From contig CM055110.1 of NCBI GenBank assembly GCA_029204225.1, positions 43,890,612 to 43,954,611 of the forward strand: DNA of 64,000 bases, read 5' to 3'. The translations under genes were made by a program, and so were the position numbers. Shown in pieces: positions 1 through 64,000 of the stretch. Within the stretch, counting starts at the first letter, position 1; each line of letters begins with the position of its first letter. The DNA comes from Diphasiastrum complanatum (taxonomy: Eukaryota > Streptophyta > Lycopodiopsida > Lycopodiales > Lycopodiaceae). The notes under the pieces are model-generated. The model had not been told where the DNA came from. It did no database searches and saw only the letters and a list, made by a program, of their open reading frames with translations.

Positions 1-1084
1 CAGAACCTCAATTGCACCCAAGATAGAAAGCTCTCTCTCTCTCTCTCTGTCTCTCTTGCTCTTTGAATTAGGGCCACACGTGCCCCAATCAAATGGAAAT
101 AACGAGTGTTTTACCATCACTTATCCATGGAGATACCATCACTTACTCGATGGCGTTCTCTCTCTCTCTCTCTCCTCAAACTTTGTTTGGTGACTTGTTC
201 TGCATCCTGTGGGAATTCTCTCCGAGTGATTGTATGCAATAACTTTTATTTATGTTTTCTAATAGAGGTGACAAACATGAAGTATATGTATTATGAAGGA
301 GCCGGGCATTGGCCATTTTGCCTGGTAAGGATTTTTAAAAAAAATTGGACGAGGCCCGAAGGAGCCGAGCCTAAATTTTTTTGGAAAGCCGAACCGGGCA
401 GAATGGCCTGTGCCCGACTCATTCCATTGCATAATGGAGTCTTTGACTTTTCCACATGCCATTTACAAAGCATAATCAACAGGGTGGATTTTTTTGGACC
501 AATGAGAAACTGCCACATGGCAGTCTGACGCGCACAGTCTGACTCGGACTGATGCGCGTTTGTAATGTGCTTCAAAATTTTGAAATTCTTTTAAAAAAAT
601 CCACTGACATTTTATGCTTTTTAAAAAGCCCAAAAACTGGGCGTAATCAGCACAAAGAATCCATTACGTATGTTTTACATTGATTCACAAAAACTAATCG
701 CATGGCAACATATCAAGCACAATGCTTTGGCGTTGACCATAGTCTACACAGGCATTGATCAAACCATCAAAATTCATCATTTTTAAATGGGGATATAAAG
801 AAGTAGATATTGACATGTATATTGACATTGATGAGGACTAGAAAGCCTTGGTATATACCTTGGTACACTATAGACTCTGATTTTGTGAGTTTCTTGGAAG
901 GATATGTTTATCAATACAATGAATCTGATTTTCTGTCTATCAACAACAAGGCACCATACATATAAGTAAAAACCAAATTGATATATTGTTACAATAACTT
1001 GACAGATTATTTACTATTCAACAATGTATCATGCATAGTAGCTTTTGTGTGCATGCCAATTAATAAAACAAATACAATCACATG
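1..1084. other. Left flank, no gene recognised
   Basis: AT-rich DNA with two pure CT tracts (30-48 and 157-174). Short open frames around 106-575 overlap on both strands and match nothing I recognise. This is the sequence into which the CATTAG element starting at 1085 appears to have inserted. Confidence 0.5.
30..174. repeat. Two (CT)n microsatellites
   Basis: Uninterrupted CT runs at 30-48 and 157-174, with looser CT-rich sequence between about 49 and 60. Simple sequence repeats; no other role visible. Confidence 0.9.
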
Positions 1085-1204
1085 CATTAGAGGAGTTCTC
1101 AATATCAAAAAGACCCTTTGTAAAGATACTTTTATTTTTTTCTTTAGTTTCGACCGTCACCAGGCCCAATCAAAATGCACAGATTTGAAATCTACGTAAC
1201 GTAG
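1085..1204 (+). repeat. CATTAG element copy 1, AB-side terminal inverted repeat and subterminal region
   Basis: The end begins CATTAGAGGAGTTCTC and continues to an ACCCTTTGTAAAGAT block. It matches the D-side end at 15665 with one mismatch in about 35 bases, and more loosely the AB-side end of copy 2 at 21136. A subterminal TCTACGTAACGT motif at about 1190 recurs about the same distance inside the orphan end at 45072. These shared ends show this is the boundary of a DNA transposon. Confidence 0.8.
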
Positions 1205-1548
1205 TTCAAATTAACTAAAAGATAAAAATGCAATATAGAAAACTTTGAATTTGTGTCCGGGCAGCATGGACGTATCCCATTGGTTTCTTCTTCCTGCCCG
1301 ACACGTGCTAATATGCCCGACGTCAATACCTCAAGTTAAAGTTACTTGACTATGTTGGTTAGTATAATGAAATTTTCTAACTATACTAGTTACAGTTATA
1401 GAAATATAGTATGTACAGTTACATAAAATATGGTATACGCAGTAACTGTGACTATGTTGGCATTCACATTAGATTAAATGTGATACGAAAAATTGAAATT
1501 AAGTATCATATCAGAGAGATTTTTGGCGCCCAAGCTTTGAAAATAGCA

Positions 1549-2939
1549 ATGGCAAGGAGACCCAGATCTACAATCGATTCTGTGATTCTTTACAATGAGA
1601 AAGATGAAGCTGATAACTGGAAGCCAACAAAATATATGAAGAACTCATGGGTATTGCTGCATCCATCATCAAAGGGCAATTTTCGACAAAAGAAAAGAGC
1701 AAAAATGACTTACAAATCTTATTGGAAAGCAAAAATTTTGGAGTTTAAAACTACCCCGGGAGGTCAATCTATATCAGAAGTCTTAGTACAACATGTATAT
1801 ATGCATTCAGAAATCAAAGTACATGATATCAATCCTCATGATCATCAAAAATGTAATTGTAAGTGTATAAAAACATATGCACTCTACAACAATCATAGGT
1901 GATTTTCTTTATTGATGCTCTTCAGATTATGATTTAAATGCTTCAACATTGTTTTTTTCTTTCAGATTTATATCCATCATGCATAAGAGAATGGGAGCCA
2001 GCATAATCACTTGCAAGAATATTGGACGTGATTCACTCTAATGTTGGAAAGCTGCAATACGGAGGAAGAAGTCCAAAGGAACTTGTAGATTGTAGTCTCT
2101 ATTTTTATGAATCTTTATATATGTTACAAACAGATGGAGGTTTTGGCAAGCTCGAAGCAATTCCATTGCCTAGTTTTCAAAGTGATGAGTGGCCTACTCC
2201 TGACAGCATTGTTTCTGAATCCTTCAGATGCAAGCTACTAATTGATATTATAAATGTTATGAAGATAAGCACAGGCTCGAAAATTGTTCACCTAAGTTGG
2301 TTTATCTCATTACATATATTTGTTGATTTTTTCTCGCGTGCTAGTGTTCGTAGGACACCAACTTTATTTGTTTGCAAGGATTTATCAGATGAGACTTTGT
2401 TAGATCTCATGGATCAAGGCTGGGATAGTAAAAGAAATAATGACATAGAATGCAGGATTAAAAAGTCCCCAATGATCTTTCGTTATCACATCGAAAAGCA
2501 AATGCTCAGTCTCACATTTAGCTACCAAGAGTTACAAGAAAATTGAAGGTACATGGCTACCACTGGATAAAGACTTTGATCTAAATGGTCACACAAACCA
2601 AATGGACATAAGCATTATCTACAATGAGGAATATTTTACTATGGTTGAGGTGGAAGAACATTGGAAGCTTGATTTTATCATAATAGAGCTCATGCTATTA
2701 CAAACCAATCTACCAACATATTTCAGATTTATCATCAACGGAAGACTCATAAGTACTTTATGTTTATTGCCATGTCAAAATAGAACAAAATAATAGACAA
2801 TGTCATGATTTACAATTGCACATTCACTAATATTTGTCATGTCACAGATGTGAAAAAGACAGGAGCTGATAACGTGCTGCAAAGATCTACCTACAACAAT
2901 CACCATTGTGGGAGAACAATAGTTTCAAATAAAGTTTAG
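1549..2939 (+). pseudogene. CATTAG element gene AB, copy 1 (unrecognised family)
   Basis: I do not recognise this protein family. Exon 1 starts at the ATG at 1549, which aligns with the start of copy 2 (21585); it holds NWKP, HPSSKGNF and a CNC end just before a GTAAGT donor at 1859. Exon 2 (about 1990-2750) carries IPLPSFQSDEW, LSWFISL..IFVDFF, RTPTLFVCKDLS, GWD and FRYHIEKQMLSL. Exon 3 ends at 2939. All these blocks recur in copies 2 and 3, with the same intron positions. Copy 1 has an early stop near the exon 2 border, a frame change near 2545 and a weakened donor near 2751. It converges with gene C. It could be a DNA-binding or accessory transposition protein, but nothing in the sequence proves this. 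Confidence 0.7.
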
Positions 2940-3139
2940 TAGAAATCTATGTATACACTCTTTCATTCAATAAATGAAAGCCCGAGTTGGGCATCAGTAC
3001 ATGTATTTTGTGCTCCCAAATTCATAAAATGGAACAACATTTGATATATAAATGTATATTTTTCTATGAATTCTATACATGTATATTTTTTCTATGCTAT
3101 CTATATATGTTTTGATCTTAATTTAGTACTACTACATCA

Positions 3140-4622
3140 TCCTTTGCACCATCATCAATAAAGAGAGGCTGAAGCCTTGCCCTAGCTAGTATACTCAAGA
3201 TGATTTATTGTCTGAATCTGTACACCTGGCTTGATGTGTACTCAGGAAGTGTAAACTGCAAAATAGAACATTCATGTATTAATAATGGCTAAAAACATCA
3301 ACAAAATAGAAAACTAATCATGATTCCAAAAATAAGAATAAACAAAATTTATTACCTTAGAAATATCAACATCTTTCTGAAGGTTGAACCACTCAAAAAA
3401 TAACTTGGCATTGTATAACGTGTACCACCCACAGCTGAATGAATCATTTTGCTGTGGTGACTGCAAAATAATTCAGCACAAAAGAAATCAATTATGAAAC
3501 AGAATGAATTAGAATGAAACAATTACATTAGAATACTGATTTCAATATGCTATTAAGAAAGACAGAGTTTACCTCCAAACTCACGATCTCCCAGTCCACG
3601 AAATGGGGAACATCTATAGGAATATATCTACTTAAATATGACAGATATATATCTACATCCTTATGCGTATTTTTCGCCGAATTCATCTTGACACAAAAAC
3701 CTTTGATACTATTATTTATAGATCTCTTAATAGAGATCAGGTTTAAACTCCAGTGGTCATTGCAAAATAAGATTGAAAGTACTTTAGCGGCAATTTTGAG
3801 AACTATTTAAATTGAAAATGTCAATGTTAATGCATAAAACAGGAAGAAGCACTTAATATATCTTACTTGGTATGATAAGGAATGACCAGATACTTTGTTG
3901 CTGGTGTGAATCCACTTGTTAGACACTATGACAATGTGTCATTATTCTCCTTGAAGGCCTGGAGCAGAAAGTTACTCAACACCAGCAACTCATTTGATGA
4001 ATCTCTTGCAATGTCAAATTGCAAGAGTGTCAACCCAGACTCTATCACAGGATCACTGATAGAAGTCCATCTGTCTTTGAGATCCAAGCAATCTAAAACT
4101 CTAAAATTATTACTAAAATCAAGTTCATCTAGTCTAAAATAAAAAGGAGTACCAATTTTATCTATAGCATCCAATATGTCTTTCTCAAATCTAAGATACT
4201 CATCCGAATCTATTTTTTTTTTTTAAATTTGGAGGAGGAGGAGGAGGTGGATGTGTATTATCTACAAGAATTAAAGCGGTATCCAAAACAATTGTAGCTA
4301 TATTTACAGCATTATCAACAACAACGTTATCTACAATTGATTCTGGATCAGGTTTCACAGAATCTGTGGTGTCTACAATCTTTGCTTTCTTTGGAGCTCT
4401 CTTGGGGCCACTCTGCTTCCTAGGATGCTTCGTAGGAAGATCAGTCCTATCTACAGGTGTTGGCCTGGGAGCAGAAGGCTGAGATACGTTTAACCTACAG
4501 AACCTACCCCTCATTCTCATCAGGAGCTGAAAATCCAGGGGCATTATTGTGACTCTCTTGAAATGAATGGCAAGCAACAATGAATCTTCAAAAGGTAATC
4601 TTCAGCAGCCTCCTGAAGGCAC
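3140..4622 (-). pseudogene. CATTAG element gene C, copy 1: H3/CENH3-like fold + Ulp1-like protease, 5' end lost
   Basis: Reading from 4622, the frame holds LQEAAEDYL (4618-4592), then after a small deletion an H3-type LAIHFKRVTIMPLDFQ block with RMRG. A basic and proline-rich linker follows (to about 4203). A conserved region ends in LVIPY near 3880. The next exon has the Ulp1-type catalytic pair His-Trp (3755-3750) in NDHWSLNLI. The following exon has Gln-x5-Cys (PQQNDSFSCGWY, Cys at 3433-3431). The last exon has YRFRQ near 3220. Spacing and order match C48 proteases, though the usual Asp-Ser is Asn-Ser (KMNSA). The histone tail and promoter are missing: a copia LTR begins at 4623 inside the histone fold. 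Confidence 0.75.
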
Positions 4623-5437
4623 TGAATTGGCAAAAATCTAGCTTGGTATTTTTTATGATAGAAGTTTGTAAGTGAATCTCACATGTGTGGAGGATGTTCC
4701 CACGTGTGGAGAATTGTAAAGTAAATCAAAATGTTTGATGTAAGGGTCTCATAGAATTTCATAGTCAAGCATTTGGGTGTAGGATGTTGATAGAGTCAAA
4801 TTTGGCATAGATGGCAAATTATCCATTTCCACTTGTAATGCCACTATTGAGCCAAAATAGAGCCAAACTTGTGCCAATTAGAGTGTAGACAAGTGTCATG
4901 CTTTTTTTTGATGAAGCTTAAGAGGTCCAATAGGATTTAGAGGTGGAACCTTGTGAGGTCCAATAGAAAATTGAGGTGTGCTTGAATATAGTCCAATAGA
5001 ATTTAGAGGTGCATGGATCAATGGTCCAATAGGATTAAGAGGTGGCAAAGTGTGATCCAATCATAGTTAAGCATAGTGGTAGCTCATGAATCTATTAGTA
5101 TCATTGTACTCCTCCTTTTGGATCTAATTGATTTTGAGATTGAGTGGATTTTGAGTGTCATTGAATTTCTAGCTTGCTCTCTCTACCCGAGAGCTCATGA
5201 TGGTTTTTCTCTCTCTACCTGAGGAGAGCAGATTGTTTGTACTTAGAATACTTTTGGAACACTTCCCACACGTGTGAGTGAGAGTTGGAAGTGATTGAAT
5301 GCATGTAGTAGCGTGTTTTTGCCATAGAATCAAAGATAGATCTTGAATCTCAATCTAGTCTTGATCTTGGTGCATCTACACACCTTAGGAGATCACAAGT
5401 ACATGTAGTGGACAATCCACACGTGTGAAAATCAACA
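4623..5437 (+). mobile_element. Copia-A LTR, first of a tandem array
   Basis: About 815 bp, running from TGAATTGGCAAAAATC to CACACGTGTGAAAATCAACA. It aligns nearly base for base with the LTRs at 7050 and 38051 (which start TGTGAGAAATTGG). It is followed directly by a primer-binding site. No matching target duplication is seen between its left side (GGCAC) and the right end of the array (ATTGC). Confidence 0.9.
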
Positions 5438-6134
5438 TGGTATTAGAGCCTACCTAAGGTTACCATGCATTTTGATCCATTTGAGTGAAAACTATTCATC
5501 AATCTTGAGCTAGAAATTGTCAAGGCCCATTTTCCTAGCTATCTTGTTCAATTTTGGATCAAAAGAGATCAAAGGACATTGATTGGGTCTGACCTGGTAC
5601 TGTACGGAATCAGGTGCTCAGACACGTGTGAGGAACATCCAATTTCAGTTTGGGAGTTCTCTTTCATGTTTGATCCAAAAATCTTGCTAGATGGCTTGTT
5701 TTGAAGCTATTTTTGTCTAGTTTCTGATGCAATCAATTTCATTCCATTTGGTTGAGCCAATCAAAAGCTATAAGCTTTTGAAGAGGGTTAGGTAGGGCAC
5801 CTAGACCTGGGTGAACACATTTGGTTTGGTCAAAAGATTGTTTGCTTGATCCAAAATCACAGTTGAATGCTTACCAATCTCATCTATATGTGATCTAGGC
5901 ATTGTTTTGAGATCTTAGCCATTTTGTTTCATGCAATATCATTGTATTTGAGTCAAATTTGGTTTCTTAGTGTATTTCACACGTGCTAAGAGTGTTTGAT
6001 CCTAACCTAGTCAGAATCATCTCACAGTTTGTTGCAAGATCTTGCATAGGAGATGGTAGCACACCATTATTGGATCCTATAGTGAGAGAGGAGCAACATT
6101 TTTTGTTCATCACTTTTATTTATCTCCACTTTAC
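5438..6134 (+). promoter_or_regulatory. Copia-A primer-binding site and untranslated leader
   Basis: TGGTATTAGAGCC at 5438-5450 is one base off the standard copia primer site complementary to initiator Met tRNA. The following 680 bases contain no long frame and match the leader at 7883-8626, apart from a short segment near 8440-8505 that is missing here. Confidence 0.85.
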
Positions 6135-7049
6135 ATGACTTCAATGAGTTCATACTTGTTGCAACCAAGTGAGAGATTGTCTACTTCCAATTATTCAATA
6201 TGGAAGTTGAGGATGGAGTCCATCTTGATACTCCAAGATGTGATGGACATTGTACTTGGGATTGAGGAGGAGCCTCAAGTCCTTCAAGAAGTACAAAAAT
6301 ACAAGAAGAGAGCTAGGATGGCTCTCCACTACATTAAGATGAATGTCTCTAATGAGATATTGAGGGAGATTGGTGATTGTTCTACATCCAAGGAAGCTTG
6401 GGATTGTCTCAAGTCCATCTATGAGACTAAGAACACCTCTAGGCTCCTCACTCTTAGAAATCAGATATTCCAAAGTAGTCAAAAGAGTGATGAGAGTGCA
6501 TCTAATTATGTTTTGAGAGTCAAGGATATTCATAGGGAGCTTGCATGTATTGGTGACTCAATCAATCAAAGTGAGCTAGTCCAAGTCATTCTCAATGGCT
6601 TGAGAGATGAATATGACAACCTTGTCCAATCCTATGCTATTAAGGAGGAGCTACCTAGTCTGGAGGCCCTTCAAAGTGTGCCTATTTCTGAAGAATCAAG
6701 ACAAGAGTACAAACTCTTGAGGATAAACACGCTATCACTCAATCATGATGATTGCAAAGTTCTATTTGCCAAGCACAAAGAGAGGAGTAAGAAGCAACAC
6801 CATCACTTCTCTAATGACAAAGCTAAATACCAAGATGGAGAGGAGGAGGATACCTCTCATGCTTCTACTTCAAATCTCAAGAAGAAGAAGATCAAGTGCT
6901 TTTATTGTGGCAAGAAAGGCCATTATGCCACCAATTGCTTCAAGAAGAAGAATCAACTCAATCAAGCCAACATCACCAATGAGAAAGAAGACTATATTGC
7001 AAGTGATGGAGAAGGCTCTCTTATGGCATCAAGCCTCTCCTCTTCCACC
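6135..7049 (+). CDS. gag: Copia-A gag, 3'-truncated
   Basis: Starts at ATG 6135 (MTSMSSYLLQPSERLS). It is a UBN2-type copia Gag: SNYSIWKLRMESIL near the N-terminus, CLKSIYE and LRVKDIHREL in the middle, a Lys-rich stretch, and a zinc knuckle CFYCGKKGHYATNC (CX2CX4HX4C) at about residues 255-268. Gag assembles the cytoplasmic particle. The frame runs straight into the next LTR at 7050 and stops inside it at 7073, so protease, integrase and reverse transcriptase are absent. This copy could only move with help from an autonomous relative. Confidence 0.9.
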
Positions 7050-7869
7050 TGTGAGAAATTGGCAAAAATCTAGCTTGGTATTTTTTATGATAGAAGTTTG
7101 TAAGTGAATCTCACATGTGTGGAGGATGTTCCCACGTGTGGAGAATTGTAAAGTAAATCAAAATGTTTGATATAGGGGTCTCATAGAATTTCATACTCAA
7201 GCATTTAGGTGTAGGATGTTGATAGGGTCAAATTTGGCATAGATGGCAAATTATCCATTTCCACTTGTAATGCCACTATTGAGCCTAAATAGAGCCAAAC
7301 TTGTGCCAATTAGAGTGTAGACAAGTGTCATGCTTTTGTTTGATGAAGCTTAAGAGGTCCAATAGGATTTAGAGGTGGAACCTTGTGAGGTCCAATAGAA
7401 AATTGAGGTGTGCTTGAATATAGTCCAATAGAATTTAGAGGTGCATGGATCAATGGTCCAATAGGATTAAGAGGTGGCAAAGTGTGATCCAATCATAGTT
7501 AAGCATAGTGGTAGCTCATGAATCTATTAGTATCATTGTACTCCTCTTTTTGGATCTAATTGATTTTGAGATTGAGTGGATTTTGAGTGTCATTGAATTT
7601 CTAGCTTTCTCTCTCTACCCGAGAGCTCTTGATGCATTTTCTCTCTCTACCCGAGGAGAGCAGCTTGTTTTTACTTAGATTATTTTTTGAATATTTCCCA
7701 CACGTGTGAGTGAGAGTTGGAAGTGATTGAATGCATGTAGTAGTGTGTTTTTGCCATAGAATCCAAGATTGATCTTGAATCTCAATCTAGTCTTGATCTT
7801 GGTGCATCTACACACCTTAGGAGATCACAAGTACATGTAGTGGACAGTCCACACGTGTGAAAATCAACA
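7050..7869 (+). mobile_element. Copia-A LTR, middle of tandem array
   Basis: About 820 bp, TGTGAGAAATTGG to AAAATCAACA. It joins the gag frame on the left with no polypurine tract and is followed by a perfect TGGTATCAGAGCC primer site. It serves at once as 3' LTR of the left unit and 5' LTR of the right unit. Confidence 0.9.
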
Positions 7870-8626
7870 TGGTATCAGAGCCTACCTAAGGTTACCATGC
7901 ATTTTGATCCATTTGAGTGAAAACTATTCATCAATCTTGAGCTAGAAATTGTCAAGGCCCATTTTCCTAGCTATCTTGTTCAATTTTGGATCAAAAGAGA
8001 TCAAAAGGACATTGATTGGGTCTGACCTGGTACTGTACGGAATCAGGTGCTCAGACACGTGTGAGGAACATCCAATTTCAGTTTGGGAGTTCTCTTTCAT
8101 GTTTGATCCAAAAATCTTGCTAGATAGCTTGTTTTGAAGCTATTTTTGTCTAGTTTCTGATGCAATCAGTTTCATTCCATTTGATTGAGCCAATCAAAAG
8201 TTATAAGCTTTTGAAGAGGGTTAGGTAGGGCACCTAGACCTGGGTGGACACATTTGGTTTGGTCAAAAGATTGCTTGTTTGATCCAAAATCACAGTTGAA
8301 TGCTTACCAATCTCATCTATATGTGATCTAAGCAGTGTTTTGAGATCTTAGCCATTTTGTTTCATGCAATATCATTGTATTTGAGTCAAATTTGGTTTCT
8401 TAGTGTATTTCACACGTGCTAAGAGTGTTTGATCCTAACTTTGCCCATACTCCATCATTTGATGTGAAGTAGATCTAGTTTTGGAGAGATTGAGATAGCT
8501 AGTGAGAATCATCTCACAGTTTGTTGCAAGATCTTGCATAGGAGATGGTAGCACACCATTATTGGATCCTATAATGAGAGAGAAGCAACATTTTTTGTTC
8601 ATCACTTTTATTTATCTCCACTTTAC
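7870..8626 (+). promoter_or_regulatory. Copia-A primer-binding site and leader, second unit
   Basis: TGGTATCAGAGCC at 7870-7882 is the consensus copia primer site. The leader up to the gag ATG has no coding sequence and matches 5451-6134, with an additional stretch near 8440-8505. Confidence 0.9.
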
Positions 8627-9080
8627 ATGACTTCAATGAGTTCATACTTGCTGCAACCAAGTGAGAGATTGTCTACTTCCAATTATTCAATATGGAAGTT
8701 GAGGATGGAGTCCATCTTGATACTCCAAGGTGTGACGGACATTGTACTTGGGATTGAGGAGGAGCCTCAAGTCCTTCAAGAAGTACAAAAATACAAGAAG
8801 AGAGCTAGGATGGCTCTCCACTACATTAAGATGAATGTCTCTAATGAGATATTGAGGGAGGTTGGTGATTGTTCTACATCCAAGGAAGCTTGGGATTGTC
8901 TCAAGTCCATCTATGAGGCTAAGAACACCTCTAGGCTCCTCACTCTTAGAAATCAAATATTCCAAAGTAGTCAAAAGAGTGATGAGAGTGCATCTAATTA
9001 TGTTTTGAGAGTCAAGGATATTCATAGGGAGCTTGCATGTAATGGTGACTTAATCAATCAAAGTGCGCTAGTCCAAGTCA
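8627..9080 (+). pseudogene. gag: Copia-A gag, second unit, truncated
   Basis: ATG at 8627; the first 151 residues are almost the same as the gag at 6135. The frame is cut after LVQVM by a junction into LTR sequence at about 9081, so the Lys-rich region and zinc knuckle are missing. It cannot make a full Gag. Confidence 0.9.
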
Positions 9081-9817
9081 TGTGTGGAGAATTGTAAAGT
9101 AAATCAAAATGTTTGAGATAGGGGTCTCATAGAATTTCATAGTCAAGATTTAGGTGTAGGATGTTAATGGTCAAATTTGGCATAGATGGCAAATTATCCA
9201 TTTCCACTTGTAATGCCACTATTGAGCCAAAATAAAGTAGGAGGCCAAACTTGTGCCAATTAGAGTGTAGACAAGTGTAATGCTTTTGTTTGATGAAGTT
9301 TAAGAGGTCCAATAGGATTTAGAGGTGGAACCATGTGTGGTCCAATAGGAATTTGAGGTGTGCTTGAATATAGTCCAATAGAATTTAGAGGTGCATGGAT
9401 CAATGGTCCAATAGGATTAAGAGGTGGCAAAGTGTGATCCAATCATAGTTAAGCATAGTGGTAGCTCATGAATCTACTAATATCATTGTACTCCTCATTT
9501 GGATCTAATTGATTTTGAGATTGAGTGGATTTTGATTGTCATTGAATTTCTAGTTTCTCTCTCTACCCGAGAGCTCATGATGGTTTTTCTCTCTCTACCC
9601 GAGGAGAGCAGCTTGTTTTTACTTAGAATACTTTTGGAACACTTCCCACACGTGTGAGTGAGAGTTGGAAGTGATTGAATGCATGTAGTAGTGTGTTTTT
9701 GCCATAGAATCAAAGATAGATCCTTAATCTCAATCTAGTCTTGATCTTGGTGCATCTACACACCTTAGGAGATCACAAGTACATGTAGTGGACAATCCAC
9801 ACGTGTGAAATTCAACA
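9081..9817 (+). mobile_element. Copia-A LTR, 5'-truncated, end of array
   Basis: Starts inside the LTR (GTGTGGAGAATTGTAAAG, roughly 85 bases in) and ends GAAATTCAACA at 9817. Gene E of CATTAG copy 1 resumes at the next base, so the array replaced the C promoter and 5' part of E. Confidence 0.85.
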
Positions 9818-10385
9818 ATTGCAACAAGAAATGTCGATTGGTTGAATATCAGAGTGGTTGTGTATTTTTCTTGTTAGTTCAGATCCCAGATGATGATGAA
9901 ATTTCTGTTGCTGACCCTCCCTTTTCATCATCCTCCGTTCAGTCAGCTATTAAGGACATCGGTCACTTTCTTATCGACACTTTTGATAGGGAAAGTGACT
10001 TTATAAATATAAATACTGATTCTCTACAAGATTCTTTTATTGGCCAAAATACATCTGCTGATGAATCCAACCCTACAGAGGATTCTAAATGTCTATTCAA
10101 TTTGCTTGTATATTATATTAATGACAATGTATATTTTACTACTGCTGATTTATGTAAATTTTTTACTATTGTGAAGACGAGGTTCTATGTTTATTATCCG
10201 GCACAATTTTTGAATTCTCCGAATTCGTAGATTTTAAAACAGATGATCTTGTTGCTGGTATTAGGGTTTCGATGATGAGGAGGGAATTATGACTGCTGAA
10301 GAATGCTTGACCAAGACTTTATCAAATATAGCTGAGGATGGGCGAGGCAGACCATCCGATGAAGAATTCACGGCATTTCAATCCT
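9818..10385 (+). pseudogene. CATTAG element gene E, copy 1, 5' exons only
   Basis: The first block, CNKKCRLVEYQ, matches HNKKCRFVDFQ of copy 3 (near 63945). After a probable short intron ending about 9885, the frame from PDDDEISVADPP matches copy 2: VYYINDNVYFTTADL here against LYFVNNECYISFNDI there. After a frameshift near 10170, CEDEVLCLL and FEFSEFVDF.TDDL match REDEILSVF and SEFFDIVEYSYDDL. It ends at PSDEEFTAFQSS, where a copia fragment begins. The rest of E is missing here; a matching 3' exon lies reversed at 19021-19310. The function is unknown. Confidence 0.65.
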
Positions 10386-10752
10386 CGTATGTGTATTATT
10401 TGTGTATCCTTTATGTTGAGAGTAATCATGGCAAATGCCTTGCCATCTCTCAATCTCCATTTGGTGATAATGGCTGCATCACCTTCTGGCTTGACTTTTG
10501 TGCCATCAACAACGTCTCACAGTTATTTGGCTAACAACATGACCTTCATTTTGAACTTCCAGAGATGCTAGTTCCCTCCATCGAGTCTCTTGATTAGAGA
10601 AGACTGATCCATTCTGGTTGAGCAAGATCGTTGGTAGAAGCAACGATTTCGAAATACTATTGGCTGCATGCTTGCTAGTGCAACATCTTGATAGAAACAA
10701 GACTAATAATCCGCAATGGAAGTAGATTACTAGAATGTCCGCTCTGATACCA
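10386..10752 (-). pseudogene. gag: Copia-B gag fragment with primer-binding site
   Basis: On the minus strand the primer site TGGTATCAGAGC (10752-10741) is followed by a degenerate gag start: NGSVFSNQETRW, then WKFKMKVMLLAK, and after a stop DVVDGTKV..WRLRDGKA. These are typical N-terminal copia Gag motifs. It is cut at about 10386, where gene E sequence begins. Confidence 0.7.
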
Positions 10753-11374
10753 TGTCAAAAATCAGTGGGAATGAGCAGAAGCTGGGAGCGAGTTTGGTGT
10801 GTGGATCGGAAGCACCATAGTTAGCAGCAGAACGTTCAAATTGAAAGATTCACAAATGTGCAAAGAACGATACAGTAGTAGGACTGAAAGATTGCACTTT
10901 GAGTAATATCAAAACAATGAGTACAATTGCTTGAAGTGATAACTTCAGCTTACAATTGTTGAGTGTGATAATGCTGGCTATTTTTGAATAGATCTCAAAA
11001 TCAGAAGAAGTTTCCTGATGAAGATTCTAGGATAATATCTTACAAAATATCTACAACTACCTTCTGTTGCAATTATTGCAACCGCCTCATTACAGTTAAT
11101 GCATGTACAAAGTGGGTGAACTGTCAACATGAAGTCGTTGGTTTGGATTTAGACCGACAGTATCGAAATTTACAAGCATCGTAAAATATACACTGACTTA
11201 AAAAATACCGACTCAAAAAATATTTCATTTTTTGAGTTGCTCTAGTATCAAAAAATTCTGAAAACTTCGATCCTGAATTTTTTGATCCCTTGAACAGAAA
11301 TTTGAGTCTTCTGTTCTGGTTTTTCAAGATGCTCATTATTGAATGGATTTGAGGCTGAGCATCAAATTCCAGCA
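10753..11374 (-). mobile_element. Copia-B LTR
   Basis: 622 bp; on the minus strand it begins TGCTGGAATTTGATGCTCAG and ends in CA just before the primer site. Its first 145 bases match the LTR start at 35236, which sits behind a polypurine tract, so both belong to one copia family. Confidence 0.85.
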
Positions 11375-14300
11375 ATTATAAAGCTAAAACGTTTTGATTT
11401 CTTAAATCTGGGATATCTCTTTTGCATAAATGGATTTCAGAGGAATGATAGTTCTGCCACTCAGGTTGAAAATATTTGAAGGAAAAGTCCAGTTTGTAAT
11501 AGAGTGAATCCTTTTGTGGAATGCACTTATTACTGACTCTTCATGGATTTAGATATTTTCGTATGTCATCTTTCCAGTTAACTTTTATGGAAATTGATAA
11601 TTTCTTTAAAAGGAGGGGTGAAGTGATGGGATAATATTCTATCTGGGAATCTGTTGGTTGCATAGTTTTTGGAAGAGAACTAGTTGTGGTGTAGAAATGA
11701 GATTTCTGTCTGAGAGTAATTTCAGATAGATTCAGAGTAAGATACCTATTTGGAACTTTTTGAATAAGAGAAATTCTCTAGGGATTGTGTGGACAATCTG
11801 GAACTAGAATAGGTTTGAATTTAAATCATTATCTATAAGTAGTATAGAGAAAAGTCAAAGGTTACTAATTACATTTTGATTGGAATATGAGTAAGTTGAT
11901 TAGAATTTAAGTCTGAGAGTTCTGTATTGAATCAACCTAATCTTAGTTTGAGTGCTAAGATCAAATAGGGGTTGATTGAGTGGAAGAAATTATGTAATTA
12001 GAGGTAAGTGGGATTGGATAACTGTTGAAGGTGAATGTTATTCATCTCAGAAATTTCCCGGATATGTTATTTACTTATGAGAAATAGAAAATTTCTAGTA
12101 GCTGAGTTACAAGATTCTCAGTGAGATATGTCAATAACATATGTGGATTTTGGAGGAATCTGCCAGTTACAAATGTGGCTATGTACTGGGTCATAGTGAG
12201 ATTATTCACTTATGTGCACGATTAATCTTGTATGAATCTACAATGTATTCTTGGTTACTAGGGTTATTTGGTGCACTTAACCTAGTCGGTGAACATAAAA
12301 ATATGATCAAGTATTGTTTTGATAGATACTTGCAGAGTTAACAAATCTTTCTATGAAAGATTTATGGATACTGATAATTGATTTGTTGAGGATCTAAATG
12401 TGGTGTCATACTAGTATAATTGAATTTTGCACCTATACATTAAGATTTTGAGTCATTGGCAATTAACTTGAGTAGTTGATTACTCCAAGATGAAGTCAAT
12501 TAGTAAAATGATTAGCATCATGATTCATCAGTTAAAATTATGTGCATTGGATATACAGTATTCTTGGTATAGAGTATTCCTTTGTTGAGGAATAGACTCA
12601 GTTCGTTAGTGATTGTATCCTAGAGCGCTCAATTGGATAACGAATGATAATGGTTCCAAGAATGTGTTGACAGATCCTCTGATCCAGAGGATCTGTTGGT
12701 TTTAAAATTAATTCTTTCTTACTTCTACCTATCAGCAGAGATGGTGGGTTCTTCTTGAGATTGTCATTCTTGTTTTAAACCCAAGATCAAACAGAAGGGA
12801 ACAGATTGTCATTGTAGTATATTTTTTTTTGTGTCCTGCCTGTCAGAGGACTACTCAGGGTCGTCTCTCTTGAACGCACTTACATTCATACATAGATGCA
12901 AGCCAAGAACGCTCATTCACAGGTCAAAGTGCATCCCAAATGAACATTCAGCAGATTCTACAGCTATCTACTCCTAAAAATGAACTGAATCAGAGCCTAA
13001 GCATTACTAAACTGAGCTACACTTGCATAAATTGACAAAACAAGAAACAAGAACTAATCTATAGCATGTTAGAAGTCCAAGAATCAAGAAACCAACTAGT
13101 CTTTTGATTCTTGGACATCCCAAGAACATCAAGAACTGGATTGTAAAGAGATATGCAAGAACTACACCATAGATCCAGCCTATTTAGTTTACCTGAATGC
13201 TGGTCTCTACATTAATCCACAAACAAGAAAAGAAACTAATCCACTCTATGAAAGCAGCAAATCTAATCCACTCTACAATCCACAACCACACACAAAAGGA
13301 GGGAAGGGCCAGATCATAAATGCATCACTCAAGAAACAAGCATGATCAAGGAGCTCAATGGATGCACCAAACTCGTGAAGGCTCTTCTCATTTCAGCATG
13401 GAGTTGATACAATTCACAAAAAGCTCCTCTACTCAAAGAGGGAGTCTCTTAAATAAGAAAGAGAGCTCCTTAGGTGGCATCCTAGTGAAATTTCCACATT
13501 TTTCAATTTACAAGTGGAATAATGCTCTCCATTAGAGGTCACCATTAGAAGGTGGCTCACTCTACTTTCTTTAAGAGAGGTCTACTTGCATTTATTACAT
13601 TTGCCTAGAAATACTAGTCCCTACATGGTCATTCTATCTTCCGGGATTCACCACGAGGCTTACACAGTTCTTGCTTGCCATTCCTAACTAGCAGTTCTCG
13701 GCTCTCATACTTGGCTCTCAATCTTTGTTGGTCTCGTCCTCTCAGAGATCTCCTCGGTCTAAGGTGAGAGGTGTTCTTAAGTTGCTCTGTCCGAGTATAT
13801 CGGGGATTCGTCAGAATCAACCAACAAAATGATAACTGAATTTTTGAGAAATTCAGCAGATCTTTGGATATCTAGATTTAGTTCTAGATAGTAAATCTAA
13901 GTTTTTGTTGCTGAAGATGGTGGTGATATAATTCTGGTATGCTTTCTATCTCTGACTACCTGATGGTTTGGAATTTGATAACTCACATTTTGGTATGTTG
14001 AGTAATTTCCAATTTAACTAATTGAGTTGAGATTTCAGTTTAGCACTTTGAAAGTGCAAATCTCTTTACTCTAGTATTTTATTGAGACCTATTGGATCTC
14101 GCATGCATATCTCGTAAGGTAAGATTGTTTGTGCTTATCGAGAGTTTTTCTTACCTTAGTGGATGGTATTCTGCTACAGATTGTAGTCTATTTGTGTTTG
14201 TGTACAAGTTCAATCTAGGTCTCTAAACTATGGGAGACAGTAAAAACTATTAAGATTTAGATGGATTGTTGATTTCTTGCATGAGATGCTAGAAATAGGG

Positions 14301-14798
14301 CTATGAACTCTTTAGAAGTAATTACAGTACTGAGTACTATGGATTGAGTTATAATTGTTTGAGACTTGATCGATCTCCTAGAGATTTAGTTGATTGAATT
14401 GACGTATTTTAGAATATTTGGATATTCTAAGAATATTTGTACCAAGTAACACAATCATCGACAAGAAATTGTGGATAAGATTTAGACTATCAAAACAATG
14501 AAATTTTTTTAGCTTTTAGACTTGATCCCTGATATAAAAAGTTAATTCACCCAGAGGTTCATGTTAGAAGATAAACCATTTTGGAATATTTATTGCTTAG
14601 TGTGTCTTTGGATTTTGAGTTAGTACTCTTGTGTAGAATCAAACAATTGAAGATTTGTTGCATCTCTGAGTACCTATTCAAATGTAAAGATCAAACTAAG
14701 GATAATAATTCTTGTTTAAAAGTTGAAAGCTTAAGAAAAGAATTTCATGTCTTCTTTTTTCTCGTTCTTAGGACAGAACTAGTTTAAGGGAGGAAGAA
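11375..14798 (+). mobile_element. LARD-type LTR element, internal region, 3' part
   Basis: No coding frame longer than about 70 codons and no reverse-transcriptase motif. It aligns over most of its length with 29227-31808, except for an insertion at 12694-13826. It ends in AGTTTAAGGGAGGAAGAA, a polypurine tract, followed by an LTR. A long non-coding interior between LTR features is what defines LARD elements (large retrotransposon derivatives). The 5' part is missing, cut by the Copia-B LTR at 11374. Confidence 0.7.
12694..13826. mobile_element. Probable solo LTR inside the LARD interior
   Basis: This segment is absent from the homologous position near 30605. Its ends are a perfect inverted pair, TGTTGGTT...AACCAACA, the usual form of plant LTR termini. 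No primer site or coding sequence is attached, so it looks like a solo LTR. No target duplication is evident. Immediately to its left (12673-12693) is the palindrome GATCCTCTG-ATC-CAGAGGATC. Confidence 0.55.
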
Positions 14799-15279
14799 TG
14801 TTATGTCATATTCGGTTAAGGACCTGGGATAGTCCTAATATTGTAGACCGGCCCTCCGGTATTCGAGATTGTTGGTCATGCCGAGATATAATTCCATGTC
14901 AAGGCCAGTTTGTGAGTAATAACCTTGAGAGGACCCATACACTCTAATTGAGACATATGGAGTATTGCATGTATGTGTGACGGATATAGGTAGGAGGAGT
15001 GCACGAAGAGATGTGATCTATTCATAGTTTACCTGCATGGGGGTTGCATGGTTTCATGCACAGGACTCTACTCTCTATATAATGAGGTAGGGATTCTCCC
15101 GTCGACATATTGAGTCTAGGTTACCAGTTTCTCTTTTTTCCTCTAGCTTTCACATGGCATGGCTTGGGGGCTAGATCCAGGTTTTTTGATCTAGGTTTGG
15201 TTGGGCAGTTTGGCTCTATAGTCTCTCTTATTGTGTTCTCCTATCCTCATATTAGGAGTTATCCCTTATGGTCTTTATA
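14799..15279 (+). mobile_element. LARD 3' LTR, first copy
   Basis: Begins TGTTATGTCATATTCGG right after a polypurine tract. It is homologous to 31809-32285 and to the reversed copy 40609-40141. A TATATAATGAGG stretch near 15075 may be its TATA region. The exact 3' end is uncertain because no CA is seen at the expected place. Confidence 0.8.
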
Positions 15280-15664
15280 CTTTGTATTTCTAGAGTTGCA
15301 ACTACTTGGTCTTTGTCGTATGATATTGCAACATTTGGAATTCCGTTAGCAGAGTGTGTGATAATGTGCTAACATTTGCAAAATACATGATTTTAAAAAA
15401 AATCATGGTATCAATCATGAAGCATCATTATCTAATGATTCGATATCACAGAATATACCTTCTTGATCATTCTCATCATCACCATCACCATCAGCTAGTA
15501 AAGATCTCCATATTTATAATAATAAAATCATATAATTAGAGATGGGCTGAATTAATTTGGTGCATTTGTTGTGCATCATGTGACAAATGAAATCAATGTG
15601 ATAGCAAATGAATTAATGATACACAACTATGTATGACTTACCATCAATAATCATATTGCTCACA
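15280..15664. other. No gene seen
   Basis: Between the LARD LTR and the CATTAG end at 15665. It contains a CATCATCACCATCACC run near 15476 and is otherwise AT-rich without a supported frame. Confidence 0.5.
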
Positions 15665-15705
15665 CATTAGAGGAGTTCTCAATATCGAAAAGACCCTTTA
15701 AGGAA
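15665..15705 (+). repeat. CATTAG element D-side terminal inverted repeat (reversed half of copy 1)
   Basis: CATTAGAGGAGTTCTC followed by AATATCGAAAAGACCCTTTAAGGAAT. The CCCTTTAAG block is specific to the D side: the D-side end of copy 2 has CCCTTTAAGAAAT, whereas AB-side ends have CCCTTTGT. The first 35 bases differ from the end at 1085 at one position. Confidence 0.8.
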
Positions 15706-15919
15706 TGCCATGTAGGATATAGAAAAATATCAAAATTAAAAAAACAATATTGTTTATTTGCTTGCACACCCCACTCCCAAGGCCTTCCCAACTCCCAATG
15801 ATCTAACCACAGTGTCTATAGTCACAGTTAAAAACTGTTAACAGTTCGTAGTATAACTTACTAAATTAAAAAACATTCCCTCCATTGGTTACAAAAAGGG
15901 CAATATTTTCAATAGATCT

Positions 15920-16110
15920 AGAATATGACCGCCATCCCCAAATTCGAATCTAAAAAAATTGCAAAATGTTTACATATGCATTCCTTCCACAGAATGGAAA
16001 TATGGGTGCCATCTCCAATTATGAACGCCATCATCACTTTGGAATGGAGATATGAGCGCCATCTACCTATTGGAATGAAAAAATGAGCAGCATTTCCAAA
16101 TTTGGATCAA
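15920..16110 (+). repeat. Subterminal degenerate repeats upstream of D
   Basis: Four to five copies of a unit around GGAATGGAGATATGAGCGCCATCT, at about 15925, 15995, 16025, 16041 and 16074, between the D-side end and gene D. Similar subterminal repeats bind transposase in some plant DNA transposons; here that is only inference. Confidence 0.65.
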
Positions 16111-16235
16111 GCATACAAGCATGGAGTTTGGATTAATTGTACATAGTATATAATACAATCAAAGATGAGTACTTTGCTTTGCTTCATAGAATCTAGTCAT
16201 AGTACTTTGATGCAACTGATTACTCTATTATTTTT

Positions 16236-18886
16236 TTGATGATGATATTGTATCATCTACATGTGGATATCCCTATTGATTTGGCACCTTTGCAGAGAAG
16301 AGGAGGCAAAGGAATTCAAATATCTGTTGAGGATCGTTCTCGTTACAGGGCAGAAGAAAAAAAAAACTTGGATTTGTGGATAGATGGAACATTATATCCA
16401 CAAGATCCAAGCACTTTGACACATCCTACGTTCTCTTCAATAACTCATTTAGTTACATGGATATGCAATGGACATAGTGGATTACTAGGATATTGTGAAA
16501 GATTGCAGAACCATGGAAAACAACTTTATATGAATAAAGTTCACTTTTTAGAAGGTGAGTTAATTTGGATATCCTCTTATTGTCAAAATAGAGATTGTCA
16601 TCTCCAAAAGACATTAGAAGAAAATGAACAACTTAAAGAAAATAATGAATCATTACAGAAGATAACAATCAATACCAAATCAGAACTAGAGCAAATGTAA
16701 TCAGTCTTACAGTCTATTCGTATTGAAAACTTACAATTATTGAAGGATGTAAATTTGGCAAAGAAGAAGGCTGAAAGTAAGAAGCGAAAGCGAAAAAGTT
16801 GCAAGGATATTCAAACGCTTTCAAAAGGAGGTTATCAAAATAGAAGGATCCGTGCATTCAAGTAAGCATATTCTGATTTTTGTAAGTTTTTCAATGACAT
16901 TTGGATTTAATTTCAGCTATGGTGATATTTTGTTAACTATCTGTTTTTTTTTGCAGATCTGCATTAGTAGATCCTCGGAATATTAAAGACAATGCTTCAC
17001 TAGGAATGTCATTGGGCACAATATTGACTTGCAAATCCACTGAACGTATCATGATGAACAATAGGATTTCAAATGTAAAGTGTAAAATAGCAGAGTCTTT
17101 GATGGTGGAAATTCAAATTTTTTTAGATAAGACTATAGTTCAGGGTGCTTGTGATTTTGCGGGTATTAGCAGGGAAGCATATGCAACAATATTTAAACTG
17201 ATTAGAGAAGCTTTTAAGCAAGTTCAAACTAGAAAAGTCCCAATCCCTAGCACATATCACTTGAAGACAGAGAGGGATACATTAAACATAGGTATGCATA
17301 AGATCACTGGAACTCCATTTCATATTGAGGAGGTGTATGAAACTGATGGAAGATCGATATTCTATAATTCATCAAACAATTTATTCGTTGATCTAAATTA
17401 CTTACTGAGATACATCGTCACATTCTATGATATAACCTATAAAAAGGTGAATGGCAAAATAATCATAGTACTTAAGTTAGATGAGTCAGAAATTATGAAA
17501 GGGCAGAAGATGGAGAGGGTTAGTATAACTCTCATGAATGGTGCTCTATCACAAACAGAGAACCAAGAAGATTTCAGATTCAGTGTCTAGTCAGAAAATG
17601 ATATATGGTGGTTGGCAGTGTTTCAGGTAACTAGCCTCATTATTACATTACATTCATTGAATAGTATTAATACATTGTAAATTAAGTCTGATTAATTTTT
17701 TTGACAGGTGCTAAAAGAGGATCATGATATATTATCATGGATATTCTCAAGGACATCTTATCCTAGGATCATTAAGGATCATATGGATGGAGGACTTCTC
17801 AATGTTCCAGGAGTTGGAGACTTCAATGTTGAATGGCACTTAGCAGGTGATTTGAAAACATTAAAATGTATGTATAATGTCTCTCACGGTGCTACATCAA
17901 AACACCCTTGTTTGTACTGTATGAAAATGGCAAAAGATGTAACTAGGAACATAGGAATTACTAGAGAATATGCAGATCCAAACTGGAAGCCTGTGCTGCC
18001 TATCCCCTTAAAAAATGTGCATGTTTGCACTCTTCATGCAAAAGTTAGATTAATAGAAAAGATCATTTATCTTCATATAGTTTTTGTTTTGAATACTAAA
18101 CCAGCATCATTAGCAAAGGAAGCTATCTCTCGATTAGAAGATGTTTTATCAAAAGCAGACTCCATAAAGGACATGTAAAAATTTAAAAAGATGAAAAGCT
18201 TTCAGGAAAGAATGGGAACATGCCAACTAAGCCAAGCATAGGAGGAGCAAAAGCACGTCGTTTCCTATCAAATCATATTGATAGGGCTTCTAATATTCAA
18301 CACTCAGTCTGGACAGATATTATTGCTGCTAATCAAGACTTCGAGAAAGACGGCAAAACCAGAGTGCTAAAGTTGATGTATGGAAAAAGGTTGATAGTAT
18401 GATTGCTATTTCAAGAAAAGAAAAATACTCTGATATTGATAAGAAAACTGTCCAAAGGACTTGTGTCGAGTTTGTTAATGCAGTATCAAAAGCATGGGGA
18501 GATGATCACATCACTCATTACATGGTTAGTATTAAATTCTTAAAATGCTTTCAAATTTAAATATATATTTAGATCCAAACATAAGACTAACATTATGATT
18601 TTGACATATGCAACACATACTAAGAGATCATATAACATTTTTTGCAAATACATATGGAAGCTTGAGTGTATGGTCATCGCAAGGGATGGAGAAGTCACAC
18701 TGGCAAGCACGAGCAGCATTTCATCGAAATATACAACATGGAGGAACCAATGAAAAACGAAACTACATTTGGCAATCGTTTCAGTGGTTCTACCGCAGAG
18801 TTCAAATTCGACATATAACAAAGTCCACACAATACAACAAGTTTAGAAAAGCATGCAAGTTCATACAGGAAGAGAAAATTAGATGA
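16236..18886 (+). pseudogene. CATTAG element gene D: DDE-type transposase candidate
   Basis: Multi-exon. Exon 1 (from ATG 16236 to about 16863) has LDLWIDGTLYPQD, SGLLGY, then a coiled-coil segment and a Lys/Arg-rich end before GTAAGC. Exon 2 starts near 16957 (SALVDPRNIKDN) and has QGACDFAGISREAY. It also contains a first acidic centre in LKLDESEI (Asp 17480). Exon 3 (17708 on) has LAGDLKTLKC (Asp 17849) and a CLYC zinc-type pair (17908-17920), then HVCTLHAK. The last exon has HILRDHITFF and SSQGMEKSHW (Glu 18689). The order Asp-Asp-CxxC-His-Glu suggests an RNase H-fold transposase with a zinc insert. In-frame stops at 16698 and 17588 and frame changes near 18190 and 18400 make it a relic. 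The superfamily is not settled. Confidence 0.7.
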
Positions 18887-19020
18887 TTGTTGAGTACAAG
18901 ATCATCATTATCATCAAATCATGACATGTTCAGAATTGCTTTGCAAATTCATTGAACAAGAAAGGAGAAATACTCAATGTAAATGTATTGATTGTATTAT
19001 ACCAAAATACAAAGTGTCAA

Positions 19021-19310
19021 CTATTCATCATCAGATCTTGTGTCAGATTCTATGGTAGTATTGTCATGAAGAAATTCTTTGCTAGCGTATGCATCTAATA
19101 GATGTGCATTATCCTTATTTCCACTAAGCTCAATATAAGTGGAATACAATGAATAATGGGAGCTCCTAAAAGGAATATTCCCATCAGTAAAGCCTAAAAT
19201 GTTCAAAACATAAGATCTTTTGACAAAAATGATCTTATTTGTCTTTACAAATTTATGTCCTCCTAGGTAAAATGATAAAGCTTTAACTGCCATTATAAGA
19301 GTCTCCCCGG
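19021..19310 (-). pseudogene. CATTAG element gene E, 3' exon (reversed half of copy 1)
   Basis: The frame MAVKALSFYLGGHKF, KIIFVKRSYVLNILGF and SSHYSLYSTYIELS aligns with the end of E in copy 2 (MAIKSLSVCLGGHKY, KIIFVKRDLTIKILGY, SAMALYSGYIDMS). It converges with D, as in copy 2. The exon start is cut near 19311 by LARD sequence. Function unknown. Confidence 0.75.
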
Positions 19311-21135
19311 CTGAGACATGTGGTAGCTTTGAGTTGGATCAAAATCGGTTTTCTAGAACAACTCCGGAAATTCAAGTTAAATGGTTTTAATAGCATTGTA
19401 CCAAGGAATCGAATTCCTAAACTGGGTATATGGCTGAGAACTGTACTATTCATCTCTTTCTATCAAGATTGGCAAAAAAAATTTCATTTCCAAAATCGAC
19501 TATACAGCTTGACCAAAGATCAAACAGTACAAAAGGTTCCAAAATAAACTGGCTTAGCAAAAATGTCGAAGTGATAAAGCCCCAACAACATGCATATTGT
19601 CCCTAGAGAAAGGAAATTCAAAATCCTTTAACTCTCGTTACGAGAAACAATGCTAAAAAATCCAAGGCTAAATTTTGACAATCAAACACCAAGAAACCGA
19701 AATTTCTATCACTGGATTGGTACTCCCAGTAAATGGAGTTAAATTGTGTTTTTTTTTTCAATTTTCTTTTTTTCAAAGTAGTGGAACACCGATTAGTGGG
19801 TTATTGTGCTTTTGATGATTTAGGTCATTAAAATTGAACAAACCAAAAGCTTTTGGAATACTTGTTAAATAATTATTGGTGGAAAAATTATAGTATTCGG
19901 AGGTAATTCTTTATTCAACAATATTATTTTGGGGTGAATACAGTGTAGGAAGTACCTGAATCCAAATCTTACTTCCCATTAATTACAGATAATTTTAACG
20001 GAGTAATTCTTAAGCCAATAAGTGAAAAGGACGAATAGTCCAATTTTATTGGAAAAATTGTAATAATAGGAACTGATCAAAAGTAAAACTGATTTCATTT
20101 CCAGTTAAATTCCTATGATGGTTTGTATATTGATATTTCTACCCAGGTATAGGATAGAGATGAAATTGTTTCAAACTTTTTTCCTACAATAATTCATTTT
20201 TTTTACATTTACTAATGTCATTACGTCTTCTTGATACCTTAGCTGAAAGATTTTCAGAGAACTGAAAATTCTGAAAGAAGAAGAATTGACATCAGTGGTA
20301 GTAAGTGTGATTGGGAAATGTATTTCACAATTAGGATTTTGATAATCTCAGTAAATAATTGCTTAATACTAGTTATTAATTTCTTGGATAGAATTCATTT
20401 AGTTGAATTCATAACTTATATCTTTGTAACCATTGAGTTATCCACAGTTTTGGATGTCAATTGTGATGTTTAGAAGTAGAATCTGATATATGGATTACAT
20501 TGGATCTGTTAGCTGATTGAAGCTTGTTCCTAGAGTTAATGCTCTCTGATCCAAGGGAATTTGAAGCTTATCATTAACCTGTAAGGATTAGAATGTAGTG
20601 TTGAACCATGTTAATTCTTCTGTCTAAATCATAGAATCAGGTGTGGATTTGTGGTATCCATCTGATAGGCATGTCAACCATCCAAATAAATGGATTCTCC
20701 AGTATATGGGAACAAGAGATAATAATGATTATAGGTTTGCTAGATGATCAGTGGATCTCTAGAATATCATATAAAGCGGTTAAGGGTTTTCTGGAAGGAA
20801 AAGCTGATGGTATGGGACATCAGTATTTTGAAAAGAGAATTCTAGGACTGTAAAGATCTGATGGTCAATGGTGTGTTTTAGTACCTAGTCGCGATATGGG
20901 AAAAAAGAAAACCATTCGATCAAATGTGGGGTATTTTGGAAAATTTTGAGGTTGAATCTAGATCCCAATGTGGTATCTCATTATTTACAAAATTAGAGGC
21001 CCTCAAATCTATTTTTCGCTTTCTGAATTAATCTTTTACTTCTTAGTAATTTCTCGAATATAGACATCAGACTGGTTATATGATTCTTTCCAACATGAAG
21101 TTATTCTTCTGAAAGACTGTTATGTCATATAAATT
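19311..21135 (+). mobile_element. LARD internal region, 5' part, second copy
   Basis: Non-coding. The stretch 20040-20350 matches the reverse complement of about 38880-39200, which lies downstream of a LARD 5' LTR. CATTAG copy 2 interrupts this element at 21136, and the 3' part resumes at 29227. The 5' LTR is not present at the left border. Confidence 0.65.
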
Positions 21136-21176
21136 CATTAGGGGATATTAGAACTCAAAATGGGCCCTTTGTCAAG
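21136..21176 (+). repeat. Copy 2 AB-side terminal inverted repeat
   Basis: Pairs with 29186-29226. The core CAAAATGGGCCCTTT is identical at both ends and the first ten bases CATTAGGGGA are identical. Confidence 0.85.
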
Positions 21177-21584
21177 ATGTTGTTTTTGACTTCACACGCT
21201 TTCAACGCTTATGTGTCCCAATGAATGGTGTCCATCTGTGATGAGCTGTAACAATGTTTGATGGACGAAAATTGTATTTAACTTTCCCAGCCAAATTTTC
21301 ATGATTTTCAAATATCCCGCCGGGTAGAACAAACAATTGTGATTGGACCACAGTTACTGCCCGAATACTCTTATGCTGCTCGTCATTGTTCACTCGAGGT
21401 TGATTTGACGTCAATAGTCATAAACTGTTGTTAACTAATCCTTGTAGTTAAGGAACTTTTTGTCATTCATAGGTATACCTCTCATTTTCTTCATTCTATC
21501 TCTCATTTTCTTGTCATTCTTAGGTTTACCTCGCAATCTCTACATTCTCTCCGATCTCAGCCTACGTACTCGTATTTTTTACTA

Positions 21585-22926
21585 ATGGCTACACATAATC
21601 GGAGACCAAGAGGAACCATTGATGCAATCAATATTTGCAATGAAAAAAATGCAGAAGATCAATGGATACCAAGAATATATCAAAAATATCAATGGATCTT
21701 GATGCATCCCTCTGCAAAAGGCTCATTCCAAAAAAGAAAAAGATCGGATAACATGTATAGAAGCTCTTGGAAAGGCTGGATAATGGATTTTTAAGTATCA
21801 CTTGCCGGTCAATCTATCATGGAAGTTGTAGTTCAACATGCTTATCTTCCCAATGAGCTCAACATTCATGATCAGGATCCAAATGATAGAAAAAAATGCA
21901 ATTGTAAGTTTTCATATTCAATTTTTTTGAATTTAGCATTTTCTTTAAATTATATTTTTCTTGAGATGTTTTTGTTGGTTTTGCATATTTGTATCCATCA
22001 AATTTCTTTGAATGGCAATCAGTTCAAGCGATTGCAGGAATAATCAATGTCATACATTCAGATATCGGTATTTTACAATATAAAAGTCGTTCTGCAAATC
22101 ACTTTTAGAGTCAGGAGTTTTTTTTTATGATCACACCTATTTTCCTGATAAAATGGCTTAGTTGGTAGATTAGAGCCATATCCTCTACCAGATTTTTCAA
22201 GTGAGGAATAGATTTCTCCTAATGCAGCAATTTCAGAAAGTTTTCGATCTAGGCTATATATTGATGTTCAGAGTATATTAAAATGTAGCACTGGATCAAA
22301 AAATAATAGATTAAGTTGGTATCTACCTTTTACTATTTTTGTTGATTTTTTTTCCAAATGCAATGTTCGGAGAACGAAAACAATGTTTATTTGTAAGGAC
22401 TTGAGTGTTGATATAATCGTCGAGTTGTTGGATGACGGTTGGGATACAAAACAAAATCAACAAGTTGAGTGCAGAGTATGTTACTCATCCATGACATTTA
22501 GATATCACATCGAAAAACAAATGCTCACTTTGCTGCTGAATCATAGAAGATGGATTAAATGCAAAAATGTTTGGAAGCCACTTGATCAAGATTTTGGTAT
22601 AAACCCTCAAGAGCAACTTCAGATAACAGTGAAAAGAAATGACAACATTCTTGCAATGTTGAGATCGAGGAAGATTGGTGTCTCAATCACATTCGATCAG
22701 AACTAGACATGTTGCAATTTGATCTACCTCAGTACTATCAATTTCGATTGAATGGTGTAAAGGTACGTTATGCCATATAAAAATATTTCTTTTTTTCTAT
22801 TTCTAAGTGAATCAGTTTCATAGAATACATAAGTAAAACAATTTCTTTGTGTAGGTAAGAGTAAGGCAGAAAAAGCATATAAAATACAAAGACATTGGAA
22901 TATCCATCGAAATTGAAGATCCATAG
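21585..22926 (+). pseudogene. CATTAG element gene AB, copy 2
   Basis: ATG at 21585 starts a frame with RRPRGTIDAINICNEKN, QWILMHPSAKGSFQKRKR and, after an in-frame stop (21792), AGQSIMEVVVQHAY..KKCNC, with a GTAAGT donor at 21904. Exon 2 begins near 22021 (QAIAGIINVIHSDIG) and contains FVDFFSK.., TMFICKDLS, DDGWDTK and FRYHIEKQMLTL; several stops lie between 22100 and 22330. Exon 3 (about 22857-22926) encodes HIKYKDIGISIEIEDP and a stop. The three-exon structure is the same in copies 1 and 3. The function is not recognised. Confidence 0.75.
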
Positions 22927-23089
22927 ATTATGAACTATGGAATTTTGTATTATGTAATACAATTTTTGTATACATCATTTTTTCAAATATATCAACCACT
23001 TTTTCTATGAGGCTCTTTCAATTCTATGATCTCCATTTCCATGGTGCAAAACACAATGTAATTGCAACTGGATAATATGAGTTTTTGAT

Positions 23090-25676
23090 AGCAAGATTCA
23101 TTGTCTCCTGCAGAAAATGCACTATCTCCATTGGGGAGATCTTCAGTCACTTGAACTCCAGTGACCACTACAATCGATGCTTGCCCTTTTTGATGTCTCG
23201 TATATATCGGTTGTATTTTTGGTCTTCATTGACTTGGTCTGTATCGTCCTTGTCTTGGCATATTTGGATATGTTCAGAAGATGAACTGATGAAAGCTTTG
23301 TTGTAACAAATCTAAGTTTGTTCCATGTTTGGATTGGTTGTGGCAAAGGTTCGATAAGATCATCATTCTGAACTTATCCAAAAAAAACCCATGGTAAAGA
23401 CAAGGCAGACCAAGGCTATTAAAAAACAAACATGTCAAAAAACCGTAGAAATTAATGATGAATGAATCATAACCTGAATTAATAACAGGAAAAAAAACAA
23501 GTAAGAACAACCATAGAAAAACTGCAAGTATATTTCTATTAAAATTTTCTGTACATGTGTCTCATCCACATCAAGTGAGACGAATATTTAAACAGAATCA
23601 ACTATCTATGATCTCTAAATCCATTTCTCCAATTAGAAGTAGCTTGGGTAGAGAACACTCGACCACTGCAACTGGATATAAATTTTTGATCACAAGCTTT
23701 ATGGTCTCTTGTCTGAAATGCATTATCTCCATTGGGGAGACCTTCGGGCATTTAAACTAAAAAAAATTATAAACACAGTTTAATGTAATTAATCAAAGAT
23801 CAGTTAATAGGAGTTTGTATATGAAAAAAACACAATTAAAAGTAATTAATCGAATATTACCTCTTCTAGATTTGGAAGTCCATCTTGTAATTCAAGCCAA
23901 TTAAAAAAATGTTTGGCATTGCATACAGTATACCAACCACAACTGACGAAATCAACCTGCTGGGAGGACTGCAGAATCCAAATTTGAACATTATGAGATA
24001 TCGGATCAACGCGTAGGATGTAAGAATAAAATCTACAACGGAAACAAGCGCACGTCGAACCGATATCAAAAAATTTTGATTGAATATCGGATCAGCGCGC
24101 ACATTGGAAAAATAAACCAATCAATAACTACAAGGGCACGTCGAAGCGATATTGAAAAATTTATACCTCTGCATCAACCATTTTCAGCTTCGAGTATGCT
24201 TTTGCATTTGGTACTGGAAAGAGTTCCAGTATTTTCTGTATATGGGTCCTGGCAATTTTGTGTGTGTGTAATAGAGTTCATTTTAAAAACAAACTAGATT
24301 ACACACACCCTCATCATTGACGTACAAGGACAACACATATAAGCTCTAATGATCACTGAAATCCAAAAACAAGAAATTTATGAGAATCAATGTGAAATCA
24401 AAATTCATATGAAAAATTCAATAAAATAAAATCTGAAAAATAGACACTTACTTTGTTATGTATGGCAGCACGAGAATTGGAGTCCCCAGTCTGACGTATT
24501 GGAGCATATCATCGTGCAAGCTTTTGAAATCAAGGAAATCAAATGCTGTCATAAATTGAAAGGGAAACAATGTAACATCTATAAACAATGGAGTCTGAAA
24601 AAACTCCATCCAGTACTGAATTGCCCCACCTCCTGCATTGTTCCCTAGTATTTTATCCCTACTTTCTAATTTACCAGTATCTAAACTAGAAAGGGGGAGA
24701 CCAACATTGGTCTTCGGCATCCTAAAACTATATTGAGGACCTAATACTTTAAGATATGTGTTTAACAATTGGTCATAGTGTACATATTGAGAACTATTTA
24801 CAAAGGCAAGTGCAGGGGGTGACGGAAGTAACACTAATAAAACACATAAAGAATTGTCATTCAAGATTGATTCGACCTTTACACTAACAAAATCATCTAA
24901 ATCGCTTCCAACAACAGGAGGAGAGGAACTAATATTTATGGGTTTAGGAGGAGGAGGAGATTTAGGAGGTGGAGATTGGTTAGGAGAGGAAGATTTAGTA
25001 GGAGAAGTTAAAGATGGAGTGGAAGGAGAAGAAGGAGACTTAGGAGGAGAATTAGGAGGAGAATGCCTAGAAGAAAGAATAATATTCAGAGGAGATGGCT
25101 TGGAAAAATCCCTCGCTTTAGATGGAGGGTCGAGAGACCTCCTCTTATTTGAAACACTCCCATTCTGTATACGAATAACAAGCCCGGTTGGTTGAGATTG
25201 CTTTCGTTTTCTCCTCTCTGAATCTTGTTTTGGAGGAGAGGAGGGAACAGGTCTAAAGTATTCAACAAACTTGTCATATGTGTCTCGAAGCCTGAACACA
25301 ATGTTGAAATCCTTGGGCATGATGGTTACCCTCTTGGCATGGACAGCTGCAACAGCAGTATCAGAAAAAAATTTCACCTGAAAATCCTCATATGCTATGT
25401 GCAATGCTCAATTGTCATTACTGTCCATCTCACATCTGTAGATAGACTTCTTGTCACCTGCCTGATGGACCTCTATATGTGAGATTTTGGAATCAGAAGA
25501 TTGTTTGTCTTTTGAAGCTTCCGAATATCCTTGAGCCAGGGTGGGTCTCTTCTTCTGCCCCTTGGCCTAGGAGGAGGTGGTGGTGGAAGAGGTGGTGGTT
25601 GTGGATTTCCCTGACCCGCACCTGAAATTGGTATTCCACCTTAATGCCCTCGTGCTGTATGCTTGGTCCATGCCAT
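23090..25676 (-). pseudogene. CATTAG element gene C, copy 2: H3/CENH3-like + Pro/Ser linker + Ulp1-like protease
   Basis: ATG at 25676 gives MAWTKHTARG, close to the H3/CENH3 start MARTK. After a stop and a Gly/Pro-rich tail come LKDIRKLQKTNNLLIP (H3 alpha-N; NLLIP is CENH3-like) and, through frameshifts, RWTVMT and the fold end FFSDTAVAAVHAKRVTIMPKDF (about 25370-25293). A 120-residue Ser/Pro-rich linker follows. A conserved block ends ILVLPYITK at 24448. The protease part has His with its Trp changed to a stop (24350-24345), KMNS, and Gln-x5-Cys in QQVDFVSCGWY (Cys near 23940). The final exon appears twice, about 23590-23755 and 23090-23165. Confidence 0.75.
23990..24160. repeat. GATATCGGATCAGCGCGC-type iterated motifs in a C intron
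   Basis: Four related motifs in 170 bases: GATATCGGATCAACGCG (23998), GCGCACGTCGAACCGATATC (24048), ATATCGGATCAGCGCGCAC (24085) and GCACGTCGAAGCGATATTG (24135). They alternate in orientation and stand out by GC-rich cores in AT-rich DNA. Related motifs recur at 25685-26480 and 62850-63580. Confidence 0.7.
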
Positions 25677-26500
25677 TACTGTGTAGTAGCGGATCAGCGC
25701 GCGATAATGTTGATTTTAGGATCAAACCTCAGGTCGAACGCGTCGAAGCGATACCTGAGCTAAACAATTTTGTTAGTTGGTAGCGGATGGGTGCGAGCGA
25801 GTAGGAACGGATTGAAAGAAGTTGTTTTCGAGCGCGCTGAATCGATATCACATGGATACAAATAACTATAAGCAAAAAAAATTCAATGTCGTCGATTAGT
25901 ATATATAGAGAAAATCAGAAATGATTGCAAACGTGGTGGCTCGTATTACGATGATGATTACTCAGAGGCTTGTCAATCAAATCAATCTAAATATCCATCA
26001 GTCATCAAAATGATTAGTCCAGATCAAATTAACCAGAACTAATTTCAAATAAAGTATGGTCACATCTACAATTAATCACACTTCTACCATTTAATGCTGA
26101 AATTGACAACGTTAAGCTTTAAATATAAGACTTTTTTAATATCCAATATTTATAATTTTGGAAAATTCCAAAGGCTAGATTCTCACTCGATAGCTAATCA
26201 ACACGCATATAAAGCATTTGACAACCATAGTATGTATTCTCGCACGCTCATCCGATATCGGACGCAATATGAATGATCAGAGTTTGATTCGATAGATTTT
26301 GCATAACTTTGGCCAGTATGAAGAGTCTTCTGAATCAAGCTTTGATCATGCATATAGGGTCCAATAGTTCAAAAATTTCAAAAATATTTTGATCCTGGAA
26401 TAGTGATTCGATGCGCGCAGTCCAAATGCAGCAAATACATCGTCTGCTAGGCACGCTGATCCGATATCCCATACGTAGAAAAATCATACTGGAACGCATA
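25677..26500. promoter_or_regulatory. C-E divergent intergenic region with iterated motifs, copy 2
   Basis: Lies between the starts of C (-) and E (+), so it should hold both promoters. Motifs at about 25686 (GCGGATCAGCGCGC), 25735 (ACGCGTCGAAGCGATAC), 25830 (GAGCGCGCTGAATCGATATC), 26243 (GCACGCTCATCCGATATC), 26405 and 26450 (GCACGCTGATCCGATATC). The last is the reverse complement of the type seen in the C intron. No other gene is seen here. Confidence 0.6.
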
Positions 26501-26569
26501 ATGAAAGACCTATGAAAATGTTCTGAATGAACATTATCTCAAAAAGAATTTTTTTATCTTTACGGTGCT

Positions 26570-27587
26570 TAAATAGGACTAGTTCTCTTCCATCTGCATC
26601 TTCTGTTAATCAATTAACTCTACTTGATGTTCCTTTATATTTTGTAAATAATGAATGTTATATTTCATTTAATGATATATAAGATGTATTGAATTTGAGA
26701 GAGGATGAAATCCTCTCAGTTTTTGCTCAAAATTTATCAGAATTTTTTGACATTGTTGAATACTCATATGATGACCTTGAAAGTGAGATAGATTATGATA
26801 AAGATGGCAATTGAAAATCTGGCAATGAGGCCTTGGAGGCCATGATTGAAAAATCTAAAGCCTATGAAAAGACCTTGCCTACAGAGGAGAAATTTTTGGA
26901 ATTTCAAAAAAGATATCCCCCTAGGGCTAGATATATCCCCTCTGGAAATGTAGAGGCCATTGGAGGACATGACATTAGCAGAGCAAACGTCATTGATTAT
27001 AATAATTATAATCTGGTAAGTAGATATTATATTGGTATTGATATTGATCAGTTTTTTTATTTCTTATTCGTATTGATATTGTTCAGTTTTCTTATTGAGT
27101 TTGTAGTGTTATGTATCATTCTAAATTTATTTTCTTTTCTCGTTTATAGGATGCTATTGAAATAAATGCCTTTGGTATGAGACATGGAGGCGTCCGAGGT
27201 GTATCAACTGGGAGAAAAGATGTTTCTCTATCTCGTTATTTGAAAAACTTTCAAAATAATGAGATTTGTATATATCATTCATCTTATAATCCATATGCAA
27301 CCACTGTCATTATGGCCATCAAATCATTATCAGTTTGTTTAGGAGGCCATAAGTACGCAAGAGGAACATATAAAATAATTTTTGTGAAGAGAGATTTGAC
27401 TATTAAGATATTGGGTTATACTCCCAATGAGACTACCAAAAGATCATCTGCAATGGCCCTTTATTCGGGTTACATTGATATGAGTAAGAAAAAAAAATTA
27501 GAATTTTTGAATCCATATGAAAAGAGATTATTCCTTCATGAAAATACCATCTGTCTGAATCTTGAAGAGGATGATGATAAAAATTAA
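26570..27587 (+). pseudogene. CATTAG element gene E, copy 2
   Basis: Exon from about 26570 reads SSASSVNQLTLLDVPLYFVN, then REDEILSVF, SEFFDIVEYSYDDL and, after a stop near 26812, EALEAMIEKSKAYEK and PTEEKFLEFQKRYPP up to a GTAAGTAG donor at 27016. The second exon (27150-27587, after TTTATAG) has RHGGVRGVSTGRKDVSLSRY, MAIKSLSVCLGGHKY and KIIFVKRDLTIKILGY, ending in an acidic tail. The second exon is open throughout. It overlaps the remnant of D tail to tail. I do not recognise the family; conserved LGGHK and KIIFVKR blocks recur at 19021-19310. Confidence 0.7.
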
Positions 27588-27589
27588 AT

Positions 27590-28830
27590 AATTTTCTGTA
27601 AAAGATTTTTGATATATTACAAGGATCTCTCTTTTGTAATGAATTCGAATGTCTTTCGAAATATCATTGAGCTCACCATATTCTGATTTGTATAATTCAG
27701 TTATATGAAGTGGTTGGCCAACTACTTTGAACATTCCGTCATTATAGAAATTTCTAGGTAATCTTACCCGATATGGACACGGAAGATTAATTTTCTTCAC
27801 CATCACTTGGGAAAAAGCTTCTTTAACTATTCTAAAAAAAATAGAATAAGCATTTCTGCTCATTCCAGATACATCACATGCACCTTGTATCACATTCGCA
27901 TCCAAGTATGATTGAACCTTAATCAAAACAGTCTCTACAATTTCATTTTTCATTTTTCAAACCGAGCATTTTTTATCATTTTCTTTGCTGACTTTCTTGG
28001 TAAAACATGACTTAAAGATGATCCAATGCATGAACAATCTGTTAAATAGTTCTTTGCCACCAAACATGATCTGCAACAAACATATGAAACTCAAATTATG
28101 TTTAATAAATAAATAATCCATGTTATCAAGTGCAAATCAAACTTAAATGACATATACAAATCAAATAAACAGTTTAGATGACAACATACTTAAATGCTTG
28201 GATTCTTTTTTTTTATTGCCGCTATGTGTAGATAGGTCATCAATATTCTTCATCGGTACTCTCTTTCTTTTTCTCTTCATCACTGCCTTATTGATCACTT
28301 TTAGATCAACAACAGATTTTAAACTCTCGGATCACAACTTTTCCATGGATTCTAATATTTCTTGGTTTGATCCTCAAAGAGTAGTGACAGTAGCATTCAA
28401 CTTTGACATAGCATTCTTGAGTGCATTGTTTTCAACACTAGTGTGTTGCACATAATGAAGCAATTGTTGATTTGCATGTTGCAATTGTTGATTAGCAAAC
28501 TGTAATTGTTGATTCAGACAAGATATGCTATGCATTCCAATATCTCGCAACCTTTGATAATATCCAAGTAATCCGCTATTTTTTTCATATACATATTTGA
28601 AAAGATGAGTTACGGACTTAAAATCTGGACACAAGTAGGTAGCTTGATCATTAGGATAAATTGATCCATCCACCCACAAATCTATATTCATATGATTATT
28701 CGTTCTCAATTCTCTAACTATTTCTCTACAACTTTCGCATTTTTCTTGATAATTGGAGTGCATTCCATTGAAAGAGCAACATGCAAATGGAACATTGCCA
28801 TTGTTAAAGCTACAATCATGTAAATGAATC
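27590..28830 (-). pseudogene. CATTAG element gene D, copy 2, N-terminal part only
   Basis: The first exon (about 28830-28374) has CESCREI, IDLWVDGSIYPND, KSVTHLF and SGLLGYYQRL, aligning with exon 1 of D at 16236, followed by a Gln/Asn-rich heptad segment (QQLQFANQQLQHANQQL) likely to form a coiled coil. The second exon (27953-27600) has VIQGACDVSGMSRNAY and GMFKVVGQPLHITELY. The Asp-Asp-Glu exons are absent; the frame reaches E after about 60 more codons. An internal deletion therefore removed the catalytic core. Confidence 0.75.
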
Positions 28831-29185
28831 TACCTATACTAAATCAATATGAATAGATCTAGCATTCCATACTTTTGTAATGTTTATGCCGCATTGAAAA
28901 ATCATCCCACCTCATATTTCACTATAAGCATACAATGATTTCAAAAGTTTTGCCTCTCCCGCTTCAGTTTTTGCATTGAGCACACCAAGATATTCAGTCT
29001 TAAAGCTCTAGTCCCAAATTTTGGAACGAGCACAAAGAGAAGTTATTACATCTCATGCTAGGCTAGCTATTGTCTGAAGTTAACCATACTAGTTAAACGT
29101 CGGGCAAGGCCGGAAACTCGGAAAACGGCGACCAAAAGTTACTGGTTTGCATTCTCTCTCTACGTAACCTCTCTCTAAAGTGAAA

Positions 29186-29226
29186 TTTCTTAAAGGGCCC
29201 ATTTTGAGCCCATATTTCCCCTAATG
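29186..29226 (-). repeat. Copy 2 D-side terminal inverted repeat
   Basis: Reverse complement starts CATTAGGGGAAATATGGGCT. The CCCTTTAAG block matches the D-side end at 15665. A subterminal CTACGTAACCTC motif lies at about 29159-29171. Confidence 0.85.
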
Positions 29227-31808
29227 ACTACTTGTGGGAATAGACTTGGAATTCAGATAAATTTTAAGATTTAAGTGTTTCAATTTATTAGACCTGGAAT
29301 ACCTCTTGTTGCATAAATGGATTTTAGAGGAATGATAGTTTTGTCACTAGGGTTGAAAATATTTGAAGGGAAGGTTGTAATAGAGTAAATCCTTTATTGG
29401 AATGCACTTATTAATGACTTTTCTTCGATTTGGATACTTTCATAGATCATCTTTCCAGTTAACTTTTATTGAAATTTATAATTTCTTTAAAAGGAGGGGT
29501 GAAGTGGTGGAATAAAATTCTATTTGAAAATCTATAGGTTGCATAGTTTTCGGAAGAGATCCAGTTGTGGTATAGAAATGAGATTTGGTCTGAAAGTAAT
29601 TTCAGATAGATTCAGAGTAAGATACCTAATTGGAACTTTTTGAATAAGAGAGATTGGATTGTGGACAATCTAGATCTAGAACAGGTTTGATATTTGAATC
29701 AGTATCTATTAATATAGTACAGTAAAAGATCAAAGGTGACTAATTCCATTTTGATTGGAATAGAAGTAAGTTTGATCATAATTTAAGTCTGAGAGTTCTG
29801 TATTGGATCAACCTAATCTCAGTTAGTACTAGGATCACAGAGGGGTTGATTGAGTGAAGAAATTATGTAATTAGAGGTAAGTTGGATTGGAAAACTGTTG
29901 AGAGTGAATGTTGTTTGTCTCAGAGATTTTCTAGATATGTTATTTACTCATGAGAAATAGAAAATCTTTGTAGCTGAGTTACAAGATCTCAGTGAGATAT
30001 GTGAGTAACATATGTGGGTTATGGAAGAATCTACCAGATAAAAATGTGTTTATGTACTGGGTCATAGTGAGATCATTCACATTTGTGCACAATTAATCTT
30101 GTATGAATCTACTGTGTATTCCTGGTTACTAGAGTTATTTGGTGCACTTAACCTAGTCGGTGAACATGAACATATGATTAAGTATTGTTTTGACAGATAC
30201 TTGAAGAGTTAACAAAACTTTGTATAGAAGATTTATGGATTAACTTATAAATGGTTTGGATGAGGATCTAAATGTGGTGTCATACTAGTATAATTAAGAT
30301 CTGCACCTAGACATTTGAGATTTCTAAATCATTGGCAATTAGCTTGAGTAGTTGATTACTCCAAGATGAAGTTAATTGGTAAAATGATTAGTGTGATGTG
30401 GATTCACCGGGAACTGATGGTTTTGAATTATAATGTTTGTAAGACGCATGATTAGTGAATCATTTCGGTTCATCACTTAAAATTGTGTGCATTGGATATA
30501 CGGTATTTTCGGGATAGAGTATTCCTTAGTTAAGGAAGGGACTCAACTCATTAGTGATTGTATCCCAGAGAGCTCAATTGGACAACGGATCATAATGGAC
30601 CCAAGAATAATAACTCAATTGATATTTAGGAGGACTTTGCGTATCTAGATGTGATTCTAGATTGTAATCTAAAGTTCTTGTAGTTGAAGATGATTGTCAT
30701 CTTGGTATGTGTTCAGTCTTTAATTACCAGTGATTTATAGACCTTGAATCTTGCACTTCAGTTTAAGAATCCTAGTTGAAGAATATTTCTAAATCCAGTA
30801 TTTTCTTAGTAGAAAGATTTTGTAATAATTCTTGTTTTTTCTGAGTTATGTTGGACATATACTCCAGTATCCTATAAATGATTAAGTATGATTTTGGGAT
30901 TCCAGAAAATTGTGATTGACAAATCATGAATCTGAATATTTATGATTGACGGATCATAAACAGGTACTTAATTATTGTCAAAGGACTATAAGGAATTGTA
31001 ATGATTCCTAAGTGTGATGATTAATTCTTGATCTATTATTTGAGTAAGAATTCAAATCAGTGTTTTGAATAATTCTACTCCAGACATTCTCGCAAGATAA
31101 GTATTTATTTGTGGAGAATTTAACTATTCTAGTGGATGTTATTCTACTATTGTTTATGGTCTGCAGATGCTTGAGTACAGTTTTTCGTTTGATTGGATCT
31201 CCAGTTACCATAGAAGACAGACAAGTCTATGAAGATGAATGATTGCTATTATCTCTTGCATATGATGCTAGAAACAGGAGTGTCTAACTTAAAAGAGTAT
31301 ATGGGATATTCAGAGTTGAGTTTTTATCATTCTTTATCTTAATGATTCGCCTAGAGATTCTACTTGAATGAATTATCATATCTTAGAATTGGATTCTAAG
31401 GATAGTTGTACTTGGAAGATTTTTATAAATTGTCTGCCAAAGTTTGTAGATAATTTCAGATTGTAATTATTATTATTTCTCTTTGAATTTTAATCTCCTA
31501 AGTTAGGGAATATTTCACTCAGTGTTCATGTAAGTGTTTTACATGAAGGTGATGTTACTAACTTGTGTTGAGTGTAACCTAATTGAGAAATTCATTGCTT
31601 AGTGTACTTTTTGCAAACCTGAGTCGCATTCCAAAACAGAGGTTAACTATTGGAAATAGATTTATCTCTGAGTACTTGTTTGATATGGAAGTCAGACTAA
31701 GAAAAATGTTTTCCTCGGTTAATATTGTAAGTTAAAGGAACTGTTCTTGTAATTCTTTTCTATTTTTTTGGAGCTTCTAAGGATAGAAGCAGTTTAAGGA
31801 GGGAAGAA
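29227..31808 (+). mobile_element. LARD internal region, 3' part, second copy
   Basis: Continues the element interrupted by CATTAG copy 2. It aligns with 11400-14798 without the solo LTR found there. It has no coding frame above about 70 codons and ends in a polypurine tract GTTTAAGGAGGGAAGAA. Confidence 0.75.
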
Positions 31809-32285
31809 TGTTATGGCCATATTCGGTTAAGGACCTGGAATAGTCCTAATAGGGTAGACCAGCCCTCCAGTACTCGAGATTATTGGTCATGCCGTGATTT
31901 AATTCCATGTCAAGGCTTGTTTGTGACTAATTACCTTGAGAGGACCCAGACACTCTAATTGAGACATTTGGAGCATTGCATGTCTGTGTGACAGATATAG
32001 GCAGGAGGACTGCATGAAGAGATGAGACCTATTTATAGTTGACCTGCATGGGGGTTGCATGGTTTCATGCACAGGACTCTACTCTCTATATAAGGAGGTG
32101 GGGATTTTCCCTGTCGACATATTGGGTTTAGGTCACCAGGTTCTCTTCTCCTCTTGTTTCCCATGGCATGGCTTGGGGGCTAGGTCATGTTTTGATCTAG
32201 GATTGGTTGGGTGGCTTGGTTCTGTAGTCTCTCCTATTGTGTTCTTCTATCCTCATCTTAGAGGCAATCCTTTTGGGTTCTAACA
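31809..32285 (+). mobile_element. LARD 3' LTR, second copy
   Basis: 477 bp, TGTTATGGCCATATTCGG to TTCTAACA. A TATATAAGGAGG box near 32088 is a likely LTR TATA element. Copia-B pol sequence starts at the next base. Confidence 0.85.
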
Positions 32286-35226
32286 CGGAGACAACTCATC
32301 ACATTCGATTCAAGGTGAAGGAACAATCATAATCGAATTTCAAAAGGGTGAAGTCAAGTTGCTGTCCAACGTCCTCCACGTCTCAAATCTGACCAAGAAT
32401 CTGCTCTTAGTTAGCAAAATCATTGATTCAGGTCAGAGGGTCGAATTCGATGCAAATGGCTGCACCATACTTAACAAAGCTCAAAAATTTCTAGCTTTTG
32501 TGAGAAGAAGTGGCAACCTCTACAAACTTAGCAACTATTATTCTTCCAACATTCAAGCTTTTCACACTTCTACTTCCAATTCATCTAATATGCTTTGGCA
32601 TTTCAAATCAGGCCATTTGAATTTCAACAGTATTCAACAAATGTCAACTCAGAAACTAGTACAAGATCTACCTACTGTTGGCAAGCCAACTTTTTCATGT
32701 GAAAGCTATATAATCAGCAAGCATGCAAGAAGTTTGTTCTTTTCAGAATCAGTTCATACTTCCAAGGGCCTACTCGATCTTATACATATCAATAACTGTG
32801 GCCCGCAGACTGCTTCTAAAGGGGGAGCTCTATGCCTCCTAACCTTCATCAATGACTTCTCTCGAAGGACTGCAACCAACTTCCTGAAGAACAAATCAGA
32901 GGCATTCAAGTTCTTCACGTAGTTCAAAGCTTGTATTGAAAATCAGACCCAGAGGAAGATTGAAGCTCTACGCATAGATGGAAGGGGGGAATTTATCTCC
33001 ACCGAATTTAAAGAGTTTTGTAAGGCCAAAGAAATACATCAACAAGTCACAACAAGCTACTCACCTCAGTCCAATGATGTAGCTGCACAGAAGAATCGAA
33101 CACTTATCGAAAGTGCCAAGAGCATGCTAGCCCATGCCTCTCTTCCGAAGAAATTTTGGACAGAAATTGTTACTATAGCTGCCTAACTACAAAATTGATC
33201 CATCACCAAAGCATTGAATGGAAAGACACCTTATGAGTGTGGATAGGATCAAAACCATCACTCAAAAATATTAGAGTGTTTGGTTGCATCACTTATGCTC
33301 AGATCCCTGAAGATCTCAGGAAGAAGCTGGATGACAAAAGCATAAAATCGATTTTTGTTGGCTACTCCCTAGATCCCAAGGCATACAAGCTCTACAATCT
33401 GGAAACAAAACAATCATTCACAAGCAGAAATGTCATCTTTGTGGAAATTCGATTTATCAACTACAAGGGGAAAGCTCAAGAGGTTTCTGATCCAAGTATC
33501 GAAATTTTTTTTGATACAGGTATCAAAAATAACAACAGGATCGAAAATCAAGAAATTGATATAAACTCATAAAATGAGACAGAACCTCAACCAGATGAAT
33601 CACATTAGGGGGTCGAGACTCAACCAAGAAGATCAAATCGACCAAGACAACCTCCATCCAGATTTATGGACGATGTAGTCTGCTACTTCATTAAGAAACC
33701 AAACACAATATCGGAGGCAATGTCTGCTGATCAATGGAAAGCAACGATGGATACTAAATTTGATTCTTTGATAGAGAATTAAACATGGACAGTCATTGAG
33801 CTACCAAAGGAGAGAAATCCGATTCCATGCAAATGGATATTCAAGACGAAGTACAATGTTGAAGGAATGCTAAATCGATATAAAGCCAGACTGGTCGCCA
33901 AAGACTAATTCTAGATTCTAGATCTGAATTATTTTGATACATTCAGCCCAGTCATCAAGCATGCTTCGATTCGTCTGTTACTCTCCTTTGCAACCGCAAC
34001 AGATCTCGGGGTCCATCAGATGGATGTCCAGACCGCAAGAGGAAATCTTTATGTCACAGCCGAAAGGATATGAGCTAAGGAATAAGCAACACCTTGTGTG
34101 CAAAATCCACAAGGCACTCTATGGTCACCTAGGGCCTAGTTCCAGAAAATCAACGCATTTCTTATTAAGAATGGTTTCATTCCAAACTCAGCAGACTCGA
34201 ATGTTTACTTTAAGTCTGTAACAAATTTCTTCTTCATCATCACTCTCTATGTGGATGATATACTACTATTCAATAACAATCTGAATTTGATGAAGAAAAC
34301 AAAATGCATGCTAGCCAAGGAGTATAAAATGACTAACATGGGTCCAGCCCACTATTGTCCTGGAATCAAAATCTTTCAATTTTGATCCAGGCGTCTGATT
34401 TTCATCAACCAGCAGAGATATCTCATAAACGTACTGGAAAAGTATGGAATGACCAACTACAAACCAAGTCTCTTTCCTATAGACCCTGGATTGAAGCTGT
34501 CAAAGGAACAAACAATCTCCTCAAACAAAGGCAGAAAAGGAGGAGATGAAGCAATATCTGTTTCACTCCATCATCGGCTCACTGATGTATGCAATGATTT
34601 GTACTCGATCCAACATTGTGTATTCAATCAGTTCACTTAGCCAATTCCTATCAAATCTAGGTCTAACCCACTAGAAATCGCTCACAAAAGTCATGAAGTA
34701 CATCCAAACAACCAAACATCTTAGCATATGTTATGGAGGCAGCCAACTTTCCAACATACTTGAAGGATACACATATGTGGATTGGGCAGGAAATATCGAT
34801 ACTAGAAGGTCTACTTCTGGTTTTGTATTTTTATACAATCAAGGCCCAATCTCATGGAACAGCCGAAAGCAGCCCTCAGTTGCATTATCATCAATTGAAT
34901 CAGAGTACATTGTTGTCACAAATGCTACAAAGGAGGCAATTTGGCTGAGGCACCTGCTAGCAGAAATCGACCTTGACGACCATATTTTGTGAAAACCAAA
35001 GCACCATAGCTCTCTCTCTTAGTTCGAGATTTCATTCTCAAGTAGCATATCGAAATCAGGTCTCACTATTTGAGAGAGAAAGTGCAAAGCAAGGAGGTAT
35101 CCTTAGTCTCCTACAGGACAGAATCAATGGTAGTAGAGTACTTCACGAAAGCTCTGTCAAAGGATCGCCATCTCAGATTCAATTACATGTTGAATCTGAA
35201 AATCAAAAGTCTTTGGAATCCACATT
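32286..35226 (+). pseudogene. pol: Copia-B pol, 5'-truncated and degenerate
   Basis: Order as in Ty1/copia: end of protease (NVLHVSNLTKNLLLVSKI) and GAG-pre-integrase (LWHFKSGHLNF) at 32359-32700; integrase core with FINDFSRR and YSPQSNDVAAQKN (32840-33110); integrase C-terminal region with SLKNIRVFGC and FVGYS (33240-33370). Reverse transcriptase follows with CKWIFKTKYN (near 33830), MDVQT (34020) and YVDDILL (34250), then RNase H with YVDWAG, SRKQPSVALSSIESEY and KEAIWL (34765-34950). Stops at 32922, 33183, 33571, 33782 and others and several frame changes make it dead. Gag and the protease active site are absent. Confidence 0.9.
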
Positions 35227-35380
35227 AAGGGGGAGTGTTGGAATTTGATGCTCAGCCTCAAGATCCGTTCAATAATGAGCATCCTGAAAAGCCAGAACAG
35301 AAGGTTCGAATTTCTGTTCAAGGGATCAAAAAATTTAAGATTGAAGTTTTCAGAATTTTTCGAGACTGGATCGACTCAAA
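35227..35380 (+). mobile_element. Copia-B polypurine tract and 5' piece of LTR
   Basis: AAGGGGGAG (35227-35235) followed by LTR start TGTTGGAATTTGATG, matching the LTR at 11374-10753 for about 145 bases. Cut at about 35380 by the junction to Copia-A gag sequence. Confidence 0.85.
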
Positions 35381-37924
35381 AGTGAGAGATTGTCTACTTC
35401 CAATTATTCAATATGGAAGTTGAGGATGGAGTCCATCTTGATACTCCAAGATGTGATGGACATTGTACTTGGGATTGAGGAGGAGCCTCAAGTCCTTCAA
35501 GAAGTACAAAAATACAAGAAGAGAGCTAGGATGGCTCTCCACTACATTAAGATGAATGTCTCTAATGAGATATTGAGGGAGATTGGTGATTGTTCTACAT
35601 CCAAGGAAGCTTGGGATTGTCTCAAGTCCATCTATGAGGCTAAGAACACCTCTAGGCTCCTCACTCTTAAAAATCAAATATTCCAAAGTAGTCAAAAGAG
35701 TGATGAGAGTGCATCTAATTATGTTTTGAGAGTCAAGGATATTCATAGGGAGCTTGCATGTATTGGTGACTCAATCAATCAAAGTGAGCTAGTCCAAGTC
35801 ATTCTCAATGGCTTGAGAGATTAATATGACAACCTTGTCCAATCCTATGCCATTAAGGAGGAGCTACCAAGTTTGGAGGCCCTTCAAAGTGTGCTTATTT
35901 CTAAAGAATCAAGACAAGAGTACAAACTCTTGAGGATGGACAAGATATCACTCAATCATGATGATGGCAAAGTTCTATTTGCCAAGCACAAAGAGAGGAG
36001 TAAGAAGCAACACCATCACTTCTCTAATGACAAAGCTAAAGACCAAGATGGAGAGGAGGAGGAGGATACCTCTCATGCTTCTACTTCAAATATCAAGAAG
36101 AAGAAGATCAAGTGCTTTTATTGTGGCAAGAAAGGCCATTATGCCACCAATTGCTTCAAGAAGAAGAATCAACTCAATCAAGCCAACATCACCAATGAGA
36201 AAGAAGACTATATTGCAAGTGATGGAGAAGGCTCTCTTATGGCATCAAGCTTCTCCTCTTCCACCTTCAACAAGGATGACTCATGGTATATTGATAGTGG
36301 AGCATCTTCACATATGTGTGGCTCCAAGCACTTATTTTCATCTATTATGTCTTATGATGGAGTCAAGAAGACCATATACTTTGCAAGTAAGCATGAGTGC
36401 AATATTGAAGGAGTAGGGATTATTCCCTTGAAGCTTGCATCTTCTAAAGATCTCTTTCTCAACAATGTTCTTTTTGTCCCAAAGCTTACAAAGAACATCT
36501 TAAGTGTTGGCCAACTTCTTGATAGTGGCTTTGATGTCAATTTCAATATTGACAATTGTGTGATTAAGAAGGATGGTGAGATACTTGCATATGGATCAAG
36601 ATTTGAAGGCATCTACAAATTGGATCCAAGTGAGAGTGCAAACTCTCTTGATGTTTCTTATATTTCCAATATTTCAAAGGAGGAGGATTACACAAGATGC
36701 ACATATCTTCTCTCTTCAAGTATTATGGTGTATGATTATTCCTTATTATTCAAAGCATATGTTGAGAAGAAATTCTCATTGAAGATCAAAGCTTTGAGGA
36801 GTATTGGAGCTCTTGAAGGAATAGCACCATATGAAGTTTTATTCAAGATGAAGCCTAAGGTTGATCACCTTATTGAACTTGGTAGTGCTTGCTTTGCACA
36901 TATTCCCTTGGAAACAAGAAGGAAGGATGATCCAAGCTCATGGATCATGATTGGATACTCATCCATCAAGGAGGCCTTTAGTGTCTTTACACTCTCTATT
37001 TCAAATGTGATGGTGAATAGAGATGTCATATTGCATGAAGATTCAATCTTGGAAGTGGCCGAGATCAAGGCTTCTCAAGAAGCATCACAAGTTATCCTTT
37101 TTGAAGGTATTCAAGTTATGATGGGGCCAATGTGTGAGGAGGAGTTTCTTCTTCATATGATTTCAAGAAGATCTTCAAGATGCATGGCCGAGTCTTTATG
37201 GCTCACCTTACATGGCAAAGAGGGGCATCTTTCATGTTGTATCTACTACAACACATTCATATATGCTTCTCTTCCTTTGCTTGAAATGCTATCTTGCTTC
37301 ATTGAATTTTTTGGATCTCAAAGTTCAAGAAAAGCTATACTAGTTTTGTATGATGCTTATGGTATGGACATGTTTCTTGTCATTATTGACTTAGATGTGT
37401 TTCCAATACTTTTTGAAAGCAAGATATTGTATTGTCAAAAGTATGCTCTTGGTTCTAGTAAGAACAAGATTGAGCTTGGTACTCACTTTTTTGAAAATCA
37501 TGTTTTCACATGTTTTGAGGCAAATTGTAAACTCCTCTTGAGATTAAGTGAAGCATCCAAAGTGGACACTTACATCCTTGAGAGAGTAACTAGCCTAAAA
37601 AAGATCAAGATAGTCTTTGATATCAAGATTAGATCCATCATGGATATAGTTCATTGTATGTGGACTAGTCAAGCTAGAAAGCATAATCTTGATAATCATC
37701 ATTGTTTCACATCTTATGATCTTGATCTCCATGATCCTTATGAGGCTTGGAAGCCTCAGATTTCTCTATTTATGGTGCATCCATCATGCAAGTGGAACTT
37801 TCAAGGAAAAGATCATCATCAAGCATGGAGGAAGCCCATGATAATAGTGGCATATTGGTGGAGCACTCTTCAAAGGCATTGGCAAGAGACCTCTTCCAAA
37901 GAGATCTTATCATGGATATGGTGA
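35381..37924 (+). pseudogene. gag-pol: Copia-A gag-protease frame lacking integrase core and RT
   Basis: One continuous frame broken only by a TAA at 35822 (Glu codon in the gag at 6135). The first 15 or so Gag residues are missing at the junction. It runs through Gag with zinc knuckle CFYCGKKGHYATNC (36114-36155) and protease WYIDSGASSHMC (36284-36319), then GAG-pre-integrase-like NVLFVPKLTKNILSV. It then jumps to an integrase C-terminal module (APYEVLFKMKPKVDHL, GSACFAHIP) near 36825-37060. No integrase catalytic core, reverse transcriptase or RNase H is present. The last 280 or so residues match nothing I recognise. The open length suggests a non-autonomous family that kept coding capacity. 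Confidence 0.85.
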
Positions 37925-38050
37925 GGGTGCTTCTATGATGGATCCCTTGGCTGATCTTCACTTCTTATGCATACCAAAGGATCCACTCAAAAAGATTTAC
38001 AAACTTCTCAAGTGGTCTAGTACCTTTCCAAGCTATTTTTTGAGGAGGAG
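37925..38050 (+). other. Copia-A 3' untranslated stretch and polypurine tract
   Basis: Short stretch between the stop at 37924 and the LTR. The last bases GAGGAGGAG act as the likely polypurine tract. Confidence 0.6.
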
Positions 38051-38856
38051 TGTGAGAAATTGGCAAAAATCTAGCTTGGTATTTTTTATGATAGAAGTTT
38101 GTAAGTGAATCTCACATGTGTGGAGGATGTTCCCACGTGTGGAAAATTGTAAAGTAAATCAAAATGTTTGATATAGGGGTCTCATAGAATTTCATACTCA
38201 AGCATTTAGGTGTAGGATGTTGATAGGGTCAAATTTGGCATAGATGGCAAATTATCCATTTCCACTTGTAATGCCAATATTGAGCCAAAATAGAGCCAAA
38301 CTTGTGCCAATTAGAGTGTAGACAAGTGTCATGCTTTTGTTTGATAAAGCTTAAGAGGTCCAATAGGATTTAGAGGTGGAACCTTGTGAGGTCCAATAGA
38401 AAATTGAGGTGTGCTTGAATATAGTCCAATAGAATTTAGAGGTGCATGAATCAATGGTCCAATAGGATTAAGAGGTGGCAAAGTGTGATCCAATCATAGT
38501 TAAGCATAGTGGTAGCTCATGAATCTATTAGTATCATTGTACTCCTCCTTTTGGATCTAATTGATTTTGAGATTGAGTGGATTTTGAGTGTCATTGAATT
38601 TCTACTCGAGAGCTCATGATGGCTTTTCTCTCTCTACCCGAGGAGAGCAGCTTTTTTTTACTTAGAATACTTTTGGAACACTTCCCACACGTATGAGTGA
38701 GAGTTGGAAGTGATTGAATGCATGTAGTAGTGTGTTTTTGCCATAGAATCAAAGATAGGTCTTGAATCTCAATCTAGTCTTGATCTTGGTGCATCTACAC
38801 ACCTTAGGAGATCACAAGTACATGTAGTGGACAGTCCACACGTGTGAAAATCAACA
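38051..38856 (+). mobile_element. Copia-A 3' LTR
   Basis: 806 bp, TGTGAGAAATTGG to AAAATCAACA, aligning with 4623-5437 and 7050-7869 with a short deletion near 38603. LARD sequence in reverse orientation follows directly. Confidence 0.95.
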
Positions 38857-40140
38857 TTATTTACAGGGATTACCAAGATCTTAACTATGAAATACATGTT
38901 CTAATCACACTTACTACCTCTGATGTCCACTATTCTTCCTTCCTTAGAATTTTCAGTCCCCTAAAAATCTTTCAGCTAAGGTACAACGAAGATATAAAGT
39001 AGTAAATGTTAAAAAATAAATTATTGTAGGAAAAAAGTCTAAAATAATCTCATTATTATCATATACCTGGATTGAATCATTGATATACAAAAATCATCTA
39101 CTAGTATGAAAAAACAGTACTAGCCTGATCTTTTGCATACAATTCACGATATGATTTAAGCGGAAATAAAATCAGTTTGTTACTTTTGATCAATTCCTAT
39201 CAATTACAAATTTATGGAATTACTCCATAACTGTTAATATGAAAATTTCAAAGAAAATTCGATTATATAACACAAACTCATTTGTATAATTTTGAGAAAA
39301 AAGAAATATATTTTTCCAATTGTTGCTCAAAGCTAATAAACTGGTAATTAGACCATCGAATTGGAAAAAAAAATGTCCAATTGGACCATCCATAGGTTTT
39401 ATCGTTAAGTTACTAACCATTCCGGGATAGTTCCATACTAGACCCATTATCATGCAAACTTGGACACCTCCAAATCATCATGACATCTCCAAATCGTCAT
39501 GCAAACAACCCAAAAGTGATGCTACAAAAAAAAGTCAATTACTTTTATAGCTTGAGCAACCATGCCATTGCCTCATTTGAAACTTATCAAAGTCTTCACA
39601 TGGCTTTTTTCTTTTTTCTTTCTATTTTTAACCTTAGGGAAATGACAATGCCCCCCCCCCCCCCCCCCCCCCCCACGGGCACCCCCCCCAAAAAAAAAGA
39701 AAACCCTAAATTCTCTTGAACAAGAGAGTAAAATTCATATTTACTGGCGGCTATAACCGCAATGGATGTTCAGGCTCTTCTCCGACCACAGCACCTCCCC
39801 TTCTAGAATGCAGGATGCTACATTTACTCGCCTTTCCTCACAATTCCAACCACCATTCCACATTCGATAGGAGTTCTCAAGCAGCCAAGAAATAGGAAAT
39901 GAATCAAACACCAATTAGAAGCAATATTTATAATAACCAAAAAAACTACTAGAAAGACACTTTACCACCACTTTTGGCAAACATGCTTCATTTCAGAATT
40001 AGTGAATCCAACACCAATTCCTCTTGAAAAAACAACACTCCATTTTGGGATGGTAATCCAAGTGCTTCTCCTTCCAATCCGATGTAGAGCTTGCCTCCAA
40101 TCCCATCCAAGACCGCATCTTAGTTTGGCTCTAATACCAA
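38857..40140 (-). mobile_element. LARD internal region, 5' part, third copy (reversed)
   Basis: Minus-strand interior behind an LTR and primer site. About 38880-39200 matches the reverse complement of 20040-20350. It has no supported coding sequence. A primer site TGGTATTAGAGCC lies at 40138-40126. It contains a run of 24 C at 39651-39674. Confidence 0.75.
39651..39674. repeat. Poly-C tract
   Basis: 24 consecutive C, then ACGGGCAC, eight more C and an A run. It may be a real homopolymer or a sequencing/assembly artefact. Confidence 0.9.
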
Positions 40141-40609
40141 TGTAAATACCATAAGGGATAACCCCTAAGATGAGGATAGGAGAACACAATAAGAGAGATT
40201 ATGGAGCCAAACTGCCCAACAAAACTGAGATCAAACTAGGATCTAGCCCCCAAGCCATGCCACGTGAAAGCTAGAGGAGAAGAGAGCAACTGGCAACCTA
40301 AACCCAATATGTCGATGGGAGAGACCCCACCTCAATATATACAGAGTAGATTCCTATGAATGAACCCATGCAATCTCCATGCAGATCAACTATAAATAGC
40401 TTACATCTCTTCGTGCAGTCCTCCTACCTACATCTGTCACACGTACATACAGTACTCCATATGTCTCAATTAGAGTGTCTAGGTCCTCTCAAGGTAGTAG
40501 TCACAAACTGGCCTTGACATGGAATTATATCTCATCGTGACCAACAATCTCGAATATCGGAGGGCCGGTCTACCATATTAGAACTATTCTAGGTTCTATG
40601 GCCATAACA
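40141..40609 (-). mobile_element. LARD 5' LTR, third copy (reversed)
   Basis: 469 bp; on the minus strand TGTTATGGCCATAGAACC to GGTATTTACA, followed by a primer site. Homologous to 14799-15279 and 31809-32285. Confidence 0.9.
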
Positions 40610-40789
40610 CAAAGAGCATCAATAAAAGACCGACAAAGGAGCTCCTAAACCCATATCTATTAGGAGCACTACCACCAAAAAAAGTAGACAAGGAGCGAAC
40701 AAGCCAACAAGCCTAATGCCTCACAACTACATTTTACAATGCTGACATGAATAAAAACATGGCCGAGTTGGCAAAAGTAAATAAAGCTA

Positions 40790-41987
40790 TCAAAAATTAC
40801 AAAAGTAGTTATCCAATGAAATTGCTTTATCAACCCGAAATGTAGATTTGAAAGCATCCATTTTCATTGTCTTGTCATAAAAAGTACTAATTATCATAGA
40901 TCTTAAAGATAAGCAACAAGTCACTCCATGTCTACTAATAATAGTATCCAAAAAGTATCTAGAGATAGTAGACTCTCCAATGCTCACCATCCTTGCAAGA
41001 TGCACACTTGAATGGACAATTTGCATGCAAATTGATGACTCAGCCATTGTCATTGAAGACTCCCTTGGAACTCTCATGCTTTGAGACTGATCCTCAAGAT
41101 CTTCCTCATTTTGATGATCCTCCTCAATGTAAGCAAGATCACACTTTGCCAAGATCTCCTCTTGAATGATCTCCTCCTTTGCCAAGCTCACACTCTCAAA
41201 AGCAACACTAGCTTCCAACTTAAACAATCTTCCATGTTTAAATCCCTTTGCAATGCAAACATCATTCTTAAAAATGGAACAAACACCCCATGCTCAAAGT
41301 GGACATCCACACCACTTTCTAAGAGTAGACCAACACTAAGCATATTCTTGGTGATGGATGGTATATAAAGGACATTTTCTAAATCCATACTTATTGAGGA
41401 TTCTAGATTCAAAGAGATGGTACCAACACCATCTATCCTACAGTCTTCATCACTTGCTGTAATACAAAATTTTTAGCATCATTGAATGAGTGTAAGGTTG
41501 AGAAGAAATCCTTTTCACAAGAAATGGGGGAGCTAGGCCCACTATCAGTCCACCAAGTGTCTCTTGAATTGCTATTTCCTATTGGTGAGGATGTAGATGC
41601 CATCAAGAATACATCTACTTCATCCTCCTCCTCCTCATGTGCAAGGTTTCCTTGTTTTTCTTCCTCCTATTGTGCTCTTAGCCTCTTGTAGCATTCGGAT
41701 GCATAATGCCCCTTCTTTCCACAAAAGAGGCATTTTTGCTTTGACTTGTCCTTTGAACTTGATGAATCATCCTCTTCTTTGGCCTTCTTTGGATGCTTCT
41801 TCTTTCCATTGGTTTTCTTTTTGCCCTTTAATGAGAAATTTACTCTCTCATCTCCTTCTTGCAATGATATCTCTAAATATGATTGGCTTGATGAGATATG
41901 AGCCATCAAATATAATTGGGCCAATTCGATATATAACTCTCTTTTGATTGGACCCAAGATTACATGCCAACACATAGGAAGTGACAC
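40790..41987 (-). pseudogene. Copia-C gag-protease remnant (reversed)
   Basis: Gag end with a Lys-rich stretch and zinc knuckle CLFCGKKGHYASEC (about 41735-41695), then protease WWTDSGPSS near 41550. NVLYIPSITKNMLSVGLLLES (near 41370) and GFKHGRLFKLEA (near 41240) mark the end of the protease region. The remainder to 40790 is open but unrecognised. Several frame changes. Related to Copia-A by motif. Confidence 0.75.
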
Positions 41988-42200
41988 TCACCCAATCACC
42001 ACTTCACAAATGTAACTAGCCTAACTAGCTCGAGTTTACATCATATCCTACTTATGGCCAAATCAAAGTTTTACATGTGGATTTCTCTATTTTGCCTTCT
42101 AAGCCAAAAATTGGCCCTATCAACATCTTACACATAGATGGTAGCAAAAAAGTTTATCTAACCCCTAGACTCAACATAGATGACTTTTTTATTTTTCACA
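41988..42200 (-). mobile_element. Copia-C truncated LTR (reversed)
   Basis: On the minus strand it starts TGTGAAAAAT right after RNase H sequence. It shares GATGTTGATAGGGCCAA and AATTTTTGGC/GGCAAA blocks with the Copia-A LTR (GATGTTGATAGGGTCAAATTTGGC). It runs into gag at 41987 without leader or primer site. Confidence 0.55.
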
Positions 42201-42217
42201 CTCAAAATCATCTATTC

Positions 42218-42640
42218 TCATGTAAGCATAGATCTTGGAATTAAACCAAGGTTGGATCTAATGAATGAACTCTTGATATAAGGCTTGATGAGTAGATCGG
42301 CAATACACGAAGATGATCCAATATGCTCCAAGTCAATCTCTCCTCCAATGAGCTTTTCCCTCACAAAAGGATGTGTAACTTCAATATGTTTGCTCCTTGC
42401 ATGAAAGATAGGATTGTTGGCAAGGGCTTGGGCCGAGATATTGTCACATTTGATCAATGGTAGATCATTCTCCTTGATGTACTTTAGTTCTAATAATAGT
42501 CTCTTGATCCAAAGCACTTCTTTTGTTGTTGTAGTAAGTGCTTTATACTAGGCCTCACATGAGGGAGAAATAGTATCTTGCTTTTTGAAAAGCCAAGATA
42601 TGAGATTTACTTCAAGAAATATGGTGTAGGCACTTGTAGA
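42218..42640 (-). pseudogene. Copia-C RNase H remnant (reversed)
   Basis: TTTKEVLWIKRLLLEL, IKCDNISAQALANNPIFHAR and RSKHIEVTHPFVREK are the end of a copia RNase H domain, followed by the usual DLLIKPY tail. It lies upstream of the gag remnant on the same strand, so it belongs to a preceding tandem unit rather than to the downstream gag. Confidence 0.85.
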
Positions 42641-44969
42641 TTTTCAATCCACCTTGTCACTAGCAATCATAATTAGTTTAGTCCTAATCGATCCTATGTG
42701 ACACTTTTACCTTGGGTTACCATATAGGATGAGCAAGAGTTAAGGGCTAAATGTAGGTCCCATCATCCATACTACTTTTGTAGGTACTTTGTAAGGCAAG
42801 ACTAGGATATTCATTGCCTTGGTTCCAATAGGACAACAACTAGGGCTCTAGGTGGGACGTAGACTTGTAGGTCTCATTTAATGCCCAAGTACATTTCAAA
42901 TTTGAAAATTGCTTATTAATTTTATTCAGCTCACTTTTGTGTCCCCCTTCACATTCAAACTAAGATTGCATCACTTTCATTAGCCTTTCACATACCAAAT
43001 AATTTATTTTTTTCAGATGGATATCATGTCGTAACTTGATACCTACTTCTGAATTTGTCAAGGAAAGTAAATTTCTAATTTTTACATGAAATCGCTAATT
43101 TAGGCCATTTGACCACCTTCCAAGGCCATCTGAAAGTGATTTCTTTTCTTCTTCAAAATCACGGTAAGACATAGAAACCAAGCCTTCTCAAAGATGAAAA
43201 TCATGCCAAAGAAAAATGTATTTCGGAGGGTAAATTTTCATTTTTTTTTTCCCCTCTCTCTCTCCCTGATTCTTTTTATAGTCTTTCTCTAGACGTTTTT
43301 TCACTCTTGCTCATTCTCTCTACCCCGCTTTGATTATTCGCTACATAACAAATAGTCTCTCTACTTCTATTATTACCCTCACTCTTTCTTGGTTATATGT
43401 TTATTGTTTACTATCTTAATGTAATTCTGTGTTTTCTATGATGGACTTAAGTTCAAGTAACACTATAAACTATCAACATTGCAATCTAGATTTAATATAT
43501 ACAATTATCAATTTTGAAAATAAGTGGAATATCATGGAAATATATTTTTTATAGATAGAAATATAGTTTTAAGCAACATTGTGAATTTTGGTCGAATAGC
43601 CTAAATTTTTAGCCTAATGTATTTGAAAGTGATTTTGTTTCTTTCTATCTAAAATCACAATAAGGCGCAGAAATCAGGCCTTCTCAAAGATGAAAATGAC
43701 GTCCCGAAAAAAACAACGAAAACGTATCCAAGAGGCCAAATTTTCATATTTTTCACCCAAAGGCAATACTATGTGTTGATGTCGGTCAATGGAGTTTGAA
43801 AAAGCCATAGCAAAGGTTTTTTTTATTTGCATGAGCCATAAGCAAAAGGAAAATCTTAGAAAGAAGTAAGCGCATGAATGAATAGATTGTGAAAAGCAAA
43901 ATCGGAATTGGCGCCACTTCATCCGTCACTTTAGGGTATTTGTACTAATACAAGCACCACACACACACACACACACACGCCCACCATGACCAACATAGTA
44001 TCAAATATATTTGAAGCTCATGTATTGTGTTTTGTTTTGTTTTGTTTTTCTTAACTATACTTATTATACTTTTTGTGAAGATATAACGGATCAATAAGTT
44101 TTCACTAATAATAGTTGATCTTTATCTAGTTATAATCTTGTGATTGTGTTTTCATTTTGAAAGACATAGAAAACGTCTTCCATATTCAATGAATTAATGG
44201 TCTACCTTTCATTTATGCATCCAAAAGAGATGGTTTGTGAAATCTAAAATTGCGAATACTGAGAAACAAATATTCTAAGATATTGATCGTGAATATTGTG
44301 AATAGTGCGAAACAAATATTTTGAGATATTGATCGTGAATATTGTGAAAACTGACATGAAAATTGATCGCAAATACTCTTGAATATTGAAATACTTTAAA
44401 GACTAATCGTCATTTTTGTGGACGCTCTTGAATACAGATAATGAATGCTAAAATGTGATTATTCAGAAATAAAGATTGCAATTGTTAATCTTGATTACTT
44501 GTGCTAAAATTGTTTTGTAGATTTGAATGAAGACAATGATTTGGCAACCGACAACAAGAAACTTTTGAATTGCACAATCAGTAAGAACTTGAAAATGTCT
44601 TCTTCCTCAACAAAATCAATGCCAAGGAATAAGTTTCCAAAAAGGTGTGATGAAAGTAACAAACTGGGTTTGGCACAATCTAAAGCTTCTTACCAAACGA
44701 TTGATGATAGTCAAGAATCAAGAAAAGCAACTTGTCCAATGCATTCATTTCAAGATCAAGCAATTCAAGTATATGACATGCATCCCAATAATTTTCCAAT
44801 TTTTAAGATCTTTTCAAACAAAATCAGATTATATGTATAATCAATCATGGATTATGTTGTCTAATACAACAAAATTGAAATCACATTGACATAGAGTAAA
44901 AATATGACACTATAACATAAAAAGGCCTTCGTGATACAATAGCACATCATTCTTGTTTCAATTTTAATG
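42641..44969. other. Mostly non-coding, with an internal duplication and simple repeats
   Basis: Two related segments, about 43105-43250 and 43600-43770, share GAAAGTGATTT, AAAATCAC and CCTTCTCAAAGATGAAAAT. A (CA)n tract lies at 43955-43978 and (GTTTT)n at 44030-44050. A possible last exon lies at 44522-44840 (listed separately). Confidence 0.6.
44522..44840 (+). CDS. Possible terminal exon of an unrecognised gene
   Basis: Follows a TTGTTTTGTAG acceptor and stays open for about 105 codons with Ser/Lys-rich sequence (KMSSSSTKSMPRNKFPKR) and CPMHSFQDQAIQVYDMHP. It lies just inside the orphan CATTAG end at 45072 and may be cargo of that element. No homologue is seen in the other copies. Confidence 0.3.
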
Positions 44970-45072
44970 AGCCACGTTACGTAGACTTGAAATTTGAGTA
45001 TTTTCATTGGTCCATGTGTAAAAAATATTCTAGAAAAAATATACAAAAAATCAAAATAGAACTCCTCTAATG
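44970..45072 (-). repeat. Orphan CATTAG element end
   Basis: Reverse complement begins CATTAGAGGAGTTCTATTTT and has the subterminal TCTACGTAACGT motif near 44976, both shared with the end at 1085. It abuts a gypsy reverse-transcriptase frame that would otherwise continue, so it marks an insertion. The matching other end is not identified. Confidence 0.7.
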
Positions 45073-45341
45073 TAATGGATATTTATTCTTAATAGTCACT
45101 TTGTTAAACTCCTTGTAATCCATGCACATCCAAAAACTTCCATCATTTTTCGCTTTTAGAAGAACAGGAGCACCCCATGGTGACTTACTAGATTGGATAT
45201 GTCTCATCCTCATATAGTTTTCTATTTGATTTGAAATCTCTATTTCCTCTTTCTAAGAAAACGTATAAGGTTGTCTAGAGATAGGTTGACTTTTTGGAAT
45301 TAACTTTATCATGTGGTCTACTAACCTAGATGATGGTAAAC
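45073..45341 (-). pseudogene. Gypsy reverse transcriptase fragment (reversed)
   Basis: [53 protein letters not shown] and [18 protein letters not shown] are the opening part of a Ty3/gypsy RT. It is continuous with the frame ending at 47384 once the 45342-47383 insertion is ignored. It is cut at 45073 by the CATTAG end, before the YVDD active site. Confidence 0.9.
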
Positions 45342-47383
45342 TAATTTAAATTCTGATAGGATCTAGTGCAGTATGCTGATCACATCAATCAATCACAAAC
45401 ACACCAATTGCATGACAGGATAGGTGTCCTAAAATTGGCCTAGCACCTGCCAAACTAGAATAAGGCCCAATATGGCCTAAATAATTGACAAACCCGAGAC
45501 ATGCCCTCGAGTATAGCATAACAAAACCAAAATCCATTGTACAGGCAAATTTCCTACCAATGTGGCTACTCGACTAATCCAAGTAGCCGACTACGGAATC
45601 AGTGCTCGATCGATATATCCATAGCGGGTCATGTCCCGAACACAACCATATACAGTAAACCAAATAAATTGTACAATAATTACATTATCACATTTAGAGC
45701 TTACCCTAATGAATCAAATCACAACTAATTTCTAACTCTCCCTTAAGCTCAAATGTGATAAGAGGAAAGAAATACAAACTATAGCAACATCTGTAGCATC
45801 CAAAAGATGTTATGTGGCCCATAGCACTCTCCTTCTGTGACATCTTCATCGTTGATCCAATAGGAGACCAATGCTATAGCTTCTAGCCAATTTGCATGCT
45901 AATAGAAACACAAGGCACTTTCGGCCGCTAACAGGCCAGTCACGAGCACGCGAGATCCACTACGAGTTGTCCTCTTTTCTTCACAGTAGCTTCCCCTTTG
46001 CTTTCTTCCATAGCTATGGCTGATCCGATTCTCAACTCTCTATTGCCCCTTGGCCACGGCTGTCCATGGCTAGTTACAGGCTGTTGTGCCCTACCATTGC
46101 GCCTCCATTGTGCTTTCACAGTTCTGAAAAACACTATGCATGGGGAGAGATTCACAATTTTGTTTTCTTGAAAGCCTACCTATTCAAAAGTTGTCTAATC
46201 TCCATTGATTCAAGCACTCGTTGCTCCAAATCAAACTGTGGCCTTCTGGCATCCATTTCAGAGCGCTAGAGTGCCCTGATTGTATGCATTTACAACTTCC
46301 AGTTGAGAGAGAACCATGGTTTTTGACTGAAAACCCTAGCTGTTACGAGCTCCATAGCTTCAGAATTAATTGATTTTCATCTTTTTCATGGTTGACTCTA
46401 TCCTTCTGAGATTAACTTGGCCTCTGTGAAATCAAGCTAAGTAGCACTTTATAGTGCCCAATTCCATCCATCGTAGAGAAAGATATGTGATTTGTCGATT
46501 TTTTCGAAAACTAGACCACCATAGCTAGTTCTCTGAATTGCTTCTTTCTCTTCTCACTCTAAATGGATTTCAAAATCCTCTCGGCCCTGAGATACCACTA
46601 CCCTACTCCACCTTTCTATCCACTCCACTCAAGTAATTGACGGATTACTGAAAAAGTTCTAGCCAATTTTCCTTTATAGCCACTTTTCGAAACAATTTTT
46701 TGAAATTATTCCAAGAATTCGATGATCGTTTTGATCTTCCTCGAAGCTCCGATCGAAGGAACTTTGTTGATTTCTGCCATCCGGACCACCTGCACCCCGT
46801 ATGGTGTCCTTTTTCCAGAGATGCTTCTCATGTCATTTTTCTTGGTGAAAGTTATAGATGATGGCTCCACCGAATCGTGCATACGTGCAGCACCCTGCCG
46901 CTCTGATACTAAGTTAAAATTTTGATAGGATCTAGTGTAGTATGTTGATTACATCAGTCAATCACCATAGCCACTCCTCACAAGCTCTCAAAGATGGCAC
47001 AGCAAAAGTTTATAGATTATAAAGAAACCTACACATATAGAAAACACACCAACTGCATGAAAGGACAAGTGTCCTAAAATTGGCCTAGCACCTGCCAAAC
47101 TAGAATAAGGCCCAATATGGCCTAAATAACTGACAAACCCGAGAGATGCCATCGAGTATAGCATAACGAAACCAAAATCCACCATACAGGCTAATTTCCT
47201 ACCAATGTGGTATTACTCGGCTAATCCATGTAGCCAACTACGGGATCAGTTCCCAATCGATATATCCATAATGGGTCATGTCCCGAACACAACCATATAC
47301 CGTAAACCAAATAAATTGTGCAATGATTACATTATCACATTTAGAGCTTACAATAATGAATCAGATCAAAACTGATTTCTAAC
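45342..47383 (-). mobile_element. Small nonautonomous LTR retrotransposon inside gypsy (2.0 kb)
   Basis: Two LTRs (45342-45736 and 46910-47383) in direct repeat, a primer site TAGTATCAGAGCGG next to the right LTR on the minus strand, and a polypurine-like AAGGGAGAG next to the left one. The 1.17-kb interior has no gag or pol. Target duplication TAAAC at 45337-45341 and 47384-47388. The left LTR lacks about 78 bases present in the right one, so the element is not recent. Confidence 0.9.
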
Positions 47384-48260
47384 TAAACCATGAGATAATC
47401 TTGGTGGAAAAACATCTTCCAATTCACTTATGATCTGATTTTTCATTGTTTGTTCATGATCTAAATTTACTAAGTTAATTAATATTGAAAATTCACAACT
47501 GTTTAGATTCACATCAGAGACATCCATAACATAAATAGCAAATAGTGAAAAAAATTTATACTGTGAATAATCAAATGCCTCCATTATACAAATTTCATCC
47601 AATGGATGTACAATATTGCTGCCAATTAAAGTAGTTGTCTTATCACCCTCCTTGAAAGTGAGACCATGCTTTTTAAAATCAATAGCCAAAGAAGGCAATC
47701 TACTAAATAACAATGCATAACCAGAAGTTAAATCCCTATGGGCTAGGTATAGAACATAAAAATTAACTAATTCTCTAAAATCTTGAATCTGCACTAGTAG
47801 ATTTGGCACTTTCATATTCCAAGTCTCCAACTCTACTCCTGAAGCTAGATAAACTCTGTATCTATGATTACTGGCTTCAGTTGTCAGGCTGAGTTTCTAC
47901 ACAAGATGATCTCGAATTAATAAAGTTATGAGTAGAACTATTGTTCAATAAAATACTAACTTCCTGATTTGTAACTATGCCTATTAACCGAAAATAGTTC
48001 ATTAGGCAAGAAAAAAGTAGTACTAAAAGAACATTTACACTGACAATCAAATAGGTTAATTTACAAACTTGTATCTTTACTACTAGATCTATGTCGTAGG
48101 CTTCTTCCTTTCCGGACAGAATTTCATCATATGCCCAGGCTTGCTGCAAATGAAACACAGATTCGCCTTTTTGGCCTTGATCCGGGACATAGACTTTTTC
48201 ATCTTCTTCTTCTTCAACGGTTCCAATGCCATTTGATCCAATTCGTCAAAATACTTTGAA
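47384..48260 (-). pseudogene. Gypsy gag end, protease and RT linker (reversed)
   Basis: Zinc knuckle CFICSKPGHMMKFC (about 48155-48110), then protease with FRLIGIVTNQEVSILL and NNSSTHNFI (the usual D-S-G is N-N-S, so the active-site Asp is lost). The linker follows, with FKKHGLTFKEGDKTTTLIGS and ELEDVFPPRLSHGL, which leads into RT across the insertion. Together with 45073-45341 this is one degenerate gypsy pol. Confidence 0.85.
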
Positions 48261-49600
48261 GCTTGGTCTAGACCTCGTTTCTTTTCTACTAAGAATTAGG
48301 AGGCAAAATAGATTGAAATTTCAATTTTAATTTTTTCATAAAGTTCACCTAGTTTTTCCTTTCAATCCTGGTCACTAATTTGATCCCTTCAATTTAGAAA
48401 GTTTTTAATGAAGTGAGGGATTAGATAGCCTTGAAGGCCCCTTATTACCTCACATTGGCCCTTTCTATTTTGATGTTTTTTTTTTGGGGGGAAGGGTGCG
48501 CTCCGAGGCCCTTCCGCCCGGGAATGTGGTGCACCCGAGGGTGGAGGCCTGAGGGTGCAGCACCTTCCGCGGGTGGAAGGCGGGAGGGAGCCGGCCCTTC
48601 CTCTACATGAATTTAGTTTTTACATTTTTTTTATTTTTATTTTCTTTTTAATGTAAATTTTTCTTACACGCACCTTCCGGGCAGAAGGTGCGTTAAAAAA
48701 GAGAAATTTTTTTATGTGCACCTTCCGGCATCCAGAAAGTGCCTATAAAAAAATTTTGTCCCACAGATTAGGTTTTGTGAGGCTGCTCCATTTTCTTTGT
48801 AAAAATGTTAAACTGATTTTACGAAAATTGGAACTCAAAGAAAAAGCACTAATTGCTAGGCCATCTACAAAATTTCGAAGGTCAAGAAAATAGAATTTTC
48901 ATGCCCTATCTTGAAGGTCTCCTCTCTCACCTCTGAGCAGCTTGAGGTAACTTGAGCAGCCTCTTTGTCCAACAAATTGAAAAATGGATTGGGTTAGGCT
49001 CAAAAGGGAATCTTGTAAGAATCTAGGAGAAACCCTAAAATCATTGTATGGTACTCAATTTGTACCCTGTTGTAGTGCCCTAAGGGCACCTTTCCATGTG
49101 ACCCGTTCACTGATGGAATATCACAAAAATCAGAAGAACGGGCCGATCCTCTTGTGAATGGGTTTGTAAAAAAACCAAATTTTAGCTGCTGGATAGTGAC
49201 ATACATCAGAAAAAAGGATCGATCTGTGGGTGAATGGGTTTACAGAATGGGTTTGTAAAAAAGCTAAAATTTAGTTGTTTACCTTGTAAATGTGTGACAC
49301 ACTTCTAGGGTGAGCCAACGCTAAGAATGCACAGGTCTGTGGACACTTTAAATCTCAAAATTAACCCCTATAAATGCACTGGAGCTGTGGGCTTCTGCAA
49401 TGTCGGCCAAATGCCTAGCAGTACGGCCTCTGAAATCACATTTCTTATAGCAAGCCTGTGGGTACTCAACACCATACATATTAGTGATCACAAGCATTTT
49501 CAACGCATTCTCTACTACCTGCAAATATAAACAACTGATCTCTTCTTTTCTAAGATCAGAAAGAAATCTCACTCACAATTACTTTCTTCTTAAGAATGAA
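48261..49600. other. No gene seen; GC-rich island at 48485-48760
   Basis: The island is rich in CACCTTCCGG/CGGAAGGTGC-like inverted words, in contrast to AT-rich surroundings. A duplicated phrase GAATGGGTTTGTAAAAAA occurs near 49155 and 49247. Open frames here are short and unmatched. Confidence 0.5.
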
Positions 49601-51184
49601 GGCTCTAACACCAGATTGGAAAAAAAGAGACTGCTTCACATAGAATCTTATTATCTATTGCAAGCAATCATCACAATAATCCTTCAAAATGACTTAGGTT
49701 CTTAGATCATGAGAGAACAAAAGATGACCATCTCCAATCTTTTCATAATGAAAATGAGGAAGATACAAAATTAGCTGCATCCTTTGGGTACGTCCTTTCG
49801 GTACAACGGCTATGTTTTAGGCCTGTCAACAATTATTGAAACTGCAAATACTAAAGACTCATTAAACAATGCTCATATGCAACAATTATCCGTGTTATAT
49901 ATCAGTATGTAGATCTCATCAAGGGCTATTAAATGAGCACTATACTTTATCATATAAAAAAATTTATACCTCTTGCATTTCAGTGCTATTTTGCTGGTGC
50001 TATCCAACATATATGAACTAGCCATTTCGCAAGAGATAGTGTGACTGCTATTGGAGCAAAACTCGGCCCAAGACATGTTAAAACTTCTTTACCTTACTGC
50101 TTATCAAAGGAAATTAAAACTTCTTTACCTGCATCAAGTACTTGGAGTAAATCTTGGAACATCTTGTCATCACCTTCTGTTTTTCTTCCACTCCAATATT
50201 GTTGCAACAACAAAATTGTTTCCAAAAGATTGACTAACATACATACAAGTTGGACAACCCCTTTCTAGTGATTCTTAAAATTAGATTCCATGTCTAAAAT
50301 ATTACTGTGTATGCATTCCGCTCTCAACCGATTCTTGTACAAATGTATAAAAGCTAACCCAAAATAAGTTTGTGCGGAGTCCTATTCAATCAAAATCTTG
50401 GAAGAAGCTCCCTCCGCTCCCCTGGGTCGTGTAACAGCCACAATGGGTTTTAATTCACAACCTCATAGGGCAGTATTCCCACACCAAGCTTGGTAGACAC
50501 CCTTTGGTGTTGTTTCCAACATTTGTAGCCTGCAATGCTCCAATCTTTCAACATGTAACCAGGACCTTCATTCTTTCTTTATTGATTAACAAGCCTACGA
50601 GGTGTTTGCTGCCAATGCGACATTCTAACCCTCAATATGAAAAAACTTCAAACTCTGTTAAAAAAAAGGATCAAAGACTTGTTCTGTTAGCTCTAATGTG
50701 TGCAAATGTCTACGTACACTATTTTCAATCTCTTTAAGCATTAATGCAACTTCCAGTGGATCTAATATTCTGCAAACCATGCTACCACTGATCTGACAAT
50801 GTTGCAACTACAGCCATCATTGAGCATTCATGGGCCTCTTGCTGCCCACGCTAGAGCTCCAATTCAAGGAATCTCAAGTCACAGTTGAGGCTTCACAAAA
50901 TGTACAGCCCAATCCTGCATTCATGTCAAGAATTAGATATGCAACATCAAGCATTCACCATAAGCAATCACCACAAGAAGGCGAAAGAAGAACACGCACT
51001 GTCACTCTATCACACTAACTCATACAGAATGTGAAATGTACAAATAAACCCTGAACCCTGACAGAGAGAGAAAACCTATGAGTAGACTAATAGACTAGCC
51101 TACGGCTATTGACAACTGGTCACAGCTGTCAACATTAATGTGCATCATAAACAGTAACAATGAAGTTTATCATTGATTTCTAAC
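49601..51184 (-). mobile_element. Copia-D LTR with primer-binding site (reversed)
   Basis: On the minus strand an LTR begins TGTTAGAAATCAATG at 51184 behind a polypurine tract (TTGAGGGAGAG) and runs to about 49617. The copia-type primer site TGGTGTTAGAGCC follows at 49613-49601. Coding remnant on one side and primer site on the other again indicate a tandem or recombined element. The LTR would be about 1.57 kb; internal small insertions cannot be excluded. Confidence 0.55.
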
Positions 51185-51390
51185 ACTCTCCCTCAATGAT
51201 AAAATTACATTTTTCTATCCCTAATAGAGTACGAAACCTCTCAAATTTACATCTACCTAATGATTTGGTAAAAATATCTGCCATTTGATCTTCAGATTTA
51301 CAAACATGTGTGGGTCCATAACCCATTAGGATAAGAGTAACAACTAGCCTATGCATTGATCTAGCTACAATCAAGAGTTATTTATGAGCA
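51185..51390 (-). pseudogene. Copia-D RNase H C-terminal remnant (reversed)
   Basis: VCKSEDQMADIFTKSLGRCKF and RTLLGIEKCNFIIEGEC are the classic end of copia pol (TEDQIADIFTKPL-type motif), followed by the polypurine tract. The rest of pol is not recognisable upstream. Confidence 0.85.
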
Positions 51391-54300
51391 TTCAATCAAA
51401 CAAAAACCAATTGCCTCACCATTCACCGTCAACTCAATGCACTAGTGCATTCATTCAATCAATCCAGCTCTAAGGAAGATACTTAAACAAAGACACTGAG
51501 ACTCCAATCAAGCATTTTCCCATCACTCCACAAGGGTAGAAGTAGAAAGAAGGCTTTTACAATAAGGAAAAAACACAAGGAATTTACTTTAACTAGAACT
51601 TGAGCAATGCTCCACGAAATGGCTAGTTTCCATTGATCTATTGTATTTCTTAATTCATCATGATAATATAATCTACTTCACTAAAAGATTCATTATCTTG
51701 CTATTTAACCTGCTTACCTCACCACTCTCTGAACTAGTAGCCTCTCGCATTGATTGCCTAACAACTCATGTACTTGTACAAGTTCTCTACCACAACCTCT
51801 ATTACTCAATGTGAAAGGATAGCTTTGTCTAGACCTCTAAAACTAAATGAGAAGCTATTGCAAAATGACCTAATAAAAAGATCAACAATATCTTGATTTT
51901 TGAGATTTAGGATTAGAAATTGAAAAGTGCACTAACAGCACCCTGCATAGGAAGAAGTATGAAAAAAAAAACACAAAAAACGAAAAGATTTTAAGTCCAA
52001 GAAAATGGTGAGAACTAGTAATCAAAAATCTAGATTTGTGATTTGGAATAGAAGCATTTGTTCATAGGAAACATAGTGATCCAAAGATATTGATAGAAAG
52101 CAGTATACAACAATGAGGAAGTTACAGAAACTTGAAAATGAAGAAAAATATCACACCTTCTAGGTTTATAAAACAATATTTGTGAATTGCATGAATGGAT
52201 CATATTTTCAAAAGCATAATGGTGAATCAATTTCCATAGAAATCTTTAAAATGTACAAAAAAGACAAATTTGAAAAAATTGGTAGAATAACATTTCTCTC
52301 AGTGCTTTTGAAGCAAAAAACTGGATGGATGTGATATATGAGATAATGCTCAAAATGACAAAGGAAACATGCAATCTTCAATCCCCTAGAGTCCACCCAC
52401 AAAGTCTAAGACCGGCATTTTCTTCATGTATAGTTTGGACCAAATGCTACAACATTTGTACTTACTTGGTAGCACCCAAGGGTAGGTGCATGTCACATGT
52501 ACAACAAGTGCCTACACTAGCTCTCATACATTTAAATTTTATACAAAACAAAATGGACTGAGTTTTTATCACTCTCTTGGAGGTGAAGGGCACACTCGGT
52601 AATAATGAGACTAGCGTTAAAGGGCAAAGCCAATCAAACAAAGTCCCTACTTCCTCATGGAAAGAATTAACTCAAATCCTAACCAAATAGCATAACTGGT
52701 GGGTGAAATGCACCGGTGCAAATAGATAAAAAAGAATTAGCACAAACTACTACCTCATGGTAATCTAGAAATGGGCTGCATGCCCTCTAATACGGAAGAG
52801 AAACACCACATCAGTGTTATGTCTAAGATAAAACTTGCCATAACAAAGGAGAGGTGCAACCTTCAACCCTTTGGATGCCACCCACGAAGCTTTAACCATC
52901 AACTTCATCATGCATAACATGGACCAAAGGCTATAACATTTGTACCCACTTCATCAATGCCCGAGAGTAGGTGCAGGTCACATCCGCGTTAGCTTCATAC
53001 CATTGTAAAATAATCAATGTATTGAGCTTCTTTCATGTATTTGATATATCTATTTCTGAAATTAGAATATACCCAATTACACAAATTTATATAGAGAAGT
53101 CAGTGATGTCATAAGGTAAAGCTTAGAAACAATATACGAGCAACTCAAAAAGTCAAAGGATCTAGGTCAAAACAAGAACATAAAATATAATAAACAAAAA
53201 ATCTTAGCTAAACATCATTGCTTATGTCTCATGAGTATTCGAGCATAAGTTGCTAAATGGGTTTCAAAAGAGTTTTTATCATGTATTTGATGAAAGAAAT
53301 CCAAAGATCCACTTAGACTGCAAATCTGATTGCTGTGCAGAAACTAGAGCCAAAAAAAGGAAAATCAGGATTTTCTCCCAAAAACCAAAAGGTGATGCTC
53401 AAGAGGGCAAGCACCCAAAGTAATTGAGGATCTAAAGACTGAAGAAGCTAGAGTTCAACCATTTTTGTACCAGAAAAGTGCTATTATATCAAGCTACGGC
53501 ACTAAAACAATATAACAAAAAACATTTGATTAAAACAGAATGCCAACATGCTTATACAGCAATGTAGAACAATCATAAAAAGAAGAACCAATGATCTCCA
53601 CGAGCAATGTGGTGATGTAAGCTCATCTAATGAGCTATTGATGCTATCCGAGTCAATTGGTCCAAAAGTTATGTGTCTGATCAATCAACCACTAATAACT
53701 AGTTTCTAGAGTCTATATAGACTACTTCCTTGAAGGGCCCATAAGCTATGATCTAAGGTAATGGCAAGCTCACCCAATAGAGACCCATTGAGAGAAAGTA
53801 ATCAAAATTAGCTCCAAATGTTAAGGCATGCCAAAGGTAGCCAAAACAAAAGGTACAATGCCAAATACTAAGCACCTTCCTAGAGTGTAAAATCTTGTGC
53901 ATAAATGGCCTATAACTGGCTGTAGGCTGTAGGTCTCTTGAACAGATTCATTTGTAATGACTGTAGAAGGATAAAGAAGTTGAATTTATAGGAGAGTTTG
54001 TGCTCTGGTAGTGCCTGCTTCTTTCACTAGACAAATGAAAGTAAAATCGTCACTCAGGAATCTAGGCAGGCAATTAAACGCCTTGCACACACAAAATCAC
54101 AAACTCTATTGGGAAAGTAGGATGGATGCTACTGCTGTATGAGGGATTGAGATTATAATAGAGCAAAATACCTTGTAAAAATGCTGATGGGAAACTTTGG
54201 CCAGGAGGCCCCATGAATATATGTACAGAACCACAGTAATTTTTGAAAGAACAGAAGCACTGCCTTGTCATTGGTGCAGGTGAACCAGTCTTTTCATGAA

Positions 54301-54415
54301 CAACATGATATAAACTGACAAGCAACTGGATCATATCTATAGAAATTTCTTTCAAAATCCCATTGACCAATTGTGCCAAATTACAAGCAATGTTAGTTGA
54401 AGCTGAATCGGTTTT
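51391..54415. other. No gene recognised; contains a dispersed direct repeat
   Basis: Segments of about 150 bases near 52375-52530 and 52855-53010 share CCACCCACRAAG, TGGACCAAA..CTA, AACATTTGTAC and GTAGGTGCA, separated by about 330 bases. Other frames (for example 54074-54379 on the minus strand, just downstream of the kinase-like gene) are unmatched. Confidence 0.5.
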
Positions 54416-55600
54416 CTAGTAATTGAGCTGCTCTAGCACAGCCACCACAGTACGCTTTGCTTCTTGAGCTGACTGTAGAGCTTCTGGAGAGTTAGGGGAA
54501 CCATGATCGGTGAGATACCATGGGAGAAGATTCTCTCTCAAATCACAGAGAGCCTTGCGCTGCTCAAAATGCGGAATTGTGCGAGGGGTTTGGACTCTCC
54601 CAGTTTCCAGAATGCTGAAAAACTTCGACTCTAACTCGGGATGATTCCCACTATCTTTATCACAGGACAGGAAATCAATGGCGGCCAAGAACTCTTCCTC
54701 TGCAGGAAACATGCCCGACCATTCCCAATCCAGAACCGCTGAGATCTGGGGCGAGGACGAAGTGGGCGACGTCACTAACAAGTTTTTGGAATGAAGATCT
54801 CCGTGAGTAAATACAAAATCATCGGAATCAACAATGCCTGCATCTTCATCCAGGTTTTGCAACAACCGCTCTATTCTTGGCAACACTTCCAGCATGCCTG
54901 TCATCAATGGCAATGTCCTCACACCCTGCAGCTTTGCTTCCAGCTGCGATCTTAGAAAAGCTTTGTAGCTGCACCAGGGACCAAGCCCTTCCAGTGTCGC
55001 TCCGATCTCAAAGTCCTCAATGCCGCCCAAGCTGCCGCATTTATCTCCCCGAAAGGCAAAGTTTCCTATTGTTCCTCGAGGCAACACATCATCAGGCACA
55101 CAAGTCTTGTATCTAACAACCAAATGCGCGATCTGGGCAACCAACAAAAGCTTTGTATCCAGCGAAGCCGCCTTCCACATCTCGCTCAATGGAACCCCTT
55201 CCAGCCTATCCATCACAACATACTCCACCCCAAATTCCTGTCCACTCGCATCCCATGCCAGCACTCTGGGAACAGGAATGCCTGAATATCGCGATGCGAT
55301 CCACAGCCCGATCACTTCTGTTTCTGTCTTCACATGCTTCCAGTAGCGGCCACAGATCTTGATCACGTACTGCTGGTGCTGCTCAGTGGACGCATAGTAG
55401 AGCCTGTTGTTGTAACCGAGAGTGGATACGAGGTATTGATGGAGGGTTTGAGACAGGCGAGAGAGGATGGTGGCTGCGTGGGAGCGCGGCAGGAGGATGC
55501 CATACTTGGGGCCTTGTCGATCCAGCTCGTCCAAGGCGAAGGGATCCAAGGTGGTTGCATCTTGAAGGTGATTATCATCGCCTCCACCCGCATCAGACAT
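54416..55600 (-). CDS. Aminoglycoside-phosphotransferase/choline-kinase-fold protein, intronless
   Basis: 394 residues from ATG at 55600 to TAG at 54416, one uninterrupted exon. Kinase-like motifs appear in order: YVIKI with Lys81, hinge YVVMDRLEGVPL (127-138), catalytic loop FVFTHGDLHSKNLLV with His266, Asp268 and Asn273, and metal-binding AVLDWEWSG with Asp291. These are hallmarks of the APH family, which transfers phosphate from ATP to small molecules; the substrate here is unknown. The HGDLHSKN/LDWEWSG form is familiar from fungal APH-family proteins. GC content is clearly above the surroundings. A TATATATA sequence lies about 22 bases upstream of the start, rather close for a TATA box. 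It looks intact and is the best host-gene candidate in the window. Confidence 0.85.
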   Translation of the reverse strand: MSDAGGGDDNHLQDATTLDPFALDELDRQGPKYGILLPRSHAATILSRLSQTLHQYLVSTLGYNNRLYYASTEQHQQYVIKICGRYWKHVKTETEVIGLWIASRYSGIPVPRVLAWDASGQEFGVEYVVMDRLEGVPLSEMWKAASLDTKLLLVAQIAHLVVRYKTCVPDDVLPRGTIGNFAFRGDKCGSLGGIEDFEIGATLEGLGPWCSYKAFLRSQLEAKLQGVRTLPLMTGMLEVLPRIERLLQNLDEDAGIVDSDDFVFTHGDLHSKNLLVTSPTSSSPQISAVLDWEWSGMFPAEEEFLAAIDFLSCDKDSGNHPELESKFFSILETGRVQTPRTIPHFEQRKALCDLRENLLPWYLTDHGSPNSPEALQSAQEAKRTVVAVLEQLNY

Positions 55601-57119
55601 AGCTATCAGCAATTCAATACTATATATATTCCTTCCTGCCTGCCTGCCTGCCTTTTCTCACCGGCTGCCGTGACTTTATCTTCCTGAATTGTGTTCATCA
55701 ACACATAGGTCAGAGAGTGAGTTGGTGTATTGTGCTTCAGGTTAACTCACCCACCGAGGTTCCATTGTTTGTGAGCCCATGGGTTGATAGTACCCACAAG
55801 CATCTTGCTGTTAGAATGCTTCTGCTGTTAGTTTCTCGGTGGTTTCTGTATTGTAATTTGTGACATATGTAATGGTGTGAGCCATTTCTGTTTTCTTCAT
55901 CTCTTATATTGCACACTAGCTTTTCTCTTGTTCTTGTACCAACTAATGATATTGCATGTGCCATCATTAGCTTTCTATAATTGAGAAACGTCTTTTGTTG
56001 ATTTTGTTCAAACCTATGCGCTAGCAAGAGCTGCACCCACTGATTTGCAATAGGTTATGGGAGCACTGTATTTTGCACCACCACTCCAATGGCAGTGCTG
56101 CAGTAGCCATCTAACTGTGCTATGCAATGATACGACTATTTTTTCAAAACTATGGTATCATCGCTTACCCTTAGATGTGTGGTAGTGGTGGTGGCACAAC
56201 ATACTCCATGCTCTACATGAGCCTCAAACACATTCTAGTGTGACATGTGTGAGTTTTCAAGAGGGTGAAAGATGTGTGGCAAAGACATTCCAGTGCGACG
56301 TGTGTGAGCTTTCAAGAGGGTGACAGACGTGTGGTAAAGGTTGTGTCTAATCTATGAGATAAAGAAAACCCTATGAACAAGTTGATGCTACAAAAAATAT
56401 TGGCAAATGTGAGGAGCACAGGTTCAATCCTTGATTGATCATATTGGTTCCTAAAGTCTATTACATAAGAAGTTGAAGCAATAGGGGTGCTTGTTTATAT
56501 GGAGAATAGGTTGGTGATTCATCTTAACATTCTCCTGAGATCTTTTGAGACTCTCATACAGTCAACCAAGAGAGTAGAAGGGATGAGATTTGCTTTGAGT
56601 ATGTTATAGCCAAGACCATGCAAAAGGAGATGTACCAAGGAGAAGAGAAGGAATAAATTCATTGTTTGTTGCCATTGGGACCAAGAAAACTCTTGGTCCT
56701 CTACTCTCATGAATCTTATGTTAATCTAGTTCCATTCATATTGATGTGCAACGATTCTATGACATTCTTGTACATATATTTGCACAAAGGTAAAACACTA
56801 GAGAGAAGCTAATTTCGTAAGGCAAACATTGTAGATGCTCGCACGCATCGATTCTTGTTTTTAGACTAAGAGTTAGAATAAGCTCATAGCTATTACGGAG
56901 ATAGATTTGAGCATGTGGTTGTTTCATCCACAATTGTCTTGTGCTCCAGCATCGACTCACTTATATTTTTATACTCTTTCTAAATTGAATTCTTGCATTC
57001 AGATTATTGTCAATATGTATGCAATACTTTCTTAATCATTATCTCTGATTTCTCTTACTATTTTGTCTGAATTGTCTACTTTTCACTTCCGCAATATAAG
57101 TGGCGCAAGACCATCACAA
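55601..57119. other. No gene seen; one tandem repeat
   Basis: Upstream region of the kinase-like gene (includes TATATATATT at 55621-55630 and three TGCC repeats near 55636-55651). Two 56-base tandem units lie at 56229-56340. Other frames are short. Confidence 0.5.
56229..56340. repeat. Two tandem 56-bp units
   Basis: Unit 1 56229-56284 and unit 2 56285-56340, both with ACATTCYAGTGYGACRTGTG and TTCAAGAGGGTGA; about 6 differences. Confidence 0.85.
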
Positions 57120-57124
57120 CTAGA

Positions 57125-57512
57125 AAACTCTGTTTATCCACGCGGAGTATCCACATGACAAGCAATACTTAGCTGATTTTTTGAAATTTTGTTTGCGCGG
57201 AACATCCACGCGTGGATCATCCATGCCCAAAAAAATTTAAACACACCTCCGGCAAGTCCACCGATGTTTTTCTGACACAACGCCGAAAAAAAATTTCGCA
57301 TGGATAATCCACGCAAAATTGAATTTTGAAAATTTCGGCAACTATTTGGGAGGGAAGCCTGGCGGCGTCAGACGGCAATTTTGGACAACGGTTTTACGCG
57401 TGGATTATCCACAATGACTCCACCGGACCGGGACAATCTTCCGGTGCGTGGATACTCCACGTTAAAGTTATCCACGCATGAATAATGTCGTGTGCATTAT
57501 CCACGCAGTTTT
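57125..57512. repeat. Cluster of ATCCACGC / GCGTGGAT palindromic words
   Basis: About ten direct or inverted copies of (T)ATCCACGC or close variants within 390 bases, for example near 57134, 57200, 57300, 57398, 57447 and 57465-57505. Several form hyphenated palindromes such as CATCCACGCGTGGATCATCC and GCGTGGATTATCCAC. No gene is seen in or next to it. Confidence 0.75.
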
Positions 57513-59185
57513 TTTATTTTTTCTTGTTTAATGAAATGGAGTTACTTAAATAAATATTTTCCTAAAGTGAAAGTATATATATCTGTTACAAGGACAAATG
57601 TGAATATATGTGCGCACTATCTACATGGATGAAATAAAACTAACAAGGTTGTCAAGAAATTTGGCTTACAGTACTAGCATAATTGCAAGTTTATGATACT
57701 TAATGGCAATTTAGGACATGACGAATATTATACTAGATTAGCTCAAATTGAAATAATGGATTCTTGGTCGAGTGACTTTGGTGAAGGTTTGAAAGAAGAA
57801 AACAAATATTATGTTAAATTTCAAATTGAGATAGCTATTTGAATTACTATGAGAGGCCATATGGACCATATCATCTTTAGGGCATCTTTATGTGTTGCCC
57901 CACCCAAGCAATTTTCTTGATAGCAATGTTACTAGAATATTAAATTTTCATTAAGCATAACTAGAATATACATGGATCAGATGTTGGCATGTCTTTAACA
58001 AATTTTCTTATATTTGTTCAATACATACGGTCTCATAATGACTACTTATGATGTGGTATAGAGTAGCTGGCTACAGTGTGTATATGTCATTGACGATGTC
58101 ATCATCATCAGATAGTAATTCATCTCATGATCTCAACAGTTGGTATATATTGTTATTGATATTGACATCAGTTGCACTTTATTTGTTATTTGAATATGAT
58201 TGTATAATTTCTCTTGCAAATTTATTCTTACAATGACATTTGATTGGAATTATGAATTCTAGGAAAATTATCGTACCTCCACATGATTAGAGAAAGAAAA
58301 AAAAATTGAGATTTATCACAGAAGAAAGAGCAAGCAACACTAAAGTTCAATGAACAACTATTGACTGATTCATCTTCAAGCTCTTCCACCGGTCGACGTA
58401 GACCGCCTATTGATCCATCACATGTATGTATATTGATTTATGTCATATTTTTTTTATTTGTAATAGTGGTGTACTCCGATTTGGTTTAGGGTAGTGATAT
58501 AGCATATTGCTCTTTGGAAAGCCAAGACACCACTCCATCACAAATGAAAGTTGCAAATGCACTAAATGTACAAAGATTATTTTGTAAATTTTTGTCACAT
58601 GTTAGAATTCGTCACATGCTAGAATTTGTCAACTTTCACATGAATGACACTGAAAGAATTTGTGCTACAATATAACTTATCATTGGCAATTGGATTATTG
58701 GACCAGTTTCAACCAGAATATGATGAGAGGATACCATGTACATGCACACAATGCAAAAGCCGGAGGATTGTCAACGATCATATTTGGGCCAATGGAGTGT
58801 ACATAGATGATCCAAGAGTACGAGAGGTAAACTGTTTAAATCATAAAATATGACATTTACGTGAGATTTTCTTTTTATGCTCAATGTGTTTTAATGTGTA
58901 TTTTAAAGTATGTATATGTACATGCTCATTAGATTTTTTGTAATGTAGCCTTCAAGGAACTTTCATATATTTATTTATTCCATTGGAAACATGTTGTGAT
59001 GTCATGGTTAATACATCATATTGCTTGATTGAAATCACATTAGCTTCAAAGTGATTTTTTTTGTGATCACATTGAATTTAGGAGCAATGTCAAACTTGGC
59101 AATCTTAGAGAGATTGTAGTAAAAATTCGGTGCAAACTCCAATGTCAAGTGATTGATAAAAGAGTCAAGATCCGTTATCTTTGAC
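57513..59185. other. Mostly non-coding; possible exons of an unrecognised gene
   Basis: A Ser-rich possible exon (DSSSSSSTGRRRPP) ends at a GTATGTAT donor near 58423, and a second possible exon at 58644-58828 is listed separately. The rest holds nothing I can support. Confidence 0.4.
58644..58828 (+). pseudogene. Possible exon with CxCxxC motif
   Basis: Open frame with IPCTCTQCKSRRIVNDHIW ending at a GTAAAC donor. The CxCTQC...H arrangement faintly recalls the zinc-like transposase-associated domain of CACTA elements, but similarity is too short to assign. Confidence 0.3.
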
Positions 59186-59210
59186 TAGAGAGAGAGAGAG
59201 AGAGAGAGAG
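59186..59210. repeat. (GA)n microsatellite
   Basis: Uninterrupted GA run in an AT-rich setting. Confidence 0.95.
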
Positions 59211-59234
59211 TCAGTCAAGATCCATTTATTGTTT

Positions 59235-59362
59235 CTATAGATGTCGTGTTTGATGAATCTAGAATGCATAAGCTTGATGATGATGCAATCGAGTCTACTA
59301 GCAAGCCTATTATCAAAGAAATAGTAGGGAAATCACGAGGAGCAAGTCTACGTACTTTACAA
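59235..59362 (+). pseudogene. Copia integrase/RT linker fragment
   Basis: DVVFDESRMHKLDDDAIEST resembles the S-R-D-V-V-F-D-E segment that follows the integrase C-terminal region in copia polyproteins. Only about 40 codons remain. Confidence 0.55.
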
Positions 59363-59560
59363 CCTAATAGGGATTTTTCCGACAGGGGATTGGTCCCGCC
59401 AGAAAGCCCCAGCGAGAAAAAGGGCCCACACTTCCCTTACGCGAGTGACTAGGGTCTATTACCGCTTTCAACCCTGGGGGTCATCCTAATCACCCCGTAC
59501 TCCCCAATCAATGAGAGTTTTCCAGACTCTCAGATGTATGATTGCAAGGAGATCGATTAT
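59363..59560. other. GC-richer segment of unknown origin
   Basis: Contrasts with its surroundings (TCCCGCCAGAAAGCCCC, CCCTGGGGGTCATCC). Could be part of an LTR or an organellar-type insert; I could not identify it. Confidence 0.35.
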
Positions 59561-59624
59561 TGAGTTCTCAAAGTTCTTCTTAATGTGGTAGAGTGAGAGA
59601 ATGACTTCACATCATTCTATGAGG

Positions 59625-60510
59625 TTGGTTGAATATAAAACATCGAACTGTAGAAGATCTAGCTGATAGTGGGATCGTTTTTTACAAATCAATGTACATT
59701 CTTGATACAAAAGAAAATTTTGGACAAATAGTACCAATTCCATTACCTAGTTTTGAAAGTGATGAATGGATTGCACCAGATGCTATAATTTCAGAATCAT
59801 TTCATTGCAAGATATATAATGATGTAAAAAATTCATTAAAAATGAGCACGAGATCAAAAACAGTCAAATTGAGTTGGTTTATTTACTTAAATATATTTGT
59901 GGATTTTTTTTCAAGTGTCAATGTACACAGAACCCCAACGATGTTTGTATGCAAAAATTTATCAAATAGTTTATTATCTGAACTTGTGGATGAAGGCTGG
60001 GACAAAAGATGAGATGGAGAAATAGAATGCAGAATTAAAATGTCTTCCATGTGCTTCCGTTATCAAATTGAAAAACAAATGTTGAGCTTATGCTTCCATT
60101 ATCAAAGATGAAAAAAAAAAAAAAAAAAAAGGTAAATGGGTGCCACCCGATCAAGACTTGGAAGCCAGTGGACATTCAAAACGAAAAAATATTGAAATTA
60201 TATACAATGATCTCATTTTGACATGTGTTGAGGTGGAAGAAGATTAGAGTCTAAACTACATCCGGCGGAAACTATTGTTCCTACAAGATGATGTACTTTC
60301 AGACTTCAGATTCATTTTCAATGGTAAACTCGTAAGTAACTGTAAACACTCAATCTTTTATGAATAGTTTCAATCAAAACTTTCTAATACAAACTCTGTA
60401 CTAATTGTAACTAACTTTGTATTAGTTTTATGCAGGTACATAAAAGACATGAGTTCGAGATTAAATGTAGAGATATTGGCAAAACAATCCAACTTATGAA
60501 AGAACATTGA
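59625..60510 (+). pseudogene. CATTAG element gene AB, copy 3 (exons 2 and 3)
   Basis: Exon 2 has TVEDLADSGIVFYKSMYILD, IPLPSFESDEWIAPDAIISE, SWFIYLNIFVDFFS, RTPTMFVCKNLS and GWDKR. After a stop (60009) come EIECRIKMSSMCFRYQIEKQ and, past an A-rich stretch, WVPPDQDLEASG..VEVEED and FRFIFNGKLV before GTAAGT (60330). Exon 3 (60436-60510, after TTATGCAG) encodes HEFEIKCRDIGKTIQLMKEH and a stop. Exon 1 is missing; a copia fragment and GC-richer DNA lie where it should be. Confidence 0.75.
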
Positions 60511-60711
60511 GATTCACTATCAGCAAATACATGTCAATCATCAAGTCTTTTTATCAATATAAAAAATTGCATTCCAGTATTACACTATGGACACAACCTT
60601 ATTGTAAGAATCTATATTGATATCAATAAAAAAAAAAACTCATAAACAGGTTGTTTACATGTAAAATGATTGTATCTTTTTTTTTATGTCTCTCTATTTA
60701 CAAATAGATCT

Positions 60712-62783
60712 CTATTCAATCAATTTTCCTATATTTTCTTTATCAGTATTAGGAACTGATAAGGCAACATCTCCTTCTATAATCTCGCCCTCCTCTGTTT
60801 CGGGAAGGGCCTCAATGTCTTTTAAGACAAGAGAAATATCTGTTATAAAATTGTCTTCCTCTGTATTAGAAAGGACTTTTATTCTTTTTTTATCATATAA
60901 AATAAGACTTGCATCCTGAGCAACCTGAAAAGTTGTTAAGGTAGGAGCAGCTTCCTTTTGAGGGCCCTCGATTCCAAGTGCAACGCTTACACCGTACTGG
61001 GCATAGATTCTGATCAACTCTTGCCGAAATCTATATATATCATCAGGAGTATACGACTCAAGAGTGAATTGTCATCACAAAACACGAGAATCAGTAAATT
61101 ACAAACAATGATAGTAAAAAAATATGAATCAGAATGAAATGAACTACAAATGAGCAGAATATTACCTTTTCAATATCTACATCCACTTGTAAATTATACC
61201 ACTCAAAAAATAGCTTCGTATTGTACCAGACAAACCATGCACAACTAAAAGCGTCTTTTTGTTGTACACACTGCATACATAGAACGAAAATTAGTAATAT
61301 TATGATAGAAATTTTATTTATGCTATGACGATATATTTGAATTAAAAAAAAATACATGCATATCAGAGATAAATTGAATATACCTTGAGAGATCTAATGG
61401 TTATCTCTCCAATTGAAATTGTCGTTGTTTGTATTTTTCAAATGACATTATGAAATAGAGAATCAAATTTTCTATGTGTATTTGCAGCTGAGTTTAATTT
61501 TACACATAGAAAATTTGATACTCCCTCCTTATTTATCTTTACAAAAAGAATGTTCAGGCTCCAATGCCGACTGCAACAACCAAAATACAAATATCGATAA
61601 ATCCATATTTATGAAAAAATTTCTTACTTATTAAAGCAATGAAGCATGCAACAATCCAGATTTATTTTTATATGGAATCAAATAGAATTTTGCCAAATGA
61701 CTGCATTCGATAAAATAGACAGCCTTCTCAAAATTGGCTTCTTTCGCCTTTACCGCTTCCATGAAAAATGGACTAACAACAAAAACTATACCATGGGAAT
61801 TGAAACTAATACTATTCTACAGAAAAGAAACTCCGGCTTCTATTATTACATCTGAAATTTCAAAGGTTTTATCTTTCAGCTCGGCACAAAATTTAGGACC
61901 TAATCTAAAGCTTGTACGTGTATCTGGAAGAAAAAAATCAAAAAAGTTGTCAAGAAGATCAATTTTATTAGCTAAGTAGGTCTCGTATTGATTATAATGG
62001 CCAGAATCAAAATAAACTTGGGCTGGATCGTATGGAATTCTCACAAAAAAATTATGTACAGGGGGAGAAACAGAAGTGGAAACAATATTTATAGATTTTT
62101 CTGTTATTTTGTCGAGCTCCTCTTGGGTAATCAACACTTTTGGTGATGAAACCTACCGAGGAGTTGGACGAATAACATGAGGAGGAAGGGGTGACGATTC
62201 TCAATCTGAGTCAGATTCTCCAGCATCTGACTCAAAGCTCAAGAAGACATGGGGTCTCTTGGCCGGGATACGTCTAGGAGGAAGGGAAGCAGTTGGCCTT
62301 CGAGATCCAACCTTCTTGGGGATAGGTTGTTTCCTCTTCCTCCTAAAGGTAGTAGGCAAGTCGGATCTATCTAGAGGCAGGTCTCTGGAGGTGTTGGCAT
62401 TATCAACATGCAGACCAGAATATCTGTCCCGAAGCCTTTTGAGATTGACGAAATCCTTTGGCATGATGGTGACACGCTTTCCATGCACTATCAAAAGACA
62501 AGTATCCTCAAAAAACTGGGATAGAAAATCTTCTCCAACATCCTGTAAGGTCTGCATGGCTGTCACAGCAAAATGCACATTCAACCCAAGTGACAGAGTG
62601 ACATTCCATTCAGATCGACCGAAAGGAGCTCTAGGATCAACAATTCAGTTGATCTCAGAGTTTTCTGATCTCCCATAGCCATGACCAGCTTCCTGCCACT
62701 ACCTACGGCCAATACCAGGGGGAACACGGGAATGGGATGGTTGTACAAGTGGTTATTCGGGCAGTGGATTTGGTCCTAGCCAT
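60712..62783 (-). pseudogene. CATTAG element gene C, copy 3: H3/CENH3-like + Ulp1-like protease
   Basis: ATG at 62783 gives MARTKSTARITT, the H3 tail start with Lys4 kept. Through frameshifts come QKTLRSTELLILEL (alpha-N), then LNVHFAVTAMQTLQDVGEDF and LSQFFEDTCLLIVHGKRVTI with MPKDF (62545-62440): the H3 core helices. A basic linker with KRKQP and RRPTASLPPRR follows. The next conserved block has YNQYETYLANKIDLLDNFF and FRLGPKF (to about 61817). The protease part has His-Trp at 61566-61561 (HWSLNILFVKI), KLNSAANTH, then VQQKDAFSCAWF with Gln-x5-Cys (Cys near 61243). The last exon, YTPDDIYRFRQELIRIYAQY to a stop at 60712, carries an acidic tail. Stops and frameshifts remain, but all protease landmarks are present. 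Confidence 0.75.
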
Positions 62784-63680
62784 CATTCTCAGAAGAAGAA
62801 AATTAACAAAAAAAAGTTTTTGAACAAAAGAAAAGTGGTTGAAAACAAAAAAATTTGCAATAAAAGGGTGCTAGAGATCGATACCAGAACTGAATATCAG
62901 TTTTGTGCACAAGATCTACACAGATTATTTTAAGAAAAGAGATGCGCACTCTCCAAAGCGATATTGCACTACCGCGCTTATCGGACTCGAGCACACTGTG
63001 AGAGGGCGGAAGCTTGAACGGTGATGAGAGCGGTGCTTGAGAGCGATATTGGGAGCGAAAAACAAAAATTTTACAAAAAAAAAAATGAAAATTTCGAGGA
63101 CTTATATATACAAAATTTTTGCACATGTGAAAACATGCCAAAGGACACGTGTCGTCAGATTATTGGTCCATGTAAAATCTCCGCACGTGACTGATGTCAG
63201 ATCAATATTCTAGATACGGCACACTAATTTTGACCAATTCACAGTCGACACGTGTTCCTTCGCCACTCCTCCACACATGCAAAATTTTTTTTTTATAAAT
63301 AGTCTTTTTCAGCTCAAATTTTCACACAAATTTACGATTGCTCGGCCGGATATCGATTTCAAGCACGGCCGCTTGCTCTCATTACCCTCTATTGACTAAT
63401 TTTCAGACCCGAACCAATACTGCCTCATCCGGTATGCATCTCAAGCGCGCACTGCATCTGTTTTCTTTTGTGCTCTATGTTCTTTTTGCTCGAATCCGAT
63501 ACTCCAACTTGTAATATCTCTCTCGAGCGCACATTGCCTTGACGTGCTTGCCTGACTTGCAGTTTTCACCTGAGAGCGATATTTGGAATTTTAGTTCTAT
63601 TGTTTTTGTTTAAAATATCTAATTTTGATTCTAGTTTGTTTTTTTTTTTTCATGAATTTGGTATTAGTGATAGGTTGGAA
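62784..63680. promoter_or_regulatory. C-E divergent intergenic region with iterated motifs, copy 3
   Basis: Motifs built on CCGATATC/GAGCGCGCAC occur near 62875, 62955-62995, 63030, 63345-63375, 63425-63455, 63495-63535 and 63570 (examples: CCGGATATCGATTTCAAGCA, CATCCGGTATGCATCTCAAG, CGCGCACTGCA, GAGAGCGATATT). They resemble those of copy 2 between the same two genes. Confidence 0.55.
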
Positions 63681-63726
63681 TATTACAAATCTTTTTTTTT
63701 TCTTTCTTTTTATTCTACCTTCTATA

Positions 63727-64000
63727 ATTGAGGGTCCTGGTGTGGAGGCATTTTCTGATATATATCTCAGTTTCAAGTCCCTACTTAGTACTCTGTTATT
63801 CAAATCTCAGAATAAGGACATGATTCATTATCAGGACCTGGTGACACTCAACAAGCATATCTATAAAGCTAAGCTTGACAGAATGTCTACCAAGTTACAT
63901 AATAATTTCAAGTCTGTAGACGAGTGTCCAATTCATAATAAAAAATGTAGATTTGTTGATTTTCAGTCTGCTTTTGTTTTTTGTTTTTTGTTAAATATTT
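63727..64000 (+). pseudogene. CATTAG element gene E, copy 3, 5' part (runs off the window)
   Basis: Open frame with GPGVEAFSDIYLSFKSLLST, NKDMIHYQDLVTLNKHIYK and ECPIHNKKCRFVDFQ. The last block matches CNKKCRLVEYQ of copy 1 at 9822, where an intron probably starts right after. The start codon is not certain. This confirms the AB-C-E order for the third time; the rest lies beyond the window. Confidence 0.6.

Follow-up and report, generated by a model that had tools for sequence, protein, structure and literature searches.

Results and Discussion

Organization of the locus

The window, i.e. the whole stretch of 64,000 nucleotides of Diphasiastrum complanatum analysed here, contains three copies of a gene (gene C) which, as judged from its sequence, almost certainly connects an H3-like histone through a long linker with a C48 protease of the Ulp1/SENP type in one transposon gene. 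The three families were named by open reading frames of the window, all on the minus strand: F1 (24451-25407), F2 (62204-62644) and F3 (4203-4601). Exon 1 of the F1 copy (24452..25676, minus strand) covers the H3-like tail and fold, a Ser/Pro linker and the first part of the C48 domain, and is interrupted by stops and a frameshift. Exon 2 (24167..24355, minus) contains the region of the catalytic His, with a stop after DH, and is broken before the Asn-Ser site; exon 3 (23861..23968, minus) includes SSQQVDFVSCGWYT with Gln-x5-Cys. The preliminary description had placed this gene at 23090-25676. The ATG at 25676 was retained, the last demonstrable exon ends at 23861, and exons down to 23090 are possible.

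The F2 copy (61166..62783, minus) starts with an ATG at 62783; its exon 1 extends to about 61661, exon 2 (61570-61384) contains RHWSL...KLNS and exon 3 (61270-61166) QQKDAFSC, and a probable 3' exon (60715..61071, minus) is predicted from an open frame alone. The F3 copy (3380..4622, minus, with approximate borders) is marked by HFKRVTIMPLDF near 4556, DHWSLN at 3758 and QQNDSFSC at 3454, on the same strand. Stops or frameshifts break all three gene C copies of the window. An Rfam search of the window gave no match. The common order of parts that had been noted earlier for the three copies was upheld, while their treatment as copies of a single family had to be given up in favour of three diverged families.

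F1 is a DNA transposon, with inverted repeats at both ends and many copies. The 35-bp repeats have CATTAG ends, begin with CATTAGGGG at 21136 and finish at 29226. With three or fewer mismatches the left repeat (21136..21170, plus; CATTAGGGGATATTAG...) had 1071 matches in the genome and the right one (29192..29226, minus) 1230, some sites possibly being counted in both, since left and right patterns are alike except for four bases; the reversed patterns, which served as controls, had 0 in both cases. A full F1 element (L044+L045) measures 11.3 kb between exact ends and carries genes B (plus), C (minus), D (plus) and A (minus). The F1 element of the window is 8.1 kb long, with gene B at 21435..22703 (plus), gene D at 26815..27584 (plus) and an internally deleted gene A at 27531..28829 (minus), of which longer relatives are found at L036, L037 and L044+L045. 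Genes B and D are open frames with approximate borders; Pfam gave no match above cut-off for B, including its L027 homologue, and none for D, searched as its L036 homologue. Another gene A, of an F3-type element, lies at 16203..18175 (plus) and has the candidate catalytic Asp sites KLDES and AGDLKTL, and the F2 copy has its homologue of gene B in an open reading frame at 59623..60081 (plus; 59735-60081 matches 2158-2504 of the window at 73%).

Genes C and A, taken as co-located when their listed matches were at most 15 kb apart, kept a fixed order on one strand in 18 of 19 F1 pairs (0.32 expected by chance) and in 16 of 18 F3 pairs (0.39 expected), some of the pairs being duplicated regions. 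The term transposase-like for gene A refers to gene order, candidate Asp-Asp-Glu sites and copy number only; no Pfam transposase model matched it, and BLYB stayed below threshold (0.0011, in a search whose input letters were a composite). Pfam does hold a KDZ (Kyakuja-Dileera-Zisupton) model. We regard gene C as accessory to a group of DNA transposons that have inverted-repeat ends and several genes, the others being B, D and the transposase-like A.

Target-site duplication was not seen at five sites (four distinct exact-end pairs and the window copy). Exact inverted-repeat ends of this kind (window 21136/29226; L044-L053) without such a duplication are unusual for a DNA transposon.

Elsewhere in the window, the stretches 35825-37921, 32284-32919 and 6060-7070 (all plus) were noted, which we take to be fragments of Copia-like LTR retrotransposons; some stretches, among them 6167-7050 and 35380-36266, exceed 95% identity to each other. 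A 413-codon open frame at 54419-55657 (minus) presumably resembles an aminoglycoside-phosphotransferase-like protein.

Identity of the two halves and the exon plan

The Pfam Histone model matched the window reading frames of F1 (9e-7) and F2 (2.6e-9), and that of F3 under the family cut-off (1.8e-4). In phmmer searches of solved structures H3 chains were found at 8e-7 (F1) and 1e-9 (F2). Spliced genomic copies gave Histone matches of 5.4e-16 (L027, F1), 4.8e-23 (L022, F2) and 1.7e-16 (L012, F2). A profile of the histone half matched H3 among the solved chains at about 5e-30 over positions 1-119 (in the best 60 of 179 matches), and the F3 histone matched H3 chains at 2.3e-26. By these comparisons the histone half is assigned to the H3 family, its predicted fold having its best match to H3 among the solved histones. 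The single-sequence AlphaFold model of the F2 reading frame was poor (pLDDT 46.8) and was set aside. The half shares with H3 and CENH3/CENP-A the histone fold, the MARTK-type N-terminus (F1, F2) and the HAKRVTIMPKD region, but its tail is shortened or proline-rich, Lys9 and Lys27 are gone and a protease is fused to it.

In case of the protease half, Pfam Peptidase_C48 matched the spliced F3 copy L102 (7.7e-8, 32.9 bits, cut-off 20.7) and the joined F3 pieces of the window (5.1e-8); the F2 copies L022 (0.0043) and L012 (0.071) stayed under cut-off, and the spliced F1 copy L027 had no C48 match. A five-row protease profile found SENP2 (5.1e-6), SENP8 (1.7e-5), SENP7 (0.0044) and Ulp1 (0.016), the best unrelated chain being at 0.16. 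By profile, the half is thus assigned to the Peptidase C48 (Ulp1/SENP) family. The whole-genome Pfam C48 search gave three matches, none of them at the window copies (150 of 520 candidates were scored); this search reads exons singly, and the protease domain of gene C spans three exons. Besides the profile match, the likeness to SENP2, SENP8 and Ulp1 comprises His-Trp and Gln-x5-Cys, and the His, Gln and Cys of the catalytic set are aligned and invariant. Gene C differs from SENP/Ulp1 in its N-terminal histone, in several more residues from His to Asn than in SENP2, and in an Asn in place of the triad Asp (in all five rows as read, and in seven of seven when two unclean rows are included in the alignment), so that protease activity is not assured.

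Exon 1 holds the whole histone and the first protease part, and is open in L017, L019, L020 (F1), L022 (F2) and L102 (F3). Exons 2 and 3, separated by GT-AG introns, carry the remaining protease: exon 2 has the (D/R)HW motif (DHS in L027) and Asn-Ser, exon 3 QQ-x-D and the Cys. All three exons are stop-free in L027 and L102. The introns were placed by GT-AG borders, reading frame and homology, the exon joins being predicted. The L102 protein, spliced as read, also matched Pfam Histone (1.2e-24, 87.3 bits, cut-off 26.4). Since both domains exceed their cut-offs in this single protein, it supports the fusion, and it confirms the order proposed in the preliminary description, an H3-like start and fold followed by a linker and the protease. 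The H3 and C48 matches expected there were found above background, and no separate histone and protease genes were seen among the copies read, exon 1 being open across the junction in five.

Copies in the genome and selection

In the 1.745-Gb assembly (5176 contigs) at least 125 F1, 150 F2 and 150 F3 matches were obtained (every candidate that was scored, out of 12959, 6342 and 5304, respectively), including duplicate regions and small contigs. Gene C copies are dispersed in hundreds on many chromosome-size contigs, and many of them carry stops. The earlier view that the fusion is repeated, and hence no accident, was substantiated by the three diverged families, by the fixed order with gene A in F1 and F3, and by the Pfam and profile matches.

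Sequences at C19:44009606-44014201 and 44039540 are 96-100% identical to gene C of all three families in the window and to its F1 gene A. Such near-identical copies about 0.1 Mb from the window point to recent local duplication of the stretch.

Between single representatives of the families, pN/pS of the histone fold was 0.43 (F1×F2), 0.54 (F1×F3) and 0.37 (F2×F3). For the same pairs the linker gave 0.76, 0.89 and 0.79, and the exon-1 protease part 0.65, 0.62 and 0.55, values that may be raised because these parts align less well and pN can increase there. The fold was the lowest of the compared exon-1 parts in all three family pairs, at pS of 0.77-0.86, which is near saturation, and identities of 40-58%. 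Eighty F1×F2 copy pairs agreed with this (fold median pS 0.81, pN 0.35, 49% identity), and exon 3, which bears the Cys, came next after the fold (59 F1×F2 pairs, pN 0.38, 39% identity). As these comparisons indicate, the histone fold is kept by selection between families. Within F1 there was little constraint, dN/dS being about 0.71-0.73 in the fold (45 pairs) and 0.71 in the whole exon, and none in the tail (median 1.31, 25 pairs); within F2 the values were 0.45 for the histone (28 pairs) and 0.90 for exon 2 (26 pairs). This weaker signal within families is what would be expected if copies decay once they have inserted.

The histone tail

The tail alignment comprised 20 rows (11 F1 and 9 F2, L007 and L008 being near-duplicates), of which 17 were readable. 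Lys4 was present in all 17 readable tails and Lys9 in none, and the places of K14, K18, K23, K27, K36 and K37 were without lysine; F2 has a specific lysine directly ahead of alpha-N. Forty further tails, chosen unseen, were fetched by a pattern requiring Thr-Lys, which makes them informative for Lys9 alone and not for Lys4; Lys9 was found in 0 of the 28 that were readable. Of six F3 loci two had readable tails, in both of which place 4 is Lys and place 9 Asp. The canonical modifiable tail (K4, K9, K14, K18, K23, K27, K36) is therefore not retained, K4 alone being kept in F1 and F2. Since Lys9, Lys27 and the other tail lysines are lacking, the element histone as predicted could not carry the main silencing marks. 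As the F1 tail is free of constraint, the loss of Lys9 could be due to drift.

Within the F1 and F2 rows Lys115 and Lys122 were conserved in 20 of 20, Arg116 and Thr118 in 19 of 20. We take these four to be residues facing the nucleosome dyad.

Proposed role of the gene C product

Selection on the histone half suggests that the elements make a chromatin-acting factor of their own, perhaps directed against silencing. With somewhat less than even confidence, and by analogy, we propose that the gene C product may be an anti-silencing chromatin factor which combines H3-like docking with a SUMO-type protease. The histone half, which retains the fold, the residues that face the dyad and the tail end with Lys4, would enter, or dock on, nucleosomes over the element and would offer neither Lys9 nor Lys27. 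The tethered protease would desumoylate silencing factors, or rid them of a SUMO-like protein. Such a role would be comparable to that of VANC of the Arabidopsis VANDAL elements. Anti-silencing action of VANC proteins of these elements is described in the accessible part of one report (PMC5735166), and a review, as far as its available text goes, attributes hypomethylation of related elements to the Ulp1-carrying VANC (KIU) genes of Arabidopsis elements (PMC13317346).

A stronger version, which we consider rather doubtful, is that the elements encode a replacement H3 that presents Lys4, is unmarkable at Lys9 and Lys27, and when deposited over the copies would make them refractory to silencing, the protease stripping SUMO-dependent silencers at the same nucleosome. 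If the histone half does enter nucleosomes, mobile elements would edit host chromatin by supplying a histone and this would, if true, offer plant epigenetics a natural means of testing the need for H3 marks and SUMO in the silencing of a locus.

Origin of the histone half and alternative roles

The element histones of F1, F2 and F3 formed one clade (97/98; F1 and F2 alone 100/98), and by this tree the three families share one origin. It is unlikely, although conceivable, that the histone half is a target-site tether which puts the transposition complex on nucleosomes or CENH3-type chromatin, the protease freeing or maturing the complex. In the AU test, with provisional sequences for the CENH3 rows, grouping with plant CENH3 (p 0.401) was compatible with this, but grouping with H3 (p 0.108) was likewise not rejected. 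The elements and all CENH3 rows, again as provisional sequences, lay on one side of a branch with support of 89/93, which was not starred. The LLIP-APF, AED(Y/F) and KDF motifs of the element histones are probably in part common to plant CENH3. Loop 1 of CENH3 is longer than that of H3; F3 has one residue more near this loop, but F1 and F2 have the canonical H3 length. The exact left ends are also widely spread, extending, among 100 listed, over 2.9-74.2 of 101.6 Mb on C1 and 1.3-76.9 of 83.9 Mb on C2, which speaks against a tether.

A similarly low probability is given to the histone half being a mere DNA-binding module with a nuclear signal, the protease processing or regulating the element proteins B, D or A. 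Basic stretches in the histone and linker sequence would suit such a module, as would the Ulp1-type genes of plant MULE/CACTA elements, with which no histone is mentioned in the available part of the source (PMC2528002). However, constraint on the fold exceeds that on the exon-1 protease part in each family pair, and the Lys4 end persists in every readable F1 and F2 tail.

That gene C is passive cargo, a captured histone-protease chimera hitchhiking without function in the manner of the decayed H3 copies of a fungal hAT, seems very improbable. The many copies with stops, the F1 whole-exon dN/dS and the fungal precedent, as given in the accessible text (PMC6710886), agree with it, but the three diverged families have the same fusion and exon plan, F1 and F3 have the same gene A order, the fold retains its identity between families at near-saturated synonymous sites, and all three exons are open in L027 and L102. 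Chance similarity or an assembly artefact, which the broken single window copies and their modest E-values might have suggested, is refuted by hundreds of dispersed copies, E-values down to 1e-24 and control patterns with 0 matches.

Relation to known transposon systems

The proposed anti-silencing factor has partial counterparts in two groups of elements. KAONASHI/KIU (Arabidopsis non-TIR MULE/VANDAL) elements and the Ulp1 MULE/CACTA elements of melon, rice and grapevine have, as in the present case, a C48/Ulp1-type gene beside the transposase, according to the portions of the sources at hand (PMC13317346, PMC2528002). In both main texts, as available, the word "histone" occurs 0 times (PMC13317346, PMC2528002), whereas gene C has one. 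The KIU elements have no TIRs, whereas F1 has them, and gene A lacks a Pfam transposase match.

The H3-like genes of fungal hAT elements, in Pyrenophora tritici-repentis (H3L) and Pseudocercospora fijiensis, have been amplified inside a DNA transposon, as here, but they are separate reading frames with no protease fusion described in the available parts of the two papers (PMC3538342, PMC6710886). The fungal hAT elements have an 8-bp target duplication, in contrast to F1. H3L of P. tritici-repentis is said to fit neither H3 nor CENH3 fully (PMC3538342), and the repeat H3 copies of P. fijiensis are reported, in the part accessible, as inactivated (PMC6710886).

A histone-protease fusion in transposons was not found in the open-access PMC literature (without preprints). 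The earlier statement that no transposon gene joins Ulp1 to a histone thus holds for this literature, and needs the addition that H3-like transposon genes without protease are known in fungi, as the accessible portions of two papers describe (PMC6710886, PMC3538342). Ulp1-type and H3-like transposon genes being known separately, what did not turn up in this literature is their predicted occurrence in one protein, kept across three diverged families.

Other H3-like sequences of the genome

A degenerate pattern for MRKDFELARR of host CENH3, with at most two mismatches, had 0 matches in the genome. A 35-residue CENH3-like query gave 14 matches at 77-83% identity, followed by 136 weaker ones. Six of the 14 top matches were examined as candidates for host CENH3 (L038-L043) and rejected as canonical H3; L055 is a second cut at the place of L038. 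Three of the weaker matches were read (L056-L058); others are F2 copies, e.g. C2:45470368. A lone alpha-N-like exon was noted at C3:74791650-74791748 (minus, L056), beside which no further exon was recognised; by its sequence it may belong to a host CENH3 gene. Decayed H3-like sequence outside F1-F3 was also observed at C13:7091217 (L057) and C4603:6168 (L058), a third listed match being C3060:26076. L057 and L058 consist of a MARTKQTAR piece followed, about 0.8 kb on, by FLIPGAPFVRLVKEI ... FQESAEMYLTQLFEDTFLCVIHAK, and possibly represent another transposon-borne or host H3 variant.
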